From NCBI RefSeq assembly GCF_024345185.1, contig NZ_BROB01000011.1, positions 1 to 64,000 of the forward strand: a stretch of DNA of 64,000 bases, written 5' to 3'. The DNA is from Levilactobacillus humaensis. GTDB lineage: Bacteria; Bacillota; Bacilli; Lactobacillales; Lactobacillaceae. The notes below the pieces were generated by a model, which was not told where the DNA came from, made no database searches, and saw only the letters and a program-made list of their open reading frames with translations. The position numbers and the translations under genes are program-made. Positions 1 through 64,000 of the stretch are shown here, in pieces (the first letter of the stretch is position 1; each line of letters begins with the position of its first letter).

Positions 1-76
1 CGGTGGTGTAAACTGGCAAGAAGCGCCAGTTTACACCACCGCCACGGCTGGCTCCATCCCTGGCCTCCTCCGGCTA
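1..76 (-). repeat. Three-hairpin interspersed element, copy A (cut by window start)
   Basis: Only the GCCGGAGG end of the element and its first hairpin are inside the window, in reverse orientation. The first hairpin is a perfect 17-bp stem (about 1-17 with 25-41). Its sequence differs from the other copies, but it sits in the same place relative to the terminal repeat. It is the left partner of the head-to-head pair completed by the copy at 366-550. No coding content. Confidence 0.8.
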
Positions 77-220
77 TGTGTGTCGTTTTCCGTAACTGTT
101 TTAAAGCTTGGCGGATTTGAATCGGATAGCGTATGTACCCTAATTCTTAGGATTGGTTTTGCCGTTTCAATATCAACTAGTATTGATGGCTCGTGACCCT
201 GAGTTATGAACTTAAATTAG

Positions 221-254
221 CCCTGTAAAACCGATGGTGGTTTTGCAGGGTTTC
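221..254 (+). terminator. Terminator-like hairpin between repeat copies A and B
   Basis: CCCTGTAAAACC (221-232) pairs with GGTTTTGCAGGG (239-250), one G-U pair, followed by a short T run. It probably ends the rightward transcript entering from outside the window. Nothing coding was seen in 77-365. Confidence 0.6.
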
Positions 255-258
255 TTCA

Positions 259-290
259 TGCCGTTAGCTAGTCATGACTAGCTAACGGCA
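259..290. repeat. Perfect 32-bp palindrome
   Basis: The sequence from 259 to 290 is an uninterrupted perfect palindrome centred on GTCATGAC. It lies just after the terminator-like hairpin at 221-254 and between the two repeat copies. With no loop bases it looks more like a protein-binding or cruciform site than a terminator. Its role is unknown. Confidence 0.7.
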
Positions 291-365
291 GTTTAGGTGT
301 GTATAGCATAGGATGAAGTGGTGACTTATCCCGCGATTGCCAGTAGGTGAGTTAAAAATCGATCG

Positions 366-550
366 TAGCCGGAGGAGGTCAGGGGTGGAGCCGGCCGTGG
401 TGGTAACGTTAGACCGAGTGAACTTCTCGGCCTTACGCTACGGGCGACTTTGAAGACACGTGCCCTTCGTGGCTTCAAATCGAGCGAGAAGCCTGATTTT
501 TAGGCTGAAGCGTCCCCACAGCAGGTGGAACCCCTGACAGCCGCAGGCGG
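366..550 (+). repeat. Three-hairpin interspersed element, copy B
   Basis: Full-length copy running from TAGCCGGAGG to CCGCAGGCGG. Hairpin 2 has CACG/CGTG where other copies have CCCGC/GCGGG, and hairpin 3 has AGCCT/AGGCT where others have AGCCC/GGGCT; both are compensatory changes. It lies downstream of the DUF2929 gene, which is transcribed leftward, and forms a head-to-head pair with copy A. Confidence 0.9.
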
Positions 551-580
551 TCCTTCACGCCATTTATAAAACTAATTCAA

Positions 581-614
581 AATAAAAAACCCTGGCAAGT
601 GCCAAGGCTGGTTT
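581..614 (-). terminator. Rho-independent terminator of the DUF2929 gene
   Basis: Read leftward, CCTTGGCA and TGCCAGGG form a stem separated by two bases, followed by a T-rich tail (A-rich on the plus strand at 581-589). It lies about 25 bp after the stop codon of the leftward gene ending at 637. Confidence 0.8.
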
Positions 615-636
615 GTTGATCATGTTCATATTGACG

Positions 637-843
637 TTACTTGGCACTTGAAGCTTGCTTACGGCCTTCGCGGTTAAGGAACCAGATACCGTTCACTGCA
701 ACGAATGCGCCAACGGCTGTAATAACACCAACGGTCATGGGATCATACGTCATCTTTTCCAACGTATCCCCAATATAGCCAATGATTTCACCGAAAATAA
801 CGGCCCAAACAACCACGATCAAGTTAGAGAAAAACCACTTCAC
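637..843 (-). CDS. DUF2929 family small membrane protein
   Basis: A short integral membrane protein of about 68 residues with two predicted membrane segments (roughly residues 3-23 and 38-57) and a basic C-terminal tail. The pattern KWFFSNLIVVVWAVIFGEI resembles the DUF2929 (YjzD-like) proteins of Firmicutes, whose biochemical role is unknown. An in-frame ATG lies at 870, but the GTG at 843 is preceded by GAGGTGA at suitable spacing, so I chose the GTG. The gene is monocistronic, has its own terminator, and is divergent from the antiporter gene. Family assignment is by pattern only. Confidence 0.75.
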   Translation of the reverse strand: MKWFFSNLIVVVWAVIFGEIIGYIGDTLEKMTYDPMTVGVITAVGAFVAVNGIWFLNREGRKQASSAK

Positions 844-946
844 ACGCGTCACCTCACAATCATTATCCATTTTAACACGGTCGCCGGCAATGCGGTAGTT
901 AAGATTGTGTAAGCGGTTAAATAATTGGTTTGACGAGGCGGCAAGG

Positions 947-975
947 TTGCTTGTACCAGTTGGTTTCGGTATAAT
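947..975 (+). promoter_or_regulatory. Promoter of the cation antiporter gene
   Basis: TTGCTT (947-952) and TATAAT (970-975) are separated by 17 bp. The start point would fall near 982, giving a 5' leader of about 113 nt before the GTG start at 1095. Confidence 0.75.
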
Positions 976-1003
976 AGTCCTTAATTAAATTAAAAGATGG
1001 TTG

Positions 1004-1075
1004 AAGCGACTGCTTTCAAGAATAGTGTTTCCCTTGGGTTGGGGGGACCATTTTTCTGGAGCTGTCGCTTTTTTT
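1004..1075 (+). promoter_or_regulatory. Leader with terminator-like hairpin before the antiporter
   Basis: AAGCGAC (1004-1010) can pair with GTCGCTT (1064-1070), and a run of seven T residues (1069-1075) follows. The hairpin ends only 4 bp before the AAAGGAGG ribosome site at 1080-1087. A terminator between the promoter and the ribosome site suggests transcription attenuation, perhaps ligand- or ion-responsive. The roughly 50-nt apical part is G-rich (ggttggggggacc). I could not match it to a riboswitch class I know. Confidence 0.55.
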
Positions 1076-1094
1076 GTTGAAAAGGAGGCTACTC

Positions 1095-2288
1095 GTGAAC
1101 TTATTAATGAGCTTGACGCTGATTCTACTCGCAACGACTGTGGTGGGACACTACAGTACGCGCATTGGGATTCCAGCGGTAATTGGACAGTTGTTGGTGG
1201 GGGTCATTATTGGACCCGCCGTCTTGGGTTGGATCAGTCTGACCCACGTGTTGGAAAGCTACGCAGAGATCGGGGTTATTATCCTGATGTTTATCGCCGG
1301 GCTGGAAAGTGACCTGAAGCTCCTGAAACGCTACCTGAAGCCGAGTGTTTTTGTGGCGTTGTTGGGTGTTATTATCCCCATGATCGGGACGTATTTGGTG
1401 GGGATGGTTTATAACCTGGGTATGGTTGAGAGCCTCTTTATTAGTGTGATCTTCGCTGCGACGTCAGTGTCCATTTCCGTAGAAGTCTTAAAGGAAATGA
1501 ACGCCATGAGTAGTCGTGAAGGGACCACCATCCTTGGGGCCGCTGTGGTCGATGATGTCTTGGCCGTGGTAATCTTGAGTGTGTTGGTTTCAACGACCGG
1601 GACCGCTGTTGGTGGTAGTGGGGCTTCCAGTAACCTGCTCATCACCACGTTGGAACAGATTGTTTACTTTGCGGCCATTTACTTCGTGGTTCGTTGGGTG
1701 GCACCGTACATGGCTAAGATTGGGGAACGGTTACTGATCCCTATGGGCCAAACGCTCATGGCCATTATTCTCTGTTTTGGGATGGCCTACTTGGCTGAAC
1801 TTGTTGGTTTGAGTGATGTCGTTGGGGCCTTCTTTGCCGGGATTGCGATTGCGCAGACGTCGGCCTTATCCACGGTCGATCGGCATATCGAACCGATTGG
1901 GTACGCCCTGTTTATTCCCGTGTTCTTCGTCAGCATTGGGTTAAACATGGACTTCCATGGTTTGGGTCACCAGATTGGCTTTATCGTGGTTCTGACCATC
2001 GTGGCCATCCTAACCAAGTTGTTAGGAGCCGGTGGTGGGGCCAAGTTAGCTGGCTATTCGTGGGACAGTTCCGCGGCCGTTGGAGCCGGGATGGTCTCAC
2101 GGGGTGAAATGGCGTTAATCATTGCCCAGATTGGGTTCCAAGCCAAGCTCATGTCACCCGTTCGTTATTCAGCCATCGTGGCGGCAATCATCGTGGCTAC
2201 GTTAGTTGCGCCATTCCTGTTACGGGTTACGGTTAACCGGGTTCGTAAAGGTGAAGCGGATGTCTCTAAAGTGCGGCCAAGTGCTTAG
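1095..2288 (+). CDS. Cation:proton antiporter (CPA/NapA-like, NhaB-less type)
   Basis: A 397-residue polytopic membrane protein of the cation:proton antiporter-2 type (monovalent cation/H+ exchange), about 12 hydrophobic segments. The conserved FIAGLESDL segment (about residue 70) and FFAGIAIAQTS followed by a late ISRGEMAL-like segment (VSRGEMALIIAQIGF) are typical of this superfamily. It is expected to exchange Na+ or K+ for protons at the cytoplasmic membrane. An upstream TTG at 1074 is in frame, but the GTG at 1095 has AAAGGAGG seven bases before it, so that start was chosen. It is a single-gene unit with its own promoter, an attenuator-like leader and a terminator at 2324-2366. The transported ion cannot be read from sequence. 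Confidence 0.85.
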   Translation: MNLLMSLTLILLATTVVGHYSTRIGIPAVIGQLLVGVIIGPAVLGWISLTHVLESYAEIGVIILMFIAGLESDLKLLKRYLKPSVFVALLGVIIPMIGTYLVGMVYNLGMVESLFISVIFAATSVSISVEVLKEMNAMSSREGTTILGAAVVDDVLAVVILSVLVSTTGTAVGGSGASSNLLITTLEQIVYFAAIYFVVRWVAPYMAKIGERLLIPMGQTLMAIILCFGMAYLAELVGLSDVVGAFFAGIAIAQTSALSTVDRHIEPIGYALFIPVFFVSIGLNMDFHGLGHQIGFIVVLTIVAILTKLLGAGGGAKLAGYSWDSSAAVGAGMVSRGEMALIIAQIGFQAKLMSPVRYSAIVAAIIVATLVAPFLLRVTVNRVRKGEADVSKVRPSA

Positions 2289-2323
2289 AGTAACTTCCAC
2301 AACTTAAGAATAGAATGTTAACG

Positions 2324-2366
2324 AGGTCTAGTGACTACCCATAGTGGGTGGTTGCTAGACCTTTTT
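2324..2366 (+). terminator. Terminator of the antiporter gene
   Basis: AGGTCTAG (2324-2331) pairs with CTAGACCT, with an inner ACTACCC/GGGTGGT stem, followed by five T residues. The truncated repeat copy C begins immediately after the T run. Confidence 0.9.
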
Positions 2367-2443
2367 GCGGCTTCAAATCGAGCAAGAAGCCCGAGGGGCT
2401 GAAGTGTCCCCACAGCAGGCGTAATCCCTGGCAGCCGCAGGCA
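2367..2443 (+). repeat. Three-hairpin interspersed element, truncated copy C
   Basis: Only the 3' half survives: the second arm of hairpin 2 (CTTCAAATCGAGC), hairpin 3 (AGCCCGAGGGGCT) and the terminal inverted repeat. The break is exactly at the T run of the preceding terminator, so the 5' half was deleted or the copy inserted in truncated form. It lies between convergent genes. Confidence 0.85.
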
Positions 2444-2547
2444 ACCAGCATACAACTAATTTATCGGGTAAAACGAATTCCACTAAAAACATGCGAAAAA
2501 TACCGAAGAAATTTCGTTAGTACTAAGTAGGGAGGCGGCAATCGGCA

Positions 2548-2585
2548 AAACAAAAACAGCGCTCGGCAAGATGCACCGAACGCTG
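2548..2585 (-). terminator. Terminator of the YfhO-family gene
   Basis: Read leftward, CAGCGTTCGG and CCGAGCGCTG form a 10-bp stem with a 9-nt loop, followed by TTTTTGTTTT. Confidence 0.9.
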
Positions 2586-2596
2586 ACTAAACAAAT

Positions 2597-5299
2597 TTAT
2601 TGATGACGTTCTCGAACGACGCGGCGCCATTCGCCCCCAAACCACAGGAGGCTAAACAGAATGACACCGACGATCGACGTGATGACACCGGCCTTTAGTC
2701 CAGGTGTGGTGTATCTGAAGACCACGTGATTCTGGCCCGGCTTGAGTGGCACGGCCATCATCCCCGGATAATTCTTAACAACTGGGGTGATTGATTGTGC
2801 GTGCATGGCTGGTTGGACCTTGACTGCGCGACCGTTGACGGTGGCATGCCAACCCGGCGTGTTTGGCACGGAAAGGTACAGGTAAGGTCGTTGGGCACTC
2901 CCGGTAACGGTTCCGGATAAGTCGGTAACCCCACTTTGTTTCGAGAGGGTGAATTGTTGCCGTTTCAGACGGTTGACGACCGTTTGATAGTGGGCCTGGT
3001 TCAACGAAATGAATTCGTTGCTGTAACCAGCAGCTGGGGCTGGCGTGAGATAGCTGATCGTCAGCACGTCACCCTTGTGATGGTAACCCAGGTTCATGAC
3101 ATAGCGGTAACCATCGGCCCGTACCATGGGACCGGCTGCCCGACCGTTAATCCGCAAGGTCGAGTAGATTAGCGTATTGGATGGTGAGAAGCCGTGGAGC
3201 GTTCCCGTCGCATTGACTTTGAGTTTAAACGTTTGTTGATAACGTTGTTGTGGCATCAGGGTCTTCTTAGGAACTCGACGCAAGTCATCGACCGTCGCCC
3301 GGCGGTTAGAAACATCGAGGACAGTGGCGTGAGCCAGAGTATCACTCGGTGCACCCAAGGCGGTGAGAATGCGTTGTTGGTTGCCTAGGGCGTCCTGATC
3401 CTCGAGCTGTAAGCCCACGAGTTCTTGTGGAACGGCGAAACCGATACCTGCAAATGTGGTGAGCTTGGTGACCTCGGGATCCCGATTGACGTTGACCCGG
3501 TATTTAACCCCGAGTAGTGTATCGGTCAGGCTGGTACTACCCTGAGCACTGATTCGGCGAACATTACTGCTGAAGTAACCGAGGTCACTTTGGAAGACCC
3601 GGGCCGGTTCCTCTAAGGTTGAGGAATAGGAACTCAATCCGGCATAATCGAATAACAGGGGGTCATTGTAGTGGTTGTAAGCCTCGTCGTAGGCCCTGCC
3701 GATCCGCGAATGTAGAAAGTCGGTTCGATAGAAATTGGCCTTGGTTGAGGAAGCGTTGAACTGTTTCAACGTCGTCGTGTCAGCCTTGAAGTATTTTTCA
3801 AATTTTGTTTGGGATCCGAAGTCCATGCCCCGACTGGCAACCAACAGATTACCCCCGAGTTCAAAGGAAATCAGGAGGCCCATCAAGCCGATACGGATGG
3901 GACGCCACTCACTAATGAACAGGAGCATGGTGTTGAGTAACAGTAGTCCCAGCGCCCACCAAACGAGGTGGAACGCGGGCTGACTCTGTTGATAGAGACT
4001 GGCGTCGTAGCCCGGGAGCATGAAGGCCCAGAGCCGTGGAAAGATGCGAGCGGATAGGAAACCGATGACCAGCAGTCCCGCTCCCCAGACCAAAGCGAGG
4101 ACCTTTTGCGGGTCATTCATAGTCTGGTCGGGGTGCGTTTGCCAAGCCCGGTAGGCAATGATCAAGGCGAGAAAAGTGAAGAAGTAGACGTTACGAAATG
4201 GAAATCCGGCCGGTTGTTGGAGCATGTGCCAGATAGTATTGAATAGCGTTAGGAAGAGCCCGAGTCCCATCGTAATCAGGAGCCACATGGCCCGGTGTTT
4301 TTCAATCGACTGGACCTTGGGGGAGACGAAGTACACGATGAGTAGCAGGAACATCAAGGTTCCCATAAATAGGCTCGGTGCGTGGTACAAATGTGAGACG
4401 AAGGTCGTGGTACCGGGGCCAAATTGGGCCAGAACTTCTGGGCCGAAGAGGGGGGTCGGCAGGAAGTTGGTCACAAAGAAGTTCCCCTTACCGGTCAGGA
4501 GCATCCCCATAGCGGTCGGAATCAACACGACCATGGCCATCATTCCCGCCAGTAACGACCCAATAATGAACTGGCGGATGGCAGGCCGGTGGACGCGCCA
4601 GATTTCCTTAAAGGCGGTGGCGGTTCGTTGATGTTCGATGATGAGGTAGGCAAAGTACAGGACGGAAAAGAGACACGTCATATACCCGAGATAATAATTG
4701 GCTAGGATGGTAATCGTTAGACTCAGTGTGTAGAGCCCAAAATGATGGACACTGACGATCCGATGCAGGCCTAGCGCGACCAGCGGCAACATGATGAGGG
4801 CGTCGAGCCACATAATGTCGTAGTCGTACATCGCCACGAAGCCACAGAGGCTGAAGGCCGTCGAGAACAGGAGGAGTGCCCACCCGCTCTTAAGAAAGGC
4901 TCGCCGTAGAAAGATAGCCATGGTGAGGCCAATCGTACTAATTTTTAAAATCATGATTAAAGCCACGGCGGTCGGTAATTGCGCCGCCGGGAATAGGAAG
5001 ATGAGCACATTGTAGGGACTGATAACGTAGTAGGTCAGTAGCGGTACTAGGCTACTCCCCGTGCCCAGTGCGAATGAGAATAGGTGGAACTGACCATGTG
5101 AAATCGTTGATCGCAGGTACTCTAAAATCGGCACATATTGTGCCCCAGTATCGCTAAATAATAGGCTCCGATGGCCGAATGGCGTGATCTTCAAATGCCA
5201 AAAAATGACACTGATGATGATCATCGGGATTAAAAATGCCCCCAAGTACACCCAGCGGCTGACGCGAGCCTGCGCTAGCGTGTCACGATGCTCTTTCAT
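2597..5299 (-). CDS. YfhO family polytopic membrane protein
   Basis: A 900-residue membrane protein with about a dozen hydrophobic segments in its N-terminal half (through about residue 480), a large extracytoplasmic region (about 490-860) and a last membrane segment near the C-terminus. The N-terminal pattern LLFSDTGAQYVPILEYLR is characteristic of the YfhO family. YfhO proteins of Bacillus and Listeria act with an undecaprenyl-phosphate sugar transferase in glycosylation of lipoteichoic acid, so an envelope glycosylation role is the best inference; no partner transferase lies next to it. The ATG at 5299 is preceded by GGAGG. Single gene with its own terminator; convergent with the antiporter and divergent from the two-component system. 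Confidence 0.85.
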   Translation of the reverse strand: MKEHRDTLAQARVSRWVYLGAFLIPMIIISVIFWHLKITPFGHRSLLFSDTGAQYVPILEYLRSTISHGQFHLFSFALGTGSSLVPLLTYYVISPYNVLIFLFPAAQLPTAVALIMILKISTIGLTMAIFLRRAFLKSGWALLLFSTAFSLCGFVAMYDYDIMWLDALIMLPLVALGLHRIVSVHHFGLYTLSLTITILANYYLGYMTCLFSVLYFAYLIIEHQRTATAFKEIWRVHRPAIRQFIIGSLLAGMMAMVVLIPTAMGMLLTGKGNFFVTNFLPTPLFGPEVLAQFGPGTTTFVSHLYHAPSLFMGTLMFLLLIVYFVSPKVQSIEKHRAMWLLITMGLGLFLTLFNTIWHMLQQPAGFPFRNVYFFTFLALIIAYRAWQTHPDQTMNDPQKVLALVWGAGLLVIGFLSARIFPRLWAFMLPGYDASLYQQSQPAFHLVWWALGLLLLNTMLLFISEWRPIRIGLMGLLISFELGGNLLVASRGMDFGSQTKFEKYFKADTTTLKQFNASSTKANFYRTDFLHSRIGRAYDEAYNHYNDPLLFDYAGLSSYSSTLEEPARVFQSDLGYFSSNVRRISAQGSTSLTDTLLGVKYRVNVNRDPEVTKLTTFAGIGFAVPQELVGLQLEDQDALGNQQRILTALGAPSDTLAHATVLDVSNRRATVDDLRRVPKKTLMPQQRYQQTFKLKVNATGTLHGFSPSNTLIYSTLRINGRAAGPMVRADGYRYVMNLGYHHKGDVLTISYLTPAPAAGYSNEFISLNQAHYQTVVNRLKRQQFTLSKQSGVTDLSGTVTGSAQRPYLYLSVPNTPGWHATVNGRAVKVQPAMHAQSITPVVKNYPGMMAVPLKPGQNHVVFRYTTPGLKAGVITSIVGVILFSLLWFGGEWRRVVRERHQ

Positions 5300-5519
5300 G
5301 AAAACCCCTCCGTTGTTAAATGGACAAAATGTCTGACCTTAATAGAATAACACGCTCCTTGTCCTGATAAAAGTCTACTCCAATTTTCGGGCATTATATG
5401 GGAGAACGTGCTAAAATTCGAATTAACCGTGTGTTTGGTAAGGCGAGTGACTTAAGGTTGCGTTATCGTTCATCACGTAGACTATGTTATTAATGACAAA
5501 AGTAGCCTTTAAATTGATC

Positions 5520-5740
5520 GCCGGAGGTCACCAGACGCCACCCTGTGGGGTGTGCCGCGGTGCACGGTTAGGAGCTTCGTCCTGTGGGGCACGTCCGAAG
5601 CCAAAGGGCGGTCTTCGAACTCGCCTTTAAGCCCCCAAACCGTGGTCTTAAAGACGTCCCGTGCTGTAAGGTCGGAGAATCACCGACCTTACAGCACCGA
5701 CACGGGACTGCGCTTCTAACCGTGCACCGCTACCCGCACA
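5520..5740 (-). repeat. Divergent double element D, left half (reverse orientation)
   Basis: Left half of a 429-bp composite (5520-5948). The composite is bounded by 31-bp inverted repeats at 5520-5550 and 5918-5948 that match at 28 of 31 positions. The reverse complement follows the same plan as the common element: a stem ending in CACGG, a TTTAAGACC-type hairpin and a CCCCACAG block. Internal stems include GCGGTGCACGGTTAG (5557-5571) with its complement at 5716-5730, and a GTGCTGTAAGGTCGG hairpin. ORFs here are not believed to be genes. Confidence 0.75.
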
Positions 5741-5778
5741 AAGTGTTTTTGAAGAAGTTATTTGAAATAAAGTTTAGC

Positions 5779-5948
5779 TGGAGGTAATCAGACAGAGCCC
5801 TGTGTCGGTGGTCTTAGTCGAGGTCCTGTCTCGACTTAGACCACGGCCAACTTTGAAATTCGCGGGTTGTGCGAAGTTCAAGGTTGCCCTGAAGACCGTT
5901 CTTTGGCTTCAGGTCTGCCCCACAGGGTGGCGTCTGATTGCCTCCGGC
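5779..5948 (+). repeat. Divergent double element D, right half
   Basis: Right half of the composite element, forward orientation. It runs from AGCTGGAGGTAATCAG through a hairpin closed by GTGGTCTTAGTCGAG and CTCGACTTAGACCAC, then ACTTTGAA and a CTGAAGACC/GGCTTCAGG hairpin, to the CCCCACAG block and the terminal inverted repeat. It ends only 29 bp before the ribosome site of the response-regulator gene. A 38-bp AT-rich spacer (5741-5778) separates the halves and might hold a promoter. Confidence 0.75.
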
Positions 5949-5993
5949 GAACAATCTAAAACAAAAAAGATAAAGTCAAAGGAGGAATGCCCG

Positions 5994-6686
5994 TTGAGTA
6001 CGACTGCCAAGGTATTGGTCGTGGAGGACGAACGTGAGTTATCCGCGGACATTGTGGAATTAATTAGACCGATTTGCGAAACAACCACCGCGTTTGATGG
6101 TGAACAAGGCGAATTTCTAGCTAGTCAGGGTGTTTTTGACGCGATTATTTTGGACCTGATGCTACCCGGTCAGAGTGGGTTGGACCTCCTGTTGCATATT
6201 CGCAACAAGGATATCAAGACGCCCGTTTTAATTTTAACGGCGAAGGATACGATTGCTGACAAGTTGCGGGGATTCAATGATGGGGCCGATGATTACGTCA
6301 CCAAGCCGTTTCACCGTGAAGAATTGTTGGCTCGTATGAAGGCCCTGCTGAAGCGTACGGGGCATTTGAATAGCAGCGACGTCATTACGCTAGGCCAACT
6401 GGAAATCAACACCAGCAAACATTTAGCGACCTTTGACGGCGATCCCTTGACCCTGAAGGGCCGTGAATTTGATCTGTTGGCCTATCTCGTGGCCAATCCC
6501 GGGACGATCATTACCAAAGAACAGATCTTCAACCGCCTGTGGGGCTTTGATTCAGAGACCTCACTGTCCGTGGTGGAAGTCTATATGAGTAATCTGCGAA
6601 AGGAACTTAAGCGCGCCGGCAGTGACCTGTCGCTGCGGACAATTCGCAATGCCGGTTACATTGTGGAGGCACCTGATGAGCAATAA
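5994..6686 (+). CDS. OmpR/PhoB-family response regulator
   Basis: A 230-residue two-component response regulator. The receiver domain (about 1-120) carries the acidic pair EDE at 11-13, the phosphoacceptor Asp54 in ILDLMLPG, the Thr of LILTAKD and the conserved Lys of VTKPF. The C-terminal winged-helix domain (about 130-228) has the OmpR-type GREFDLLAYL and RTIRNAGYIV segments. The reading frame stays open far upstream, through repeat D, but the TTG at 5994 has AAAGGAGG eight bases before it and gives the normal family length. The next gene overlaps by 11 bp, so the two are translationally coupled. The signal and target genes are unknown. Confidence 0.93.
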   Translation: MSTTAKVLVVEDERELSADIVELIRPICETTTAFDGEQGEFLASQGVFDAIILDLMLPGQSGLDLLLHIRNKDIKTPVLILTAKDTIADKLRGFNDGADDYVTKPFHREELLARMKALLKRTGHLNSSDVITLGQLEINTSKHLATFDGDPLTLKGREFDLLAYLVANPGTIITKEQIFNRLWGFDSETSLSVVEVYMSNLRKELKRAGSDLSLRTIRNAGYIVEAPDEQ

Positions 6687-8019
6687 GGTTAACCGCGCGC
6701 AACAGTGGCGGTTATTTATCAACAATTTTATCGGATTCACCGTCATTTTCGTCTTGCTGGGCGTGATTGTTTTTGTCTTGTTCAAACGCGCCATGTTGAC
6801 CAGTACCGATCAGGCGCTCAGAGTCGAACGAACGTCGCGTTTATCCGGAACACCGGTGAAAAAGCGGCCCCAACATCAGCCAGAAATGACGCCCCGGCAG
6901 ATGCAGAAGACGGCGATTCATCCCTTTATGACCACGACGTTAATCTACAGCAATAAAGGGAAAATCATCAACCAAGCCCAATTGGGTTCGCGGTATGACA
7001 TGTTGAAAAGCATCGCGCTCAAGCGTAGCCAGGTCGGCCAATTGCATACCGTCCGTGTGAATGGCAAGTATAGTTTCCGGACATTACTGGTGAAGGTGCC
7101 GAAATCTAATTCGGACCCAGCCGTGGCGGGAAAGTACCTCCTCATTATGGAAAATATTGATCCCCAGAAGGCGGCCATGTCCAATTTCACGCGTGTCTTG
7201 CTGATCACCATGGGGGTCTTCTGGCTCCTGTCAATTCTGATGAGTATCTGGATGTCACGCCTAACGATGCGGCCAATTCTACGGTCTTGGCGCCGGCAGA
7301 CGGAGTTCGTAGGGAATGCCGCCCATGAGTTGCGGACCCCACTGACCATCATTCAGAATAAGCTGGAATTTCTGTTAACGCGGCCTAACGATAAGATTAT
7401 CGACCAGGCAGAGAGCATCGCTGTGGCCAATAGTGAGAGTCAGCGCCTACAAAAATTAACGCAGGACCTGTTGGCGCTAGCACGGTCCGATTCCAATACC
7501 GTACAGACTAATTTCGAACTCACCGACATGGCGACATTCATGCAGCGGACGGTGGAACCTTATACCGAGATTGCGGCCAGCCAGGGGAAGACCCTGGTCT
7601 TAGATCCGGTCACACCTTTCCAGGCAACTCTGGATCAGGCTTTAGTGCATCAGTTATTGAATATTCTAATCGATAATGCACTAAAGTACTCGCCGCAAGG
7701 GCGGTCAATCACGTTGTCTGCTAAGTTAACGGGTCGCAAGTGGCAGTTAACGGTTGCCGATCAAGGTATCGGGATCAAACGAGCGGACCGGCAACGAATT
7801 TTCGACCGCTTCTACCGTGTCGACAGCTCCCGTAGCCGACAAACCGGCGGAAATGGGCTGGGTCTATCGATCGCCCATTGGATTGTTAACCTGCACCACG
7901 GAACGATTGTGGTCAAGGAGAATCAGCCCCAGGGAAGTCAGTTCATTACGACGCTCCCAATTAATCCTGCAGGCCTAGCGGGACATCATGAAAAGCCCAC
8001 GGCAAAGGAAAAACAATAG
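6676..8019 (+). CDS. Sensor histidine kinase (EnvZ/HisKA type)
   Basis: A 447-residue membrane histidine kinase paired with the upstream regulator. It has a first membrane segment at about 17-37, an extracellular region of about 130 residues, a second membrane segment at about 170-195, and the H box FVGNAAHELRTPL with His217. The N box reads NILIDNALKYS, followed by G boxes DQGIGI and GGNGLGLSIA and the F box IFDRFYRVD. The ATG at 6676 follows GGAGG and overlaps the end of the response-regulator gene. The extracellular region shows no sensor domain I recognise. The transcript ends at the terminator beginning at 8027. Confidence 0.93.
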   Translation: MSNKVNRAQQWRLFINNFIGFTVIFVLLGVIVFVLFKRAMLTSTDQALRVERTSRLSGTPVKKRPQHQPEMTPRQMQKTAIHPFMTTTLIYSNKGKIINQAQLGSRYDMLKSIALKRSQVGQLHTVRVNGKYSFRTLLVKVPKSNSDPAVAGKYLLIMENIDPQKAAMSNFTRVLLITMGVFWLLSILMSIWMSRLTMRPILRSWRRQTEFVGNAAHELRTPLTIIQNKLEFLLTRPNDKIIDQAESIAVANSESQRLQKLTQDLLALARSDSNTVQTNFELTDMATFMQRTVEPYTEIAASQGKTLVLDPVTPFQATLDQALVHQLLNILIDNALKYSPQGRSITLSAKLTGRKWQLTVADQGIGIKRADRQRIFDRFYRVDSSRSRQTGGNGLGLSIAHWIVNLHHGTIVVKENQPQGSQFITTLPINPAGLAGHHEKPTAKEKQ

Positions 8020-8026
8020 AATTTGT

Positions 8027-8063
8027 AACCGCGTCTGCCTTATTTGAGGGGATGCGGTTTTTA
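8027..8063 (+). terminator. Terminator of the two-component operon
   Basis: AACCGCGTC (8027-8035) pairs with GATGCGGTT (8051-8059, one G-U), followed by TTTT. Confidence 0.8.
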
Positions 8064-8151
8064 TGTAAAAATTTGGGCAAACAAAGTTGAACAAACAGAC
8101 TAATAAACGGCACCCATTGGGGTAAACTTTCCGACTGGTTAACAAGCAGTG

Positions 8152-8335
8152 TAGCCGGAGGAGGTCAGGGATGGAGCCAGCCGTGGCGGTAGCGTTAGAC
8201 CGAGTGGTTTTTCTCGGCCTTACACTACGGGCGACTTTGAAGACCCGCGCCCCTGGCGAGGCTTCAAATCGAGCGAGAAGCCCAAGGGGCTGAAGCGTCC
8301 CCACAGCAGGCGTAATCCCTGGCAGCCGCAGGCGG
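8152..8335 (+). repeat. Three-hairpin interspersed element, copy E
   Basis: Full-length single copy between two rightward genes, beyond the upstream terminator. Hairpin 1 has GTAG/CTAC where other copies have GTGG/CCAC, a compensatory change. The flanks 8064-8151 and 8336-8440 hold no gene; the latter probably contains the promoter of the downstream regulator. Confidence 0.9.
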
Positions 8336-8455
8336 CCTTTTCCAATTTGTTTTTACACATCACCATCACAAGGAAAGTTTTATTCCCGCCGGTTGTATGG
8401 TAAGATCTGAAGCATTAGAACGAATTGGCAAGTGCAGCATAAGGAGCTTTCGAAG

Positions 8456-9421
8456 ATGTTAACTATCCGTGATATTGCCGCTAAGGCGGGCGTGTCGGTC
8501 TCCACGGCCTCCCGGGCATTAAATAATAATCCACGTATCAGCGTGGCGACCCGTAAACGGATCCAGGCATTGGCTACGGCTGAAGGCTATCGGCCCAACT
8601 ATAATGCCAAAAATCTCACGGCGGGTGAGGCCAATACAGTGGGCGTTGTCTTTCCGACGGCCGACCACACTTTTTCTGAGAACCCGTTTTACATCGATCT
8701 GTTGCGCGGAATCAATACGGAACTGATGGAACGCCAGTATGTGCTGTCCGTGGCCATCAGCAAGACGGAAGACGAGCTCCTAGCCAACGTTAAGTCCATG
8801 GTGACGCAGGGGAAAATCAAACGGTTTATCTTGCTTTACGCCCATCGTACCGATCCCATCGCGGATTTTTTACGGCAGAATAAATTGCGGTTTGTGACGA
8901 TTGGTCAACCAGTCGATGACCCGACCGACCTTTTTGTTGATAACGACAACTTGAAGGCTGGCATTGGTGGGGCGTCCTATCTGCTGGATCAACTAGCTGT
9001 GACCCATCCCGTTTTCGTCGAATCCGCGCACGACTGGGCTTACGAACAGCAGCGACGTGAAGGCTATGAACGAATGACGGCCCAATTTAACGTGGAACCT
9101 CTCACGTGCAAGCTGGGCGACCTAGAGCAGGCCCGCTCATTCATCACGCGTCATCCCGAAATCAATGGGATTATGGCCACCGATGACTTCAATGCCATCG
9201 AATTTTATCGCTTGATTCGCGAGAGCAGCGGGGCCAGTCATTTCCCAATTGTAAGTTTTAACCGCTCTTTACCGGTAGGTTTGACCGATGCTGACCTGCA
9301 TTCAGTCGATCTTTATCCGGAAAAGATGGGGGCGGCCACGGTGACCTTGTTGTTCAGTGATCGCCAACCCTTGGAGTCGGCCACACCACGGCAAATTACA
9401 ATTCCTTATGAAATTAAATAA
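8456..9421 (+). CDS. malR: LacI-family transcriptional regulator, probable maltose operon repressor
   Basis: A 321-residue LacI/GalR regulator. The N-terminal helix-turn-helix and hinge (about 1-55; TIRDIAAKAGVSVSTASRAL) precede a periplasmic-binding-protein-like sensor domain (about 60-321). Start: the ATG at 8456 has AAGGAG nine bases upstream; an earlier in-frame start at 8432 lacks such a site. It lies directly upstream of a maltose transporter and maltose phosphorylase. A LacI-type dyad overlaps the -35 box of those genes, so control of them is the natural inference. The symbol is assigned by context and family. Confidence 0.85.
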   Translation: MLTIRDIAAKAGVSVSTASRALNNNPRISVATRKRIQALATAEGYRPNYNAKNLTAGEANTVGVVFPTADHTFSENPFYIDLLRGINTELMERQYVLSVAISKTEDELLANVKSMVTQGKIKRFILLYAHRTDPIADFLRQNKLRFVTIGQPVDDPTDLFVDNDNLKAGIGGASYLLDQLAVTHPVFVESAHDWAYEQQRREGYERMTAQFNVEPLTCKLGDLEQARSFITRHPEINGIMATDDFNAIEFYRLIRESSGASHFPIVSFNRSLPVGLTDADLHSVDLYPEKMGAATVTLLFSDRQPLESATPRQITIPYEIK

Positions 9422-9433
9422 ACGCTAGATGAT

Positions 9434-9462
9434 AGGCTGAGACAGGTGTCTCGGCCTTTTTT
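9434..9462 (+). terminator. Terminator of the LacI-family gene
   Basis: AGGCTGAGACA and TGTCTCGGCCT form an 11-bp stem with a two-base loop, followed by six T residues. Confidence 0.9.
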
Positions 9463-9545
9463 ATCGATAAAATTTGAAGAGACTTTCGCGCGTGAATGGA
9501 TCCCGAATTTGAAAATAAAGTGGCTCGTGGCGTGAAAAATAAAAT

Positions 9546-9586
9546 TTGCGCAAACGGTTGCATTAATTTGGAAGCGGTGCCATAAT
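9546..9586 (+). promoter_or_regulatory. Promoter and LacI-type operator of the maltose operon
   Basis: TTGCAT (9558-9563) and CATAAT (9581-9586) are 17 bp apart. A LacI/CcpA-type dyad, TTGCGCAAACGGTTGCAT (9546-9563), with the central CG typical of this regulator family, overlaps the -35 box. The position fits repression by the adjacent LacI-family protein. The site differs from the cre consensus at the flanking W and T positions, so CcpA binding is less certain. Confidence 0.75.
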
Positions 9587-9598
9587 GATGACAGCACT

Positions 9599-9632
9599 TA
9601 TTTTTCAATTGTGACTATTTTTCAATTGTAAC
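9599..9632 (+). repeat. Tandem 17-bp direct repeat in the maltose leader
   Basis: Two adjacent copies of a 17-bp unit (TATTTTTCAATTGTGAC, then the same with AAC at the end) match at 16 of 17 positions. They lie in the leader between the promoter and the transporter gene. Function unknown. Confidence 0.8.
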
Positions 9633-9656
9633 TAAAATTATGGGAGGCTTCAGGTT

Positions 9657-11021
9657 ATGGCAGATGAATCATTGACAGCGGCTGCGGCCAAAGCAAACAA
9701 TGGCTTGCCAACATTACCAGCAAGTACCATTTGGATGATTAATTTTGGGTATCTCGGGGTGCAAACCGCGTTTACCCTGCAAAGTTCACAGATGAGCCGG
9801 ATTTTTCAAACGATTGGGGCGGATCCGAACAGTTTAGGGTGGTTCTTCATCTTGCCACCACTGGCCGGACTGATCGTGCAACCCATCGTGGGGTATTATT
9901 CCGACAGAACTTGGTTGCCTAAATTAGGCGGTCGGCGGTTACCTTATCTGTTACTTGGAACGATCGTGGCGCTCATCGTCATGTGTCTGTTACCGAACTC
10001 TGGGAGTCTCGGCTTCGGGTACGCCTCGATGGCCGCACTGCTCTTTGGAGCGATTACGGTTGCCTTCCTGGACCTCTCGTCAAACGTGGCCATGCAACCA
10101 TTCAAAATGATGGTGGGGGACATGGTCAATGATGACCAGAAGAGTTACGCTTACGGAATCCAGAGCTTCTTATCCAACACGGGTGCCGTTGTCGCCGCTA
10201 TTCTCCCATTTCTCTTTGCGATGATTGGGATTGCCAACACCGCGGCTAAAGGGGTTGTGCCTGCTACGGTTAAGGTGGCCTTCTACGTTGGGGCTGTGCT
10301 GCTGGTGATTACCAGTCTCTTTACGATTTTCCGGGTGAAGGAATACGATCCAGACACCTATGCGAAGTATCATGGGATTGCCAAGGAAGACAATACGACC
10401 GGTGGTAACTGGTGGTCATTGCTTAAGTCGGCACCACGGGTCTTCTGGACCGTCACTTTAGTTCAATTTTTCTGCTGGATTGCCTTCCAATACCTGTGGA
10501 CCTACTCAGTTGGGGCCATTTCGGGTAACGTTTGGCACACGACCAATGCCGCTTCGGCAGGCTATCAAGCTGCCGGTAACTGGTATGGGGTCTTGGCAGC
10601 GGTTCAATCGATTGCAGCCGTCATTTGGTCCTACGTGTTAGCTAAGTTACCAAACGATCACCACAAATTGGGCTATGCCGGAAGCCTGGGCCTAGGGGCC
10701 TTAGGATTCGTATCGGTCTTCTTCATTCACAACCAATACGCCTTAATCGTAGCCTTTGTTCTGGTGGGGATCGCTTGGGCGGCAATGAATACCTACCCAC
10801 TGACAATGGTCACGAACGCCTTGTCCGGGGCTCACATGGGCACTTATTTGGGACTGTTCAACGGCTCCATCTGTTTACCACAAATTGTGGCTTCACTGGC
10901 TAGCTTCGCCTTGTTCCCACTCTTAGGGAAGGTTCAGGCCAACATGTTCATTCTGGCCGGCATTATCTTGGCCCTCGGAGCTGTTGCGGTCGGGGCAATT
11001 AAGGAAACTTACAAGGCTTAA
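9657..11021 (+). CDS. malT: SLC45/GPH-like MFS transporter, probable maltose permease
   Basis: A 454-residue major facilitator with about 12 membrane segments. The N-terminal region has the SLC45-type layout: NFGYLGVQTAFTLQSSQMSRIF, then a GYYSDRTW loop between segments 2 and 3. It is followed 47 bp later by maltose phosphorylase and preceded by a LacI-type repressor gene, so uptake of maltose at the cytoplasmic membrane is the expected role. The ATG follows a GGGAGG site. Transcription starts from the promoter at 9558-9586. Another alpha-glucoside as substrate cannot be excluded. Confidence 0.85.
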   Translation: MADESLTAAAAKANNGLPTLPASTIWMINFGYLGVQTAFTLQSSQMSRIFQTIGADPNSLGWFFILPPLAGLIVQPIVGYYSDRTWLPKLGGRRLPYLLLGTIVALIVMCLLPNSGSLGFGYASMAALLFGAITVAFLDLSSNVAMQPFKMMVGDMVNDDQKSYAYGIQSFLSNTGAVVAAILPFLFAMIGIANTAAKGVVPATVKVAFYVGAVLLVITSLFTIFRVKEYDPDTYAKYHGIAKEDNTTGGNWWSLLKSAPRVFWTVTLVQFFCWIAFQYLWTYSVGAISGNVWHTTNAASAGYQAAGNWYGVLAAVQSIAAVIWSYVLAKLPNDHHKLGYAGSLGLGALGFVSVFFIHNQYALIVAFVLVGIAWAAMNTYPLTMVTNALSGAHMGTYLGLFNGSICLPQIVASLASFALFPLLGKVQANMFILAGIILALGAVAVGAIKETYKA

Positions 11022-11068
11022 TCAGATGTTTAAAAAATGAAATGATTTATAAAAAGGAGCGTTCGGCA

Positions 11069-13324
11069 ATGAAACGAATTTTTGAAGTCCAACCATGGCA
11101 TGTCATCACCCATACCTTTGACCCGCAAAACAAGCGACTACAGGAATCAATGACGAGCCTGGGAAATGGTTACATGGGGATGCGGGGCAACTTTGAGGAA
11201 GGCTACAGTGGTGACACGCTGCAAGGCATCTACCTCGGGGGTGTTTGGTATCCGGATAAGACGCGAGTGGGTTGGTGGAAGAACGGCTATCCGAAATATT
11301 TTGGAAAAGTTGTCAATGCCGTCAATTTCATGAAGTTACCGATCGAAATTAATGGCGAAGCCGTTGATCTGGCAAAAGACAACATTAGCGATTTCACCTT
11401 AGACCTGGACATGCAACACGGCACGTTGACTCGGTCATTTGTTGTGGAGCGCGGGGCAACTCGGGTGAACTTGATTTTCGAGCGCTTCCTGAGTGTTAGC
11501 CAGCGCGAACTTGCCGTGCAACGGGTGACGGCGAAGAACCTGGGAACCGATGCGGTAACCCTGACGCTCAAACCCGGAATTGACGGCAACGTCAAGAATG
11601 AAGAAGCCAATTACGACGAACGCTTCTGGGATATTCTGGCCACCGACCAGCAGGCCGATCAAGGCAGTGTTATTGCCAAAACGACCCCTAATCCATTCGG
11701 TACGCCGCAGTTTACTTCGGGGATGGAAATGCGCGTGGTGACCGCCTTAAAGCCAGTGACCATTGCCCAACCTAACGACCAGGCGGTAGCCGCGGCTTAT
11801 ACCGGTGAACTGGCACCTAATGCCACGACACAGTTGGAAAAGCGGGTCATCGTGGTGACCTCACGGGACTACGCTGATGTTTCCGCACTGACCACGGCGA
11901 TGCACCAACTGAGTGATCACGTGGCTCTGGAAAGCTATGATGAGTTGCTGGCCATGCATGAGACCGTTTGGGCCGACCGCTGGACTAAATCTGACGTTCA
12001 GATTCAAGGGGATGACGAGTCGCAACAGGGGATTCGCTTCAACCTCTTCCAACTGTTCTCGACCTACTATGGGGAAGATTCACGTTTGAATATCGGACCA
12101 AAAGGGTTCACGGGGGAAAAGTACGGTGGCGCCACATATTGGGACACCGAAGCCTTCGCCGTTCCGGTTTATCTGGGCATTACGAATCCAGAAGTGACGC
12201 GAAATCTCTTGATGTATCGATACAAGCAACTCGATGGGGCTTACATCAATGCCCAACAACAAGGACTTAAGGGCGCCTTATTCCCAATGGTGACGTTCGA
12301 TGGGATCGAATGCCACAACGAGTGGGAAATCACCTTTGAAGAAATTCACCGTAACGGGGACATTGCCTTCGCTATTTACAACTACACTCGCTACACTGGC
12401 GATACCTCTTACGTGCTGCATGAAGGTGCCAAGGTACTGACCGAGATTTCACGGTTCTGGGCTGACCGAGTTCACTTCAGTCAACGCAAGGGTCAGTACA
12501 TGATTCACGGGGTTACCGGTGCCGATGAATATGAAAATAACGTCGACAACAACTGGGACACCAACATGTTGGCCCAGTGGACCTTACGCTATACCTTAGA
12601 AATCTTAGGCCAAGTCGATGCACAAACCGCAACAAAACTCGGTGTGACGCCGGCCGAGAAGACCAAGTGGCAAGATATCATCGATCGGATGTATCTGCCA
12701 TACGACAAGGATCTCAATATTTTCGTGCAACACGATGGGTTCCTCGATAAGGATCTTCAGCCGGTCAGTGCCATTCCAGCAGATCAACGGCCAATCAATC
12801 AACACTGGTCCTGGGATAAGATTCTGCGCTCACCTTACATCAAGCAAGGTGATGTGCTCCAAGGAATCTGGGACTTTATTGACGACTATACCCCAGAACA
12901 GAAGAAGGCTAATTTCGATTTCTACGAACCGCTCACGGTACATGAGTCTAGTCTGTCACCGGCCATTCACGCGGTGCTTGCGGCCGACCTACACTACGAG
13001 GATAAGGCCGTGGAACTCTACGAACGGACGGCCCGACTGGATCTGGACAACTACAACAATGACACCAAGGATGGCCTTCACATCACGGCCATGACCGGTG
13101 GCTGGATCGCGGTTGTTCAAGGCTTCGCCGGTATGCGGGTTCGGGATGGTCACTTACACTTTGCGCCATTCCTGCCTAAGAAATGGTCACGCTACTCCTT
13201 CCGGCAGGTCTTCAGAGGTCGGCTGATCGAGGTTAGTGTCGATGGTAGTGGGTCACACTTCAAATTACTCAGTGGGGAACTTTTGACTATCGACGTCGCA
13301 GGAAAATCCGTTACCGTTAAATAA
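11069..13324 (+). CDS. mapA: Maltose phosphorylase (GH65)
   Basis: A 751-residue inverting GH65 glycoside phosphorylase. It converts maltose and phosphate to beta-glucose 1-phosphate and glucose in the cytoplasm. The family layout is visible: an N-terminal beta-sandwich (about 1-270), an (alpha/alpha)6 catalytic barrel (about 320-670) and C-terminal sheets. Glu487 in the segment GADEYENNVDNN falls at exactly the number I recall for the general acid of the L. brevis enzyme. The ATG at 11069 has AAAGGAG upstream; the ATG at 11042 is weaker. It is co-transcribed with the transporter. No beta-phosphoglucomutase gene follows; the next feature is a repeat 14 bp after the stop. Confidence 0.93.
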   Translation: MKRIFEVQPWHVITHTFDPQNKRLQESMTSLGNGYMGMRGNFEEGYSGDTLQGIYLGGVWYPDKTRVGWWKNGYPKYFGKVVNAVNFMKLPIEINGEAVDLAKDNISDFTLDLDMQHGTLTRSFVVERGATRVNLIFERFLSVSQRELAVQRVTAKNLGTDAVTLTLKPGIDGNVKNEEANYDERFWDILATDQQADQGSVIAKTTPNPFGTPQFTSGMEMRVVTALKPVTIAQPNDQAVAAAYTGELAPNATTQLEKRVIVVTSRDYADVSALTTAMHQLSDHVALESYDELLAMHETVWADRWTKSDVQIQGDDESQQGIRFNLFQLFSTYYGEDSRLNIGPKGFTGEKYGGATYWDTEAFAVPVYLGITNPEVTRNLLMYRYKQLDGAYINAQQQGLKGALFPMVTFDGIECHNEWEITFEEIHRNGDIAFAIYNYTRYTGDTSYVLHEGAKVLTEISRFWADRVHFSQRKGQYMIHGVTGADEYENNVDNNWDTNMLAQWTLRYTLEILGQVDAQTATKLGVTPAEKTKWQDIIDRMYLPYDKDLNIFVQHDGFLDKDLQPVSAIPADQRPINQHWSWDKILRSPYIKQGDVLQGIWDFIDDYTPEQKKANFDFYEPLTVHESSLSPAIHAVLAADLHYEDKAVELYERTARLDLDNYNNDTKDGLHITAMTGGWIAVVQGFAGMRVRDGHLHFAPFLPKKWSRYSFRQVFRGRLIEVSVDGSGSHFKLLSGELLTIDVAGKSVTVK

Positions 13325-13337
13325 GTTCGGATTGGTA

Positions 13338-13526
13338 GCCTGCGGCTGCCAGGGGTTACGCCTGCTGTGGGGACCGCCTGCAGCCAAAGGGCGGGCTTCC
13401 GGCTCACTTGGAAGCCACGCTGAGAAGCACGAGTCTCCCAAGTCGTCCCAGGCTGTAAGGCCGAGAAAACCGCTCGGTCTAACAGGCCTCGTCACGGCTG
13501 GCTCCACCCCTGGCTTCCTCCGGCTA
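13338..13526 (-). repeat. Three-hairpin interspersed element, copy F (reverse)
   Basis: Full-length reverse copy starting 14 bp after the stop of the maltose phosphorylase gene. It would be transcribed as the 3' UTR of the maltose operon. Hairpin 2 is more divergent than in other copies (tggaagccacgctgagaag). It is the left partner of a head-to-head pair with the copy at 13846-14028. Confidence 0.88.
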
Positions 13527-13635
13527 AGGTTGCGTTTTTAAGGCAATCGTAGCAGAGTCCAAAGTCTGGCAATTAGACGAATGCCGATCTCAGAGTCACG
13601 GCGATTCTAATCTGCTTCTGATTAACGAGAAATTT

Positions 13636-13690
13636 AAAAATGGCGTCATAACAGTATCCATTTGGATAGCTGCTATGACGCCATTTGTTT
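13636..13690. terminator. Bidirectional terminator-like hairpin between paired elements
   Basis: AAATGGCGTCATA (13638-13650) pairs perfectly with TATGACGCCATTT (13674-13686), and an inner TATCC/GGATA stem extends it. T-rich flanks lie on both strands. It sits between convergent units, so it probably ends the maltose transcript and perhaps the opposing one. Nothing else was seen in the 319-bp spacer 13527-13845. Confidence 0.75.
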
Positions 13691-13845
13691 TATTTGTTTT
13701 GGTTTAGGCTTTTTGATTCAAGTTTGGCCAGCCACTGACTGTGACTGGGCTTGCCAGCACACGGCAAGTATCAGCCAGGATCTTGGTCTTAACCGCTTGA
13801 TGGAATCGAGACGCTTAAGCTCGCCGTAATTGTCGTGGACGATCC

Positions 13846-14028
13846 TAGCCGGAGGAGGTCAGGGATGGAGCCGGCCGTGGAGGTGGCGTTAGACCGAGTG
13901 TTCTTCTCGGCCTTACACCACGGGCGACTTTGAAGACCCGTGCCCCTGACGGGGCTTCAAATCGAGCGAGAAGCCCCAAGGGCTGAAGCGTCCCCACAGC
14001 AGGCGGAATCCCTGACAGCCGCAGGCGG
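13846..14028 (+). repeat. Three-hairpin interspersed element, copy G
   Basis: Full-length forward copy. Hairpin 2 reads CCCGT/ACGGG, compensatory relative to CCCGC/GCGGG at 20812-20994. It ends 22 bp from the stop codon of the leftward gene at 14051, mirroring copy F, which abuts the stop of the rightward operon. Confidence 0.9.
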
Positions 14029-14050
14029 CAAATTTATCACAGACTGCAGT

Positions 14051-14488
14051 CTAAAGGTCGCTAGGCATCTGCTGTTGCTGAGCCGTCTTTTGCCGTGCTA
14101 ATGGTGTCTTGTCCTGCCAGTACGTCAGCCATTCACCACTGATGGTGAGGCTTTCCAATTCAAGCTGATCCTTGACCAGCAACGTGTCTTCCAAGCGTTG
14201 CTTGAAGGTAGTGATGAGGCTGCCGAAGATGTTCAAGTTAGCGGATAAATTCCCACCTTGTTGGTGACTCAACTGGTCTCTGAATTCCTTACGAATGTTA
14301 TCTTCCAACGTCCGTAATTCACGTTCCTTTTGTCGAGCTAAACGCGGTTGGTTACTCGTATCAAAGGTGATAGCGGGGCTCACGCCCACGAACTGAGCGT
14401 GAATCTTGGGGGTATCGATACCATAAGGGGCATCGTCACCGCCACCAAAAATGTCAAATTCTCGAATTACTGATAAAACCTCTGTCAT
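14051..14488 (-). CDS. Hypothetical protein, 145 residues
   Basis: Not recognised. Soluble, with no signal peptide or membrane segment. A glycine/aspartate-rich motif FGGGDDAPYG lies near residue 16. A charged helical region follows (about 45-100, QPRLARQKERELRTLEDNIRK), then a Gln-rich C-terminus. The longer frame begins at 14545, but the ATG at 14488 has GAAGGAG at good spacing. It lies downstream of rpsN on the same strand, after the rpsN terminator. The upstream gap is short, so it either has its own promoter there or relies on read-through. I cannot assign a function. Confidence 0.7.
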   Translation of the reverse strand: MTEVLSVIREFDIFGGGDDAPYGIDTPKIHAQFVGVSPAITFDTSNQPRLARQKERELRTLEDNIRKEFRDQLSHQQGGNLSANLNIFGSLITTFKQRLEDTLLVKDQLELESLTISGEWLTYWQDKTPLARQKTAQQQQMPSDL

Positions 14489-14565
14489 GCTAAACGCTCC
14501 TTCATTATTTGGGGATAGCCGATTGGTCCGACCCCAATAAATCAAACTATCTCAAGTTTAGGTCA

Positions 14566-14612
14566 CGAAAAAACCCACGTCAAACGAAGCCGCGGGCAGG
14601 GTTGACGTGGGT
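14566..14612 (-). terminator. Terminator of rpsN
   Basis: Read leftward, ACCCACGTCAA pairs with TTGACGTGGGT (11 bp), followed by six T residues. Confidence 0.92.
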
Positions 14613-14635
14613 GCAAGTTTTAAGTTTTAGGGAAA

Positions 14636-14905
14636 CTACCAGCTAGCTTTCTTCACACCGGGAATCTGACCGGCATGGGCTAGTTGACGGAAGTTCAACC
14701 GAGACATCCCGAACTTACGCATGTAGGCGTGAGGACGGCCGTCCAGGTGGTCACGATGATGCATCCGAGTAGGGGAAGCATCACGGGGCAGTAAGGCCAG
14801 TGCGGCGTAGTCACCGGCGGCCTTGAGTTCTGCTCGGCGGTCTGCGTACTTGGCGACAGTAGCCGCGATACGGTTTGCCTTAGCAATCTTAGACTTTTTA
14901 GCCAT
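14636..14905 (-). CDS. rpsN: 30S ribosomal protein S14, zinc-independent form
   Basis: An 89-residue S14 of the long form that lacks the CxxC zinc ribbon of the short S14Z type. Recognisable segments are [11 protein letters not shown] at the N-terminus, LPRDASPTR in the middle, and the [28 protein letters not shown]-terminal region. It binds 16S rRNA in the small-subunit head. In many Firmicutes this form is an alternative paralogue that replaces the zinc-containing one under zinc limitation. The Zur-like box just upstream supports that role here. The ATG follows AGGAGG. It is a single gene with its own strong terminator, outside the main ribosomal operons. Confidence 0.95.
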
Positions 14906-14927
14906 GAATAAAGGGTCCTCCTTTCTT

Positions 14928-14948
14928 AAATGATAATAATTACGTTTT
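14928..14948 (-). promoter_or_regulatory. Zur-like box upstream of rpsN
   Basis: Read leftward, the 15-base core ACGTAATTATTATCA matches the Bacillus Zur core TCGTAATNATTACGA at 11 of 14 defined positions, with AAA and TTT flanks on each side. It lies directly before the ribosome site of the zinc-independent S14 gene, where binding would block transcription when zinc is plentiful. Confidence 0.7.
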
Positions 14949-14995
14949 ATAAATTTATCATAGAAAGATGGGCCCTGTCAACGATGGCGACTCAC

Positions 14996-16027
14996 CTAAT
15001 AACTGAGGTCGTAGGTGATCTGATAAGTCCGGGTTTCACCGGCTGGCAGACTGACGTCACAGAATTCGGGATGGTTGGGTGAATCTGGCAAGCTCTGCGG
15101 TTCCAAGGCTAGGCCCATGTAAGGCTGACCGGGGCCCGTAGCGAGCTTCATCTGCGAGGTAAAGGAGTTGGCCGTGAAGACCACGAGACCATTTCTAGCG
15201 GACTTGATGGTGACACTGCGTTTCGATAGCGGGTCACTGAGTTCCGCAATGGTTTGGTCAGCGGCGGGAACGACGTGATAAACGTCATCGATGCCCTGTT
15301 CCGGAATCGTTTGGAGACCCCGAATGGCACTTCCCAAGTACTGGCCGTTCGCAAAGTCATATGGTGTGCCGGCGGTTGAGAGATATTGACCGGTAGGAAG
15401 CTTTTCAGCGTCCAGTTCCAGTCGTTCTTGACTATTAATCTGTAAGGTTTGGCCCGCAATCAATTGGTCTTCGCCCAGATTGAAATAAACGTGTTGCGTG
15501 GGATTGAACAGGGTATCCGCCGTGCTAGTGGCGGTGTAGGTCAAGGTGACACTATCTTCATTAGTCAACGTATAGGTAAGGCGTACCGCGAGATCGCCGG
15601 GGAAGGAATCTTCGGAACTCTTAAAGGTATGGGTGAAAATGATCTGGGGTGCCTGTGGATCACTGGTGTCCAATTGGCCATCCCAGTTCACGGTGTTGAA
15701 GCCGTGAGGACCCCCGTGGAGGGTGTTGTGGCCTTCGTTAGTATCAACCTGATAGGTGTGACCATTGAGGGGAAACTTCCCGCCGGAGATCCGGCCACCG
15801 GTTCGGCCGATGCTCATGCCAACGTAGAACGGATTATCAAGATAATCGGCCATCCTGTGGTAAGATAACACCAAGTTCTTCTCGCCGTTAGCAGTGGGTA
15901 CGGACAACGTGTGAAGCGTAGCCCCCCAACTGAGAACGGCTAATTTTACGCCATGATCATTTTCAATGACGTAGCGGGTCACGACCTGATTTTGATAAGT
16001 ATCCCAATTTTTCGTTGCGGTCTGCAT
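14996..16027 (-). CDS. galM: Aldose 1-epimerase
   Basis: A 343-residue mutarotase that interconverts alpha and beta anomers of aldoses such as glucose and galactose in the cytoplasm. The beta-sandwich family signature segments are present: GRTGGRISGGKF, the catalytic-His region HNTLHGGPHGFN (about residue 95) and the ALEPQSLPDSPNHPEF region near the end, with the catalytic Glu. The ATG at 16027 has GGGGA upstream; the frame extends two codons further to a TTG. In a maltose-phosphorylase organism it would help channel anomers, but it is not in the maltose operon. It is divergent from the hydrolase gene. Confidence 0.92.
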   Translation of the reverse strand: MQTATKNWDTYQNQVVTRYVIENDHGVKLAVLSWGATLHTLSVPTANGEKNLVLSYHRMADYLDNPFYVGMSIGRTGGRISGGKFPLNGHTYQVDTNEGHNTLHGGPHGFNTVNWDGQLDTSDPQAPQIIFTHTFKSSEDSFPGDLAVRLTYTLTNEDSVTLTYTATSTADTLFNPTQHVYFNLGEDQLIAGQTLQINSQERLELDAEKLPTGQYLSTAGTPYDFANGQYLGSAIRGLQTIPEQGIDDVYHVVPAADQTIAELSDPLSKRSVTIKSARNGLVVFTANSFTSQMKLATGPGQPYMGLALEPQSLPDSPNHPEFCDVSLPAGETRTYQITYDLSY

Positions 16028-16229
16028 GAGCAAGTCCCCGTTTCTGATTTTTTGAATTAAGCGGTTTCATTTTCTTCTATTTTATGGGTTTGACTGGTTG
16101 ATTGTCAAACGATGTTCACGCGGACCCCGCGATTTGACGGGGATGTGGCCAAGGGGGATGGTGAACTTGGACGGGGGTTATCGTCAGAAATGGCGACTAG
16201 CAAAAATAATTAAGTACGCCAATTTTAAC

Positions 16230-16258
16230 TTGTACGCAATCAAAAGAACTGGCATAAT
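16230..16258 (+). promoter_or_regulatory. Promoter of the DUF915-type hydrolase gene
   Basis: TTGTAC (16230-16235) and CATAAT (16253-16258), 17 bp apart, 25 bp before the start codon. Confidence 0.65.
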
Positions 16259-16283
16259 GGATTAGTTTAAGGGGGAAGTAATC

Positions 16284-17096
16284 ATGAACCTTAAATGGCA
16301 ATGGCTCCCGATTATCTTAGGGGGTAGTTGGTTAGGGTATCACTGGCTGGGACAACGAGCGGTACCTCCCGAGCCTTTGACTCATCATCGGCAAGACGTG
16401 ACCTATAGCCAGACACCGACCCTCCTGATTCCAGGTTGGGCAGGCAATGCCTGGACGTTCAATGGTTTCTTACGATGGTTACCACGGGCAGGCTATGCCC
16501 AGAAAGTCTTGACGGTCCGCGTGAGTTGGACTGGCAAGCTACGTTTCAGTGGGCAATGGGACGGCACCGGGGAGAATCCGGTCATTCAAGTCCTATTCGA
16601 CCATAGTGCGACCCGTGGCTATCAGCAGCAGGTTCAATGGCTGACGGCGATTCTACGTGCCTTGAAACAACGGTATGGCGTCTCGAGTTACAATGTCGTG
16701 GCCCATTCCTGGGGTGGCAGCGCGGCCGTTCACACTTTGGTTCGTCACGGTCACCATGCCGATCTACCCGTGCTCCATCGGTTAGTCCTTCTGGGGGCAC
16801 CGGTAGACGAGGGCAGTCTGGATACCCCTGATGTGTCTTATCAGCGGCTGAGAGCGGCGAAACATCATTTGATGGCTCATCCTAAGGCTCGAATCATTAA
16901 CGTCTATGGGACGCTCTCAGGGCATCTGACGGATGGCTCGGTTCCGGTCAGTCAAATCACCCCATTACGAGGGGTTGTGAGTGGCAGTCCGGTGGGGTAC
17001 GTGGAGGTTCACGTGCCGGCCACCAGCCATCGTCAATTGCACGCCACCGAGCGAATGTGGCGGCTAATTGCGACGCATCTCTGGGTGAACGCCTAA
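16284..17096 (+). CDS. Membrane-anchored alpha/beta hydrolase (DUF915-like)
   Basis: A 270-residue alpha/beta hydrolase. A hydrophobic N-terminal segment (about 5-24) is a likely signal anchor. TLLIPGWAGNAWTF supplies the oxyanion strand-loop, and the nucleophile elbow AHSWGG places Ser142. The late TSHRQLH segment probably contributes the catalytic His. Similar cell-surface hydrolases (DUF915) are common and numerous in lactobacilli and have esterase-like activity in some studied cases; the natural substrate is unknown. Single gene with its own promoter. Confidence 0.8.
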   Translation: MNLKWQWLPIILGGSWLGYHWLGQRAVPPEPLTHHRQDVTYSQTPTLLIPGWAGNAWTFNGFLRWLPRAGYAQKVLTVRVSWTGKLRFSGQWDGTGENPVIQVLFDHSATRGYQQQVQWLTAILRALKQRYGVSSYNVVAHSWGGSAAVHTLVRHGHHADLPVLHRLVLLGAPVDEGSLDTPDVSYQRLRAAKHHLMAHPKARIINVYGTLSGHLTDGSVPVSQITPLRGVVSGSPVGYVEVHVPATSHRQLHATERMWRLIATHLWVNA

Positions 17097-17116
17097 TTGA
17101 AACTAGTAGGCAAATT

Positions 17117-17150
17117 AAAAAGGGCCGGGACAAATGCCCCAGACCCTGAA
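17117..17150. terminator. Terminator between convergent hydrolase and HAD genes
   Basis: AGGGCCGGGACA and GCCCCAGACCCT form an imperfect stem around an AAAT loop. Read leftward it is followed by CTTTTTAATTT, so it best serves the HAD gene, and weakly the hydrolase gene. Confidence 0.65.
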
Positions 17151-17164
17151 TAATTTAGCTAGTT

Positions 17165-17983
17165 TTAAACTTCGCCTGCTAAGATAGCATCGATGACGTC
17201 GAGGACCCCATCGTGATCGTTATCCGTTTTGGTGATGAGGTCTGCGACCTGTTTCACCGTGTCGGTGCCGTTGGACATGGCAACACCAAGACCGACGTGA
17301 GCCAGCATTTCTTGGTCATTATCGTTGTCACCGAAAGCCGCAATTTCAGCCGGTTTGATGCCCCATGAGTCCGCCAACTGGTGGAGGCCAATGGCCTTGT
17401 TCATGTGGGGTGGGATGATATCGATACTGCCGAAACCACTGGCCGTCGCGTGAATTTCTGTCGGGAAGCGGTCGTTGATCTTGGCTGCCAAGGCTTGAAT
17501 CGACTCGTTAGGCCACTCACCATTGACCTTGTAGAAGGTATCATCGACCTGTGTCAGGTCATCGACGAGGACAATATTGTTGAAGAAGTAGGCCTGCGAG
17601 GCCGGATCATTGGTCTGGTCGGCACGGTTGATATAGGTGCCATGAGCGCCGGATAAGCGGAGCACTTGAGGCCGCAACGTGTCGTCAGCGAGGATGGTGC
17701 GGACGATCTCGTGGACTACCGGTGTGGGAATAGCATCTTCGAAGAGGGTTTGATCCCCACTCGTGATGAGACCGCCATTTTCGGCGACGAACGTTTTAAT
17801 TGCCGGCGTGGGTGCGAAGACGTCATGAAGGTGGCCGAGACTATTGCCACTTGCAATAACAAAGTGAATGCCCGCGGCGTGAAGCCGATCGAGTTGTTCA
17901 TGGAAGCGGGACTGATTATAATGACGCTGCGAGTTGAGAAAGGTCCCGTCAACGTCTGTTGCAATAAGTTTAATATGTGTCAT
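17165..17983 (-). CDS. Cof-type HAD family phosphatase
   Basis: A 272-residue haloacid-dehalogenase-like hydrolase of the Cof/YidA class, probably acting on sugar phosphates or flavin-type phosphates in the cytoplasm. Motif I is DVDGT with nucleophile Asp10 and acid Asp12. Motif II is in VIASGN, a Lys follows in the HMNKAIGL segment (motif III), and motif IV is GDNDNDQEML. A mobile cap lies between motifs II and III, as in the C2 subclass. The ATG follows AAGGAG. Substrate cannot be inferred; no operon partner. Confidence 0.88.
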   Translation of the reverse strand: MTHIKLIATDVDGTFLNSQRHYNQSRFHEQLDRLHAAGIHFVIASGNSLGHLHDVFAPTPAIKTFVAENGGLITSGDQTLFEDAIPTPVVHEIVRTILADDTLRPQVLRLSGAHGTYINRADQTNDPASQAYFFNNIVLVDDLTQVDDTFYKVNGEWPNESIQALAAKINDRFPTEIHATASGFGSIDIIPPHMNKAIGLHQLADSWGIKPAEIAAFGDNDNDQEMLAHVGLGVAMSNGTDTVKQVADLITKTDNDHDGVLDVIDAILAGEV

Positions 17984-18241
17984 ACCGGTCTCCTTATTCG
18001 TTTAGATTTCGTTAACATTAATCATACGGGCTTCTGTTTGGGATTTCAATGTTCTAAGCTAGAAGAAATATGACAAAAAGATTGCGGATCACTAGTTTTT
18101 TCATTCGTAATGCTATAAACTATTAATGAATCGGTAACATAAAGACTGAAAATAAGGGCTATAATAAATGGTTAGCGGGTAAGAATAGTAACCGCTACCG
18201 CAGGCTTACCGCTAGCTCAACTGGAAAGGAAGAAAGCAGAA

Positions 18242-18625
18242 ATGACGCAAACGAACGATTTAAACCAATCCTTGGAATGGTTCTCCCAGCTCCAAAAGAT
18301 CATGCGGCCAGTAACCACGATTAAAACGGAGGACATTACGATTTCTCTGGAACAATTTAATCTATTACATGCCATCACCACCCAACGGGAGGAATTCACA
18401 CCAACCAAGTTTGCCGGTCAGATTGGGGTTTCTAAATCCATGATCTCCGGACAAATCTCACGGTTGTTGCGGGCTGGTTTAATTGAAAGTATCGCCTCCA
18501 CGGTGGACCGTCGTCAACACAACCTGAAGCTGACACCAGATGGTGTTAAAGTTTACACGTCCGTTCGTGGCAAGGTTGTCGACCGTTTAAACAATTTGCA
18601 TGACGACATCTCAAAATTAATGTAA
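18242..18625 (+). CDS. MarR-family transcriptional regulator
   Basis: A 127-residue winged-helix regulator. An N-terminal dimerisation helix precedes the DNA-binding core: FTPTKFAGQIGVSKSMISGQISRLLRAGLIES (about 58-90) holds the helix-turn-helix, and the wing is VDRRQHNLKLTPDG. No cysteine that would suggest redox sensing stands out. Start: the ATG at 18242 follows GGAAAGGAAG. The next gene is a secreted beta-helix protein 150 bp downstream on the same strand, with an apparent -10 box between, so co-regulation is not established. Confidence 0.85.
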   Translation: MTQTNDLNQSLEWFSQLQKIMRPVTTIKTEDITISLEQFNLLHAITTQREEFTPTKFAGQIGVSKSMISGQISRLLRAGLIESIASTVDRRQHNLKLTPDGVKVYTSVRGKVVDRLNNLHDDISKLM

Positions 18626-18776
18626 CAAACTTAAATTAATTTACAATTGAAAAGTAAAACCCCTTCACTGTAAGTTTCTTATATTCGTGTAACAATTTAG
18701 TTAAGATGATCCATTTCTTATGTTGTCTTAGTTATAATTGGTCGCGAGTAGGATACTTGAAATGGAGGGGTTTTTT

Positions 18777-20594
18777 GTGAATTTGAGGGGAAAGCTCGGT
18801 TTACTAATGACAGTCGTTGTGGGGACAGCGCTGTTGAGTTTGAGTGGTCTTCCCGGAACATCATCGCGTCAATCCGTTGTGGCCCATGCGGCGACGACGA
18901 TCAATGCCAAGAACCAGGGGATGGTTGGCGATGGTGAGACGGCGAACAATGAGGCCATGCAAGCCATGTTGGATAAGTGGGATAAAGATTCTCTGACGGT
19001 CCGTGTGCCGAAGGGGACGTACGTCTTTGACTCTGGAAAAATTTTACTGCATTCGAACATAACGTTTAAGTTTGATAAGGGTGCCGTTTTTCGGGTAACT
19101 GATGGTCATGAGGTGTTCTTCGTTTATCCGAGTCCGAAAGCCGGATATGACGGGGGATTGAAGAACGTGACCTGGCAACGCGCTACCTTCCAGGGTGACC
19201 ACGTCAAGGGCCAAAGCGTCTTCGTTCAGAGCGTGCACCATGCGCAGAACGTTAATTTTCAAGACTGTGTCTTCGACAACGCAGAATCACCGACTGGCCA
19301 CTATCTCGATCTCGATGGCAGTCACAATATTAATGTGACCGGATCGGTCTTCACCGGGTTTGATGGGTCGCGAGACTATAAGGAAGCCATTCAGGTGGAT
19401 TACTCTAATCTGCGTGCCATGTCTTACCAGAATCCTGGGGACCAATACGATAACTTGCCGACCTACGGGGTGACGGTGACCGACAGTCAATTCTTGCCAG
19501 TCCAGAAGGCCAGTGGGTCCGTGAAGGTCTACGCGCCCAATCCGATTGGGGAACATGCTGTCTATAACAAGGGTGTCGGGGGAATTATCCACGATGTTCG
19601 TTTCAGTAACAACACTGTGGTTGACCCCAAGCCGCTGACCAGTGCCGCTGGGAGTGGAATGGCCACGATTCACTTTAAGGGCATTTCCAACCTGTGGATT
19701 ACCGGGAACCATTTTATCAATCAGCATGCCTTAGGGTCGGGTGACTACATTTATCTGCGAAATACGTTGCGTAACTACCAGATGACCAATATCAATATCA
19801 AGGATAATACTTTTACCGATGTGAACCCGATGCATAGTTACGTGAGCCTAGACAGTCGCTATGCCACGAACCCAATGACGCAGGTCACGATTACGGGGAA
19901 CAAGGCCACGACACAAAATGGCCAGGCCCAGTTTCTCATGAGTAACTTCCCCATGACGGGGAACACGGTCGCTAATAATAGTGTTAAGAAGGCCAAAAAG
20001 TCGGGAACGGTGGTCAAGCCGCAACACACGATTAAACCAACGGCAGTCGTTCACGACACTGGTCAAAAACTCAAGAAGCGTAAGCAGACTAACAAGCATG
20101 AGACTTATTTCAAAGGGATCGCCTCGCAACATGCCCAGTTGAGTAAAAATTATAAGAACTATACGCTCTATAACGTGATCAAGGGCCATAAGAATTGGAA
20201 TGCCCTGAAGTTCAAGTGGCAGTCGATCAAGACCAAGCGCGTCTATATTGATATGCGAGCGGAGGCTGATACTGGAAAGTGGTACCGCATTCGATTCAGT
20301 AAGAAAACCAATGCGAAGACCTATTGGATTCGTAAGGGTGCCTTGACCTTCGATACCTTTACCAGTGAGGCCTTCGATCACGACGCCATGTTAGCTAAGG
20401 TTTATCCGGTCTACACACGGCCATTCAATGATCCGCTGCTGGCACAACAACGGGGAACCACAGCCGATATCGCCCAGCGAGTCGTGCACATCACCGAAAG
20501 GGTTCAGCGAAAAACCTCGAGTGGATCGGTCACGACCTTCTATAGAATGAGTGATGGTCTGTGGACCAGAGCAGCGGCTTTCGAATTGCAATAG
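18777..20594 (+). CDS. Secreted parallel beta-helix protein with C-terminal wall-binding-like repeats
   Basis: A secreted protein of about 605 residues. A signal peptide (about 1-38) ends near VVAHA. A pectate-lyase-like right-handed beta-helix follows (about 40-410). It begins with the NAKNQGMVGDGETANNEAM pattern seen in phage tailspike and polygalacturonase-like proteins and shows recurrent N-x-T turns. The basic C-terminal part (about 440-600) holds two diverged modules of about 75 residues (KNYTLYNVIKG..., and a weaker second) that resemble cell-surface binding modules. The GTG at 18777 has GGAGGGG six bases before it, which suits it better than the upstream frame start at 18738. Polysaccharide binding or cleavage is a guess. 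Single gene. Confidence 0.75.
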   Translation: MNLRGKLGLLMTVVVGTALLSLSGLPGTSSRQSVVAHAATTINAKNQGMVGDGETANNEAMQAMLDKWDKDSLTVRVPKGTYVFDSGKILLHSNITFKFDKGAVFRVTDGHEVFFVYPSPKAGYDGGLKNVTWQRATFQGDHVKGQSVFVQSVHHAQNVNFQDCVFDNAESPTGHYLDLDGSHNINVTGSVFTGFDGSRDYKEAIQVDYSNLRAMSYQNPGDQYDNLPTYGVTVTDSQFLPVQKASGSVKVYAPNPIGEHAVYNKGVGGIIHDVRFSNNTVVDPKPLTSAAGSGMATIHFKGISNLWITGNHFINQHALGSGDYIYLRNTLRNYQMTNINIKDNTFTDVNPMHSYVSLDSRYATNPMTQVTITGNKATTQNGQAQFLMSNFPMTGNTVANNSVKKAKKSGTVVKPQHTIKPTAVVHDTGQKLKKRKQTNKHETYFKGIASQHAQLSKNYKNYTLYNVIKGHKNWNALKFKWQSIKTKRVYIDMRAEADTGKWYRIRFSKKTNAKTYWIRKGALTFDTFTSEAFDHDAMLAKVYPVYTRPFNDPLLAQQRGTTADIAQRVVHITERVQRKTSSGSVTTFYRMSDGLWTRAAAFELQ

Positions 20595-20603
20595 CGATAA
20601 ATT

Positions 20604-20647
20604 AAAAAAGCATGGTGAAATCGAATTTGGTTTTGACCGTGCTTTTT
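20604..20647 (+). terminator. Terminator of the beta-helix protein gene
   Basis: AAAAAGCATGGT and ACCGTGCTTTTT form a stem that could work in both directions. Confidence 0.75.
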
Positions 20648-20811
20648 GATTAGAATCAAGTTCTCCAAGGATGGTGCTATGCTATCGTGATAGATATGGA
20701 AAAGGGAATAATTGAAATTTCTACGATGCCGGTAGGGTTGGTTACCAACCATCACTAGTAGATTCCTGAAGTTAGGTATTGAGTGCTGTTAGTCGTGGCA
20801 GAAGATGATCT

Positions 20812-20994
20812 TAGCCGGAGGAGGCCAGGGATGGAGCCGGCCGTGGTGGTGGCGTTAGACCGAGTGTTTTTCTCGGCCTTACACCACGGGCGACTTTGAA
20901 GACCCGCGATTCTGGCGGGTCTTCAAATCGAGCGAGAAGCCCACAGGGCTGAAGCGTCCCCACAGCAGGCGTAATCCCTGGCAGCCGCAGGCGG
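20812..20994 (+). repeat. Three-hairpin interspersed element, copy H
   Basis: Full-length single copy between two rightward genes. Hairpin 2 is perfect: TTTGAAGACCCGC pairs with GCGGGTCTTCAAA. Hairpin 3 reads AGCCC-ACA-GGGCT. Regions 20648-20811 and 20995-21230 contain no gene I can support. Confidence 0.92.
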
Positions 20995-21232
20995 ACCACT
21001 TTATCAATCTGGTCTTAGGTTTCAATAAAACTAACAGCAATGAAAGCCATGCCAATGGTTTAACACGGGGAATGAGGAGATCTTCGCAAAAAATTCATTT
21101 TTCGGGCGTAAAAAGGGTGGATTCTCTTGCTAAGGTTAGCCTAAGCCCGAGATAGTAGGGTTGTTGCCCTACGTCGGTTGGCCAAGGATCTTGAGAAATT
21201 GTTAAAAGGCAGTCAACTGTGGGGGTAATGGG

Positions 21233-21299
21233 TTTCATCATTTCGGATTGTGGTGTACAATGAGAATCATAAATTAGCACTCAACTAAAAGAGTGCTAA
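21233..21299 (+). promoter_or_regulatory. Promoter with CIRCE-like inverted repeat
   Basis: TTTCAT (21233-21238) and TACAAT (21256-21261) are spaced 17 bp. Just downstream is TTAGCACTC - 8 bp - GAGTGCTAA (21274-21299), both arms identical to the CIRCE half-sites bound by the heat-shock repressor HrcA. The usual spacer is 9 bp; here it is 8. The position at the presumed transcription start fits repression of the Spx-like gene by HrcA. Confidence 0.8.
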
Positions 21300-21342
21300 C
21301 CCAAGTACCTCATCGAAGAGAAGATAATTGGAGGGCGATTCT

Positions 21343-21774
21343 ATGATCAAAATGTACTTTCATGCAAAAACTACCGCGGTAACGAAGGCTATGAAATGGC
21401 TTGCGAACCACGACGCCATCTTTACTGCTCGTGACATTAAAAAACAACCATTAACTCGTGAAGAGATTCTCTACATGTTTTCCTTAACTGAAGAAGGCAC
21501 CGACGACTTGATTTCTACCCGTTCCAAGGCTTACAAGGCTTTGCCACAGTCCGTTCAGGACATGGGGATGAACGAGTTGGTTGATCTCTTACAGCAGAAT
21601 CCGGGAATTCTGAAGAACCCAATCGTGGTTGACCGTAATAAGTTGGCGACTGGGTTTGACCTGGAAACTATTCGGGAATTCGTGCCAGCCTCATACCGGA
21701 AGAAGGAGCTTGCTAGTTTCTTCAAGATTTTAAACGGTGGCAACAAGAACACACTGGGCGTTTCCCCAGCATAA
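21343..21774 (+). CDS. Spx/ArsC-family regulator lacking the CxxC switch
   Basis: A 143-residue thioredoxin-like ArsC/Spx protein. Spx proteins bind the RNA polymerase alpha C-terminal domain and redirect transcription under stress. Family segments are clear: PLTREEILYMFSLTEEGTDDLISTRSKAYK and NPGILKNPIVVDRNKLATGFDLETIREFVP. The N-terminal CxxC redox switch of Spx (positions 10 and 13) is replaced here by Thr and Val, so this paralogue cannot be oxidised in the usual way. The ATG at 21343 follows GGAGGG; an earlier ATG at 21328 is less well placed. A CIRCE-like site upstream suggests heat-shock control. Single gene with its own terminator. Confidence 0.88.
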   Translation: MIKMYFHAKTTAVTKAMKWLANHDAIFTARDIKKQPLTREEILYMFSLTEEGTDDLISTRSKAYKALPQSVQDMGMNELVDLLQQNPGILKNPIVVDRNKLATGFDLETIREFVPASYRKKELASFFKILNGGNKNTLGVSPA

Positions 21775-21786
21775 AGCCTGTCAGAT

Positions 21787-21820
21787 AAAAAGTTTCGGCC
21801 GCTTGGTCGAAACTTTTTTT
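21787..21820 (+). terminator. Terminator of the Spx-like gene
   Basis: AAAGTTTCGGCC and GGTCGAAACTTT form a stem around GCTT, followed by a T run. Confidence 0.92.
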
Positions 21821-22010
21821 GTGGCCAAATACGCGATCCATCGCCAGGTAAAACGCTTTATGTAAATAATTAGTGCCTCCGTCATTTGTTATGAAAAGTT
21901 TACATTTTGGAAGCGGTCCCAAATTTAGCTCCGCTAGGCGGAACGTCTATGGTAGACTGTTAATAGTTCAAAATTTGAGGAAAAAAACTAACAAGGTGGG
22001 TGTTCGTGTT

Positions 22011-22718
22011 ATGAGTGGCTTTATGGGTGAGTTCCTGGGGACCATGATTCTAATCGTCTTGGGTGCCGGAACTGGGGCAAGTATTAATCTAAATAAAACC
22101 TATGCCAAGGGATCCAACTGGACGTACGTGAGTTTAGCCTGGGGGATGGCCGTGACCATGGGCGTTTACGTGGCCGGCATGTTTGGATCGGACGGGCATT
22201 TGAATCCAGCCGTGACGATTGGGTTTGCCCTGTTTGGGTACTTCCCATGGGCGCACGTTGGGGCCTACCTGCTAGGCCAATTCTTGGGGGCCTTTGTGGG
22301 GGCTGCCATTGTGATTCTGCAATTCTATCCTCACTTCAAGGCGTCACCAGATGAAGCTTCTGGTAACTCGGTCGGCATCTTTGCGACCCGGCCAGCAATT
22401 AAGAATCCGGCCTTTAACTTCATCTCTGAAGTTGTCGCAACCTGGGCCTTTATCTTCATTCTCCTGAACTTAGGGAACTTCACGACGGGACTAAAGCCAT
22501 TCATGGTAGGACTGTTAATCATGACCATCGGGATGGCCTTGGGGACTACTACGGGGTTCGCCCTGAACCCTGCCCGTGACTGGGGTCCACGATTGGCTTA
22601 CACTATTCTGCCAGTGCCCAACAAGGGTGCGGCTGAGTGGAACTATGCCTGGGTCCCAATGTGTGGCCCAATTGTCGGCGGAATTCTGGCTGCTGGTATG
22701 CAGTATCTGTTAAATTAA
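22011..22718 (+). CDS. glpF: Aquaglyceroporin, glycerol facilitator family
   Basis: A 235-residue MIP-family channel for glycerol and other small neutral solutes. Six membrane helices and both half-helix NPA motifs are present: HLNPAVT (about residue 65) and ALNPARDWGPR (about 186). The Asp after the second NPA is typical of glycerol facilitators rather than strict water channels. The frame is open upstream, but the ATG at 22011 is preceded by AAGGTGGG and starts directly at the first helix. Single gene with a terminator at 22752. The symbol is given by family; lactobacilli often carry several paralogues. Confidence 0.85.
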   Translation: MSGFMGEFLGTMILIVLGAGTGASINLNKTYAKGSNWTYVSLAWGMAVTMGVYVAGMFGSDGHLNPAVTIGFALFGYFPWAHVGAYLLGQFLGAFVGAAIVILQFYPHFKASPDEASGNSVGIFATRPAIKNPAFNFISEVVATWAFIFILLNLGNFTTGLKPFMVGLLIMTIGMALGTTTGFALNPARDWGPRLAYTILPVPNKGAAEWNYAWVPMCGPIVGGILAAGMQYLLN

Positions 22719-22751
22719 TTCAAAATAAGTAGATCGCTTAATGCGATCGCG

Positions 22752-22787
22752 GAGACGTGGGACTTGTCCTGCGTCTCTTTTTTTATG
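22752..22787 (+). terminator. Terminator of the glycerol facilitator gene
   Basis: GAGACGTGGGAC and GTCCTGCGTCTC form a 12-bp stem around TT, followed by seven T residues. The following AT-rich stretch up to 23046 holds nothing I can identify. Confidence 0.92.
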
Positions 22788-23046
22788 TTGTCGCGGAATA
22801 AATGAATTGTCCAATAATCGGTATTACTTAAGATTGTTAACTTGTGGGCTAAGAAACAGCTAACATAGCCATAATATGATTATTGTAACAATGGGAAATA
22901 GTGCATATAAAATTGAATTTCAAAAACTGAATTACTTAGCCGAACCAACAAATTGCTTTATTGACGGCGATTCTGCTGGTTTAACGGTTAACCTATATTA
23001 GTCCATAAGCAAATAGCTATGCTAATGAACCGTTTTAAGTATACGG

Positions 23047-23075
23047 TAGATTTTTCTGATAATACCCGTTATAAT
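23047..23075 (+). promoter_or_regulatory. Promoter of surface protein 1 (class I box)
   Basis: TATAAT at 23070-23075 with TAGATT at 23047-23052, 17 bp apart. The 13-base stretch TAGATTTTTCTGA is identical in the promoter of surface protein 4 at 30656-30668. It may be an unusual -35 region or an activator site. Confidence 0.6.
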
Positions 23076-23175
23076 GAACCTGTGATCAGGCAACATAATT
23101 AACCGGAATTAATAGGGGCGATGCCGATCATTCATGCGGGTGTGAATAAAGTTGAGGCACATTTGAGGAGGGCCT

Positions 23176-25332
23176 ATGATGTTTCATTCAGAAGATCAAA
23201 ACGTTCACTACAAGATGTATAAAAAAGGGAAGACTTGGATTTTCGCAGGGATCGTGACGACGGCTTTAGCGTTGGGTGTTGCGGCACCACAAGCGGCCCA
23301 CGCCGACACGACGGATGATGAGACAGTGGCGACGACCCAGGGGAGCGAGAAGACAACAACTGGCGAGGTGACACTCACAACTCCTAAGGCCGAGGCTGAA
23401 GAGGTTACGGTGCAAGATACCACGCAAGACGCGAGCGAGGAAAAGGTTCAGGGAGCGACCCAAGACGCAGAAAAACAAGCTGAACAGTCGGACGAACGCA
23501 AACAGAATGACCAGGCAGAACCAGCCGAAATAGACAAAACCGATAAAAATGTAACCGCTAACAATGACGAACAGAAAGACAAAATCGACGACAAACAGAC
23601 GACGGTGGTTTCAACCCAGTCCACTGACACTGAAGAACAGGTGGACCAGCAGGTTAAAAGACTGGCCAGATCTGTTCAAGCACCGGTGGCAACGCCTAAA
23701 ATTGCTGTCAAAGATCTCGAGACGATTGACCAGTGGATGCCAAATCAGAAGCTCCAGCAGGTTGTCTTATTACAACTACGGAAGCAAAACCCAGGGAAGA
23801 CCTGGAATAGTGTGGCTGATATTACCAAGGATGACATGGCGTTGTTAACCAGTCTGGTGGCCTATGGGTCGAACGAATCCGGTGGGATCGATACCTATAA
23901 CAATCGTAAGCCATTCTCGATTGAAGGGCTTCAGTATGCCGTTAACCTGACCCGGATTGAAATGGGGACCAACTTTAACTATGCTTCTCAGAAATACTAT
24001 GGAGACATCGTTGACATTTCACCATTGGCGGACCTGACCAAGCTACAAACGGTCTATCTCCAACAGAACCGGATCGAAGATATTTCGCCATTGAAGAATT
24101 TAACGAACATCACGAAACTCCAATTACAATTTAATGCGATCTCTGATTTCACGCCAATCGCCGGGCGCAAATATAGTACCTTCAGTGCGACGAACCAGGT
24201 GGTTTTCTTACCACCGATTAAGGTCAATTCTAAGACGCGAAAGGCTCATCTGGTCTTCCAATTCAAGAACGAAAACGGCGAAATTGTTCCACTGGAAGCG
24301 CGTAATGGGATTGCTTATCCTGACCGAGTTGTGGGATCGGGAAATTCCATTTCCTTGGTTTACAAACTGTATTGGAATGGGGGAACTGCAGCAGTCGATG
24401 GTGAGGGTGGTCTGTACTTCACGGGACTAAAGGATCAAATTCCCGGGATTACCGAGTATCCAGGATTTAACATTGACCCGCTAGACGAGAACTTTTATTT
24501 GACGGGGGCCGTGACGACACAATTCCCTGGCGGTTATAGTGTTGATATCGGGGTTATCCAGCCTTACGTCATCGGCGACATGGGTGGGACCGTCACCGCG
24601 CACTACCAGGATAAGAATGGCAAAGAACTCGCACCGGATGTGGTTCTTGACGATGGGTTCATTGGCGATGACTACACGACCACGGCGGCTGAGGTTGAGG
24701 GCTATACGCTCACGAAGACCCCAGATAACGCCACTGGAAAATATGTCGAGGGACCAACTGATGTCTATTACATCTATGAACCAAAGACTGACCCGGTTGA
24801 CCCACCAGTGGTTAACCCCGCAGCTGATATGACGGTCACCGTGCACTATCAAACGGCGGATGGCAAGACCGTGGCGCCAGACCAAATCTTTACGGGGAAG
24901 CAGGGGACAACCTATACCACGAGTCCAGTTACGGTTGAAGGCTATGCTTTAGTCGAAACGCCAGGTAATGCTTCCGGTACCCTGGGTGACGGTGATATCA
25001 CGGTCACGTACATCTATGCCCCATTGGATACCGATGGCGATGGCGACTTGGTTGATCCGGAAGATCCGGATACGGACACCGACGAGGATGGTGATGACGG
25101 TGATGTCGCAACGCCAGACACCGATGATGGCGGCAGTGGCGACCAGATTGTCACCGGCAAAGAGCCAATCAAGGGTGGCACAACGAACTTAGCCAGTCGG
25201 CCGGCCACCAATTCGGCGAAGACTACGTTACCACAAACGGGTGAACAACATCGTTCCACAGGTCTGTGGGGTATTGTGGTTCTGCTGGGGTCGTTGTTAG
25301 GACTAGCCGGTACGAGACGGAAAGAACAATAA
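23176..25332 (+). CDS. Surface protein 1: KxYKxGKxW signal, LRR, two MucBP repeats, LPQTG anchor
   Basis: A 718-residue sortase-anchored adhesin. The N-terminal extended signal HYKMYKKGKTWIFAG belongs to the KxYKxGKxW class, with cleavage expected after AAHA (about 42). A Thr/Glu/Gln-rich stalk runs to about 170. A cap starting IDQWMPNQKLQQ precedes internalin-like leucine-rich repeats (about 260-330, e.g. LQTVYLQQNRIEDISPL). Two MucBP-type repeats (about 475-535 and 550-610; HYQDKNGK, HYQTADGK) lead to an Asp-rich linker and LPQTG at about 685, a membrane segment and RRKEQ. MucBP domains bind mucin in studied proteins; the ligand here is not known. Two adjacent ATGs fit the GAGGAGGG site; 23179 is equally possible. 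It is the first of six consecutive anchored proteins. Confidence 0.9.
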   Translation: MMFHSEDQNVHYKMYKKGKTWIFAGIVTTALALGVAAPQAAHADTTDDETVATTQGSEKTTTGEVTLTTPKAEAEEVTVQDTTQDASEEKVQGATQDAEKQAEQSDERKQNDQAEPAEIDKTDKNVTANNDEQKDKIDDKQTTVVSTQSTDTEEQVDQQVKRLARSVQAPVATPKIAVKDLETIDQWMPNQKLQQVVLLQLRKQNPGKTWNSVADITKDDMALLTSLVAYGSNESGGIDTYNNRKPFSIEGLQYAVNLTRIEMGTNFNYASQKYYGDIVDISPLADLTKLQTVYLQQNRIEDISPLKNLTNITKLQLQFNAISDFTPIAGRKYSTFSATNQVVFLPPIKVNSKTRKAHLVFQFKNENGEIVPLEARNGIAYPDRVVGSGNSISLVYKLYWNGGTAAVDGEGGLYFTGLKDQIPGITEYPGFNIDPLDENFYLTGAVTTQFPGGYSVDIGVIQPYVIGDMGGTVTAHYQDKNGKELAPDVVLDDGFIGDDYTTTAAEVEGYTLTKTPDNATGKYVEGPTDVYYIYEPKTDPVDPPVVNPAADMTVTVHYQTADGKTVAPDQIFTGKQGTTYTTSPVTVEGYALVETPGNASGTLGDGDITVTYIYAPLDTDGDGDLVDPEDPDTDTDEDGDDGDVATPDTDDGGSGDQIVTGKEPIKGGTTNLASRPATNSAKTTLPQTGEQHRSTGLWGIVVLLGSLLGLAGTRRKEQ

Positions 25333-25350
25333 AAATAATTTAATTCATGA

Positions 25351-25384
25351 ACGGTTGGAACTATAATTCCAACCGTTTTTTATT
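25351..25384 (+). terminator. Terminator of surface protein 1
   Basis: ACGGTTGGAA and TTCCAACCGT form a perfect 10-bp stem, followed by TTTTTTATTTT. Confidence 0.93.
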
Positions 25385-25523
25385 TTGGGAGGAATGATTT
25401 TAACACCAATTCTAATTGTGACTCTTTTTACAAAGTGGTTAAAAAAGGTTAGTTAAAGGGTTTACAGTGCAGGCATACGCGGTTAAACAGAGGACTATTA
25501 GTTACGTCCCAACACAATACCCC

Positions 25524-25588
25524 TTGAACTTTTTTCGGCAGCGGTTACAATGAGAGTGACAGTAGTTGTCCATATTTACTGATATGTG
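25524..25588 (+). promoter_or_regulatory. Promoter of surface protein 2 (class II) with downstream dyad
   Basis: TTGAAC (25524-25529), a 16-bp spacer and TACAAT (25546-25551). A dyad CCATAT...ATATGTGG follows at 25570-25588. The same promoter form and spacing, also with a dyad just downstream, occur at 28125-28152. The 167-bp 5' region to the start codon otherwise shows nothing clear. Confidence 0.7.
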
Positions 25589-25718
25589 GTAATCACAACC
25601 TATGATTTAACTTATTAGTCGATTATATAAGAACCACAAATAGTGTTCACAGCCGATAATCAACGGTTGATTGAGACGGACTAGGGCAATGTCAAACTTT
25701 ACGAGGAGGAAGTTTATC

Positions 25719-28016
25719 ATGCGGAATAACAAACTAACAACAACTAAGGTGCACTACAAGAGTTACAAGGCAGGCAAACGGTGGGTTTTCGCCGGGATTG
25801 CAACTGTCGCAATGGGGTTAGGCTTGACGGGGATGGATGTCACGGCTCACGCGGCCGATGTTCAAGGAACTGAAGCCACACAAACACAAGTAGCCGATCC
25901 AGATGCAATATCAAAGACGGGGACATTAACAACGACGACGGAAAAGGAAACGACGGCGGAAAATAGTGAGACCCCGGTAACGACGCCAGATAAGGATAAG
26001 ACGCCAACAACAGACAAAGACAAAACGCCAGAACCAGTGGTAGCGCCAGACAAAGACAAAACGCCAGAACCAGTGGTAGCGCCAGACAAAGACGACACAC
26101 CGGCACCAACAGTAACGCCAGACAAAGACAAAACGCCAGCACCAACAGTAACGTCAGACAAGGCCAAAACACCGGCACCAGTGACAACGCCTGAAAAGAC
26201 CGAAATGCCGAAGAATATGAGTAGAATGGCGGCACCGGCCGTAGCTGCAGTGAAGGTCTATGATCCAGCAGACATCCAAGGTAAGGATGCCTCGGAATGG
26301 ATGCCAGATGCAGGGTTACGGGATATAGTTGAATCGGCCTTGCTATTTAACCACAACATTAAGGCCACCGATTCTAATCTTTACCAATACGTTGGGGAAA
26401 TGCTGGATCTAGATGATAATAACTATACTGGCAACCTCAAGATTCAAGACTTTGAGGGGTTACAGTACTTCACCAACTTGAACCATGTTGTCTTGCATTA
26501 CTACCCAAAGGATGGGTTTATCAACTTTGACTTTGCGCCCAACATGACTGAGTTCGCGTATGAAGGCAAGGCCAATGATGCGCCAAGTGATTTCGATGCA
26601 CAGACCTTCATGGATAGCTATTTGAGTGGAAATCAGAATCTCCAATTCTTAGTTGTCCACAATCTTTTGAAGGGAAACTTACCAAACCTTTCGTCCTACA
26701 CCAAGCTCTCTCGGTTAGACTTGAGTACGAACCATTTGACTGGTGATTTGACCCAACTCAAGGGCTTAACCAGCGTGAACATTATGGATGTTGACCACAA
26801 CCAGCTGACTGGGGAGTTACCCGATCTGGTTACAGGGACGCAGTTGACTGAACTCTTTGTTCAGAACAATCAGTTGAGTGGCACGTTAAACCCTGTCTAT
26901 GGCAGTACCTCACGGTTAATTGATGTTTGGGTCGGTCATAATAATATGACCGGTGATCTCCCAAGCTTCAAGGGCTTTACTGGAAGTTTCGATGGCACGT
27001 ATAACCACTTCAGTTCTGGTTTGAACAATATGCCTGGAGCTATTAATACGTGGTACCAAACCTTGACGGGTGGGACTTACAATCTGACGGATGACAAGAA
27101 CACCTTTGATCCAATCAAGAATGTTGTCTCAGGCATTCAGAATGCTCAGACTGGGGAATTCGATCCCACAGATAGTCTCTTCCTCTATGCTTATGGTGCC
27201 GGTAAGGTCTACTACGGCGAACCAGATCCAACCTTTACGGCAGAAGAACTTATCAGTTGGTTGGGCAGTCAACAGGATGTTTCATCTCAGTTCCAGAGAC
27301 AAGCGACGACCGATGACCCATTTGGGTTCAATTTGGTTGCTAGCAAAGACGTTCAGCCCGGGACTTACACGATGGGTGTGGTCAACGACAAGTACAGTAA
27401 TGGGGGTTACATCGCCTTCATTACCTTTAAGATTACCCGCGATGCACCAGTTGATCCTGGAACACCTGTTGACCCAGGTACGCCAGTCGATCCCGTTCAG
27501 ACTGGGACCATTACCATTGTCAACGTCGACCAAGATGGCAAGACCTTGAGTACCAAGACGTTAACAGGGACTGCCGGAGATACCTACACGGCAACTGCCG
27601 ACACATTGGATGGCTACAAGTTAACGAGTCCAGCCAGTGTCACCGGAACCTACACGCAGTCCGGATCAACAATTACCTTCACCTACGCCGCCGTGACTAA
27701 CGGTGGGGATGGCGACAAGGTTGTTGTGACACCAGACAAGCCAGGTAAGAAGACGGATAACAACAAGCAAACGCCAACTAACAGGGGTGGTCAAGCAGCG
27801 ACCGTAACTGCTAAGACGAATGGCAAGGTGCAAAGCCTTGGCACCAGTCATGCCGCAGCCCAAGCTCAGCAACAACAGTTGGCTTCGCCTGCTACGACTA
27901 ACGAAACCACGTTGCCACAAACGAATGAACACCGGACGGCAGCGGCCTGGGGATTGGCTTTATTGGGTACAGTTCTCAGTCTTGGCGGACTGGCCTTACG
28001 GCGGAAACAGAACTAA
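25719..28016 (+). CDS. Surface protein 2: KxYKxGKxW signal, plant-type LRR, MucBP-like repeat, LPQTN anchor
   Basis: A 765-residue anchored surface protein. The signal motif HYKSYKAGKRWVFAG (residues 12-26) is cleaved near AHA (about 45). A Pro/Thr/Lys/Asp stalk carries imperfect repeats of the form DKDKTPEPVVAP (about 80-165). A cap region starts ASEWMPDAGL. Leucine-rich repeats (about 315-425) have the LDLSTNHLTGDL and HNQLTGELPDL form, resembling plant-type LRRs, unlike protein 1. One MucBP-like repeat (about 590-650) ends in a GGDGDKV segment. A Lys/Gln-rich linker precedes LPQTN (about 732), a membrane helix and RRKQN. The ATG at 25719 follows GAGGAGG; the longer frame starts at 25671. 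It has its own promoter and terminator. Closest relative in the window is protein 3. Confidence 0.9.
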   Translation: MRNNKLTTTKVHYKSYKAGKRWVFAGIATVAMGLGLTGMDVTAHAADVQGTEATQTQVADPDAISKTGTLTTTTEKETTAENSETPVTTPDKDKTPTTDKDKTPEPVVAPDKDKTPEPVVAPDKDDTPAPTVTPDKDKTPAPTVTSDKAKTPAPVTTPEKTEMPKNMSRMAAPAVAAVKVYDPADIQGKDASEWMPDAGLRDIVESALLFNHNIKATDSNLYQYVGEMLDLDDNNYTGNLKIQDFEGLQYFTNLNHVVLHYYPKDGFINFDFAPNMTEFAYEGKANDAPSDFDAQTFMDSYLSGNQNLQFLVVHNLLKGNLPNLSSYTKLSRLDLSTNHLTGDLTQLKGLTSVNIMDVDHNQLTGELPDLVTGTQLTELFVQNNQLSGTLNPVYGSTSRLIDVWVGHNNMTGDLPSFKGFTGSFDGTYNHFSSGLNNMPGAINTWYQTLTGGTYNLTDDKNTFDPIKNVVSGIQNAQTGEFDPTDSLFLYAYGAGKVYYGEPDPTFTAEELISWLGSQQDVSSQFQRQATTDDPFGFNLVASKDVQPGTYTMGVVNDKYSNGGYIAFITFKITRDAPVDPGTPVDPGTPVDPVQTGTITIVNVDQDGKTLSTKTLTGTAGDTYTATADTLDGYKLTSPASVTGTYTQSGSTITFTYAAVTNGGDGDKVVVTPDKPGKKTDNNKQTPTNRGGQAATVTAKTNGKVQSLGTSHAAAQAQQQQLASPATTNETTLPQTNEHRTAAAWGLALLGTVLSLGGLALRRKQN

Positions 28017-28030
28017 TAATAGTTTTTTGG

Positions 28031-28060
28031 AGGGATTGGCTGTGAAGCCGATCCTTTTTC
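28031..28060 (+). terminator. Terminator of surface protein 2
   Basis: GGGATTGGCT and AGCCGATCCT form a stem around GTGA, followed by TTTTT. Confidence 0.88.
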
Positions 28061-28124
28061 TTTGCAAAGTTGTGTTTAGAATGTTTGCTGACCGAATTAG
28101 TTATGCCTAATAAACGATTCTAAC

Positions 28125-28193
28125 TTGAACTTTTTGTGGGGCGACCTACAATGAAGGTGAAGAGATTGCCACACTTTGACTAATCTGTGGCAA
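28125..28193 (+). promoter_or_regulatory. Promoter of surface protein 3 (class II) with downstream dyad
   Basis: TTGAAC (28125-28130), a 16-bp spacer and TACAAT (28147-28152), the same layout as 25524-25551. A dyad TTGCCACA (28165-28172) and TGTGGCAA (28186-28193) follows the presumed start point and could be an operator or a 5' UTR hairpin. Confidence 0.7.
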
Positions 28194-28353
28194 CTCGAGC
28201 TTATGAGTTCAGCGGAACTCACAAAAAGGACGTTTTAGGAGTGACTTGCCAGCGTGACTAGTAGACTGGTGGTCCGTAGAAGAGTATTGGGATTAAACGT
28301 TTAAGGAGAACGGGTCGTGACGAACGGACTATCCTCCAGGGAGGAGAACCATT

Positions 28354-30513
28354 ATGCGGCAGTTAAATGTAAGCGAAACCAAAGAACATTACAAGAGTTA
28401 TAAGGCAGGCAAACGCTGGGTTTACGCCTGTCTCACGGTCGCAGCACTTGGATTGGGTACCTTAGGAGTCACAACCACGGCTAATGCGGCAACGACAAGC
28501 GATCCGGCGGTTGAAACCACTCAGAGTAGCGAACAGCCAGCATCGTCGGAGAAGGAAGCAGCCGGCGATCCTGTCAAGACGGATGGTCAAACGACAGAAC
28601 CTGAAACGAAACAAAATGAAACGAAACCGGCTGAAACACCTGCGCCAACCAAGAATGAGGACTCGGTACAGCAAGACCAGCCAGAGACGACAACGGAACC
28701 AGCTAACACGGTGACATCCGAGAAAAAAGAGGTCACTCAGGAACCAGAAAAACCGGTTGTGGCAAGTGCACCGGCTCAGAATATGACCCGCATGGCAAAG
28801 ATCGCGCCACGGGAGACGGCACCAAGTGTGGTTGGTCAAGATGCCTCGGAATGGATGCCAGATGCCGGCCTTCGGACCTGGATCGAAGGGGATTTATCGC
28901 AAAGTCAGGGCGAGGCCGTGACGGATGCCAATCTGTCGACATACCTCGATCATAGCTTGAACCTGGATACGAACGATAGTAGTTATCCCACGGCTACCGG
29001 TGTCGCCTCATTTGAAGGGTTACAATACTTTACGAATTTGACTTCTTTCCGGGCAACGGACCCACAGATTTCAGCGGACAGTCTGCCAGACTTTTCCTTT
29101 GCGCCCAACTTGCGTTTCTTTACTTATCTTGGAGATAATCAACACTTTACGGATGCCGCTCAATTTATGAAAGACCACCTGATTCAAAACACGGCCTTGA
29201 CGAATTTAGCGCTCAACTATAGTCTTCAAGGAAGTTTTCCGGACTTGTCGGCTTATCAAAAGCTAGAGACCATTAACTTCAGTAATAACCAGTTAACGGG
29301 GACCTTACCCGATCTGGGGAACTTACCGGTCCTGGACCGTCTCGACGTGGAGAATAACCAAATGTCAGGGACTTTGCCGAACTTTGGAAATTGGCCAGTA
29401 TTAAATGTTTTGAATATCTCCAATAACGATTTTAGTGGGGCCTTGCCAGACTTGAAGAATTTTAAGGCCTCGGATTTCCGGGAGTATTATAATCAGTTGT
29501 CTTCTGGCTTACTCACTTTCTATAATGACCAGGGCCAGGCCAGTGATAATTACAGTTGGTATCAGTTCTTGAATGGCAAGACCTACAACTTGTTTGGTAC
29601 GGATCAGACCTTCGATCCCTTAACTGGGGTGGTTGCGGGGATTCAAGATATGAAGACTGGGCAGATCGATCCCAGCGAGAACTTTATCGTCTATGGCTTT
29701 TCAAAAGGTGCCTGGGTTGTTTCGGGGGACTGGAACGATGCCGGTAGTAAGGCTAACTTCTTAAATTGGGCTGCTGGACAATCGAGTGCCACTGCCGATT
29801 TCGTGAAGGTGGCCGATCCAACTAATCCATTGGGATTCAATCTGATAGCTAGTCCGGATACGCCGGCGGGAACCTATACGTTAGGTATCATGAATGAAAA
29901 TTATGACAATGATCTCGGGGGCTATGTAGGTTTTATCACCTTCAAGATTACTCACGACGCTCCGGTAACGCCAGTCACGCCAGTTGATCCCACACCGAGT
30001 CAACAGACCGGAACGGTCACAATTGTCGAGGTTGATCAGCAAGGGAAGACCTTGCACCAGCGGACAATGACTGGAAAAGTCGGTGACACCTATACAGCAC
30101 AGGCTGACCAGCTGGCCGGCTACAAAGTTACGGGCAAATCCAACGTTAGTGGCAGCTACACCGCGGCTGGTGACACAGTTACCTTTACGTATGCTACGGT
30201 TGATAACGGCGGCGATGGTGATCAGGTCTTGCCGGACAAGCCGGCAACCCCAACTAAGAAAGATCAGCAGGCAGAGGTTAAGGGCAATGGCGGACAGGCG
30301 GCAGAGATTTCAACGCCAACGAAGTCAGCCAAGGCAATGACGGCGACTGTGACGCCGCTGCGCACGCAACAGTCGGTTGAACAAACCAAGGATCGTCAGA
30401 CGGTTACTTTGCCACAGACCAATGAACAGCGGACGCTTTCGCCAGTCGTATTGGGATTGGTAACACTACTGACAACGTTGGGACTGGGTGGCTGGTTACG
30501 CCGTCACAACTAA
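28354..30513 (+). CDS. Surface protein 3: KxYKxGKxW signal, plant-type LRR, MucBP-like repeat, LPQTN anchor
   Basis: A 719-residue paralogue of surface protein 2. The KEHYKSYKAGKRWVYA signal is cleaved near TANA (about 45). A Thr/Glu/Lys stalk (about 46-150) leads to a cap ASEWMPDAGLRTW. The LRR region (about 295-375) holds LTGTLPDLGNL, MSGTLPNFGNW and FSGALPDLKNF repeats of plant-like type. One MucBP-like repeat (about 545-605) is followed by GGDGDQV. LPQTNEQRT lies at about 688, then a membrane helix and RRHN. The ATG follows GGGAGGAGA. It is presumably exported by the accessory or general Sec route and linked to peptidoglycan by sortase; neither enzyme is in the window. Confidence 0.9.
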   Translation: MRQLNVSETKEHYKSYKAGKRWVYACLTVAALGLGTLGVTTTANAATTSDPAVETTQSSEQPASSEKEAAGDPVKTDGQTTEPETKQNETKPAETPAPTKNEDSVQQDQPETTTEPANTVTSEKKEVTQEPEKPVVASAPAQNMTRMAKIAPRETAPSVVGQDASEWMPDAGLRTWIEGDLSQSQGEAVTDANLSTYLDHSLNLDTNDSSYPTATGVASFEGLQYFTNLTSFRATDPQISADSLPDFSFAPNLRFFTYLGDNQHFTDAAQFMKDHLIQNTALTNLALNYSLQGSFPDLSAYQKLETINFSNNQLTGTLPDLGNLPVLDRLDVENNQMSGTLPNFGNWPVLNVLNISNNDFSGALPDLKNFKASDFREYYNQLSSGLLTFYNDQGQASDNYSWYQFLNGKTYNLFGTDQTFDPLTGVVAGIQDMKTGQIDPSENFIVYGFSKGAWVVSGDWNDAGSKANFLNWAAGQSSATADFVKVADPTNPLGFNLIASPDTPAGTYTLGIMNENYDNDLGGYVGFITFKITHDAPVTPVTPVDPTPSQQTGTVTIVEVDQQGKTLHQRTMTGKVGDTYTAQADQLAGYKVTGKSNVSGSYTAAGDTVTFTYATVDNGGDGDQVLPDKPATPTKKDQQAEVKGNGGQAAEISTPTKSAKAMTATVTPLRTQQSVEQTKDRQTVTLPQTNEQRTLSPVVLGLVTLLTTLGLGGWLRRHN

Positions 30514-30542
30514 TTTTATAAGCAAGCAAACTGAATTTTATC

Positions 30543-30574
30543 AGGTGCGTTCATTTGAACGCGCCTTTTTTTTG
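30543..30574 (+). terminator. Terminator of surface protein 3
   Basis: AGGTGCGTTC and GAACGCGCCT form a 10-bp stem around ATTT, followed by a T run. Confidence 0.93.
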
Positions 30575-30655
30575 AACTGATCACGACCCCCAGTGACGGC
30601 TTAAAAGGTGATTAGTTATGACTGTTCAGTACACTATGAATTGTTTATCTTATAC

Positions 30656-30684
30656 TAGATTTTTCTGAGCAGATAGGCTATACT
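30656..30684 (+). promoter_or_regulatory. Promoter of surface protein 4 (class I box)
   Basis: TAGATT (30656-30661), a 17-bp spacer and TATACT (30679-30684). The box TAGATTTTTCTGA is identical to that at 23047, upstream of surface protein 1, which has the same domain plan. Confidence 0.6.
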
Positions 30685-30781
30685 GCGCTTACACGAAAAT
30701 CGTGAGGTTTAATTATCATTTTTATAATAAAAATGCTGAATTTATGCGGTTATTATGAAATGAATTTTAGGAGGGAACAGG

Positions 30782-33055
30782 ATGTATTGGGGAGAAAAGG
30801 AAGGGTTTAAGCTAACGTCTAATCGTGGTAAGGGGTGGTTGATGACCGTCGCCATCCTTTCGAGCCTAGGGAGTTCGGCCGGGGCGCCGCTCGTGGGGCA
30901 TGCGGCGACGTCAGCGACGACGGTGCAACAGGAGAGTGTGAGCGCAGCTGCTGGAGAAGCGGCCACGGCGACGGACGATACGACTGCAAGTAGTGAGAGT
31001 GCGGCGACTGAATCAGCCGAGGACACGACTACGGCGGCCACTGAGGACCCGGTTGATAGTTCAACCGAAGAGAGCAGTGAAGCCGACACAACCACCGACG
31101 ATAGCTCGGCAGAAAAGCCGAGTGACCCGGCGGACATCCAGACCGAAAAGCCACGGCAACGCAAAAAAGAAAGCGAATCCATCGATCAATGGATGCCCAA
31201 TAAAAGATTACAGCGGGCCGTTTTATATCAGCTTCAAAATCTATCACCAGTGCCAGATGACGAGCCAACCTGGAATTCCGTCGCGGATATTACCAAGGAG
31301 GACATGAAGCGCCTCAAAGGGATATACGTGGGAGCCCTGGGTGGTGAGGATGGCGAATCAACTTACAACCCGGATGGATCAGAATATTCAATTGAAGGCA
31401 TTGAGTACGCCACAAATTTAGAAACGGTGGACTTTGGCGGTGGTGGAATGAACGATGGTCCGCAACAAATGTTTGGGAATCTTGTGGACATTTCGCCATT
31501 GGCCAAGCTACCCAAGCTGACGACGGTGCTCTTGCAGAATAACCAGATTGAGGATATTTCACCATTAGCTCATCTGAAGAACGTGACCTGGTTGGACCTG
31601 ACCTTTAACCACATCTCAGATTTTTCGCCGTTAAAGGGGATAAGTTACGAGACGAACGAGTTCCGTTTTCAATACCTTGAACGTCGGACCCCCATCGTGG
31701 TGGATGGCAAGACCCGGAAGGCCCACATTAACTCTGGCATTAAGCTCCAAGATGGCACGTTTGCGCAAAACCCAATTGCCAAAAATTTGATAACTTGGCA
31801 TTATTACGCAGATGAAGATGAGGACAAAACTTTCCAATTCTACACCAAGGGGGGAGAGTTGACCGCGGACGCCGAGGGTGGTCTCGACTTTTCAGAGATT
31901 AAGGATCAAGAGCCAGGGATTACCGGCCATGGCGTCATTCCCTTGCCCGATAAGTATTATCTCAATGCGCAGTATGTGACCGCCGATGGCAAGTATGCCT
32001 TCTTATTGATGCAACCGTACAAGCTAGGGGATGTCGCCGCGCCAGTCACGGTACAGTACCACGATGAGAACGGCCAAGAGGTCGCACCGGATGCGGCACC
32101 GCTGGAGGGGATGATGGGAGAGACCTACACGGCGAAACCGATCGACATTCCTGGCTATGATCTGGTGAAGAGTCCTGAGAATGCCCAAGGAACGTTTGGC
32201 AAAGACCCAATCACGGTGACGTTTACCTACAAGAAACAAGCCGTGAAGTCGACGGTTGAGGTACGCTATCAGGATGAGGCGGGCAATAAGATTGCCGATT
32301 CAGCCACCTTAACTGGGGAGGTGGGTCAGCCTTACACCACTGAAGCCGCAAATATCTCGCATTACGAGTTGATTGAAACACCGGAGAACGCGACGGGAAC
32401 GTACGCCGAAGAACCAACGACGGTTATCTATCGCTATCGTAAGGTGGAACCCATTGCGACGAAGCACAAGTTAACCATTCACTATCAAGATGAAACGGGG
32501 AAGAGCCTGCACGAGGACACTGTGTTGAATGGGGAGCCTGGAGAAACCTACCAAACGGAGGCCTTGTCGATCGACGGGTATAAGTTGATGAATACGGTCG
32601 GGCAGACTACCGGAAACTACGGTGAATCCGATCTGGAGATCACTTACGTCTATGCCCCAATTTCAACCGGTGGGGATGGCGATGGTGGTGTGACGCCGCC
32701 GACGACGGATCCGCAACCACCGGTGAGCCCGACGGATCCGCAGAACCCAGATGGCGGTCTCGATCCGGATGAAACGCCAGATGCTGAGAATCCCAATGAA
32801 CCAGATCCAGATAAACCCGGTTCCGAGGTGATCTCTGGCAGTGATGGCGATATGGTCACGGGTGAAGAACCCGATCAAGCTAGCAGTACGTCCTCTGTGG
32901 GGCCAGCAGCTAGTCTAAGCACCTATGACGATGCAACGCCGAGCCACACCTTTGGCTTACCACAGACCAATGAACAGCGGACCATTGCGGCCTGGCTAGG
33001 TGGCGTGCTCCTGTTGGGTAGCCTTTGGGGCTGGTGGGGTCGTCGCCGGCACTAG
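30782..33055 (+). CDS. Surface protein 4: diverged signal, LRR, three MucBP repeats, LPQTN anchor
   Basis: A 757-residue anchored protein of the same type as protein 1. The export signal is diverged: FKLTSNRGKGWLMT keeps G-K-x-W but lacks the Tyr and first Lys of KxYKxGKxW. A cleavage site follows VGHA. After an acidic Ser/Thr stalk come the IDQWMPNKRLQR cap and internalin-like LRRs (about 225-290; LTTVLLQNNQIEDISPL). Three MucBP repeats (about 420-480, 490-550, 560-625; HDENGQEVAP, RYQDEAGNK, HYQDETGKS) precede a Pro/Asp/Glu linker. LPQTNEQRT lies at about 726, then a membrane segment and RRRH. The ATG follows AGGAGGG. It has its own promoter and terminator. Confidence 0.88.
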   Translation: MYWGEKEGFKLTSNRGKGWLMTVAILSSLGSSAGAPLVGHAATSATTVQQESVSAAAGEAATATDDTTASSESAATESAEDTTTAATEDPVDSSTEESSEADTTTDDSSAEKPSDPADIQTEKPRQRKKESESIDQWMPNKRLQRAVLYQLQNLSPVPDDEPTWNSVADITKEDMKRLKGIYVGALGGEDGESTYNPDGSEYSIEGIEYATNLETVDFGGGGMNDGPQQMFGNLVDISPLAKLPKLTTVLLQNNQIEDISPLAHLKNVTWLDLTFNHISDFSPLKGISYETNEFRFQYLERRTPIVVDGKTRKAHINSGIKLQDGTFAQNPIAKNLITWHYYADEDEDKTFQFYTKGGELTADAEGGLDFSEIKDQEPGITGHGVIPLPDKYYLNAQYVTADGKYAFLLMQPYKLGDVAAPVTVQYHDENGQEVAPDAAPLEGMMGETYTAKPIDIPGYDLVKSPENAQGTFGKDPITVTFTYKKQAVKSTVEVRYQDEAGNKIADSATLTGEVGQPYTTEAANISHYELIETPENATGTYAEEPTTVIYRYRKVEPIATKHKLTIHYQDETGKSLHEDTVLNGEPGETYQTEALSIDGYKLMNTVGQTTGNYGESDLEITYVYAPISTGGDGDGGVTPPTTDPQPPVSPTDPQNPDGGLDPDETPDAENPNEPDPDKPGSEVISGSDGDMVTGEEPDQASSTSSVGPAASLSTYDDATPSHTFGLPQTNEQRTIAAWLGGVLLLGSLWGWWGRRRH

Positions 33056-33095
33056 GTCAGAGGTTTTGTAAAACAAATGAAAATAGACAGATTCT

Positions 33096-33142
33096 TTAAA
33101 AAGACGATCTTCACCGTTAAAGGTGGAAATCGTCTTTTTAAG
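33096..33142. terminator. Terminator of surface protein 4
   Basis: AAAAAGACGAT and ATCGTCTTTTT enclose an inner CACC/GGTG stem. The A and T tracts make it potentially bidirectional. Confidence 0.88.
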
Positions 33143-33200
33143 TGATCGTTACTCAGTTAAAAAGTAGAAGCCATGTTTATTCTATGAAAACATGGACATC

Positions 33201-33264
33201 TTTGATTTAACGGCTTTCTCGGTTATAATGAAGTTAGATACATATCCAAATTCATAAATATGTA
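33201..33264 (+). promoter_or_regulatory. Promoter of surface protein 5 with downstream dyad
   Basis: TTTGAT (33201-33206), a 17-bp spacer and TATAAT (33224-33229). A dyad TACATAT (33239-33245) and ATATGTA (33258-33264) follows, in the same relative place as the dyads of proteins 2 and 3. Confidence 0.65.
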
Positions 33265-33306
33265 ACACTACTAATTAAGCCGAGATCCATCAGGGAGGAC
33301 ATCATC

Positions 33307-35448
33307 ATGAGTCAACATATCGGGGAAATTAAAACACATTACAAGAGTTATAAGGCAGGAAAACGCTGGGTTTACGCCAGTATTGCGGTCGTCGCCTTTG
33401 GTTTAGGTATGGTTGCTACGCCGAGTGCCCATGCGGCAACGACGGCTGATCCTGCCGACAAGACAGAAGTGGTTACTGATGAAGCGGTGAAGGAACAACC
33501 TACGACTAAATCGGGAGCGACTGACGAACAAACGCGAAGTAGTGTTGATCCTGAGTCGATTACCCCTAAAAAGGTGACGACCCCCAAAAAGACGGGTACG
33601 CCAGTGCCAACAGTTAAGACACCAGAAGACTCCAAGCCGGGCACGCCAGCTCCTGACAACTCTGGGGTTAAGGTGGACACTGAAAAAACAAAAGAAACGA
33701 CGACACCTAAGCCGGCCGTTCGGCCACAATCGCGGATGATGGCAACGCCAGTTGTTGAAACGCCAACGGCAGAGGTTCCTGCCGACACGTCGATTGATAG
33801 CTGGATGCCGAATAAAACTTTACAGAAAATTGTGCTCCTAGAACTTCAAAAACAAAATAAGCACATCCACTGGAGTAGTGTCGACGATATTACGCAGGAC
33901 GATATGTTACTGCTGACTAAAATCCACGCCAATGGGGGGCCAGAGTTTGGTGGCCTGGGGACCTATATCGACGGACACACCCCATTTTCCCTGGAAGGGT
34001 TGCAGTATGCGACCAATCTGACACTCATCAAGCTTGAAGGTGATGACGGGGATGCTCCGGGAACGTTACGGGGAGATATCGTTGACCTGAGTCCTATCAA
34101 GGATTTAACTAAACTGACGACCCTGAATGTCCAGTTTAATCGTATTCAGGACATTTCAGCATTGGCTAACCTGACCAATCTTTCTGAACTCGATCTGGCC
34201 TACAATTCGATTGTGGATTTCACGCCATATCGTAAATTTTCTAAGTTTTTTATCACGACACTCTCGAATCAGCAGGTATTTTTACCACCGATTACGTTGA
34301 AACCAGGTGAAGGCTATCATATGGCACTTAGCCAAAGTCCGATTGCACCAAATGGGAAGGCTGACTTACAGCCCTTTACGGACTCAAAGTATTATGAACA
34401 GGTGGCCTGGAATGATGATTTAAATAAGGTCTGGCAGATCTATTATCCAGCCGGAGATGCGATGCCAGATGGTAATGGTGGACTGAACTTCACCAATATT
34501 CCGAAACAGAAATCCGGTATCACAGTTGATCCGGATGGCAACGGAGCTGTGATTTCTCCACTGGCTAATTACTATTACCTGATGGGTCACTATAATCAGG
34601 GTGGTGCTGACCTCCAAGTCATTCAGCCCTACACGATGGCAGTTGCGGCGGCTGATGTGACCGTCTCTTACCAGGATGAATCTGGAAAGACGATCAGTCC
34701 AACCACGACTTTAGCGCAAGGCAGTGTGGGAGATGCCTACACCACGACACCACTTGATATTGATGGCTACAAGCTCCTCACTACTCCGGATAACGCCAAG
34801 GGTGTTTATGGCACGGACCCAATCAATGTCATCTACACATACAAAGCCATTGAGAAACCAGTTAATCCAACACCGACCCCAAATGAAACCGGAACCGTAA
34901 CGGTTGTCAGTGTCGATCAGTCTGGAAAAGTTCTTAGCCAGACGACACAGACCGGGACAGTCGGTGACGGCTATACGGTCACGGCCCCAGAAATTTTTGG
35001 ATACCAGGTCACGGGTAACAATAGTGCTACGGGGACGTATACCGCAGCCGGTCAAACTGTGACGTTCGCTTATGCCAAGGTCACCACTGGCGGCGGGGGA
35101 GCGACCGTTAACCCCGAACCAGAAAAGCCGGTGAAACCCGGAAAACCCGGAAAACCCGGAAAACCCGGAAAACCCGGAAAACCCGGAAAACCCGGAAAAC
35201 CCGGAAAACCAGACCAATCTGGCAAGAAACCGACAACTTCAGGTGGAACGGCTGATAAGGTTGTGAATGCAGTCAAGGTATCTAGTAAGACACCGGCAAC
35301 AACTGATTTAGTTGCCCCAGTTCAGGTAATCAAGGCAGAGAACACGTTACCGCAAACCAGTGAAAGGGCCATTTCACCATTGCTGGGTCTGCTCCTGTTA
35401 CTTGGTACTAGTGTCACGGGCCTATTCTTCAGACGCAAGCGCAACTAA
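33307..35448 (+). CDS. Surface protein 5: KxYKxGKxW signal, LRR, two MucBP-type repeats, (GKP)8 linker, LPQTS anchor
   Basis: A 713-residue anchored protein. The signal HYKSYKAGKRWVYAS is almost identical at DNA level to that of protein 3; cleavage is near SAHA (about 40). The stalk is Pro/Thr/Lys-rich. An IDSWMPNKTLQK cap and internalin-like LRRs (about 255-315) follow. One MucBP repeat (about 450-510, SYQDESGKT) and one MucBP-like repeat of the protein 2/3 form (about 525-585, VVSVDQSGKV) follow. The protein thus combines modules of both subclasses. A linker of eight perfect GKP units comes before LPQTSERAI (about 680), a membrane helix and RRKRN. The ATG follows GGGAGGA. Own promoter and terminator. 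Confidence 0.9.
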   Translation: MSQHIGEIKTHYKSYKAGKRWVYASIAVVAFGLGMVATPSAHAATTADPADKTEVVTDEAVKEQPTTKSGATDEQTRSSVDPESITPKKVTTPKKTGTPVPTVKTPEDSKPGTPAPDNSGVKVDTEKTKETTTPKPAVRPQSRMMATPVVETPTAEVPADTSIDSWMPNKTLQKIVLLELQKQNKHIHWSSVDDITQDDMLLLTKIHANGGPEFGGLGTYIDGHTPFSLEGLQYATNLTLIKLEGDDGDAPGTLRGDIVDLSPIKDLTKLTTLNVQFNRIQDISALANLTNLSELDLAYNSIVDFTPYRKFSKFFITTLSNQQVFLPPITLKPGEGYHMALSQSPIAPNGKADLQPFTDSKYYEQVAWNDDLNKVWQIYYPAGDAMPDGNGGLNFTNIPKQKSGITVDPDGNGAVISPLANYYYLMGHYNQGGADLQVIQPYTMAVAAADVTVSYQDESGKTISPTTTLAQGSVGDAYTTTPLDIDGYKLLTTPDNAKGVYGTDPINVIYTYKAIEKPVNPTPTPNETGTVTVVSVDQSGKVLSQTTQTGTVGDGYTVTAPEIFGYQVTGNNSATGTYTAAGQTVTFAYAKVTTGGGGATVNPEPEKPVKPGKPGKPGKPGKPGKPGKPGKPGKPDQSGKKPTTSGGTADKVVNAVKVSSKTPATTDLVAPVQVIKAENTLPQTSERAISPLLGLLLLLGTSVTGLFFRRKRN
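35137..35208 (+). repeat. Perfect 9-bp tandem repeat inside surface protein 5
   Basis: Eight identical or near-identical copies of a 9-bp unit (GGAAAACCC) encode Gly-Lys-Pro in the wall-spanning linker. Copy-number change would alter linker length in multiples of three residues without a frameshift. Confidence 0.9.
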
Positions 35449-35454
35449 AATGTT

Positions 35455-35491
35455 AGAGGATCTCGACGATTGTCGGGGGTCCTCTTTTTTT
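35455..35491 (+). terminator. Terminator of surface protein 5
   Basis: AGAGGATCTCGAC and GTCGGGGGTCCTCT form the stem, followed by a run of T residues. Confidence 0.88.
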
Positions 35492-35640
35492 TGCATTATA
35501 GGAAGACAATTTCTATGCTTAATCTACACACTATTAATTAGTTTTGGATAAAAATAATTTCAAAATAATGTTGAATTCTGGTCGCGCCAGGGTGAGAATG
35601 GGAAGTGGATACAGCTTGGAAAGGTAGGGATTTAATCGAT

Positions 35641-37695
35641 ATGGAAACGAAACGGACGCATTTTAAGATGTACAAGGCAGGCCGTAAGTGGGTCTTCGCC
35701 TGTGCGCTCATGTTGGTTATTGGTGGGGGCTCCGTCGTCACGGCAGAAGCCGCAACCACGGGAAACGATAGCGAACAGACGAGTAAATTAGCTGACGTGT
35801 CGAGTGACAAATCTGAGAGTAGCCAGGATGCCACCAAAGATTCTGACAAGGATGGCCAGTCTCAGCAAGATGGTCAGTCTGACAGCGAGAGTGAACTTGA
35901 CGGGTCTAAGGATAGTGTCAGTCAAGACAGTGGCTCGAAAGAGAGTCTCACGAAAGATGACACCACAAAAGAAAGCACCGCTGATAGTCAGGCCGACGTG
36001 ACCAAGTCGCAAGATCAGAACCAGAATGGCGACAAGGTAGCTGACGATTCAGGGACGACAGATAAGGTGCAAACACCTGCGCAGTCTCCGGTTAGTGGCA
36101 TCAAGGCCCTGTCAGGAATCCTTTCTGACACACAGAAGGCCAATCTGAAGGCCGCTATTGCTGCTGCCAATGCCGCAGCTAAGTTAGCTCGTTCCAAGGA
36201 CACCGACGCCTCAGCCATCTCGGCTTATGACAACGATGCTGTTCAAGATGGTGGGAGCGTCTACGATGACTATGGCAACTTGGACAACATCCTCGGCGTT
36301 TCCTCCATGTTCCATATCTTTGCGTTGGAAGCTGAACTGAATGCCCACACCAATGGGAACATTGCGGTTCAGAACCTGAAAGGTAATGTGAACTTCGGGA
36401 CGAACGTGATTGAAGAATTACTCGACAAGGACATCTCTTACATACAGAACTTTACCAACATTGCCGGTAGTTCCTTCGTTTCTCAAGGGGATACCCGTGA
36501 GAACAAGGTGGTCTTCGGGGAAGGCATCACGGTTGATGTCAGCAATCCTAACCGGCCGATGGTCAATGGCGTTTACATCGATCACCTGTTGGCTTCCGAA
36601 ACCTATCAGGATAAGAATGGACAAACTTACATTGACTTTGATGCCGAATTTAAGAAGCTTAAGGCCCTGAATGAATCGCTGGGTGGCAAGTCTAGCGAAG
36701 CCAGCTACACGAATAGTGATTTCGACGATCTGAATAACCGGGTCATTGACGTGAGTGACATGAAGCCTAACGCCAATAACCAAATTATTATCAATCTTTC
36801 GCCGGACGTCTTGGCTGGCAATACGCCACTCAAGATCGTGGGTCTTTCTCCAGAAGAGACGGGGACCACGGTGATTATCAACGTAGATACTGGTGGTCAA
36901 TCAGATTACCACGTCAACTCGCCGATCAAGATCCAATACAGTGACGGGAGTGACCGGGACAGCCACGAAACGGAATACTTTGGGGACAACCACTTATTGT
37001 GGAACTTCATTGACCGTTCAGCCGCTGACCAGCAGTTCAACGGGAACCTCTTCTTTGATGCCCCATTCCAAGGAAGTGTGTTAGCACCTTCCGCAGACAT
37101 CACGGTCAACCAGAACTTGGATGGAAACATCATTGGGAAGCGGGTCGTGGTTAACGCCGAAACCCACCGGTGGGACCTCCAAGATCATAACGATGAGGAT
37201 GAAAATCCCGATCCAGACGAATACGATAAGCCAGTGACAATTCCAGGTATTGGGGTTGAATTACCAGCTACCGACAAACCAAACATTGATAATCCAAGTG
37301 TCGAGGAACCAAACGTTGAAGAACCAAATGTTGAGGAACCAGATACGGACGAGAACGAAGAGGAAGAAGAGTTCGAACACGAACGGCCAGATTATGGCGA
37401 CGAAGACATTGAGGATATCTGGGATGATATGATCGATGCCGAGGAAGAAGATTCCCGCACCGCTGAAGAAGCCGTCTTGAATGAAATTGACTCGGCGATT
37501 GCTTGGGCTCAGGCTCACGGTGATACCGCGTTGTTGAACGAACTCGAGGGGATGCGTAACCGGGTCCTCGCAGACCTTGGCGAATTGCCACAAACCAATG
37601 AAGCTAGTCCACGGGCCATGCAGGTTGTAGGGTTAGCCTTGTTGACGGGTGTCTTGGGTGCCTTGATCTTCAAACGGCAACGGCGTCACAATTAA
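35641..37695 (+). CDS. Surface protein 6: choice-of-anchor A domain, KxYKxGKxW-like signal, LPQTN anchor
   Basis: A 684-residue anchored protein that ends the surface cluster but lacks LRR and MucBP domains. The signal is HFKMYKAGRKWVFA, cleaved near AEA (about 38). A Ser/Asp/Lys/Gln-rich disordered stretch runs to about 155. The central region (about 210-530) has the choice-of-anchor A pattern, with FHIFALEAELNAHTNGNIAVQNL, SVLAPSADITVNQNLDGNIIGKRV and similar segments. An acidic linker carries NVEEP repeats. LPQTNEASP lies near 648, then a membrane helix and RQRRHN. The ATG at 35641 suits the preceding AAAGGTAGGG site better than the GTG at 35605. The domain occurs in wall or matrix adhesins; its ligand is unknown. 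Confidence 0.85.
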   Translation: METKRTHFKMYKAGRKWVFACALMLVIGGGSVVTAEAATTGNDSEQTSKLADVSSDKSESSQDATKDSDKDGQSQQDGQSDSESELDGSKDSVSQDSGSKESLTKDDTTKESTADSQADVTKSQDQNQNGDKVADDSGTTDKVQTPAQSPVSGIKALSGILSDTQKANLKAAIAAANAAAKLARSKDTDASAISAYDNDAVQDGGSVYDDYGNLDNILGVSSMFHIFALEAELNAHTNGNIAVQNLKGNVNFGTNVIEELLDKDISYIQNFTNIAGSSFVSQGDTRENKVVFGEGITVDVSNPNRPMVNGVYIDHLLASETYQDKNGQTYIDFDAEFKKLKALNESLGGKSSEASYTNSDFDDLNNRVIDVSDMKPNANNQIIINLSPDVLAGNTPLKIVGLSPEETGTTVIINVDTGGQSDYHVNSPIKIQYSDGSDRDSHETEYFGDNHLLWNFIDRSAADQQFNGNLFFDAPFQGSVLAPSADITVNQNLDGNIIGKRVVVNAETHRWDLQDHNDEDENPDPDEYDKPVTIPGIGVELPATDKPNIDNPSVEEPNVEEPNVEEPDTDENEEEEEFEHERPDYGDEDIEDIWDDMIDAEEEDSRTAEEAVLNEIDSAIAWAQAHGDTALLNELEGMRNRVLADLGELPQTNEASPRAMQVVGLALLTGVLGALIFKRQRRHN

Positions 37696-37699
37696 ATAG

Positions 37700-37775
37700 C
37701 GTGTGACAGAGGGCGTTTAGTTGGTCATCAGACTTAAGCGGAACCGATTGCCCGCCAGGCACACGTTTCGACAAT
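37700..37775 (+). ncRNA. Conserved structured 3' UTR motif, copy 1
   Basis: Shares TTAAGCGGAACCG (37734-37746) and ACGTTTCGACAAT (37763-37775), with similar spacing, with a second copy at 58531-58589. Both copies start a few bases after a stop codon and are followed by a terminator hairpin. CGTGTG (37700-37705) can pair with CACACG (37760-37765), closing a stem-loop; the second copy keeps an analogous pair. It looks like a structured RNA element or small RNA released from the 3' end. Its identity is unknown. Confidence 0.55.
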
Positions 37776-37791
37776 AGAAAATTGAAGCACT

Positions 37792-37829
37792 AACAGGGAT
37801 TACGATAACACTCGTAGTTCCTGTTTTGT
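37792..37829 (+). terminator. Terminator of surface protein 6 transcript
   Basis: AACAGGGATTACG pairs imperfectly with CGTAGTTCCTGTT, followed by TTGTC. It follows the conserved 3' UTR motif. Confidence 0.7.
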
Positions 37830-37841
37830 CGTCTCCACAGC

Positions 37842-37871
37842 TTGACAAGATAGTCTCTGATCCCGTATGGT
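37842..37871 (+). promoter_or_regulatory. Promoter of the leader peptide and exporter
   Basis: TTGACA (37842-37847), an 18-bp spacer and TATGGT (37866-37871). The transcript would start near 37878 and cover the leader ORF and the exporter gene. Confidence 0.7.
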
Positions 37872-37904
37872 AGAACGACATCTAACAGAAAGGGGTGACA
37901 ACCC

Positions 37905-37970
37905 ATGAGTTTAAACGTGTTAATGGCGTGTGTCCCCGCAGACGGTCAAGGACGTTTTTCCGCAAAGTAA
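37905..37970 (+). CDS. 21-residue leader peptide upstream of the drug exporter
   Basis: A short ORF starts with ATG at 37905, preceded by AAAGGGG, and ends at TAA 37968-37970. The peptide begins MSLNVLMACV and ends GQGRFSAK. Its stop lies 19 bp before the exporter start. Bases 37950-37960 (GGACGTTTTTC), within its last codons, are the exact complement of 37992-38002 (GAAAAACGTCC), which are the last base of the exporter ATG and the codons that follow. The resulting 11-bp stem loops out the exporter ribosome site. A ribosome paused in the leader would break the stem. This matches the logic of antibiotic-inducible translational attenuators; the inducing compound is unknown. Confidence 0.7.
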   Translation: MSLNVLMACVPADGQGRFSAK

Positions 37971-37989
37971 ATTTTAAGGAGAAATATTA

Positions 37990-39186
37990 ATGAAAAACGT
38001 CCGTCGATCGGTTCCGTCCTTGGGACTGATCATTACCCTCGTTGGGTTTCCACAAATCAGCGAGTCCATTTTTACCCCGGTTTTACCGTTCCTGCAAACG
38101 GCCTTTGCAGTGAGTGCCAACCGGGCGCAGTTAACCATGAGTAGCTACTTTATTGCCTTCGCCGTGGGGGTTCTCATCTGGGGACAACTTGCGGATCGCT
38201 TTGGTCGTCGTCCCGCCATGCTGACTGGAATCGGCGTGTACCTATTGGGTAACGTTGGCCTGCTACTGAGTGGTGATTTCCGACTCCTACTGGTGAGTCG
38301 ATTGATTCAGGCCTTTGGGGCCAGTGCCGGGTCCGTGGTAACCCAGACGATCATGCGTGAAAGCTTCAGTGGCGTGACCGGGGCCAAGGTTTTCGCCCGA
38401 ACCAGTGCGGCCATGGCGCTAGCGCCCGCTCTGGGACCACTAATCGGAGGTGTTCTCCAAACCTATTGGGGCTTTCGGAGCGTGTTTTCTGGATTGGTGA
38501 CGCTCGCCGTCGTTGTTGGGGGCTACGCCTGGTGGCGGTTGCCAGAAACGCAACCGGCCAGTGATCGGGAAGCAACGGTTTCACAGATTAAGGTGATTAA
38601 GCGGCTACTTGGCAACCCGGTGGTGTGGGCTTATGGTCTGCTCATTGGGGGCATCAACGGGATTCTATTTAGTTACTATGCCGAGGCCCCCTTTATTTTT
38701 GTGAGCCACTTTGGCTTTAGCGCCGTCCAGTACGGTTGGCTGGGTCTGGTGCTCGCTGCGGCCAGCCTCTTGGGCGCGATTCTGGTGAATCGGCTACTAA
38801 CTTGGTGGTTACCAGAACAGTTGACTCTCTGGGGGCTCTGGTTCAGTGTTGTGTCAGCCTTGACGTTCGTTCTAACGGCGTATGGGGAACATCCTGGACT
38901 GATACTGGTCAGTGTCTTTCTGACGTTCCTGGGGCTTAATATCGCGTTACCCAATGCTCTGAATCGGGCACTGGTGGGTTATGAAGACGTGATGGGAAGT
39001 GCCAGTGGCTGGTTCAGTCTGGGGTATTATCTGCTGGTAAGTGGGATGACCTTTGGCATGAGTTGCCTGCATAATGGGGCCATCACGACACTTCCCTGGT
39101 ATGTGCTGGGACTCAGCGTGGTGATGCTCGTGGTTTACGTGAAAGTCGTGCCACGGCAGTCCCGTGCGGTTGAAATGGATGACTAA
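37990..39186 (+). CDS. Bcr/CflA-type MFS multidrug exporter
   Basis: A 398-residue drug:H+ antiporter of the DHA1 family with 12 membrane segments. Motif A is in the loop after helix 2 (GQLADRFGRRPAML, about 62-75). Helix 4-5 features include LVSRLIQAFGASAGSVVTQTIMRE, the Bcr/CflA-type pattern with motif C nearby (ALAPALGPLIGG). Predicted to expel drugs or other small compounds across the cytoplasmic membrane. The ATG at 37990 follows AAGGAG, which lies in the loop of an 11-bp stem formed with the upstream leader ORF. That suggests translation is induced when a ribosome stalls there. Terminator at 39201. Confidence 0.88.
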   Translation: MKNVRRSVPSLGLIITLVGFPQISESIFTPVLPFLQTAFAVSANRAQLTMSSYFIAFAVGVLIWGQLADRFGRRPAMLTGIGVYLLGNVGLLLSGDFRLLLVSRLIQAFGASAGSVVTQTIMRESFSGVTGAKVFARTSAAMALAPALGPLIGGVLQTYWGFRSVFSGLVTLAVVVGGYAWWRLPETQPASDREATVSQIKVIKRLLGNPVVWAYGLLIGGINGILFSYYAEAPFIFVSHFGFSAVQYGWLGLVLAAASLLGAILVNRLLTWWLPEQLTLWGLWFSVVSALTFVLTAYGEHPGLILVSVFLTFLGLNIALPNALNRALVGYEDVMGSASGWFSLGYYLLVSGMTFGMSCLHNGAITTLPWYVLGLSVVMLVVYVKVVPRQSRAVEMDD

Positions 39187-39200
39187 AATAAGTTGAAATG

Positions 39201-39243
39201 AGCGCTCTAGACTGTTGGTCTGGAGCGCTTTTTGCGAGGTGTG
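39201..39243 (+). terminator. Terminator of the exporter gene
   Basis: AGCGCTCTAGAC and GTCTGGAGCGCT form a 12-bp stem around TGTTG, followed by TTTTT. Confidence 0.92.
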
Positions 39244-39283
39244 TGAATGCGGCCGACGTTGATAGCTTCCAGTGGTGACAACA

Positions 39284-39318
39284 CGAAAAGCCACCGAACC
39301 AATTTGTTCGGTGGCTTG
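39284..39318 (-). terminator. Terminator of the TSUP permease gene
   Basis: Read leftward, AAGCCACCGAAC and GTTCGGTGGCTT form a stem, followed by TTCGTG with a short T run. Confidence 0.85.
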
Positions 39319-39344
39319 GTGATAAGCGCTTAAGTTGACGGGCT

Positions 39345-40088
39345 TTAAAGGACCATTTTGACGCCCATGACGATTAATAGAAGGGCCATGAGTGGCTTCA
39401 TAATCGTGTTTAGTCGCTGAGGATTGCCCTTGGCCAATAGTCTAGGAGCACAGATGGCGCCTAGAACAGCCCCGATCATCAGGCAGATCCCGATGCTCCA
39501 GTCGATGTTGTTGGCTGAGAGATGGAAGAGTAGGCCGACGAAAGAGGTGCCGACCAAGACGTAGGCCGAGGTTGCAGCGGCCGGGACCATGTCGAGGCCC
39601 AGGGCCAAGAGCCCAGCGATGATCGGTCCCCCGCCAGATAGGCCGGCAACGCCAACCATCAGGCCACTGACAATTCCGTAAAGAACGGCCTGAAGCGACT
39701 TATGTTTGGCAGGGCGTTGGGCACCTTTAATGAGGATCTTAACGAGAATTTGCACACCTAGTAGAAAAAGAATGGCGGCCACGAGCCAGGTGTAGAGTTT
39801 TTGGGGGATGATTGGCGAAAGTAGAGCCCCCACAATGGTAGCGGGAATCGCCGCCAGAAGCATTTGATTGCCGACGCGAAAGTGAATTTGACCAGTCCGA
39901 TAGTGACCATAAGCCCCAACTAGGAGCGAGGGAAAGGCCGTAAATAGCGATGTTGCTGCGGCCACCGCTGGGCTGAGATGAAAGACGGTGGTTAATAGAC
40001 CAAGGTAGACTGCCGCACCACCGCCACCGGTCGAAAGAACAAAGAGGCCCACGAGGAACCCCGTGATAAGTAAACTGACCCAAACCAT
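39345..40088 (-). CDS. TSUP family permease (TauE/SafE type)
   Basis: A 247-residue polytopic membrane protein with about eight helices in two similar halves. The Gly-rich segments LSTGGGGAAVYLGLL near the N-terminus and GVAGLSGGGPIIAGLLAL in the second half are typical of the TauE/SafE (TSUP) family. Members move sulfite, sulfoacetate or other small organosulfur or organic anions; the substrate here is unknown. The ATG at 40088 has AAGGGAG upstream. Single gene, convergent with the exporter, with its own terminator. No sulfur metabolism genes nearby. Confidence 0.87.
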   Translation of the reverse strand: MVWVSLLITGFLVGLFVLSTGGGGAAVYLGLLTTVFHLSPAVAAATSLFTAFPSLLVGAYGHYRTGQIHFRVGNQMLLAAIPATIVGALLSPIIPQKLYTWLVAAILFLLGVQILVKILIKGAQRPAKHKSLQAVLYGIVSGLMVGVAGLSGGGPIIAGLLALGLDMVPAAATSAYVLVGTSFVGLLFHLSANNIDWSIGICLMIGAVLGAICAPRLLAKGNPQRLNTIMKPLMALLLIVMGVKMVL

Positions 40089-40279
40089 GAGACCAGACTC
40101 CCTTCACAGATGTACTAGTTTCAGTCTATGTTTTTAAGGGGAGAAGATCAATTCGCTTTCTGTTGGCGGGACTGCGTTAGGACTTACCGATAACTAATGG
40201 AAACCGTCTTCTATGAAGGCTTGAAATTCTCTATGGTGGTCGAGCTCGAACTTAGCCACAGGCGGTTCAGTCTGGTCAA

Positions 40280-40318
40280 AATAAAAGGAGTCGCAATTAG
40301 AACTAGCGACTCCCATTT
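40280..40318 (-). terminator. Terminator of the SDR gene
   Basis: Read leftward, GGAGTCGC and GCGACTCC form a stem around an 11-nt loop, followed by TTTTATTTT. Confidence 0.88.
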
Positions 40319-40330
40319 TATAGACAATCT

Positions 40331-41023
40331 TTAAACCGGCACGACCACACCATTAACATAACTGGAGATGTCGGAACACAGGAAGAGCGCGGTCTGAGCA
40401 ATCTCATTCCCATTAGGTGCCACGGGAATGTTCAAACTTTCCTCGTCAGCGTCGGCACCACCTGGGGCGATGGCATTGGTCCGAATGCCCACGTTCTGGT
40501 ACATGTAGGCCGTGTTTTTAGTGAGACCAACCACGGCGTGTTTTGAAGCGGCAACCGCGGCGCTGGCCCGGTTATCACTGGTGCCTTCAACGGCGGCGAT
40601 ATTTAAGATGACCCCGTGTTTTTGTTCGGTGAAGAGTTTCAGGGCTTCACGAGTGGCAATCATCACGCTGGTCGTGTTGACCGTCATGACCTGATCCCAA
40701 AGCTCGTTGGTGAGGGTACCCACGGGAGCGAGCTTGTCGAGCATCCCGGCATTGTTTACCAGGATATCGAGATGGCCGTATTGCTTAACGGCGGTCTGGA
40801 CCATATCCTCGACGTCGGCTTCCTTTGTCACGTCGGCGACGGCAGCCACGGCTTCACCGCCAGCGTCCTTAATCTTTGAAACGACTTGATCCAGTCGTTC
40901 GGCGTTGCTATCTGCGGCGACGATCTTGGCCCCCTCGTGGGCGAAGAGTTCCGCGATGGCTTGGCCTTTACCAGACCCCGCCCCGGTAACGATAGCCACT
41001 TTATTCGCTAATTGTTCAACCAC
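40331..41023 (-). CDS. SDR family protein with altered catalytic residues
   Basis: A short-chain dehydrogenase/reductase fold protein of about 230 residues. The nucleotide site TGAGSGKGQ (about 15-23), LVNNAG, and PG motif NAIAPGG are intact, and Asp in VAADSN suggests NAD preference. However, the catalytic Ser is Ala (ILNIAAVEG) and the Tyr of the YxxxK motif is Val (AAVAASKHA), leaving only the Asn and Lys. Activity as a normal dehydrogenase is therefore doubtful; a binding or regulatory role is possible. The GTG at 41023 has AAGGAG eight bases upstream, better than the GTG at 41032. It is divergent from a second SDR-fold gene; both could share control from the intergenic dyad. Confidence 0.85.
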   Translation of the reverse strand: MVEQLANKVAIVTGAGSGKGQAIAELFAHEGAKIVAADSNAERLDQVVSKIKDAGGEAVAAVADVTKEADVEDMVQTAVKQYGHLDILVNNAGMLDKLAPVGTLTNELWDQVMTVNTTSVMIATREALKLFTEQKHGVILNIAAVEGTSDNRASAAVAASKHAVVGLTKNTAYMYQNVGIRTNAIAPGGADADEESLNIPVAPNGNEIAQTALFLCSDISSYVNGVVVPV

Positions 41024-41129
41024 GTGACTCACTCCTTAAAGAAACTAGTTTTAGGATTAACCATCCTGCTCCCATTATAAAGCAATCATTAGGTTGAAGG
41101 GAGAGAAAAATGAGATTTCACTAAGAAAG

Positions 41130-41167
41130 TTGACTTATCAGGTTAAAGGTGTTACTTTAAAAGTAAC
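41130..41167 (+). promoter_or_regulatory. Promoter with overlapping 17-bp palindrome
   Basis: TTGACT (41130-41135), a 17-bp gap, and a -10 region in TACTTT (41153-41158). The palindrome GTTACTTTAAAAGTAAC (41151-41167) covers the -10 box, so a repressor bound there would block transcription. A related core, CACTTTAAAGTG, lies between the HxlR and MFS genes at 49905-49916. Confidence 0.6.
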
Positions 41168-41181
41168 AGAGAAGGAAAGGC

Positions 41182-42048
41182 GTGTTGAACTTGAAAATTG
41201 TCGTTACGGGAGCCACCGGCCATTTGGGTCGCCAGATTGTGGATCATTTAACTGAATTAGTTGCCCCAACTAGCTTAACGTTGGGCGTTCATACCCCTAG
41301 CAAGGCCCAGGACTACGCTAACCAAGGCATGTCGATTAAGCCTTTGGATTATACTGAACCAGCAACCGTAGCGGCAGCCTTGGATGGAGCAGACGTTGCG
41401 GTCTACGTGCCTAGCAAGAGTCATGATAGCTTCAGCCGGGTGACCGAATTTGAACACGTCGTTACGGCCGCGACCCAAGCCAAAGTTGGTCACTTGGTGG
41501 TCATGGGCTTTATTGCCGACCAGGCCAACAATCCGTTTGATTTATCGGCCTTCTACGGCTATGTACCACGCCGGTTAGCCTCAAGTGATCTGAGCTATAC
41601 CATCGTTCGTAATGCGTTATATGCCGATCCGCTGGTCCCTTATTTACCAGAATTAATCGAACGGCAAAACGTCATTTACCCAATGGACGATCAAGCCTTG
41701 AGTTTCATCAGCTTGGCTGATAGTGCTGCGGCCTTTGCCAAGATCACCGTCACACCAGCCCTGTGGACGCGTTCCATGTACACGTTGACCCAAGAGCGGG
41801 CCTACAGCATGCCCGAATTGGCCGAGGTGCTCTCGACCGTCTCCGGTGAAAAGATTGGCTACGCGCCAGTCGATAACGCTGAGTTTGGGAAGATTTACAA
41901 CGAAGGCAATGAGGGACACATGTTGTCCTCCATGTATGCTGGTGGGGCCATGGGTCTGTTAGACATCACGACTGATGACTATGCCACCATCATGGGCCAT
42001 CCGGCACAGTCATTACCGGACTTCTTAAAAGAAAATTACCGTCGTTAA
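41182..42048 (+). CDS. NmrA/QorB-like NAD(P)-binding SDR protein
   Basis: A 288-residue atypical short-chain dehydrogenase of the NmrA/YtfG type. The N-terminal Rossmann motif VTGATGHLGRQIVDHL (about 7-22) is complete. Segments such as HLVVMGFIAD, YTIVRNALYAD and SFISLADSAAAFAK follow the family plan. Members include NAD(P)H:quinone oxidoreductases and redox-sensing proteins; they lack the classical catalytic Tyr arrangement. The GTG at 41182 follows GAAGGAAAGG; TTG codons at 41185 and 41191 are alternatives. The promoter is overlapped by a palindrome, suggesting induction by a stress signal. Exact substrate unknown. Confidence 0.82.
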   Translation: MLNLKIVVTGATGHLGRQIVDHLTELVAPTSLTLGVHTPSKAQDYANQGMSIKPLDYTEPATVAAALDGADVAVYVPSKSHDSFSRVTEFEHVVTAATQAKVGHLVVMGFIADQANNPFDLSAFYGYVPRRLASSDLSYTIVRNALYADPLVPYLPELIERQNVIYPMDDQALSFISLADSAAAFAKITVTPALWTRSMYTLTQERAYSMPELAEVLSTVSGEKIGYAPVDNAEFGKIYNEGNEGHMLSSMYAGGAMGLLDITTDDYATIMGHPAQSLPDFLKENYRR

Positions 42049-42065
42049 GTTTAATTGGTAAAAAC

Positions 42066-42105
42066 AAAACAGCGTGATCACCGGAATAGGTGATCACGCT
42101 GTTTT
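42066..42105. terminator. Bidirectional terminator between convergent genes
   Basis: AAAACAGCGTGATCACC and GGTGATCACGCTGTTTT form a perfect 17-bp stem around GGAATA. Confidence 0.95.
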
Positions 42106-42134
42106 AAATTGGCGGTATATTTTACGTATGAATT

Positions 42135-42857
42135 CTAGTGAATGTCACGATAGAGATTAATAATCGCGCCAGCCAATTGGGCTTCGAATTTGTCACGGGG
42201 GAGGAAGACCGACTGCTCTGATGGGAAACCAGTGGTGAGTAATACCTGATCATTCGCAACTGGCAGGGCGCGTCGGATAGTGGTTTTGCCCGGTTTAAGA
42301 TTAATGGCAACCAACTTGGCATTTTCCGAAGCTAATTGACAAGCTTCCTCTGCCGCGTCGACGACGACCAAATCATTTTGTAAGATCCCTAGCATCATTA
42401 GGTTAGTATCGGTGACCTTGAGCCAAGCCAATCCTGGTTTCTTCGCGTTTCGAACCGGTAGCTTGCTGGAGACTTTCATGTTGTCAGGAATACGTAATTC
42501 AGTTTGCATATCGCTGATCGGAATGTGTAGGGAAGTGGTGGTTGGCAGGTCGTCGGATTTTCCCGTTATGTTAAGTCTGTAGGACTTGTTCCTACCAGAT
42601 GGCCTTTTGTCGGATAAATTGGCTTTTTCAAGTTCATCAGGAATCAGATCGGCCAACTCGAAAATCTGAGTTTCCGAAATGCGTAATCCCTTGGCAATCT
42701 TGCGTAGGGTATTGGGCTTGGGGATCTGTCGTTTATTGTTTTCGATCTGGGAATAATACGATGCCGAGATCCCCGCATATAAGGCGACTTTACGTACTGA
42801 GTCACCTTTGCTAATACGGATCTTTCTTAATTCATTGCCAAATGTTGAATCCTGCAT
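42135..42857 (-). CDS. XRE-family regulator with LexA/S24-like C-terminal domain
   Basis: A 240-residue protein. The N-terminal helix-turn-helix (about 5-65; VRKVALYAGISASYYSQIENNKRQIP) is of the XRE/Cro type. The C-terminal half (about 130-235) follows the S24/LexA-like fold: a NDLVVVDAAEE strand and a LKPGKTTIRRAL region. The usual catalytic Ser segment (GDSM) is replaced by DTNLMMLG, so self-cleavage is unlikely. The start ATG at 42857 follows GGGGTGAG. It is divergent from the zinc-ribbon operon and may control it or itself. It resembles phage cI-like repressors, but no phage genes are nearby. Confidence 0.8.
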   Translation of the reverse strand: MQDSTFGNELRKIRISKGDSVRKVALYAGISASYYSQIENNKRQIPKPNTLRKIAKGLRISETQIFELADLIPDELEKANLSDKRPSGRNKSYRLNITGKSDDLPTTTSLHIPISDMQTELRIPDNMKVSSKLPVRNAKKPGLAWLKVTDTNLMMLGILQNDLVVVDAAEEACQLASENAKLVAINLKPGKTTIRRALPVANDQVLLTTGFPSEQSVFLPRDKFEAQLAGAIINLYRDIH

Positions 42858-42943
42858 CGTTCTCACCCCGTTTGTATCTAACTAGTATAGCAACGAATGG
42901 CGACGGATCCCTAGATAATGGGCTTTTGAGGCATAAATTGTGA

Positions 42944-42972
42944 TTGCAAAAGTGAAACATGAGACTTATACT
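42944..42972 (+). promoter_or_regulatory. Promoter of the zinc-ribbon operon
   Basis: TTGCAA (42944-42949), a 17-bp spacer and TATACT (42967-42972). A 5' UTR of about 175 nt follows. It contains no clear riboswitch or credible coding sequence; a 16-codon GTG frame at 43083 was not accepted. Confidence 0.65.
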
Positions 42973-43156
42973 TATAATTAAGTTAGCTTTTATGAATTCA
43001 AACTGGCAGAAGTCTAGTTAATTAGCGGTTCTGTCATCCCTTTAATAACCTTGATATAGCGGTTTCAGAGGATGGTGGGCACGTGAATAGTCAAGACAAC
43101 GATCTCTTCAGTTACCGTTGTTCACAAAAATAATACAAAATTATGGAGGTAATATT

Positions 43157-43750
43157 ATGAATTTTTGTCCAAAGTGTGGCACGTCAGTTAAGGCGGGAAC
43201 TCGCTTTTGCCCGAACTGTGGGTTTGATTTACAGGTAAAGGGAGCAACATCAACGCCGGCTGCGAGTGCACCTGTGCAGTCAGCGCCACAACCACAAGTA
43301 CAGCCACAGGCACAACCACAACCGCAACCCCAAGTACAATTTCAACAACAAGCGACTATGGCAGCACCTATGCCGCAAGCTGCGGGTAATGGTGCCATCG
43401 ACTACCAAAGTAATTTGGGGTTATTTGGCGCGTTTTCAGAGTATATGAAGGAATACGTCAAATTTGATGGACGAATGAGCCGTGCCAATTACTGGTGGGC
43501 TTACCTAGCGATTTCTATTATTAGCGTGATTGCATTGATTCTTTCGTATGCCATGGGTAGTTTTCTTCTTACGAATGTCGTTGTTTTGCTGTTCCTTGTG
43601 CCATCGTATTCAAGTATGTCTCGTCGATTACATGATAGTAACCTCTCTGGTGGTAATATCTTTTGGATATTGCTCCCGGTTGCTGGGGCTATTTATCTTC
43701 TTGTTTTACTTTGCAAGCCAGCTGACCAACAAGCCAATCGTTTTGGTTAG
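43157..43750 (+). CDS. Zinc-ribbon DUF805 membrane protein
   Basis: A 197-residue protein. The N-terminal zinc ribbon CPKCG...CPNCG (residues about 4-23) is joined by a Pro/Gln-rich linker (about 35-80) to a DUF805 domain. The latter has FDGRMSRANYWWAYL, about three to four membrane helices and SMSRRLHDSNLSG. DUF805 proteins are uncharacterised inner-membrane proteins. The ATG at 43157 has GGAGGT upstream; the frame begins earlier at 43118. It is the first gene of a three-gene operon whose members all start with zinc ribbons; the next gene begins 9 bp after its stop. Function unknown. Confidence 0.85.
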   Translation: MNFCPKCGTSVKAGTRFCPNCGFDLQVKGATSTPAASAPVQSAPQPQVQPQAQPQPQPQVQFQQQATMAAPMPQAAGNGAIDYQSNLGLFGAFSEYMKEYVKFDGRMSRANYWWAYLAISIISVIALILSYAMGSFLLTNVVVLLFLVPSYSSMSRRLHDSNLSGGNIFWILLPVAGAIYLLVLLCKPADQQANRFG

Positions 43751-43759
43751 GAGTTAGCC

Positions 43760-44863
43760 ATGAATTCTAATTTCTTTTGTCCGGGTTGTGGGCAACCTGT
43801 GAGGCTGGGACTGAACTTTTGCCCATACTGTGGGCGTGATTTACGCGCCTTTCAGCCGGCGTCTTCGGCCGCACCACAGGCGCAGACAAAAGCTAAGGTG
43901 AGTTCAAGTCCTAACCTTTTAGATTCGGCGACCGCACAACTCAATAGCTGGACCGGACAACGGCGCAAGGTGCCCATTCAGCTAGGCAGTATGTTTAGCC
44001 AGGTATTTAAAGCGCATACAGAGGCCGAAGCCGAAACCCTCTTCATCGGGGGAACGGAAAAGACGACGCCATCGCTGGCCACCGTCAGTGATTCTCCGGT
44101 TCAGCCCTGGTTGTTTACCCGAGTGCTAGCTGTATTTGGCTTGACGATCGCTATTCTAGCGGGAAGCCTATTTATTTTTAATGGGGAGAAAATGTATAAC
44201 GGGTTAATCTTCATGAGTGCCTTGGCCGTTCCTTTTTCCCTGCTAATTATGTTTTTTGAAATTAATACGTTCCGTAATATCAGTATTTTTAAGGTGACCA
44301 AGATTTTTATGGTCGGTGGAGTTGCCTCGGTTCTCACCACTATGGTTCTCTATCAGTTCGTTAACATTCAAAACATGACAATTGTAGCAGCAATTCTGGT
44401 TGCCATCATTGAGGAGACTGGGAAGCTGGTCATCATCGCCTACTATGTGAAACGAGCCCAAGCGCATTTCATTTTAAATGGCCTGCTGATTGGGGCGGCA
44501 ATCGGGGCTGGTTTTGCGGCGTTTGAAACGGCCGGTTATGCGCAAGACTATGGCCTGTGGGTGTTGCTGTTACGGGCCATAGATTCGCTGGGGACCCATA
44601 CCATGTGGGGAGCTATTAGTGGGGCCGCCTTAGTCATGGTGAAGGGGGCTCATCCATTAGCCGCGAATACATTTCAAGATGGTCGGTTCGTCCGATTCTA
44701 TGCGTTAGCCGTAAGTTTACATGCTTTATGGGATATGCCCTTACCATTGCCTAGTCCATTGAAGTCAGGCGTACTGATCGCGGTGGCCTGGGTGATAGTT
44801 TTAGTGTTAATTAACGCCGGTTTACGTGAAATTCGCGAGCTACGAGAAGGAAAATTAACTTAA
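43760..44863 (+). CDS. Zinc-ribbon PrsW-family intramembrane protease
   Basis: A 367-residue protein. The N-terminal zinc ribbon CPGCG...CPYCG (about 6-25) and a cytoplasmic linker of about 90 residues precede a membrane domain of roughly eight helices. The membrane domain carries the PrsW/CPBP-like motifs: IIEETGKLVIIAYY (the EE motif), GFAAFETAGYA, THTMWGAISG and LHALWD. In Bacillus, PrsW cuts the anti-sigma factor RsiW within or near the membrane. Here a likely substrate is the single-pass membrane protein encoded next. Start ATG at 43760 follows TAGGAG. Fusion of a zinc ribbon to a PrsW domain is unusual to me. Confidence 0.85.
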   Translation: MNSNFFCPGCGQPVRLGLNFCPYCGRDLRAFQPASSAAPQAQTKAKVSSSPNLLDSATAQLNSWTGQRRKVPIQLGSMFSQVFKAHTEAEAETLFIGGTEKTTPSLATVSDSPVQPWLFTRVLAVFGLTIAILAGSLFIFNGEKMYNGLIFMSALAVPFSLLIMFFEINTFRNISIFKVTKIFMVGGVASVLTTMVLYQFVNIQNMTIVAAILVAIIEETGKLVIIAYYVKRAQAHFILNGLLIGAAIGAGFAAFETAGYAQDYGLWVLLLRAIDSLGTHTMWGAISGAALVMVKGAHPLAANTFQDGRFVRFYALAVSLHALWDMPLPLPSPLKSGVLIAVAWVIVLVLINAGLREIRELREGKLT

Positions 44864-44878
44864 ATGGGAGTGTTGAAA

Positions 44879-45874
44879 ATGAAGTTTTGTATTAACTGTG
44901 GTCAGCAATTGAAAGCCGGACAAAAGTTCTGTACCAATTGTGGTGCGAAACAACCAGAGTTCACGCAACCCGCAACACCAGCATCTTCGGCAGCGTCTGT
45001 GGCCCCTCAAGCAGCGCCAGTGGTTCCAACACAGGAACAAGCCACCCCAGTGGAACCGCCGGTCGAGCCGGAGATACCAATGCCTACGTCTGATGTCGAG
45101 CCACCAGTTTCACAAGCGTCAGCACCGGCTATACCAGATGTGGCGCCAACTGAATCCCCGGTGACACCGAATGTTGATGAACCCGTAACGCCAACAGATG
45201 CGGCCACTAGCGACGCACCGGAAGCACCCACACCTAATGTGAATAATCCAGTTGGTCAGACTCCAGGAAGCGCAGGTGTGTCAGGCTCCCCAACGCAGGC
45301 ACCGCAACAGCCGGGAACCTCGACCGCAGGAACAACGACGCCTAACGGTGGTGAGACTTATACTCAAAATGGACAGGTCGCCACGCAACCAGCCAATACG
45401 CCAGCACAGACAGTGGCAAAAGCGGCTGGAGATCGGCGAACCATCTGGATCGTGGTAGGGGCAATTGTCCTCATCTTGATTGGTGTGGCTGGGTATAACG
45501 GCTATAATACTTATAAGCGGGACAATTTAACGGAACAAGAGATTGCCAACATTGGTGATGGTGTGACCTCAAAATATTTGGGTAATTCCGCAACGGTCCG
45601 CTATAGTAAGAGTGACAATGTGTTAACGGTGGAAGCAGATGAGGATACGGATCTTTATGATATCGCTTATGATATGACGAATGGCTATGATGAAGCTGAT
45701 GATATGGCTCCTTATCTTACCAAGCTAAAGAAGATTTCTACGGCCATGGCGCCACTGATGCCAACTAATTTAAAAGATGTTCGGGTGGAACTTTTGAATC
45801 CGCAGAATACCAATCTGCACCTTTACACTGCTGAAGATGGCGATATAATTTACGATTTTACAGATGACGAGTGA
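44879..45874 (+). CDS. Zinc-ribbon single-pass membrane protein, possible protease substrate
   Basis: A 331-residue protein. The N-terminal zinc ribbon CINCG...CTNCG (about 4-23) is followed by a long Pro/Thr/Ala/Val-rich disordered linker (about 27-175). One membrane helix (about 186-205, IWIVVGAIVLILIGVAG) follows. The C-terminal domain of about 120 residues is acidic and probably extracytoplasmic. The topology resembles membrane anti-sigma factors such as RsiW, although no sigma factor gene is near. The ATG at 44879 follows GGGAG at 8 bp; an ATG at 44864 starts at the previous gene's stop. Last gene of the operon; terminator at 46008. Function unknown. Confidence 0.8.
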   Translation: MKFCINCGQQLKAGQKFCTNCGAKQPEFTQPATPASSAASVAPQAAPVVPTQEQATPVEPPVEPEIPMPTSDVEPPVSQASAPAIPDVAPTESPVTPNVDEPVTPTDAATSDAPEAPTPNVNNPVGQTPGSAGVSGSPTQAPQQPGTSTAGTTTPNGGETYTQNGQVATQPANTPAQTVAKAAGDRRTIWIVVGAIVLILIGVAGYNGYNTYKRDNLTEQEIANIGDGVTSKYLGNSATVRYSKSDNVLTVEADEDTDLYDIAYDMTNGYDEADDMAPYLTKLKKISTAMAPLMPTNLKDVRVELLNPQNTNLHLYTAEDGDIIYDFTDDE

Positions 45875-46007
45875 CCAGTCAGTTTAGAAGAAAAATTATC
45901 AGTAAGTAAACTCTAAAATACATAGTGCCAGCTCTTTGAAAGCCCTCCTTGGATTAAAGTAACTGGCCAGAAACTCCTGTATTTTACAGGTCTATACTGA
46001 AATGTAG

Positions 46008-46040
46008 GCATCCAATTCAAAACGAATTGGATGTCTTTTT
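46008..46040 (+). terminator. Terminator of the zinc-ribbon operon
   Basis: CATCCAATTC and GAATTGGATG form a 10-bp stem around AAAAC, followed by TCTTTTTCT. Confidence 0.9.
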
Positions 46041-46061
46041 CTCAAAATAGTCTGAAATATA

Positions 46062-46103
46062 AAAACCGCCAAGCAGTGATTTCTACACTGTTTGGCGGTT
46101 TAA
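46062..46103 (-). terminator. Terminator of the teichoic acid operon
   Basis: AAACCGCCAAGCAGTG and CACTGTTTGGCGGTTT form a long stem. Read leftward it is followed by TTTATATTT. Confidence 0.92.
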
Positions 46104-46116
46104 CTTTAAAAAGAGC

Positions 46117-48420
46117 TTACTTCAAATCTTCTTTGTCGAAGAACGCGTCGACAACACGTTGGCTGGCATGGCCGTCTTCCCAATTGTTAAAGCGATCGCT
46201 GAAACGTTGGTAAGCACCGGCATATTCCTGTTCAACCTTAGGCAGATTGTGCAGGGCCGACAACACGTCGTCATTGGTCTTCAACAGTGGTCCTGGGAGA
46301 TCCTTTTCCATGTCGAGGTAGAAGCCTCGCAAGACACTCCCGTACTTTTCGTAATCGTAAACGAAGTACAGAATAGGGCGTCGCAGGATGGCGTAATCGA
46401 AGAACACACTGGAGTAGTCGGTGATGAGTACATCGGCAATCAGGTACAGTTCAGCAATATCGTCGTAGCTGGATTCGTTGTAAACGAAGTCGCCGAAACC
46501 GGTCGTGTCCAAGTGTTCCGTGATGAAGTAGTGGGTCCGTAAGACCAGCACGTATTCGTCACCGAGTTCGCGCTTTAGACGTTCGATATCGAGTTTCAAC
46601 GTGAACTTGTAATCCCCGACACCGTAGTAGTCATCGTCACGCCACGTTGGGGCGTAGAGGATGATCTTCTTGTCGAGCGGGATTCCCAATTGTTCCTTAA
46701 TCTTCCGTGCCTGGTCATCTTTGTCCGGGGCACTTAGGATATCGTTACGTGGGTAACCTGACTTCAACATCTGACCTTCTGGATACATGAAGGCGTGTTC
46801 GAAGACGTCGACGGAGAATTGGTTGGCGGTGACCAGGTAATCCCATTGACGGGATTGAGAGAAGAAGATCGCCTTATACATTGGATTGGCACTGGCCACG
46901 TTATCCATGTCGAAGACCAAATGCTTCAATGGTGTTCCGTGCCAAGTTGACAGGAATTTGGTTCCGGGACGCTTGACGAACCACTGGGGTTGACGCATGT
47001 TGATGACCTGGTACTTAGAGGTTGCCAGGTAGTACATGTAGCGCCAGCCAAACCGCTTGACCACGATGGTATCTGGTCGATCGGCAGGGGTGTCTTCGAC
47101 GTCGGGGTTCATGATCCAAACGTGTTTAAACTTGCCAGGATAGTTCTCTTGAATGTAGTTGTAAATGGCCTTAGGGCTATCTGAGAAGTTACGTCCTAAG
47201 AAGGATTCGTAAATGATAACTCGTGGCTTGATTGGCATCTTGGTAAACCACCAGATGTAAGACAGACGGGTGAGACCTCGACCGCGATGGTGGAGCACCC
47301 GGTTCAACTGCCGTAACCGCACTAACCCGTTGATTCGGGATTGGGGGCAGGTTGGTTGACGCCGAATGTGATGCAAGATTTGCCGACTGAGGAGGGAAAC
47401 GTCGCCATATGCGGCGGCATCCGTGTCCTTCAGGTAGTGGTGCAGGTCCTTCATCAAGGCGGGCACGTCATCCACCGTCACGGGTGAACTGGTGGCCAAG
47501 GCCTGATAGAGGAAACGGTGCATCCGCAGTAAGGTGTAGCGGCTGAAGGCAAAGTGGAGATCGTCATCCTTGATGAGGTCTAGACTGGCTTGCCAAGCAG
47601 CGACCCGCTGTTGCCAACGCGTGCCAACTTCGAGTTGGTGAATTGAAGGTTGGTTGATGGGGTCATTGTGCTTGACCCGGATGTAGTGGGGCGTGGCTAA
47701 CCGCAGATAAGAGCTGGTTAAGGCCATGACCTGAACTAAGAAGGGAAAGTCGGGGTAGAGTTGGTTATCGGGCATGAATTGAATGTCATGTTCCTGAACC
47801 AATTTACGGTCGATTACCTTACCGGTCAGTTTAATTTGGCGGTTAAATTGATCCCAACGCGTGTCACCACGCAACTGAACGTACTTGTGTTCCAACCAGT
47901 TCAACGCATTGGCGTCGACTGCTGGGGCATCTGGCAATTGTTGGGTAACGGCTGGATCGAAGTTTAAGGCAAAGTTCTTAGGTGCACGACGCTTGGCACC
48001 ACCCCATTTTGGTAGTGTGTCCAAGGCTTCCGTCTGTTCCAAACTATTAAGGAATGACGATTGTGGTTCGTAAGTGGGGTATTGGTTCAAGTCTCCCAGG
48101 GTATCGGTAGCGGGATTGATCGCTGCCATTTCCGCCAAGGCGCTTGGTACCAGGAAGTCATCGCTATCCACGAAGACTAACCAGTCACCGGTTGCCGCAG
48201 CCACGGCCGCATTGCGGGCTGAACCCATAGTGTTGCCATCGAATGACACTTGACGGACCTTGAACGGCACCTGCCACTCTGACTCAGTGAAGTCGAGGGG
48301 CGCGTTGAGCGCAATAATCCACTCGAAGTCGTGAGTCGTTTGGTGGACTAAGTTTTGCCGTAGGGCTAATAGTTGATGTAGTTCACCCGTTTGACAGGGT
48401 GTAATTAAACTAAATTTCAT
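46117..48420 (-). CDS. TagF-like CDP-glycerol glycerophosphotransferase with N-terminal GT2 domain
   Basis: A 767-residue bifunctional-looking enzyme. The N-terminal GT2 glycosyltransferase domain (about 1-200) shows MKFSLITPC, GSARNAAVAAATGDWLVFVDSDDFL with the acidic DSDD metal site. The C-terminal half (about 400-760) is a CDP-glycerol:poly(glycerophosphate) glycerophosphotransferase of the TagF type. Its signatures include STWHGTPLKHLVFDMD, GYPRNDIL, YAPTWRDDDYY, LRTHYFI and ITDYSSVFFDYA. It probably builds or modifies wall teichoic acid at the cytoplasmic face. Start ATG at 48420 has AGGAGG within the 9-bp gap after the upstream gene, so the two form an operon. Single large protein, complete. 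Confidence 0.9.
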   Translation of the reverse strand: MKFSLITPCQTGELHQLLALRQNLVHQTTHDFEWIIALNAPLDFTESEWQVPFKVRQVSFDGNTMGSARNAAVAAATGDWLVFVDSDDFLVPSALAEMAAINPATDTLGDLNQYPTYEPQSSFLNSLEQTEALDTLPKWGGAKRRAPKNFALNFDPAVTQQLPDAPAVDANALNWLEHKYVQLRGDTRWDQFNRQIKLTGKVIDRKLVQEHDIQFMPDNQLYPDFPFLVQVMALTSSYLRLATPHYIRVKHNDPINQPSIHQLEVGTRWQQRVAAWQASLDLIKDDDLHFAFSRYTLLRMHRFLYQALATSSPVTVDDVPALMKDLHHYLKDTDAAAYGDVSLLSRQILHHIRRQPTCPQSRINGLVRLRQLNRVLHHRGRGLTRLSYIWWFTKMPIKPRVIIYESFLGRNFSDSPKAIYNYIQENYPGKFKHVWIMNPDVEDTPADRPDTIVVKRFGWRYMYYLATSKYQVINMRQPQWFVKRPGTKFLSTWHGTPLKHLVFDMDNVASANPMYKAIFFSQSRQWDYLVTANQFSVDVFEHAFMYPEGQMLKSGYPRNDILSAPDKDDQARKIKEQLGIPLDKKIILYAPTWRDDDYYGVGDYKFTLKLDIERLKRELGDEYVLVLRTHYFITEHLDTTGFGDFVYNESSYDDIAELYLIADVLITDYSSVFFDYAILRRPILYFVYDYEKYGSVLRGFYLDMEKDLPGPLLKTNDDVLSALHNLPKVEQEYAGAYQRFSDRFNNWEDGHASQRVVDAFFDKEDLK

Positions 48421-48429
48421 GACAACCTC

Positions 48430-49362
48430 CTAATAAAACAGCCGATGTGCCATCTGTGGTGACACCATCCGCAAGAGCCCTAACCGTGACCAAACCTTGG
48501 TTGGTGGGGTAATGAGTTCTTTAATCCGACTCAGGAGCTGAACATGATTGGCCACACTGAGATTTTTTTTGCCAGCAGTATCTAACAGGGTATTCAGCTG
48601 ACGCTGGAAGTACTCGGTAAAGGCGGGTTGCCACATGACGCCCAGTGATTGGACGTCGATGCGTTGTAACTCATCGAGCCATTCAACTGGCGTGGCTTCT
48701 GCCCAGACCTGCCGCTGAATCGTTGGCACGTGGAGTCTTAAGACGTCCTGACTGAGCTGGAGCACATGAAAAGCCTGCGCGATGGAAACTAGGGGCAGGT
48801 CGTGATCCAATAACGTGACAGGTAACAGTAATCCGGTTGGGCGGATACGTTGGGTCAAGCGACCCACTGTTTGTAAATCGGTTTGAATGCTGTAACTTTG
48901 ACGGGCCCACAACGTCATTTGACGTTCAGTGGGGGTCGTCGGTGTGGCCGAGGTCAGGTTTTGGAAAGTCAGTTGCGTCGCGGATGAATCATGTTCAGCG
49001 AGGTAGGTTGAGACCTGCTCGTTGAGATCCAGCGTCGTTTCAAAGGCTGACAGACTGATCGGACTACCGGGATGTTGGGTTGCCAGTTGATCCCATTGTT
49101 GCATGGCCCCCGGTAAAACATGGTCCGTCTCGCGTAGATTAAGGAGATAGTTGTGGGGGGTCGATGGCAAATTCAAGTCGTTGACTGCGAGATGCCAGCT
49201 GGCGGCTTGGGCCTGTTGTTCGGCCGTTAGCGATTGTTCAGTTGGTAGTTGTAAATTCAGCGTCGTGGCGGCAAAGTTTTGGTTGGCGAGTTCCTCAATG
49301 AGGGAACTGAGCTTGGCCCAGTCCAACTGTGCTTGCGGCACGATGTTAACGAAAACGTGCAT
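48430..49362 (-). CDS. Unrecognised protein paired with the TagF-like enzyme
   Basis: A 310-residue soluble protein; the ATG at 49362 has GGAGAAGGAAA upstream, whereas the longer frame to 49455 has no such site. It has no signal, membrane segment or clear catalytic motif. The N-terminal MHVFVNIVPQ and mid segments such as HNYLLNLRETDHVLPGAMQQWDQL recall a glycosyltransferase-A fold that has lost its DxD motif, but this is weak. It is co-transcribed with and 9 bp upstream of the TagF-like gene, so a role as an accessory or regulatory subunit in teichoic acid assembly is the best guess from context. Confidence 0.7.
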   Translation of the reverse strand: MHVFVNIVPQAQLDWAKLSSLIEELANQNFAATTLNLQLPTEQSLTAEQQAQAASWHLAVNDLNLPSTPHNYLLNLRETDHVLPGAMQQWDQLATQHPGSPISLSAFETTLDLNEQVSTYLAEHDSSATQLTFQNLTSATPTTPTERQMTLWARQSYSIQTDLQTVGRLTQRIRPTGLLLPVTLLDHDLPLVSIAQAFHVLQLSQDVLRLHVPTIQRQVWAEATPVEWLDELQRIDVQSLGVMWQPAFTEYFQRQLNTLLDTAGKKNLSVANHVQLLSRIKELITPPTKVWSRLGLLRMVSPQMAHRLFY

Positions 49363-49462
49363 AATTTTTCCTTCTCCGTAAAGTATGTAAGATTTAGTGA
49401 ACAGTAATTTGGCAACGACTCCTATTATACCGAGATCTGGGAGGGTTACCACCAAAATTTGT

Positions 49463-49486
49463 AAAAAGGTTAAATTCTTAACCCTT
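49463..49486 (-). terminator. Terminator of the HxlR-family gene
   Basis: Read leftward, GGGTTAA and TTTAACC form a short stem around GAA, followed by TTTTTAC. Confidence 0.65.
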
Positions 49487-49498
49487 ATATTGAAGCGT

Positions 49499-49861
49499 TT
49501 AGATATCGTCGCGACTCAGCAGGGTGATCGCTTCGCCGTCAGCTTGACGACGATCGATGTTGTCTTCCCCCCAAACACACAGTTCGTGGAGAATCCCTGA
49601 GAGGCTTTCACCGTAGTCCGTCAAGGCATATTCAACCTTGGGTGGAACCTGATGAAAGACGTGGCGAGAAACGATGTTGGCAGCTTCTAGTTCACGGAGC
49701 TGTTGGGTCAACATCTTCTGCGAAATCTGGGGGATAGCCCGAGATAACTCGCCGGTCCGCATAGTGTGGTGACGCAAGTGACACAGAATGATTGATTTCC
49801 ATTTGCCACCGATGATTTCCATGGTAGCCTCGACGCCAATGTGATAGGTCTTGGTGGGCAT
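49499..49861 (-). CDS. HxlR-family transcriptional regulator
   Basis: A 120-residue MarR-like winged-helix regulator of the HxlR/YodB type. The core GGKWKSIILCHLRHHTMRTGELSRAIPQISQKMLTQQLRELE (about 18-58) contains the DNA-binding helices, followed by the PPKVEYALTDYG wing. Many HxlR proteins sense electrophiles through an N-terminal Cys in CPVE; here that position is not Cys (YHIGVE), although a Cys in ILCHLR remains. It is divergent from an MFS exporter, a frequent regulator-target pair. Dyads in the shared intergenic region are candidate operators. Confidence 0.88.
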   Translation of the reverse strand: MPTKTYHIGVEATMEIIGGKWKSIILCHLRHHTMRTGELSRAIPQISQKMLTQQLRELEAANIVSRHVFHQVPPKVEYALTDYGESLSGILHELCVWGEDNIDRRQADGEAITLLSRDDI

Positions 49862-49904
49862 AAAACGGTTCTCCTCGTTGATGGTTACTTTTTGGTAAGT
49901 AGGG

Positions 49905-49949
49905 CACTTTAAAGTGGGTTCTTGTTCCCTAGTTATTAGCCAGTATAAT
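49905..49949 (+). promoter_or_regulatory. Promoter of the MFS gene with adjacent dyad
   Basis: CACTTTAAAGTG (49905-49916), a perfect 12-bp palindrome, lies just before TTGTTC (49922-49927). A 16-bp spacer and TATAAT (49944-49949) follow. A weaker dyad TTACTTTTTGGTAA precedes it. These are likely sites for the divergent HxlR regulator. Confidence 0.65.
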
Positions 49950-49985
49950 CAATATTTATCACGTACGCAATCTGAGGAGGGTATT

Positions 49986-51194
49986 ATGACAAAACAAAAA
50001 CAAATTTCAGCAACATTTACGTTACTAGCACTCGCTGTGAGTGCCTTTGCCATCGGGTCAACCGAATTCATCAGTGTTGGGTTGATTCCCATGTTGATTC
50101 AAAGCTTCCACGTTAGCATGGCGCAGGCCGGGTTGACGGTTTCCGTTTACGCGATGGGGATCATGATTGGCGCGCCCGTCATGACCCTCTTGACCGGTCA
50201 GATTAACCGCCACACCTTGATGGTCATCATCATGCTCCTCTTTATCACGGGGAACTTGGTGGCGGCCTTTGCCCCTACTTTTGTCGTGTTACTGGCCGGC
50301 CGGGTGATTGCCGCTCTGGCCCATGGGATCTTCATGACGGTGGCCTCGGTGATTGCCGCTGACGTCGTGGCCCCTTCGAAACGGGCTTCGGCGATTGCCG
50401 TCATGTTTACCGGCTTAACGGTGGCCACGGTTACGGGTGTTCCAATGGGCACCATGATTGGCCAATTGGGTGGCTGGCGCTGGTCCTTTATTTTTATCAG
50501 TGTGATTGGGTTGATCGGTTTAGTTGCCGACTATATTTTAGTTCCTCGCGAGTTGCCATTACCAAGTAAGGCGACCGCTAAGGGTCTGTTACGAGTCTTG
50601 GGTAATCCACAACTCTTATTGGCGCTCTTGGTCACGGCCTTGGGCTACGGTGGAACCTTCGTTGCCTACACGTACCTGTCACCATTACTGGAACAGAAGA
50701 TGGGCTGGTCAAGCAGTGCTGTTGTGGTGATTTTGGTTGTTTATGGTCTGATGGTGGCTCTGGGAAACACACTGGGTGGTCGTTGGGCCAACAAGAAGCC
50801 TCTGGCAGCCTTATTGAAGATGTTCACGGGTCTCTTCGTGACATTGTTGGTCTTAACCTTTACGGCAAGTAGCCACTGGTTGGGCCTCCTGACCGTTCTG
50901 GCTATGGGATTCTTCGCCTTCATGAACGTTCCTGGTTTGCAATTGTACATCGTCCAATTGGCCGAAAAGTACACGCCAGCCGACATCACGATGGCTTCAG
51001 CCTTAAACATCTCAGCCTTTAACGTTGGGATCGCCCTGGGCTCCGGTATCGGTGGTCAGGTCACGAGCCAAATTGGGTTAGGTTGGACGCCATTCTTTGG
51101 TGCCGTCATGGTGGCTATTAGTATTGGCCTTACGGCGGGATTGATTCGTTTGGCTCGGCCAGCCAAACGGCTAGTTAAGAAGTTTAATCACTAA
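49986..51194 (+). CDS. MFS transporter (DHA1, AraJ/YdhP-like)
   Basis: A 402-residue major facilitator with 12 membrane segments. The N-terminal AIGSTEFISVGLIPMLIQSFHVSMAQAGLTVSVYAMGIMIGAPVM pattern is typical of the AraJ/YdhP/purine-efflux branch. Motif C is in the ALAHGIFMTVASVIAADVV and TGVPMGTMIG segments. It probably exports a toxic compound or metabolite under control of the divergent HxlR-family regulator. The ATG at 49986 follows GAGGAGGG; the frame is open back to 49914. Single gene with terminator at 51208. Substrate unknown. Confidence 0.88.
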   Translation: MTKQKQISATFTLLALAVSAFAIGSTEFISVGLIPMLIQSFHVSMAQAGLTVSVYAMGIMIGAPVMTLLTGQINRHTLMVIIMLLFITGNLVAAFAPTFVVLLAGRVIAALAHGIFMTVASVIAADVVAPSKRASAIAVMFTGLTVATVTGVPMGTMIGQLGGWRWSFIFISVIGLIGLVADYILVPRELPLPSKATAKGLLRVLGNPQLLLALLVTALGYGGTFVAYTYLSPLLEQKMGWSSSAVVVILVVYGLMVALGNTLGGRWANKKPLAALLKMFTGLFVTLLVLTFTASSHWLGLLTVLAMGFFAFMNVPGLQLYIVQLAEKYTPADITMASALNISAFNVGIALGSGIGGQVTSQIGLGWTPFFGAVMVAISIGLTAGLIRLARPAKRLVKKFNH

Positions 51195-51207
51195 AATAAT
51201 TTATCGA

Positions 51208-51243
51208 AGAGGGTCTCGACTAGTTGTCGGGGCCCTCTTTTTG
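51208..51243 (+). terminator. Terminator of the MFS gene
   Basis: AGAGGGTCTCGAC and GTCGGGGCCCTCT form a 13-bp stem around TAGTT, followed by TTTTT. Confidence 0.93.
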
Positions 51244-51460
51244 GTGGGTGATGATTCGGTAAACGTCACTTTTAAAAGGAATTACTGCCAAAGATGCACG
51301 TGAAGAGGCTGACAGTACCAGGGGCTAGTCAATGGGTTTGGATACGCTTAATATTAGAGGTTTTATAGCGGATTCGGGTCAAAATGCAGTTGCGAGCCTG
51401 ATAGCCCGGCTTTTTCCAGTATACTTTCAGCATCTAGATCAGAACTGGGGGGTTCTAACT

Positions 51461-53632
51461 TTGGGATGTAAGCAGGTGTATCGACTAGTGCTGTTACTTT
51501 TGGCCTGTAGTCTGGGTGTGATGGCTCGTGACTCGGCACATGCCGCGATGACCAGAGATGATGATATGCTCGCGGCGATTGCGAGTGCACCGCCAGGTTT
51601 TTCATTGGATCGGGGATTTAGTCCGGGTCGCTCGTTTGGGGCGGCAGATAGGCTACTGGATGGTCCGGCTATCCCCAAACAGATTGCCCAACTGACCAAT
51701 GATAATTTCAATCAGATGTATCGGCAGGTAGGGGTATTGTGGTCGAAGACCCCGGGAACACAGAATGTGCCGCGGCGAATTCCGTTGACGCACGATCAGC
51801 GCTGGTCATTTTGGCTGTACTTTGGTAATAAAGGGGACCAGGCGGCTGACGGGATGACCTTTACTCTCCAGAACGCCGCCGATGGTACGGATGCCATCGC
51901 GATGAGTGGGTCGGGCCAATCGCTGGGTGTTTGGGGTGGGGATACCAACGCGAGCGGCGATACCACCTACATGTCACAAATTGCGTTGCAGAAGAGTTGG
52001 ACACTCGAGTTCGATACCCATGTCAACAATGTGGTCAACAGTGTGAGTCAGGCCAATTACTTTGATTATGAGTCGGTTCCGAGTCAAGGTCCCCACATTG
52101 CTAGTAATTATCCAGCGGAGAAGAGTACCTATCAGATTTTCGGTAGTTGGGGGCATTACTACTTTGGGTTAAAGCACCTGCAACCGAAGCGGATGACTAA
52201 TCCCTCGAATGGCCGTTGGCATCATGTGACTATGGATTGGCACAAAGATAAGAGTCAGATGACCTACGCGTTCAACGATCGTGATCCCCATACAGGGCAA
52301 GCGATTACGCCGGAAGTTCAGGACACTGTTCCGATCGATTTAACGAAGCTAGGCACGACGTCTCGGCCAGCTACCAGTGCTGTCTGGGGCCTGACCGGGG
52401 CCACGAGTGCTAGAGGTGAAAACAACTTAGCCGTCGTCGACCAAGAACCGGGGCAGATGCGTTTTGATGTCGAACAGGAGACACAAGTTGTGACCAAAGA
52501 TGGGCAATACCAAACGATTCATGAGGGTGATAAGATTCCGGGGGATGCCGATGTCCGCTATCATTTCCAGGCCGCGGGCCAACCTGATGGTTTTCGTGCC
52601 AGCAACACGACAGCGGTGGTTTTAGGCACGTCGCCGGTGCTTAAGCTGCTGGCTGGCAGTGTCCGACAGTCTGGGCAGGTGACGTCACTCTACGACTTTA
52701 ATGCCGCGGAACTGGCTGCGCCGCCAATGTCGCATGCCATTGGGCAAGACGTTTTTACTAAGGACCAGCCGTCCCTTGAAACGGAGCTCCACGCTAAGGG
52801 ACAATCACCAGAGGAAGATACTTATGTTGCACCGCAAACGGCGATTTATTACGGTGAAAATCACTATGTGGCGGTCAAGTCTGTAGGTTACTATTTGAAA
52901 CGCAAGCTGAATTTACAACTAGAAAAGTTAGGTACGCCAACCGCGGCGGTGGCGCCACAGGTGGATGCCGAGATCGAGGGTCGTTTGAGTAACAACGGTC
53001 GGACGATTCAACCGGACGCCATGAAGGATTCCAAATTGACCTTTTCGGTTAACGGCAAAGCGTACACGTTTACGCAACTCGCCGGGGCGTGGACCGGAAC
53101 GGATGGTCACTTCAAGCTTCGGGTGCCAGCCGCGGCATTGAAACAAGGAAAGAACGCGTTGACCATTTCGGCAACGAACCGCGATGACGTCGCGCCAGAC
53201 CTCACGATTCCCATTATCCAGCTTTCTGGAGACCTGGTGTTTAGTGCCGTTTCACCAGAAACCGGCTTTTCTGGTCATTTGACGGGAAAGCAACAGCTGA
53301 TTACCCGCGATGACGAGTGGCAACTTCGCGTGCGTGATGAGCGGGCTGGCGAGAATCGCTGGAAACTACAGGCCAGCTTGGCTGCACCACTGCGCGATGA
53401 ACAGGGTCGTCCGCTACAAGGTGATATGATCTATCAGGCTGAGCACGAGCAGAAGGTGATTGGCACCGATCCAGTGGTCATCTATGAACAACAAACCCAT
53501 GGCCTAGGCGAGGAAACTGACGTGATCCGAGACTGGCATAAGAACACGGGAATGCTGATTCGGGTTAATGGGGGAGCGACTGCTGGCCAGTATGAAGGCG
53601 AACTCCGCTGGCAACTAGCGGATGCGCCCTGA
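51461..53632 (+). CDS. Secreted L-type lectin domain protein with WxL-like C-terminus
   Basis: A 723-residue secreted protein. The TTG start at 51461 follows GGGGGG at 8 bp and lies just after a TATACT box at 51420-51425; the frame is open to an ATG at 51332, but that start would bury the signal peptide. The signal peptide (about 1-28) ends at SAHA. A legume-type lectin domain (about 55-315; DGMTFTLQNAADGTDAI, WTLEFDTHVNN) is followed by Ig-like or unknown modules. The last 120 residues hold WKLQASL and LRWQLADAP, the two Trp-x-Leu motifs of WxL domains that attach non-covalently to the wall. No other WxL or DUF916 cluster gene is nearby, so it is an orphan. Ligand unknown. Confidence 0.8.
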   Translation: MGCKQVYRLVLLLLACSLGVMARDSAHAAMTRDDDMLAAIASAPPGFSLDRGFSPGRSFGAADRLLDGPAIPKQIAQLTNDNFNQMYRQVGVLWSKTPGTQNVPRRIPLTHDQRWSFWLYFGNKGDQAADGMTFTLQNAADGTDAIAMSGSGQSLGVWGGDTNASGDTTYMSQIALQKSWTLEFDTHVNNVVNSVSQANYFDYESVPSQGPHIASNYPAEKSTYQIFGSWGHYYFGLKHLQPKRMTNPSNGRWHHVTMDWHKDKSQMTYAFNDRDPHTGQAITPEVQDTVPIDLTKLGTTSRPATSAVWGLTGATSARGENNLAVVDQEPGQMRFDVEQETQVVTKDGQYQTIHEGDKIPGDADVRYHFQAAGQPDGFRASNTTAVVLGTSPVLKLLAGSVRQSGQVTSLYDFNAAELAAPPMSHAIGQDVFTKDQPSLETELHAKGQSPEEDTYVAPQTAIYYGENHYVAVKSVGYYLKRKLNLQLEKLGTPTAAVAPQVDAEIEGRLSNNGRTIQPDAMKDSKLTFSVNGKAYTFTQLAGAWTGTDGHFKLRVPAAALKQGKNALTISATNRDDVAPDLTIPIIQLSGDLVFSAVSPETGFSGHLTGKQQLITRDDEWQLRVRDERAGENRWKLQASLAAPLRDEQGRPLQGDMIYQAEHEQKVIGTDPVVIYEQQTHGLGEETDVIRDWHKNTGMLIRVNGGATAGQYEGELRWQLADAP

Positions 53633-53650
53633 TGATTGGGGTAAATTGGT

Positions 53651-53817
53651 CGCCTACGGTTGCCAGGGGTTACGCCTGCTGTGGGGACCACCTGCAGCCT
53701 GAAAGCCTCGCTGAAGAACCACGAGTCTCCCAAGTCGTCCCAGTCTGTAAGACCGAGCAAAATACTCGGTCAAACAGACTCATCACGGCTGGCTCCACCC
53801 CTCGCCGCCTCCGGCTA
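53651..53817 (-). repeat. Three-hairpin interspersed element, copy I (reverse)
   Basis: Slightly shortened reverse copy beginning 19 bp after the stop of the lectin gene, so it would form the 3' UTR. It is the left member of a head-to-head pair with copy J. Terminal repeats and hairpin 1 (CCGAGCAAAATACTCGG) are clear; the region of hairpin 3 is reduced. Confidence 0.85.
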
Positions 53818-53915
53818 GGATTGTGTTTTGAATTGACTAGGGCGCACGGTGAAAGTTTTTAATCTGGCTATTGTCTGGAACGGTTCGACACTTAAAAAGT
53901 TATGGTCAGATAATG

Positions 53916-53957
53916 AAGTCTTCAATTACCAATTTTGGCGGTAATTGAGGACTTTTT
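53916..53957 (+). terminator. Terminator in the spacer of the paired elements
   Basis: AAGTCTTCAATTACC and GGTAATTGAGGACTT form a 15-bp stem (one G-U), followed by TTT. It probably ends the lectin transcript after the repeat. The rest of 53818-54152 shows nothing coding. Confidence 0.88.
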
Positions 53958-54152
53958 CGACGTCATTGACAGTTTGCTTAGCAATGAAACAGTTGTCATG
54001 ACTGAGTCAAGATTTCATCCGACCGGGGTGACATGATTCCCGTTATCTATTGGGTTCGTAATAATTTACGATCAGATACCTGACACGATAGTCAGAACAA
54101 AATAACCATTTTTACCAATTATGAAGTCAGCGTCGTTGGCAAAGACCAGTCA

Positions 54153-54335
54153 GAGCCGGAGGAGGTCAGGGATGGAGCCGGCCGTGGTGGTGGCGTTAGA
54201 CCGAGTGACTTTCTCGGCCTTACGCCACGGGCGACTTTGAGGACCCGCGTTCTTGGCGGGGCTTCAAATCGAGCGAGAAGCCCAAGGGGCTGAAGCGTCC
54301 CCACAGCAGGCGTAATCCCTGACAGCCGCAGGCGG
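54153..54335 (+). repeat. Three-hairpin interspersed element, copy J
   Basis: Full-length forward copy. Hairpin 1 is closed by GTGGCG/CGCCAC. It precedes the terminator of the leftward aldo-keto reductase gene, so convergent genes flank this pair too. Confidence 0.9.
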
Positions 54336-54351
54336 TCTTCTACCACTTCCT

Positions 54352-54388
54352 AAAAAAACCACGCCATCAGCAAGTGATAGCGTGGTTC
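54352..54388 (-). terminator. Terminator of the aldo-keto reductase gene
   Basis: Read leftward, AACCACGCTATCA and TGATGGCGTGGTT form the stem, followed by a run of T residues. Confidence 0.9.
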
Positions 54389-54401
54389 AGTAAATGATAG
54401 A

Positions 54402-55352
54402 TTAAGGCAAATCGTTGCCAGCAGCGAAGTAGACGTCGTACCATTCTTGCTTTGTCAAGGTAACATCGGCACCAGCCGCGCTATCCTTGATGTGATCAGG
54501 GTTCATGGTTCCAAGTAAGACTTGTAAGTTAGCCGGGTGGCGTAGGATCCAGGCCACGGCAATCCCGTTCTTGGAAACACCATACTTGTCAGCCAACTTC
54601 TGTAATTCGGCATTTAATTCAGGGTACTTCGGATCGTTGATAAACATCCCAGCGAAGAGACCGTATTGGAATGGGGACCAAGCCTGAACCGTCACGTGCT
54701 TGCGACGAGCGTATTCCAACATCCCTAAGTCATTGGAGGTTGGCTTGTCATCCATGTTGACGTGAAGGCCGGCGGCAACCATGCCAGCGTGAGCGGCACT
54801 GAATTGAAGTTGGTTAAACATTAACTTCTGGTCGACAGCTTCTTGTAACATTTCAAATTGTTGAACGTTAAAGTTGGAAACCCCAAAGTGACGAACCTTG
54901 CCGGACGCCTGTAAGGTGTTGAAGGCATCGGCGATTTCTTCGGGTTCCATCAATGGATCTGGCCGGTGAAGCAGGAAGGCATCGAGGTAGTCAATCCCCA
55001 TCCGTGACAAGATACCGTCAACGGAATCGATCAGGTGTTGCTTCGAGAAGTCATAACGTTTCCCGAAGACCAGGTCATCATGGCTCCGTTCGGGGTCGAC
55101 GATGATCCCACCCTTGGATTGGATGTAGAAGTCGTCCCGGTTTAAACCAGAGGCCTTCAAGGCATTGCCGAAGACTTCTTCGGACTTCCCATTGACATAG
55201 ATATCTGCGGAGTCGATGTAGGTAATCCCAGCGTCATGAGCGGCCTCAAGGGCGTTCACTGCGGCTGTTTGATCGAGGACACCCATCCGCATGATCCCTA
55301 AGGCTACTGCGGAAGACTGCCAGTTTGTCCCACCTAAACGTAATTGTTTCAT
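54402..55352 (-). CDS. Aldo/keto reductase (YdhF-like)
   Basis: A 316-residue NADP-dependent aldo/keto reductase with a TIM-barrel fold. The catalytic tetrad is present: Asp and Tyr in DSADIYVNG (about 48-56), Lys in IQSKGG (about 80) and His in LLHRPDPL (about 128). GVSNFNVQQFEML is the second family signature. It reduces aldehydes or ketones in the cytoplasm; the substrate is not predictable. The start ATG at 55352 has AAGGAG at 8 bp. Single gene, divergent from an ABC transporter operon. Confidence 0.9.
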   Translation of the reverse strand: MKQLRLGGTNWQSSAVALGIMRMGVLDQTAAVNALEAAHDAGITYIDSADIYVNGKSEEVFGNALKASGLNRDDFYIQSKGGIIVDPERSHDDLVFGKRYDFSKQHLIDSVDGILSRMGIDYLDAFLLHRPDPLMEPEEIADAFNTLQASGKVRHFGVSNFNVQQFEMLQEAVDQKLMFNQLQFSAAHAGMVAAGLHVNMDDKPTSNDLGMLEYARRKHVTVQAWSPFQYGLFAGMFINDPKYPELNAELQKLADKYGVSKNGIAVAWILRHPANLQVLLGTMNPDHIKDSAAGADVTLTKQEWYDVYFAAGNDLP

Positions 55353-55452
55353 CAATAAAACTCCTTTATCAAACCAATTTATAAATCCACTAATAATCTT
55401 AACGCAAATCGGCTAAGATTTCGCGTGAAAGCCCTTTATTTGTTAAAAGTGG

Positions 55453-55480
55453 TTGACTTTATCTTGGGAACCGTTATAGT
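55453..55480 (+). promoter_or_regulatory. Promoter of the BceAB-like operon
   Basis: TTGACT (55453-55458), a 16-bp spacer and TATAGT (55475-55480). The 67-nt leader contains TACACAAGTAGCTAACC and a partly inverted CACACGTAA, possibly a GntR site; no clear palindrome could be confirmed. Confidence 0.65.
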
Positions 55481-55547
55481 TAATTACACAAGTAGCTAAC
55501 CAACACACGTAATCAAACTTAATTTAAAGAGTAAGGGGATTTTAATC

Positions 55548-56309
55548 ATGACAAGCAGTAACGCAGTGGTCGACGTACACGGCCTGGAAAAAACGTATGG
55601 TAAAGCCAACGAACGGCAGTATCAGGCCTTGAAGGGGCTGAACTTTCAGGTGGCTGCCGGTGAATTTGTCGGGATCATGGGGGCTTCTGGTTCTGGGAAG
55701 ACCACGCTGCTGAACATGCTGTCGACGTTAGACGTGCCGACTAAGGGCGACGTGATCGTTAATGGTCATGATGTGACGAAGATGCGGGGGAACCAACTCG
55801 CAGATTTTCGGGCACAGGAAGTGGGTTTCATTTTCCAAGACTTTAACCTGTTAGAAAGCCTAACGGCCGAGGAAAATATTGGGTTGCCACTGGCGTTGAA
55901 GGGGACCTCTTCCAAGATTATGGATCAGGCCATTCATGAGGTGGCGGACACGCTGTCTATCGCTGACTTGTTACAAAAATATCCCTCCGAGTTATCTGGA
56001 GGCCAAAAACAACGGGTGGCCGCGGCTAGAGCCATCGTGCATCACCCCTCAATTCTCATGGGTGACGAACCTACGGGGGCCTTGGATTCCACGAGTGCCA
56101 GAGAGTTGTTAGATCTCTTGACGACCATCAACCAAGAACAACACATGTCGGTCTTACTCGTCACCCACGATCCGTTCTCCGCCAGCTTCTGTCAACGCAT
56201 CCTCTTCATTAAGGATGGGTTGATCGGGTCAGAGATTCGGCGTGGCGATCAGGACCGGAGTGCCTTTTACCAGCAGATCTTAAATGAGCTGGGCACGTTT
56301 AACGAGTAG
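55548..56309 (+). CDS. ABC transporter ATP-binding protein (BceA-like)
   Basis: A 253-residue nucleotide-binding subunit. Walker A is GASGSGKTT (about 45-53), the Q loop is FIFQDFN, the signature is LSGGQKQRVAAARA (about 150) and Walker B is ILMGDEPTGALDS (about 170). The subfamily resembles the MacB/BceA group that pairs with an FtsX-type permease to handle cell-wall-active peptides. The permease gene follows after 11 bp. Unlike typical BceAB modules, no two-component system is adjacent; a GntR-type regulator ends the operon. Confidence 0.92.
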   Translation: MTSSNAVVDVHGLEKTYGKANERQYQALKGLNFQVAAGEFVGIMGASGSGKTTLLNMLSTLDVPTKGDVIVNGHDVTKMRGNQLADFRAQEVGFIFQDFNLLESLTAEENIGLPLALKGTSSKIMDQAIHEVADTLSIADLLQKYPSELSGGQKQRVAAARAIVHHPSILMGDEPTGALDSTSARELLDLLTTINQEQHMSVLLVTHDPFSASFCQRILFIKDGLIGSEIRRGDQDRSAFYQQILNELGTFNE

Positions 56310-56320
56310 GGGGAAAACAA

Positions 56321-58135
56321 ATGTTAGGGAAATTAGCGCTAGCCGGAATTAAGAACCGGCGTCGCGACTATCTGGTACTTCTGGCCGGATTAACTATGCC
56401 CGCGGCGATCTTCTATATGTTTGCGAACCTCACCACCAACAAGGCCTTCGTTAAGGCCAATGGGGTGGTTGGACAGTCCATGCTTATCTTCGGTTTCGGG
56501 GCCGTTCTGTTGATTTTAATTACCATTGTCTACATTATGTATGCCAATAGTTTTCTCCTCAGCATGCGGCAGCATGACTATGGTCTCTTCATGATGCTAG
56601 GCGCCAAGAAACGACGGATTGGTCAGTTGGTCTTTCTGGAAACGTTGATCTTAGGAACGGTGGCCACGGCCATTGGGATCGTCCTGGGACTGCTCATGAG
56701 TCGCTTCCTAGTGGGCTTCCTGCTAAATGCCTTGGGATTACATTTAGCGCACCTGGAATCCTTCTATCTGCCGGCGATCATCGCGACGGCCGTGTTGTAT
56801 GTGGGTCTGTTTATCTTGGCTTCACTGTTCAACTTAGTTAAGCTGACGCGGACCACGGTCCTCAAGTTGCTGCATACCGATGAGCAGGCAAATCAGCCCC
56901 AAGTGAAACCCGTTCGGCAGATGATTGCCGGTATCGTGGGAATTCTGTTATTGGCCGCGGGTTACTGGGCCTTAGCGAATATTAAAATGCTTCAGATGGC
57001 GGCGATTCCGTTTGCCATCGTGACGATTACCTTGGGAACTTACCTATTGTTCAGAGCGACCCTGTTGACCATCATTCGGTGGTTACGCCAGACCAAGTGG
57101 GCCAAGAAACACCTCAATGGCTTCTTAATGGGACAACTGAACTTCCGGGTCTACAATTACACACGGATGTTAACGATTGTGTCTCTGCTCTTTGCCATGG
57201 CCTTAGGCGCTATCACGGTGGGGTCCGGGTACCACCGTCAATTACCGATGATGGCTGATAGCTTGGGTTCTTACACGATCGCTATTCATGATAAGACGGC
57301 GAAGGAACAACAGTTGATTGGCAAGCTGAATGTGGTTAATCAGGCGACCTACACCCAGAAACGTCAGGGGAAGACGGTGTTCTACAATGCCGCAGAATTC
57401 AAGCAACACCCCTATGAATTCAATGAAGGCACCATGACGCCGAAATACGTTAAGAAGACGGCCGCACAAATGAAGTCGACCGACCTTAACAGCCTGGACT
57501 TCCTTAACTTGGCTGTTTTGGGCCAGAATAACCTCTATGCGCCGAAGATGCTGAACGCCGCCAAGTTTTCCCGTCAAGCTGGGAAGACCGTTTCGGTGAC
57601 AACGATTCGGGTCAAAAATATCGATAAGGATCGCGCAACCTTGAAGAAACTCAACCAGTTAGAAATGGCGCGCTTCCCACATGCCAGTGAATTGACCGTT
57701 GGAAACTACCAATCTTACGAACTCATGCTGGCCTTCTTTGGTGGACTTGAGTTCATGGGATACTTCCTGGGGATTGCCTTCCTAGCGATGTTGGCTTCCT
57801 GCCTGATGTTCAAGATCCTTTCCGGAGCTCCCGGCGACAAGCGTCGTTATCGGATGCTCTACAAGGTCGGGGTTCGCCACAGTCTGATGCGTAACGGGAT
57901 CGCAAAAGAAATTGGGATTTTCTTCATGATTCCTGGTATCATGGGAGTAATCGATGTCTTGTTCGGTCTCCAAATGTTTAAGCCGTTGATGCCCAAGCCA
58001 ATGAGTCCCTATTTGGGAATTGGGAGCACGTTTGCCATCTTTATCGGGTTGTATGCGATTTACTATCTCATCACGCTCGCTCTGTACTGGCAAATTGTGT
58101 TGCCACAGGCTCCGGCCACGGTGGATCACAAGTGA
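56321..58135 (+). CDS. FtsX-type ABC permease (BceB-like)
   Basis: A 604-residue permease. It has about ten membrane segments with the BceB layout: an N-terminal segment, a first FtsX region (about 55-180), paired helices around 200-245, and an extracellular domain of roughly 150 residues (about 310-460). A second FtsX region closes the protein. The extracellular domain, where BceB-type proteins recognise peptide antibiotic complexes, is somewhat shorter than the usual 200 or so. Expected to protect against or detect cell-wall-active peptides together with the upstream ATPase. Start ATG at 56321 follows GGGGGAAA. Confidence 0.88.
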   Translation: MLGKLALAGIKNRRRDYLVLLAGLTMPAAIFYMFANLTTNKAFVKANGVVGQSMLIFGFGAVLLILITIVYIMYANSFLLSMRQHDYGLFMMLGAKKRRIGQLVFLETLILGTVATAIGIVLGLLMSRFLVGFLLNALGLHLAHLESFYLPAIIATAVLYVGLFILASLFNLVKLTRTTVLKLLHTDEQANQPQVKPVRQMIAGIVGILLLAAGYWALANIKMLQMAAIPFAIVTITLGTYLLFRATLLTIIRWLRQTKWAKKHLNGFLMGQLNFRVYNYTRMLTIVSLLFAMALGAITVGSGYHRQLPMMADSLGSYTIAIHDKTAKEQQLIGKLNVVNQATYTQKRQGKTVFYNAAEFKQHPYEFNEGTMTPKYVKKTAAQMKSTDLNSLDFLNLAVLGQNNLYAPKMLNAAKFSRQAGKTVSVTTIRVKNIDKDRATLKKLNQLEMARFPHASELTVGNYQSYELMLAFFGGLEFMGYFLGIAFLAMLASCLMFKILSGAPGDKRRYRMLYKVGVRHSLMRNGIAKEIGIFFMIPGIMGVIDVLFGLQMFKPLMPKPMSPYLGIGSTFAIFIGLYAIYYLITLALYWQIVLPQAPATVDHK

Positions 58136-58161
58136 GTTCATAAAGAATGTGGGAATGAAAA

Positions 58162-58530
58162 ATGAAATTTAATTTCGATAGTCCGGAACCTATCTACCTG
58201 CAAGTCGCAGAACAGGTGGAGGAAGCCATCTTTACCGGAATCTATCGGGCGGGAGAGCAAGTCCCGTCCACGACTGAGATGTCCAAAGAATTTCATATTA
58301 ACCCAGCAACGGTTTTAAAGGGTATCAATCGACTGGTAGCGGCGGGCGTTATCGAGAAACGTCGTGGCGTGGGGATGTTTGTTACCCCAGATGCCGAAAA
58401 GACGATTCGCGAGAAGCGTCGCGCGGAGTTCTACGACCGTTACGTCAGCCGATTCACGAGCGAGGCCCGCAAACTCAATCTGTCGGAAGACGAGTTGATT
58501 GAGCTGATTAAGCGTGGGTATGAAGATTAA
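58162..58530 (+). CDS. GntR-family regulator, YtrA type
   Basis: A 122-residue regulator of the YtrA subfamily of GntR proteins: a winged helix-turn-helix (about 10-75; PIYLQVAEQVEEAIFTGIYRAGEQVPSTTEMSKEF and a GVGMFV wing) with only a short C-terminal dimerisation helix. YtrA-type repressors usually control neighbouring ABC transporters, and this gene lies 26 bp downstream of the permease in the same direction, so autoregulation of the operon is likely. ATG start after a weak GTGGGAATG site. The stop is followed at once by a conserved 3' UTR motif and a terminator. Confidence 0.9.
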   Translation: MKFNFDSPEPIYLQVAEQVEEAIFTGIYRAGEQVPSTTEMSKEFHINPATVLKGINRLVAAGVIEKRRGVGMFVTPDAEKTIREKRRAEFYDRYVSRFTSEARKLNLSEDELIELIKRGYED

Positions 58531-58589
58531 GAGTGTGGCTGAACGGGGTTAAGCGGAACCGGCTGCCTTCAGACGCACGTTTCGACAAT
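58531..58589 (+). ncRNA. Conserved structured 3' UTR motif, copy 2
   Basis: Second copy of the motif at 37700-37775, with TTAAGCGGAACCG at 58549-58561 and ACGTTTCGACAAT at 58577-58589. The flanking stem GTGTG/CGCAC differs in sequence from copy 1 but can still pair. It begins directly after the stop of the GntR gene and is followed by a terminator. Confidence 0.55.
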
Positions 58590-58605
58590 CTAAACTCAAA
58601 GGCCG

Positions 58606-58638
58606 AGGGCACTGCGTTTTCCGACACAGTGTCCTTTT
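58606..58638 (+). terminator. Terminator of the BceAB-GntR operon
   Basis: GGGCACTG (58607-58614) pairs with CAGTGTCC (58627-58634, one G-U), followed by TTTT. Confidence 0.75.
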
Positions 58639-58668
58639 CATGTCTCACAAACACCAAAGTCGTTTTAG

Positions 58669-58697
58669 TTTACAATCCACGTTCGTCCTCGTATAGT
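58669..58697 (+). promoter_or_regulatory. Promoter of the YqkB-like gene
   Basis: TTTACA (58669-58674), a 17-bp spacer and TATAGT (58692-58697), about 52 bp before the start codon. Confidence 0.7.
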
Positions 58698-58748
58698 AGA
58701 TTGCGTACAATTTATTAGTGTGACCATCCAAGAAAGAGGGAACGACTC

Positions 58749-59153
58749 ATGAACATGATAATTAAAGATGCCGCTAAGACTTACCTGACGGCACACGTTC
58801 AGCCCGGCATGACGCTGTTATTGACGACGGATGACGGGTCCAATCGATATTCGACGGTCGGGGGCACTTGTGCTATCGGTGACAAGTTCCAGTTTGTTGC
58901 CCTGACCGAGGATGATTCAAACTACCCGTTAATCGTTGACAATAATGCCGGTTTGACGATTCGAACCAATGCCGATACGGCGCTGTATCTGGGTAACGGG
59001 TTAATCTTGGATCGGGTCTTTAACCAGTTATCCTTGCGGGATGATACCGGTGTCTTGGACAGCGCTGTGGGTCTGATAACCTATACGGCGCAAGAGAAGT
59101 CCGACTTGGACTTGAAGCGTGAGATGCAGACGCTGGGTACCCGAATTTGCTAA
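58749..59153 (+). CDS. Iron-sulfur cluster biosynthesis-like protein (YqkB/HesB-like fold)
   Basis: A 134-residue protein. The MIIKDAAKTYLTAHVQPGMTLLLTTDDGSN start and the central GGTCAIGDKFQFV resemble the YqkB branch of the HesB/IscA-like fold. Only one Cys is near the expected ligand loop and one is close to the C-terminus, so cluster binding is doubtful; this reduced form is common in lactobacilli under the same name. The start ATG follows GAGGG. Single gene with promoter and terminator. The assignment is moderate; treat the function as unknown. Confidence 0.65.
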   Translation: MNMIIKDAAKTYLTAHVQPGMTLLLTTDDGSNRYSTVGGTCAIGDKFQFVALTEDDSNYPLIVDNNAGLTIRTNADTALYLGNGLILDRVFNQLSLRDDTGVLDSAVGLITYTAQEKSDLDLKREMQTLGTRIC

Positions 59154-59163
59154 GAAATTTGAT

Positions 59164-59192
59164 GAGGTCTGGACAGTCGTCCGGGCCTTTTT
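59164..59192 (+). terminator. Terminator of the YqkB-like gene
   Basis: AGGTCTGGAC and GTCCGGGCCT form a 10-bp stem around AGTC, followed by TTTTTAC. Confidence 0.9.
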
Positions 59193-59242
59193 ACTTTGGA
59201 CAGAAACACTCCCCTCAGATCGGCTGACTTGTCCCGACACTA

Positions 59243-59272
59243 TTGCCAATTTGGCGGCCCTGCGCGTATACT
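59243..59272 (+). promoter_or_regulatory. Promoter of the LPQTN adhesin gene
   Basis: TTGCCA (59243-59248), an 18-bp spacer and TATACT (59267-59272). Confidence 0.65.
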
Positions 59273-59305
59273 TTAACTATGTAAATGTTGTGGGAGGGGA
59301 TTTTT

Positions 59306-60598
59306 TTGACGAAGAACAATAAATTTTGGCGACTAGTTGTGGGGCTCGTTAGTTTAGCAATGCTCCTAATTGTCAGCCAAGTTGCTACGCCAGCCAAGGC
59401 GGCAACCAACCATAATGGGGCCGACTTTACCACGTCGGCTAGTGTGACGAATGGTCCAGATTTCAAACACAAAGATACCATCGATATTCAATATAATTTG
59501 GACTTTGGCAACACCCCTATTAAGAATGGGGATACGATCACACTGGACTTCCCAGAGAACTTGAAAGGGAAGACGCCGGGAGACACCTTCAAGGTCTACG
59601 ATGAAACCGGTCTTGAGATCGGGGAAGCTGTCGTTTCCGATACCGGAGTGGTCATTACCATGAATGACAAGCTCGAAGGCAAAACGAATGACAAGTTGAC
59701 GCTGAATCTTGCGACGAAGTATCGTTACGAAGATTCCGGGGAAAAGGATGTTAACTTCCCACTTGAAAACAATGGGAACAGCACCTCGCAGATTAACATT
59801 GTTGACAACGAAGCCAACATGTCCAAAAAGGGTGTCATTCAAGACGATGGCACGATCAAGTGGAGTATTTTAGTTGATCGCCGCGAGATTGATTTGGAAA
59901 ATTTGAAGATAAGTGACACCATTGGGAGCAACCAAGAGTTGATTCCCGGTGTGACCGTCAGCAATGCTGAATGGTCAACGACCACGAGTTACAAGCGTAA
60001 GAAGCCAGCCCTGGTCGAAGGCACTGACTATGACGTGACTTACAAAGATAAGGGATTTGACATGTCCTTTAACGATACGGTCGATCACCTGATCATCATT
60101 GATTACTACACTAAGGTTACGGATCCATCACTCATTGATTCCGGCTACAAGTTTAAGAACAATGCCGTGATGAGCTGGGGTGGTGGCAATGGTGACAAGC
60201 CAAACTCTGAAGAAGCTAACGGAAATGTCTCGTCTTCCACTGGGAACAATGGTTCCGGTGGTGGGGACATTGTCGATCCCGATGGCAACCATGAAACCGA
60301 CGAAGAAGAACCCGATGAAGATACTGGAACCGGGACGGACGACGTCGATGAAGGTTTCGTCGAAGACAAAGCTACGACGGATAACACTAAGAAAAAGAAG
60401 ACACCTGCCAAGACGACCAATAAATCAGCTAAAAAGGCTGCCGCTAAGGCCACTGCAACACAGACGCCTGGCAAGACAACCACGAACAGTAAGAATTCTA
60501 AGTTGCCACAAACGAACGACCAGAATGGTTGGATCGTGACAGTTGCTGGGTTCTTAACTTTGATTTCATTAAGTGCTGTTCTGCGGCGTCGCTTCTAG
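59306..60598 (+). CDS. Sortase-anchored MSCRAMM-like adhesin, LPQTN anchor
   Basis: A 430-residue wall-anchored protein. An ordinary signal peptide (about 1-31, ending PAKA) replaces the KxYKxGKxW type of the 23-37 kb cluster. Two Ig-like adhesin domains (about 35-165 and 166-290) follow, with INNGDTITLDFP-like (IKNGDTITLDFPENL) and DGTIKWSILVDRREIDLENLKISDTI segments as in MSCRAMM or collagen-binding adhesins. A Gly/Asp/Glu linker, a Lys/Thr/Ala stretch, then LPQTNDQNG (about 396), a membrane helix and RRRF end the protein. The TTG at 59306 follows GGGAGGGG at 6 bp; an ATG at 59285 overlaps the ribosome site. Ligand unknown. Confidence 0.85.
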   Translation: MTKNNKFWRLVVGLVSLAMLLIVSQVATPAKAATNHNGADFTTSASVTNGPDFKHKDTIDIQYNLDFGNTPIKNGDTITLDFPENLKGKTPGDTFKVYDETGLEIGEAVVSDTGVVITMNDKLEGKTNDKLTLNLATKYRYEDSGEKDVNFPLENNGNSTSQINIVDNEANMSKKGVIQDDGTIKWSILVDRREIDLENLKISDTIGSNQELIPGVTVSNAEWSTTTSYKRKKPALVEGTDYDVTYKDKGFDMSFNDTVDHLIIIDYYTKVTDPSLIDSGYKFKNNAVMSWGGGNGDKPNSEEANGNVSSSTGNNGSGGGDIVDPDGNHETDEEEPDEDTGTGTDDVDEGFVEDKATTDNTKKKKTPAKTTNKSAKKAAAKATATQTPGKTTTNSKNSKLPQTNDQNGWIVTVAGFLTLISLSAVLRRRF

Positions 60599-60621
60599 TC
60601 ACTAAATTTAACAAGTTACCG

Positions 60622-60653
60622 AAAGCCTGAGCAAATTTGCTTGGGCTTTTTAA
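60622..60653 (+). terminator. Terminator of the adhesin gene
   Basis: AAAGCCTGAGCAAA and TTTGCTTGGGCTTT form the stem, followed by TTAATTT; the T run abuts the PerR/Fur-like box of the next gene. Confidence 0.9.
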
Positions 60654-60654
60654 T

Positions 60655-60669
60655 TTAGAATGATTATTA
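60655..60669 (+). promoter_or_regulatory. PerR/Fur-like box upstream of the metal ATPase
   Basis: TTAGAATGATTATTA matches the PerR consensus TTATAATNATTATAA at 12 of 14 defined positions. It lies just upstream of the presumed -35 region; a TATACT box is at 60694-60699. Fur or Zur binding cannot be excluded because these boxes are similar. Confidence 0.6.
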
Positions 60670-60734
60670 AGTGGAAAAAATCACAAGCTCTGTTATACTC
60701 AGGGTAATGAAAACGGCCGAGGAGGATGAGTGGG

Positions 60735-62528
60735 ATGAAACGATTACGACAATACAAGGAATTCTGGGCGGTGATTACGCTGGGTGTCATTGCCTTGTGG
60801 TTACAGTTTGGGATGCAACGGGCCAATCTGGCGCAAATCTTAATCACGGCGTTGGGCCTACTGCTCGCGCTACTAATGTTTGTGGAAATGGTTCAGACCC
60901 TGCGTTCTGGAAAATTCGGCATCGACCTGTTGGCGATTACCGCCGTCTTGGCGACCCTAGCCGTTGGTGAATATTGGGCGGCGCTGATCGTGCTCCTGAT
61001 GCTGACCGGTGGGGATGCACTGGAAGACTTTGCGGCACGTAAGGCCAACAGTGAGCTCCAAGATTTGCTGAATAATTCGCCCCAGATTGCCCACCGCTCC
61101 GTGGGCGAGTCCTGGGAGGATGTTGCCGTGGGTGAAATTACCGTAGGGGACCGCTTGCTGGTTAAGCCCGGCGAAGTGATGCCGGTCGATGGGACCCTAT
61201 TGACTGGGCCAACCTCGGTCAACGAGTCCTCACTGACAGGGGAAGCCCGCCCAGTCGACAAGCAAATCGGGATGACCGTGATGTCTGGGAGTCTTAACGG
61301 GGAAGCTGCGGTAGAACTCCAAGCCGATCAGACCGCCGACAATAGTCAGTATCAAAACATTGTCCGCCTGGTCAAACAAGCCGAGGAACGGCCAGCCAAG
61401 TTCGTTCGGCTAGCCGACCGGTATGCGGTGCCCTTTACGCTGCTGGCCTATGTTATTGCGGGGATTGCCTGGGCGGTATCCAAGGATCCCGTGCGGTTTG
61501 CGGAAGTTTTAGTTGTGGCCTCACCTTGTCCGTTGATTTTGGCGGCACCGATTGCCCTGATTTCGGGGATGAGCCGGGCCAGTCGAAACGGAATTATCGT
61601 GAAGAACGGGACGACCCTAGAAAAATTAGCCAAGGTTAAAACGGTCGCCTTCGATAAGACGGGAACCATTACGCAAGGGCGACTCGTAGTGGACCAAGTG
61701 GTGCCAGTTACGGCACTCAGTAATGCCCGCCTCCTCCAGCTTGCCGCCAGTGCGGAACAGCACTCGGGTCACGTGTTGGCGCAGTCGCTAGTGGCGGCCA
61801 ATCAAGCCCCACTTCTAACGGCCAGTGGCGTGAACGAAACCACGGCCCAAGGGGTCGATGCGACGATCGATGGGCAAGAGGTCCGTGTCGGTAAACTGAG
61901 ATTTGTCACAGATGATCAGGTTGAACAGCCGGACCAAACAGCGGTCTATGTGGCCATTGCCGGCATCTATCAAGGTTACGTTAGCTTTACCGACCGGGTC
62001 CGCCCAGAAGCACAGGCAACGATGGGCAACTTACGCCAAGCTGGCGTGGAACACCTGCTTATGATTTCTGGCGACCGGCGTCCGGTGGCAGAAATCATTG
62101 CCAAAGAAGTTGGCATCGACCAGGTACACGCGGAATGTTTGCCGGCCGACAAGATTAAGGTCTTGGCAGATCTGCCAGCCGATCAGCTACCAGTTGCCAT
62201 GGTTGGGGATGGCATTAATGATGCGCCATCACTGGCAACTGCGGATGTCGGGATTGCAATGGGGGCTCACGGGGCCACCGCGGCCAGTGAGTCTGCCGAT
62301 GCCGTCGTGCTTAAGGATGATTTAACTCGGGTCAGTGTGGCCAGAAAGATTGCCCAGGATACGATGCGGGTGGCCAAACAAGCCGTTCTGATCGGAATCT
62401 TTATCTGTACCGGGTTGATGTTGATTGCCAGCTTTGGAGTGATTCCCGCCATTATTGGGGCCGTCTTCCAAGAAGTGGTCGACACTGTTACAATTCTTTA
62501 CGCACTCCGGGCTCGGGTGGACCGCTAA
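60735..62528 (+). CDS. P1B-type heavy-metal ATPase with SPC motif (PfeT/ZosA-like)
   Basis: A 597-residue metal-translocating P-type ATPase with about six to eight membrane helices and no N-terminal metal-binding domain. The actuator loop has SSLTGEARPVDK. The ion-binding helix carries VVASPCPLILAAP, i.e. SPC rather than CPC. The phosphorylation site is FDKTGTITQGR, and GDGINDAPSLA is the hinge motif. SPC and the short N-terminus point to the P1B-4 group, including the iron exporter PfeT of Bacillus, and Co2+ or Zn2+ exporters. The PerR-like box supports iron efflux. The ATG at 60735 has GGAGG nine bases upstream; an ATG at 60726 lies directly against that site. A multicopper oxidase gene follows on the same strand. 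Confidence 0.85.
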   Translation: MKRLRQYKEFWAVITLGVIALWLQFGMQRANLAQILITALGLLLALLMFVEMVQTLRSGKFGIDLLAITAVLATLAVGEYWAALIVLLMLTGGDALEDFAARKANSELQDLLNNSPQIAHRSVGESWEDVAVGEITVGDRLLVKPGEVMPVDGTLLTGPTSVNESSLTGEARPVDKQIGMTVMSGSLNGEAAVELQADQTADNSQYQNIVRLVKQAEERPAKFVRLADRYAVPFTLLAYVIAGIAWAVSKDPVRFAEVLVVASPCPLILAAPIALISGMSRASRNGIIVKNGTTLEKLAKVKTVAFDKTGTITQGRLVVDQVVPVTALSNARLLQLAASAEQHSGHVLAQSLVAANQAPLLTASGVNETTAQGVDATIDGQEVRVGKLRFVTDDQVEQPDQTAVYVAIAGIYQGYVSFTDRVRPEAQATMGNLRQAGVEHLLMISGDRRPVAEIIAKEVGIDQVHAECLPADKIKVLADLPADQLPVAMVGDGINDAPSLATADVGIAMGAHGATAASESADAVVLKDDLTRVSVARKIAQDTMRVAKQAVLIGIFICTGLMLIASFGVIPAIIGAVFQEVVDTVTILYALRARVDR

Positions 62529-62625
62529 TCGCCAGTTGGAAAGGATGTTACTTTCCCAATTTGAACTGGTTGCGGTATGATAAAACTGTAAGTGGTTTCA
62601 ATTAAATCGAAGAGGAGCCTGAAAG

Positions 62626-64000
62626 ATGACAAAATCAATCCACACCGATTATTTCTTTGATGAACCGGCTTATAACACCCACGATGGTGGCTATGTTCCG
62701 TTGGAGGAACCCACCACGCCTGAACAACCCTTGCGGATTCCACCCTTATTGAAACCGGATAAGGAAACCGCAACGGATACTTACTATACGGTTGAAGCCC
62801 AGGCGGGAGAGACACAACTCCTGCCAGGCAAGAAGACCAAAACCTGGGGTTACAATGGCAGTCTGCTAGGTCAAACGGTGGTCTTTGCCAAGGGCAAGAC
62901 CGTGCATATCGATTTAAAAAATAGTTTACCTGAATTGACCACGTTCCACTGGCATGGTCTGAATGTTCCCGGACCATACACTGACGGTGGCTGTCATGCC
63001 CCCGTTTATCCCGGGAAGACCCGTCACATTGATTTCAAGGTCGACCAACCGGCTGCAACGCTGTGGCTCCATGCTCATCCATGTCCATCAACGGCTGAAC
63101 AGGTCTGGCATGGACTGGCAGGGTTGGCCTTGGTGACCGACGATGTCGAGGCTAAATTGCCATTTCCACGTAACTACGGGGTCGATGACATTCCATTAGT
63201 CTTGCAAGACCGGCGTTTTCACGAAGATAATCAATGGGATTACGACGCTGACTACGATCCCGATGGGGTTCAAGGGCCAACGGCGATGATCAACGGGACG
63301 ATCAATCCTTACTTTGATGTCACCACGCAACGCCTTCGTCTGCGTATTCTTGATGGGGCCAACCGACGTGAATGGCGCCTTCACTTTAGTGATGATCTCC
63401 CATTCACACAAGTTGCTTCCGATGGCGGCGTGATGCCAAGTCCCGTCGAATTTACCCATTTGATGTTAACTTGTGCCGAACGGGCCGAAATCATTGTCGA
63501 CTTTGGGAAGATTGAACCTGGGAAGACCGTGACGCTCTATTCGGATGATGTGCCACTGGTTCGTTTCCGGGTTCACGACTTCGCCACCGATGATGTGACG
63601 TTGCCAGAACACTTGGTAGACATCCCTGACCCAGAAGTTACGCCCGATACCCCAGTCCGGAAGGTTGTCATGTCCGGGATGGATGAAGCAGTCATGATGG
63701 ACGGTAAGAAATTTGAAATGCAACGCATCGATGCCCGGCAAAAGGTCGGCAACGTTGAGTTGTGGGATATTACGAATACGAATGATATGGATGGCGGGAT
63801 GGTTCACCCATTCCACATGCACGGCACCCAGTTCAGAGTGCTATCCAGAAATGGTCACGAACCTTACGCCAATGAACATGGGTTAAAGGACACGATCGGT
63901 GTCAACCCAGGCGAAACGGTGCGCATCAAGGTCTGGTTCGAACACACCGGGGTCTACATGTATCACTGCCACATCATCGAACACGAAGATGGCGGGATGA
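62626..64000 (+). CDS. Multicopper oxidase (laccase/CotA-like), 3' end outside window
   Basis: The ORF runs open from the ATG at 62626 (GAGGAG eight bases before) past the window end; 458 codons are visible. Copper sites are clear: HWHGLN (about residue 108), HAHPCPS, HPFHMHGTQF and the last visible YHCHIIEHEDGGM. The protein thus has the type 1, 2 and 3 copper centres of the multicopper oxidase superfamily. There is no signal peptide at the N-terminus, so it is probably cytoplasmic or exported otherwise. Relatives include bacterial laccases, CueO-type cuprous oxidases and ferroxidases. It lies 97 bp after the metal ATPase gene, suggesting a joint role in metal tolerance, though a separate promoter is possible. 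Confidence 0.92.
   Translation, partial: MTKSIHTDYFFDEPAYNTHDGGYVPLEEPTTPEQPLRIPPLLKPDKETATDTYYTVEAQAGETQLLPGKKTKTWGYNGSLLGQTVVFAKGKTVHIDLKNSLPELTTFHWHGLNVPGPYTDGGCHAPVYPGKTRHIDFKVDQPAATLWLHAHPCPSTAEQVWHGLAGLALVTDDVEAKLPFPRNYGVDDIPLVLQDRRFHEDNQWDYDADYDPDGVQGPTAMINGTINPYFDVTTQRLRLRILDGANRREWRLHFSDDLPFTQVASDGGVMPSPVEFTHLMLTCAERAEIIVDFGKIEPGKTVTLYSDDVPLVRFRVHDFATDDVTLPEHLVDIPDPEVTPDTPVRKVVMSGMDEAVMMDGKKFEMQRIDARQKVGNVELWDITNTNDMDGGMVHPFHMHGTQFRVLSRNGHEPYANEHGLKDTIGVNPGETVRIKVWFEHTGVYMYHCHIIEHEDGGM

Follow-up and report, generated by a model that had tools for sequence, protein, structure and literature searches.

A dispersed three-hairpin intergenic repeat of Levilactobacillus humaensis and other Lactobacillaceae with a co-varying fold

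The element described here is a structured intergenic repeat of about 185 bp, dispersed in the genome of Levilactobacillus humaensis and in other Lactobacillaceae; each helix of the model built for it shows covariation. We interpret it, with moderate confidence, as a non-coding, non-autonomous chromosomal repeat of part of this family in which folding would be selected, mainly as single-stranded DNA. The starting material was a window of 64 kb (G000:C11:1-64000), part of a 2.37-Mb draft genome (G000, hereafter the host genome).

Copies in the window and structure of the element

A covariance model called R1 was made from 43 copies and briefly calibrated, so that its E-values are rough. Searching the window with R1 confirmed the repeat: 9 full-length copies and 2 partial ones were recovered, one of the latter clipped at the contig start and the other decayed. 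Five of the nine full copies belong to the training alignment of R1; those starting at 5554, 5775, 13846 and 54153 were recovered from outside the training set. The core pattern of the element gave 54 matches at up to 3 mismatches and 0 in the reversed control. Every remaining R1 match in the window is weak and repeats one of these places on the opposite strand, since the element is quasi-palindromic and its reverse complement also receives a weak R1 score. The G+C content of the nine full copies is 56-66%, against 50% for the window.

The reference copy is the full type 1 copy at 8152..8336 on the plus strand (171.8 bits with R1, as a member of the training set), for which a blast search of the host genome gave 40 scored matches, itself included, at 87-100% identity. 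On its strand, hairpin 1 occupies 8189..8228 (from the sequence, the alignments and the pair table), hairpin 2, CGACTTTGAAG.../...CTTCAAATCG, occupies 8232..8271 (sequence and pair table), and hairpin 3, AGCCC/GGGCT, occupies 8279..8291 (sequence and single-copy fold). Hairpin 3 is missing from the RNAalifold consensus of the training alignment, where its arm lengths vary. In the predicted fold the three hairpins are surrounded by a closing stem (8164..8323, plus strand) made of imperfect terminal inverted repeats, 8164-8172 pairing with 8315-8323. Read on the plus strand, the unit starts with AGCCGGAGG and ends near GCAGGCGG. Immediately outside the left end, at 8132..8152 of the same strand, lies a weakly conserved 21-base motif of consensus GTTGTGGTAAARAACAATCTT, which reaches at most 0.64 bits per position in a logo of 199 copies; a shorter weak motif is found beyond the right end.

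Most other copies of the window are organised in dyads, that is, pairs of neighbouring copies facing each other by their left ends. The full copy at 366..551 (plus strand, 180.9 bits) is the right half of a dyad with the clipped left-end part at 1..76 (minus strand, 69.5 bits over model positions 1-76), to which it stands head-to-head. Two divergent full copies, at 5554..5732 (minus strand, 107.7 bits) and 5775..5951 (plus strand, 101.0 bits), are the left and right halves of a dyad between a yfhO gene and a response-regulator gene, and the first of them is adjoined by a right-end-like fragment of a further copy (about 34 bp, 5520..5553, minus strand), in which 5520-5550 matches 5918-5948. The copies at 13335..13526 (minus strand, 178.6 bits) and 13846..14029 (plus strand, 176.3 bits) are both full and form another dyad. 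In the last dyad, the left half at 53649..53817 (minus strand, 136.9 bits) has a deletion in the hairpin 2-3 region, seen as a gap in the alignment, and the right half at 54153..54336 (plus strand, 176.9 bits) is full. The full copy at 20812..20995 (plus strand) scores 177.3 bits, and the decayed copy at 2342..2445 (plus strand, 35.5 bits; 2369-2442 by blast) is recognisable in its right half only.

These results refine a first-pass annotation of the window, made from the sequence alone, which had reported nine copies and a divergent double form sharing one plan. The copies are real and form one family with one plan; as a correction, R1 places those at 1-76, 13338-13526 and 53651-53817 on the minus strand. 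The "double form" at 5520-5948 resolves into two full head-to-head copies, 5554-5732 on the minus strand and 5775-5951 on the plus strand, together with the fragment of about 34 bp at 5520-5553. Hairpin 1 of copy 1-76, which had been described as wholly different, has parallels in the alignment among variants of this hairpin from other species of the genus.

Covariation of the predicted fold

For the nine full copies, the predicted fold falls 2.4 to 11.4 SD below shuffles of two-base blocks. In an alignment made from sequence only with MAFFT, 32 of the 39 predicted pairs contain at least one sequence changed on both sides with pairing kept; in the alignment fitted to the model, all 39 do. The latter comprises 37 matches (36 distinct, with 29 rows from other genera and 3 opposite-strand duplicate rows retained), and 95.6% of its cells are paired, compared with 64.7% in shuffles and 32-42% when the partners are slid. 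As the fitted alignment is biased toward the model, the MAFFT count is the cleaner test and the fitted one the broader, both counts ignoring phylogeny. The covariation of stems noticed by eye in the first-pass annotation, and its statement that structure is kept while sequence changes, are thus borne out. Two-sided changes affect 11 of the 11 model pairs of the closing stem (helix 1), and the outer stem of hairpin 1, of the GTAGC/GCTAC type, is variable and co-varies. Covariation is as strong in the internal hairpins as at the ends, and the loops and junctions are conserved in sequence.

Distribution among genomes and replicons

The first-pass annotation had proposed a search of the host and related genomes with a covariance model, and the results support a repeat-like dispersal. 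In the host genome R1 gave at least 141 matches at E<=0.001, corresponding, after removal of 2 opposite-strand duplicates, to at least 139 distinct places covering 24.6 kb, or about 1% of the genome; this is a lower bound, 150 of 528 candidates having been scored. Surveys with stricter filters detected the element in 82 of 301 Lactobacillaceae genomes, belonging to 10 of 40 genera, and in 12 of 295 genomes (5 of 74 genera) of a sample of the whole order, all 12 being Lactobacillaceae. Blast with a single copy was positive for 30 of 58 genomes, every one of the same genus. R1 positives of this genus number 15 among those listed, including three genomes missed by blast (G015, G022 and G034). An exact 20-base core was found in at least 95 stretches of named genomes, and among the 80 listed, 79 are from Levilactobacillus and 1 from a metagenome-assembled genome named "uncultured Lactobacillus sp.". 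The listed blast matches are 87-95% identical in the host genome, 87-94% in G008 and G032, and 75-80% in other species of the genus, showing that lineages possess their own subfamilies.

No match was obtained in 72,556 plasmids using three different copies as queries, in a collection holding at least 1 Levilactobacillus and at least 2 Secundilactobacillus records; with only one Levilactobacillus record seen, this test is weak for the genus. Likewise, one copy used as query found no match in 50,697 phages, and three exact motifs of the element found none in viral contigs. An element confined to chromosomes is the best reading of these searches.

Orientation of the copies and gene context

Among the 139 copies of the host genome, 37 pairs of neighbours are less than 500 bp apart, in a count cleaned of the opposite-strand self-overlaps that appear as negative gaps. 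Of these, 36 are head-to-head, 1 is same-strand and 0 are tail-to-tail, and the gaps inside the head-to-head pairs range from 32 to 335 bp. Among 19 loci from other genera, 7 also contain head-to-head pairs (L188, L192 and L204-L208). Apart from the double form, this pairing is new relative to the first-pass annotation. The partner in some dyads is a copy of a second, shorter subfamily ("type 2", about 165 bp) that recurs at unrelated loci, and the centre between the halves is not shared. Type 2 copies head-to-head with type 1 are seen at L249:5593-5756 and L253:4982-5146, as well as upstream of copies in L002, L004, L005, L017 and L019. A long hairpin at about 13640-13700 occupies the centre of the 13335/14029 dyad. 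It is kept in G008 (L156) with differences in both arms, and persists there though the flanking elements are remnants; the terminator scan gave the hairpin of the window no score.

The neighbouring genes were taken from a simple longest-ORF caller, and 30 of the 199 copies, without a called gene on one side, were excluded. Among the 169 copies so classified, 124 have their right end toward the 3' end of a gene, at a median distance of 62-73 bp. For instance, the right end of copy 13335-13526 lies 10 bp past the end (13324) of a gene assigned to family GH65 from ORFs and Pfam. Of the same 169 copies, 63 have a terminator-like hairpin to the left and 51 to the right, 17 copies being counted in both groups; the element is thus placed neither consistently within a transcript nor consistently beyond one.

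Three simple rules of placement were tried and rejected. The left end does not specifically face a terminator: in the 186 of 199 copies with full flanks, terminators were found at 58 left flanks (9 after shuffling) and at 63 right flanks. The element is not always within a 3' UTR, terminator-like hairpins occurring on either side of it between genes. Nor was a promoter of its own seen close ahead of the left end at four window sites, which gave 0, 1, 1 and 3 promoter-like matches against 0.6, 0.5, 1.1 and 0.7 expected, the nearest one before a left end on the same strand being about 240 bp off. A second terminator scan of four window stretches returned 1 terminator-like site.

Comparison of copies at shared sites

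Copies recur at the site between the divergent yfhO and response-regulator genes. R1 matches were obtained in 9 of the 10 species having this site in the fetched stretch (G000, G001, G002, G004, G007, G008, G017, G018 and G023), those of G007 and G023 being weak (26-29 bits). The contig of G007 starts within the site, and G015 holds just a gap of about 60 bp. The copies at this site (5554-5951 in the window) appear old and strongly folded, and the window pair is head-to-head with its right ends outward to both genes. This dyad is a candidate for recruited leader elements. In a tree of the copies from this site, same-site grouping is seen only between close species (G000/G008, G002/G018 and G001/G007). 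At the 3' end of the GH65 gene, compared in 12 species including that of the window, R1 matches are present in G000, G002, G009, G010 and G018, G008 retains a remnant, and the remaining six species have no match.

Between the host genome and G008, persistence is limited. Among the eight window copies from 366 to 20995, R1 detects a full G008 counterpart for one only, 5554-5732 (at L155:14723-14901); G008 has remnants at the 13335, 13846 and 20812 sites and a left end at 5775, and the 366 site lies just beyond the aligned block. So few full counterparts argue against a function at every copy. Between G002 and G018, most shared sites persist. Of nine sites common to these two genomes, the element is more diverged than the right-hand flank at 4, as if it had been replaced, and similar or more conserved at 3; the other 2, with opposite-strand hits, were left out of this flank comparison. 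The copy at L165:5199-5358, compared with L168:5757-5942, looks like a chimera, half resembling type 2 and half the same-site copy of the sister species, which suggests recombination between copies.

Eleven same-site pairs were collected. In 5 of them the element is 92-96% identical, that is, conserved as much as or more than its flanks of 60-120 bp (0.78-0.92), suggesting that copies are functional at their sites and not purely parasitic, the survivors being a biased sample. Changes were counted in 8 of the 11 pairs, omitting two of 66% identity and one with opposite-strand hits. Two-sided changes preserving the pairing number 31, compared with 6.2 on average and 13 at most in the simulation. 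Three pairs of only 76-82% identity, possibly replaced copies, account for nearly all of them; the five pairs of at least 92% identity contain one. There is thus some evidence for constraint on resident copies, among which survivors are over-represented.

Decay of copies and search for a mobilising enzyme

Eight regions of the host genome with lone or shortened ends were read. Five proved to be full, shortened or cut copies. In two (L210 and L211) both ends are joined with nothing between, AGG and AGC being common to the junctions by sequence reading, which shows that copies are lost through internal deletion. Replication slippage past DNA hairpins produces deletions between short repeats close to the hairpin base. 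The eighth region holds a lone right end with 1 mismatch at about L213:2286-2307 (G000:C13:68285-68306), some 210 bp from an opposite-facing copy (L213:2519-2682), and is probably a decayed half of a dyad. No long autonomous form was seen in the regions read around these lone ends.

Direct matches between the two flanks of the 199 copies showed no convincing excess over permuted copies, so that no target-site duplication was detected. Inverted matches between the outer flanks exceed the permuted controls in few copies only. A comparison of empty and filled sites between relatives, which the first-pass annotation had proposed, could be made without yielding a clean pair, since what is missing from G008 at the 8152 site extends beyond the element.

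The same annotation had suggested a TnpA-REP-like (RAYT) partner. The corresponding domain PF01797 (IS200/IS605-type, TnpA-REP) is present in 23 of 35 genomes of the genus, most of them drafts, and absent from 12, including G002, G011, G016, G030 and G032. These five are all blast-positive, with 60-277 first-look candidates of the element (277 in G002). RAYT/IS200 was accordingly rejected as the driver. The sole PF01797 match of the host genome, G000:C51:1747-2103, has an in-frame TGA. No mobilising enzyme was found in this PF01797 survey of 35 genomes, which counts against our preferred reading.

Nature of the folded molecule

The first-pass annotation had left the choice between a folded RNA and a single-stranded DNA. 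To narrow it, wobble pairs were counted in a non-redundant set of 133 of the 199 copies, kept at less than 90% identity after removal of near-identical ones (mean identity 0.65). The paired cells contain 3.6% G.U, 1.7% A.C and 2.2% other mismatches. In RNase P of the same genus, represented by 28 distinct sequences from 30 loci with a mean identity of 0.91, the values are 15.0% G.U and 0.03% A.C. T-boxes gave 11.4% G.U and 2.0% A.C in a sequence-only alignment of 17 sequences of mean identity 0.58, these being the loci among 30 fetched that the motif test could orient. Thus G.U is 3-4 times rarer in the element than in the two RNA controls, with a G.U:A.C ratio of about 2:1 instead of 444:1 (RNase P) and 57:10 (T-box), in a comparison that is unmatched since the controls differ from the element in divergence. 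So low a wobble content would be expected of a folded DNA molecule, or from mutual correction of the two arms, and the choice leans to DNA.

A modest asymmetry between the strands persists. On the plus strand G.U exceeds A.C in 23 of 40 pairs and the reverse holds in 9, and the one-sided changes of the 8 same-site pairs, counted in both directions, comprise 33 G.T against 19 A.C. This excess hints at RNA, or at a fixed folded strand. It counts against the minus strand as the folded one, a candidate suggested by A.C mismatches in single copies, and fold energies are mixed: of 199 copies, 153 are more stable as the plus strand and 46 as the minus strand, the minus strand being favoured in 18 of 37 copies of the host genome. 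The strand is therefore not settled by predicted energy. The main tension is between the low wobble frequency, in favour of DNA, and the strand bias together with the conserved resident copies, foremost those of the yfhO site, in favour of RNA or a leader. Both readings may be true, of different copies.

According to our preferred reading, the element would spread inside chromosomes as a non-autonomous MITE- or BIME-like element, its folded strand, mainly as single-stranded DNA, being the substrate of a putative enzyme acting in trans or supplied by the host. Copies unable to fold would spread no further and decay, and a few old copies such as the yfhO/response-regulator dyad would be retained in place, where they may now act as leaders. 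That the element is instead a structured RNA family (a cis-acting leader, 3'-UTR element or small RNA) acting post-transcriptionally, its repeat nature being secondary, seems unlikely to us. The occupation of the yfhO site in 9 of 10 species (weakly in G007 and G023), the right ends directed toward gene 3' ends in 124 of 169 copies and the 33 to 19 excess of plus-strand G.U over A.C all speak for RNA, as do the one-sided changes of the five same-site pairs of at least 92% identity (14 to G.U and 8 to mismatches) and the two-sided changes, 31 against a simulated mean of 6.2, mostly from the three pairs that may be replaced copies. However, the wobble frequency and the G.U:A.C ratio are far from those of RNase P and T-boxes, terminator-like hairpins on either side leave the element not consistently in a transcript, the more wobble-tolerant strand is the antisense one at gene 3' ends, promoter-like matches at the four window sites (0, 1, 1, 3) compare with 0.6, 0.5, 1.1 and 0.7 expected, and Rfam is without a match.

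We regard as improbable a classical MITE of a DDE-type insertion sequence, in which the terminal inverted repeats would be transposase binding sites and the internal hairpins incidental. Such an origin would agree with defined ends carrying imperfect inverted repeats that pair over 11 model pairs, with the high copy number and with the lineage subfamilies; it fits poorly with hairpins that co-vary inside as strongly as at the ends, the lack of a target-site duplication, the absence of a long form from the loci read, and the failure to find copies on plasmids, on which an IS200/IS605-type gene of the genus was found. It is also doubtful that the covariation arises from mutation rather than selection, template switching perfecting DNA hairpins and recombination spreading and homogenising the copies. 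Low wobble is what arm-templated correction would give, conversion or replacement fits the four of nine shared sites at which divergence of the element exceeds that of the right-hand flank, and one shared-site copy reads as a chimera. From mutation alone, nevertheless, neither the strand bias of wobble (33 against 19) nor the sequence-conserved loops and junctions would be expected, and the head-to-head rule and the dispersal are left unexplained.

We tentatively extend the preferred reading, of a repeat selected for folding mainly as single-stranded DNA, to a new chromosomal repeat system across a bacterial family, transmitted within chromosomes only. A host enzyme distinct from the known REP transposases would possibly copy, in single-stranded DNA form, head-to-head pairs of folded units of about 185 bases, some pairs being later recruited as leaders. 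With every helix co-varying and more than 100 copies in a single genome, the element offers an unusually good natural experiment for deciding whether RNA, single-stranded DNA or mutation itself is what selection on a repeat acts upon. It could also provide markers for these species and guide the search for a new mobilising enzyme.

Relation to described repeat families

No named family had been put forward for the element, and Rfam 15 agrees: the window has 0 matches at the gathering score, and every match obtained in four loci at E up to 10 fell short of that score. No published description of the element was recognised in the literature covered, most subscription journals being outside this coverage, and the part of the main text of RepRanger (PMC12306157) available to us contains no word starting with Lactobac. 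The nearest described kinds are BOX, EFAR/Efa-1, bcr1 and REPIN/BIME, compared here by description and not by sequence. The element is set apart from them in that it extends deep across genera, keeps to a fixed plan of three hairpins, follows a head-to-head rule and, in copy-rich genomes, lacks a Y1 partner.

REPINs and BIMEs mobilised with RAYT are, in the partial descriptions used, chromosomal, of high copy number and made of inverted pairs of palindromic units, a folded single strand being the likely substrate, all of which recalls the present element. REPIN/RAYT units are short single palindromes of 20-60 bp. In contrast, the present unit is about 185 bp long with a closing stem and three hairpins, and several copy-rich genomes are without PF01797.

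EFAR repeats of Enterococcus faecalis are intergenic, palindromic miniature insertion sequences of about 170 bp, present in tens of copies; EFAR/Efa-1 integrates into stem-loop targets, parts of the target stem remaining at its termini. The element shares with EFAR/Efa-1, known to us from partial descriptions, its occurrence in Lactobacillales, similar size, intergenic location, palindromic character and structure; R1, for its part, has no listed match outside Lactobacillaceae in the 295 genomes of the order. In the portion of PMC2267715 at hand, Efa-1 is entered with size 163, copies 65(18), type I and as structured, and Bcr1 (bcr1) of B. anthracis with size 167. By this description bcr1 resembles the element as a structured intergenic repeat of similar size from Bacillota, and differs in belonging to another bacterial group.

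The sections of PMC3049150 available describe BOX of Streptococcus pneumoniae as intergenic repeats of 67-637 bp with 125 copies in one genome, whose terminal inverted repeats pair together in an extensive predicted fold and whose spread mechanism is unproven. BOX is modular (boxA, boxB and boxC), has target-site duplications, is over-represented between convergent genes, and is reported mainly from pneumococcus and S. mitis, with related elements in S. suis (PMC3049150). As far as this description goes, the present element is likewise short, intergenic, of high copy number and over-represented between convergent genes, with paired terminal inverted repeats and an extensive fold. Unlike BOX, it has a fixed plan of about 185 bp, no detected duplication and head-to-head pairs, and occurs in 10 of 40 sampled genera.

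Genes of the window

Apart from the repeats, the window contains six consecutive large ORFs of 696-781 aa at 23176-37692. The KxYKxGKxW signal is present in 5 of the 6; five have leucine-rich repeats as well as MucBP domains, and an ice-binding-like adhesive domain is found in the sixth. This stretch is, judging from the predicted domains, a surface adhesin cluster.
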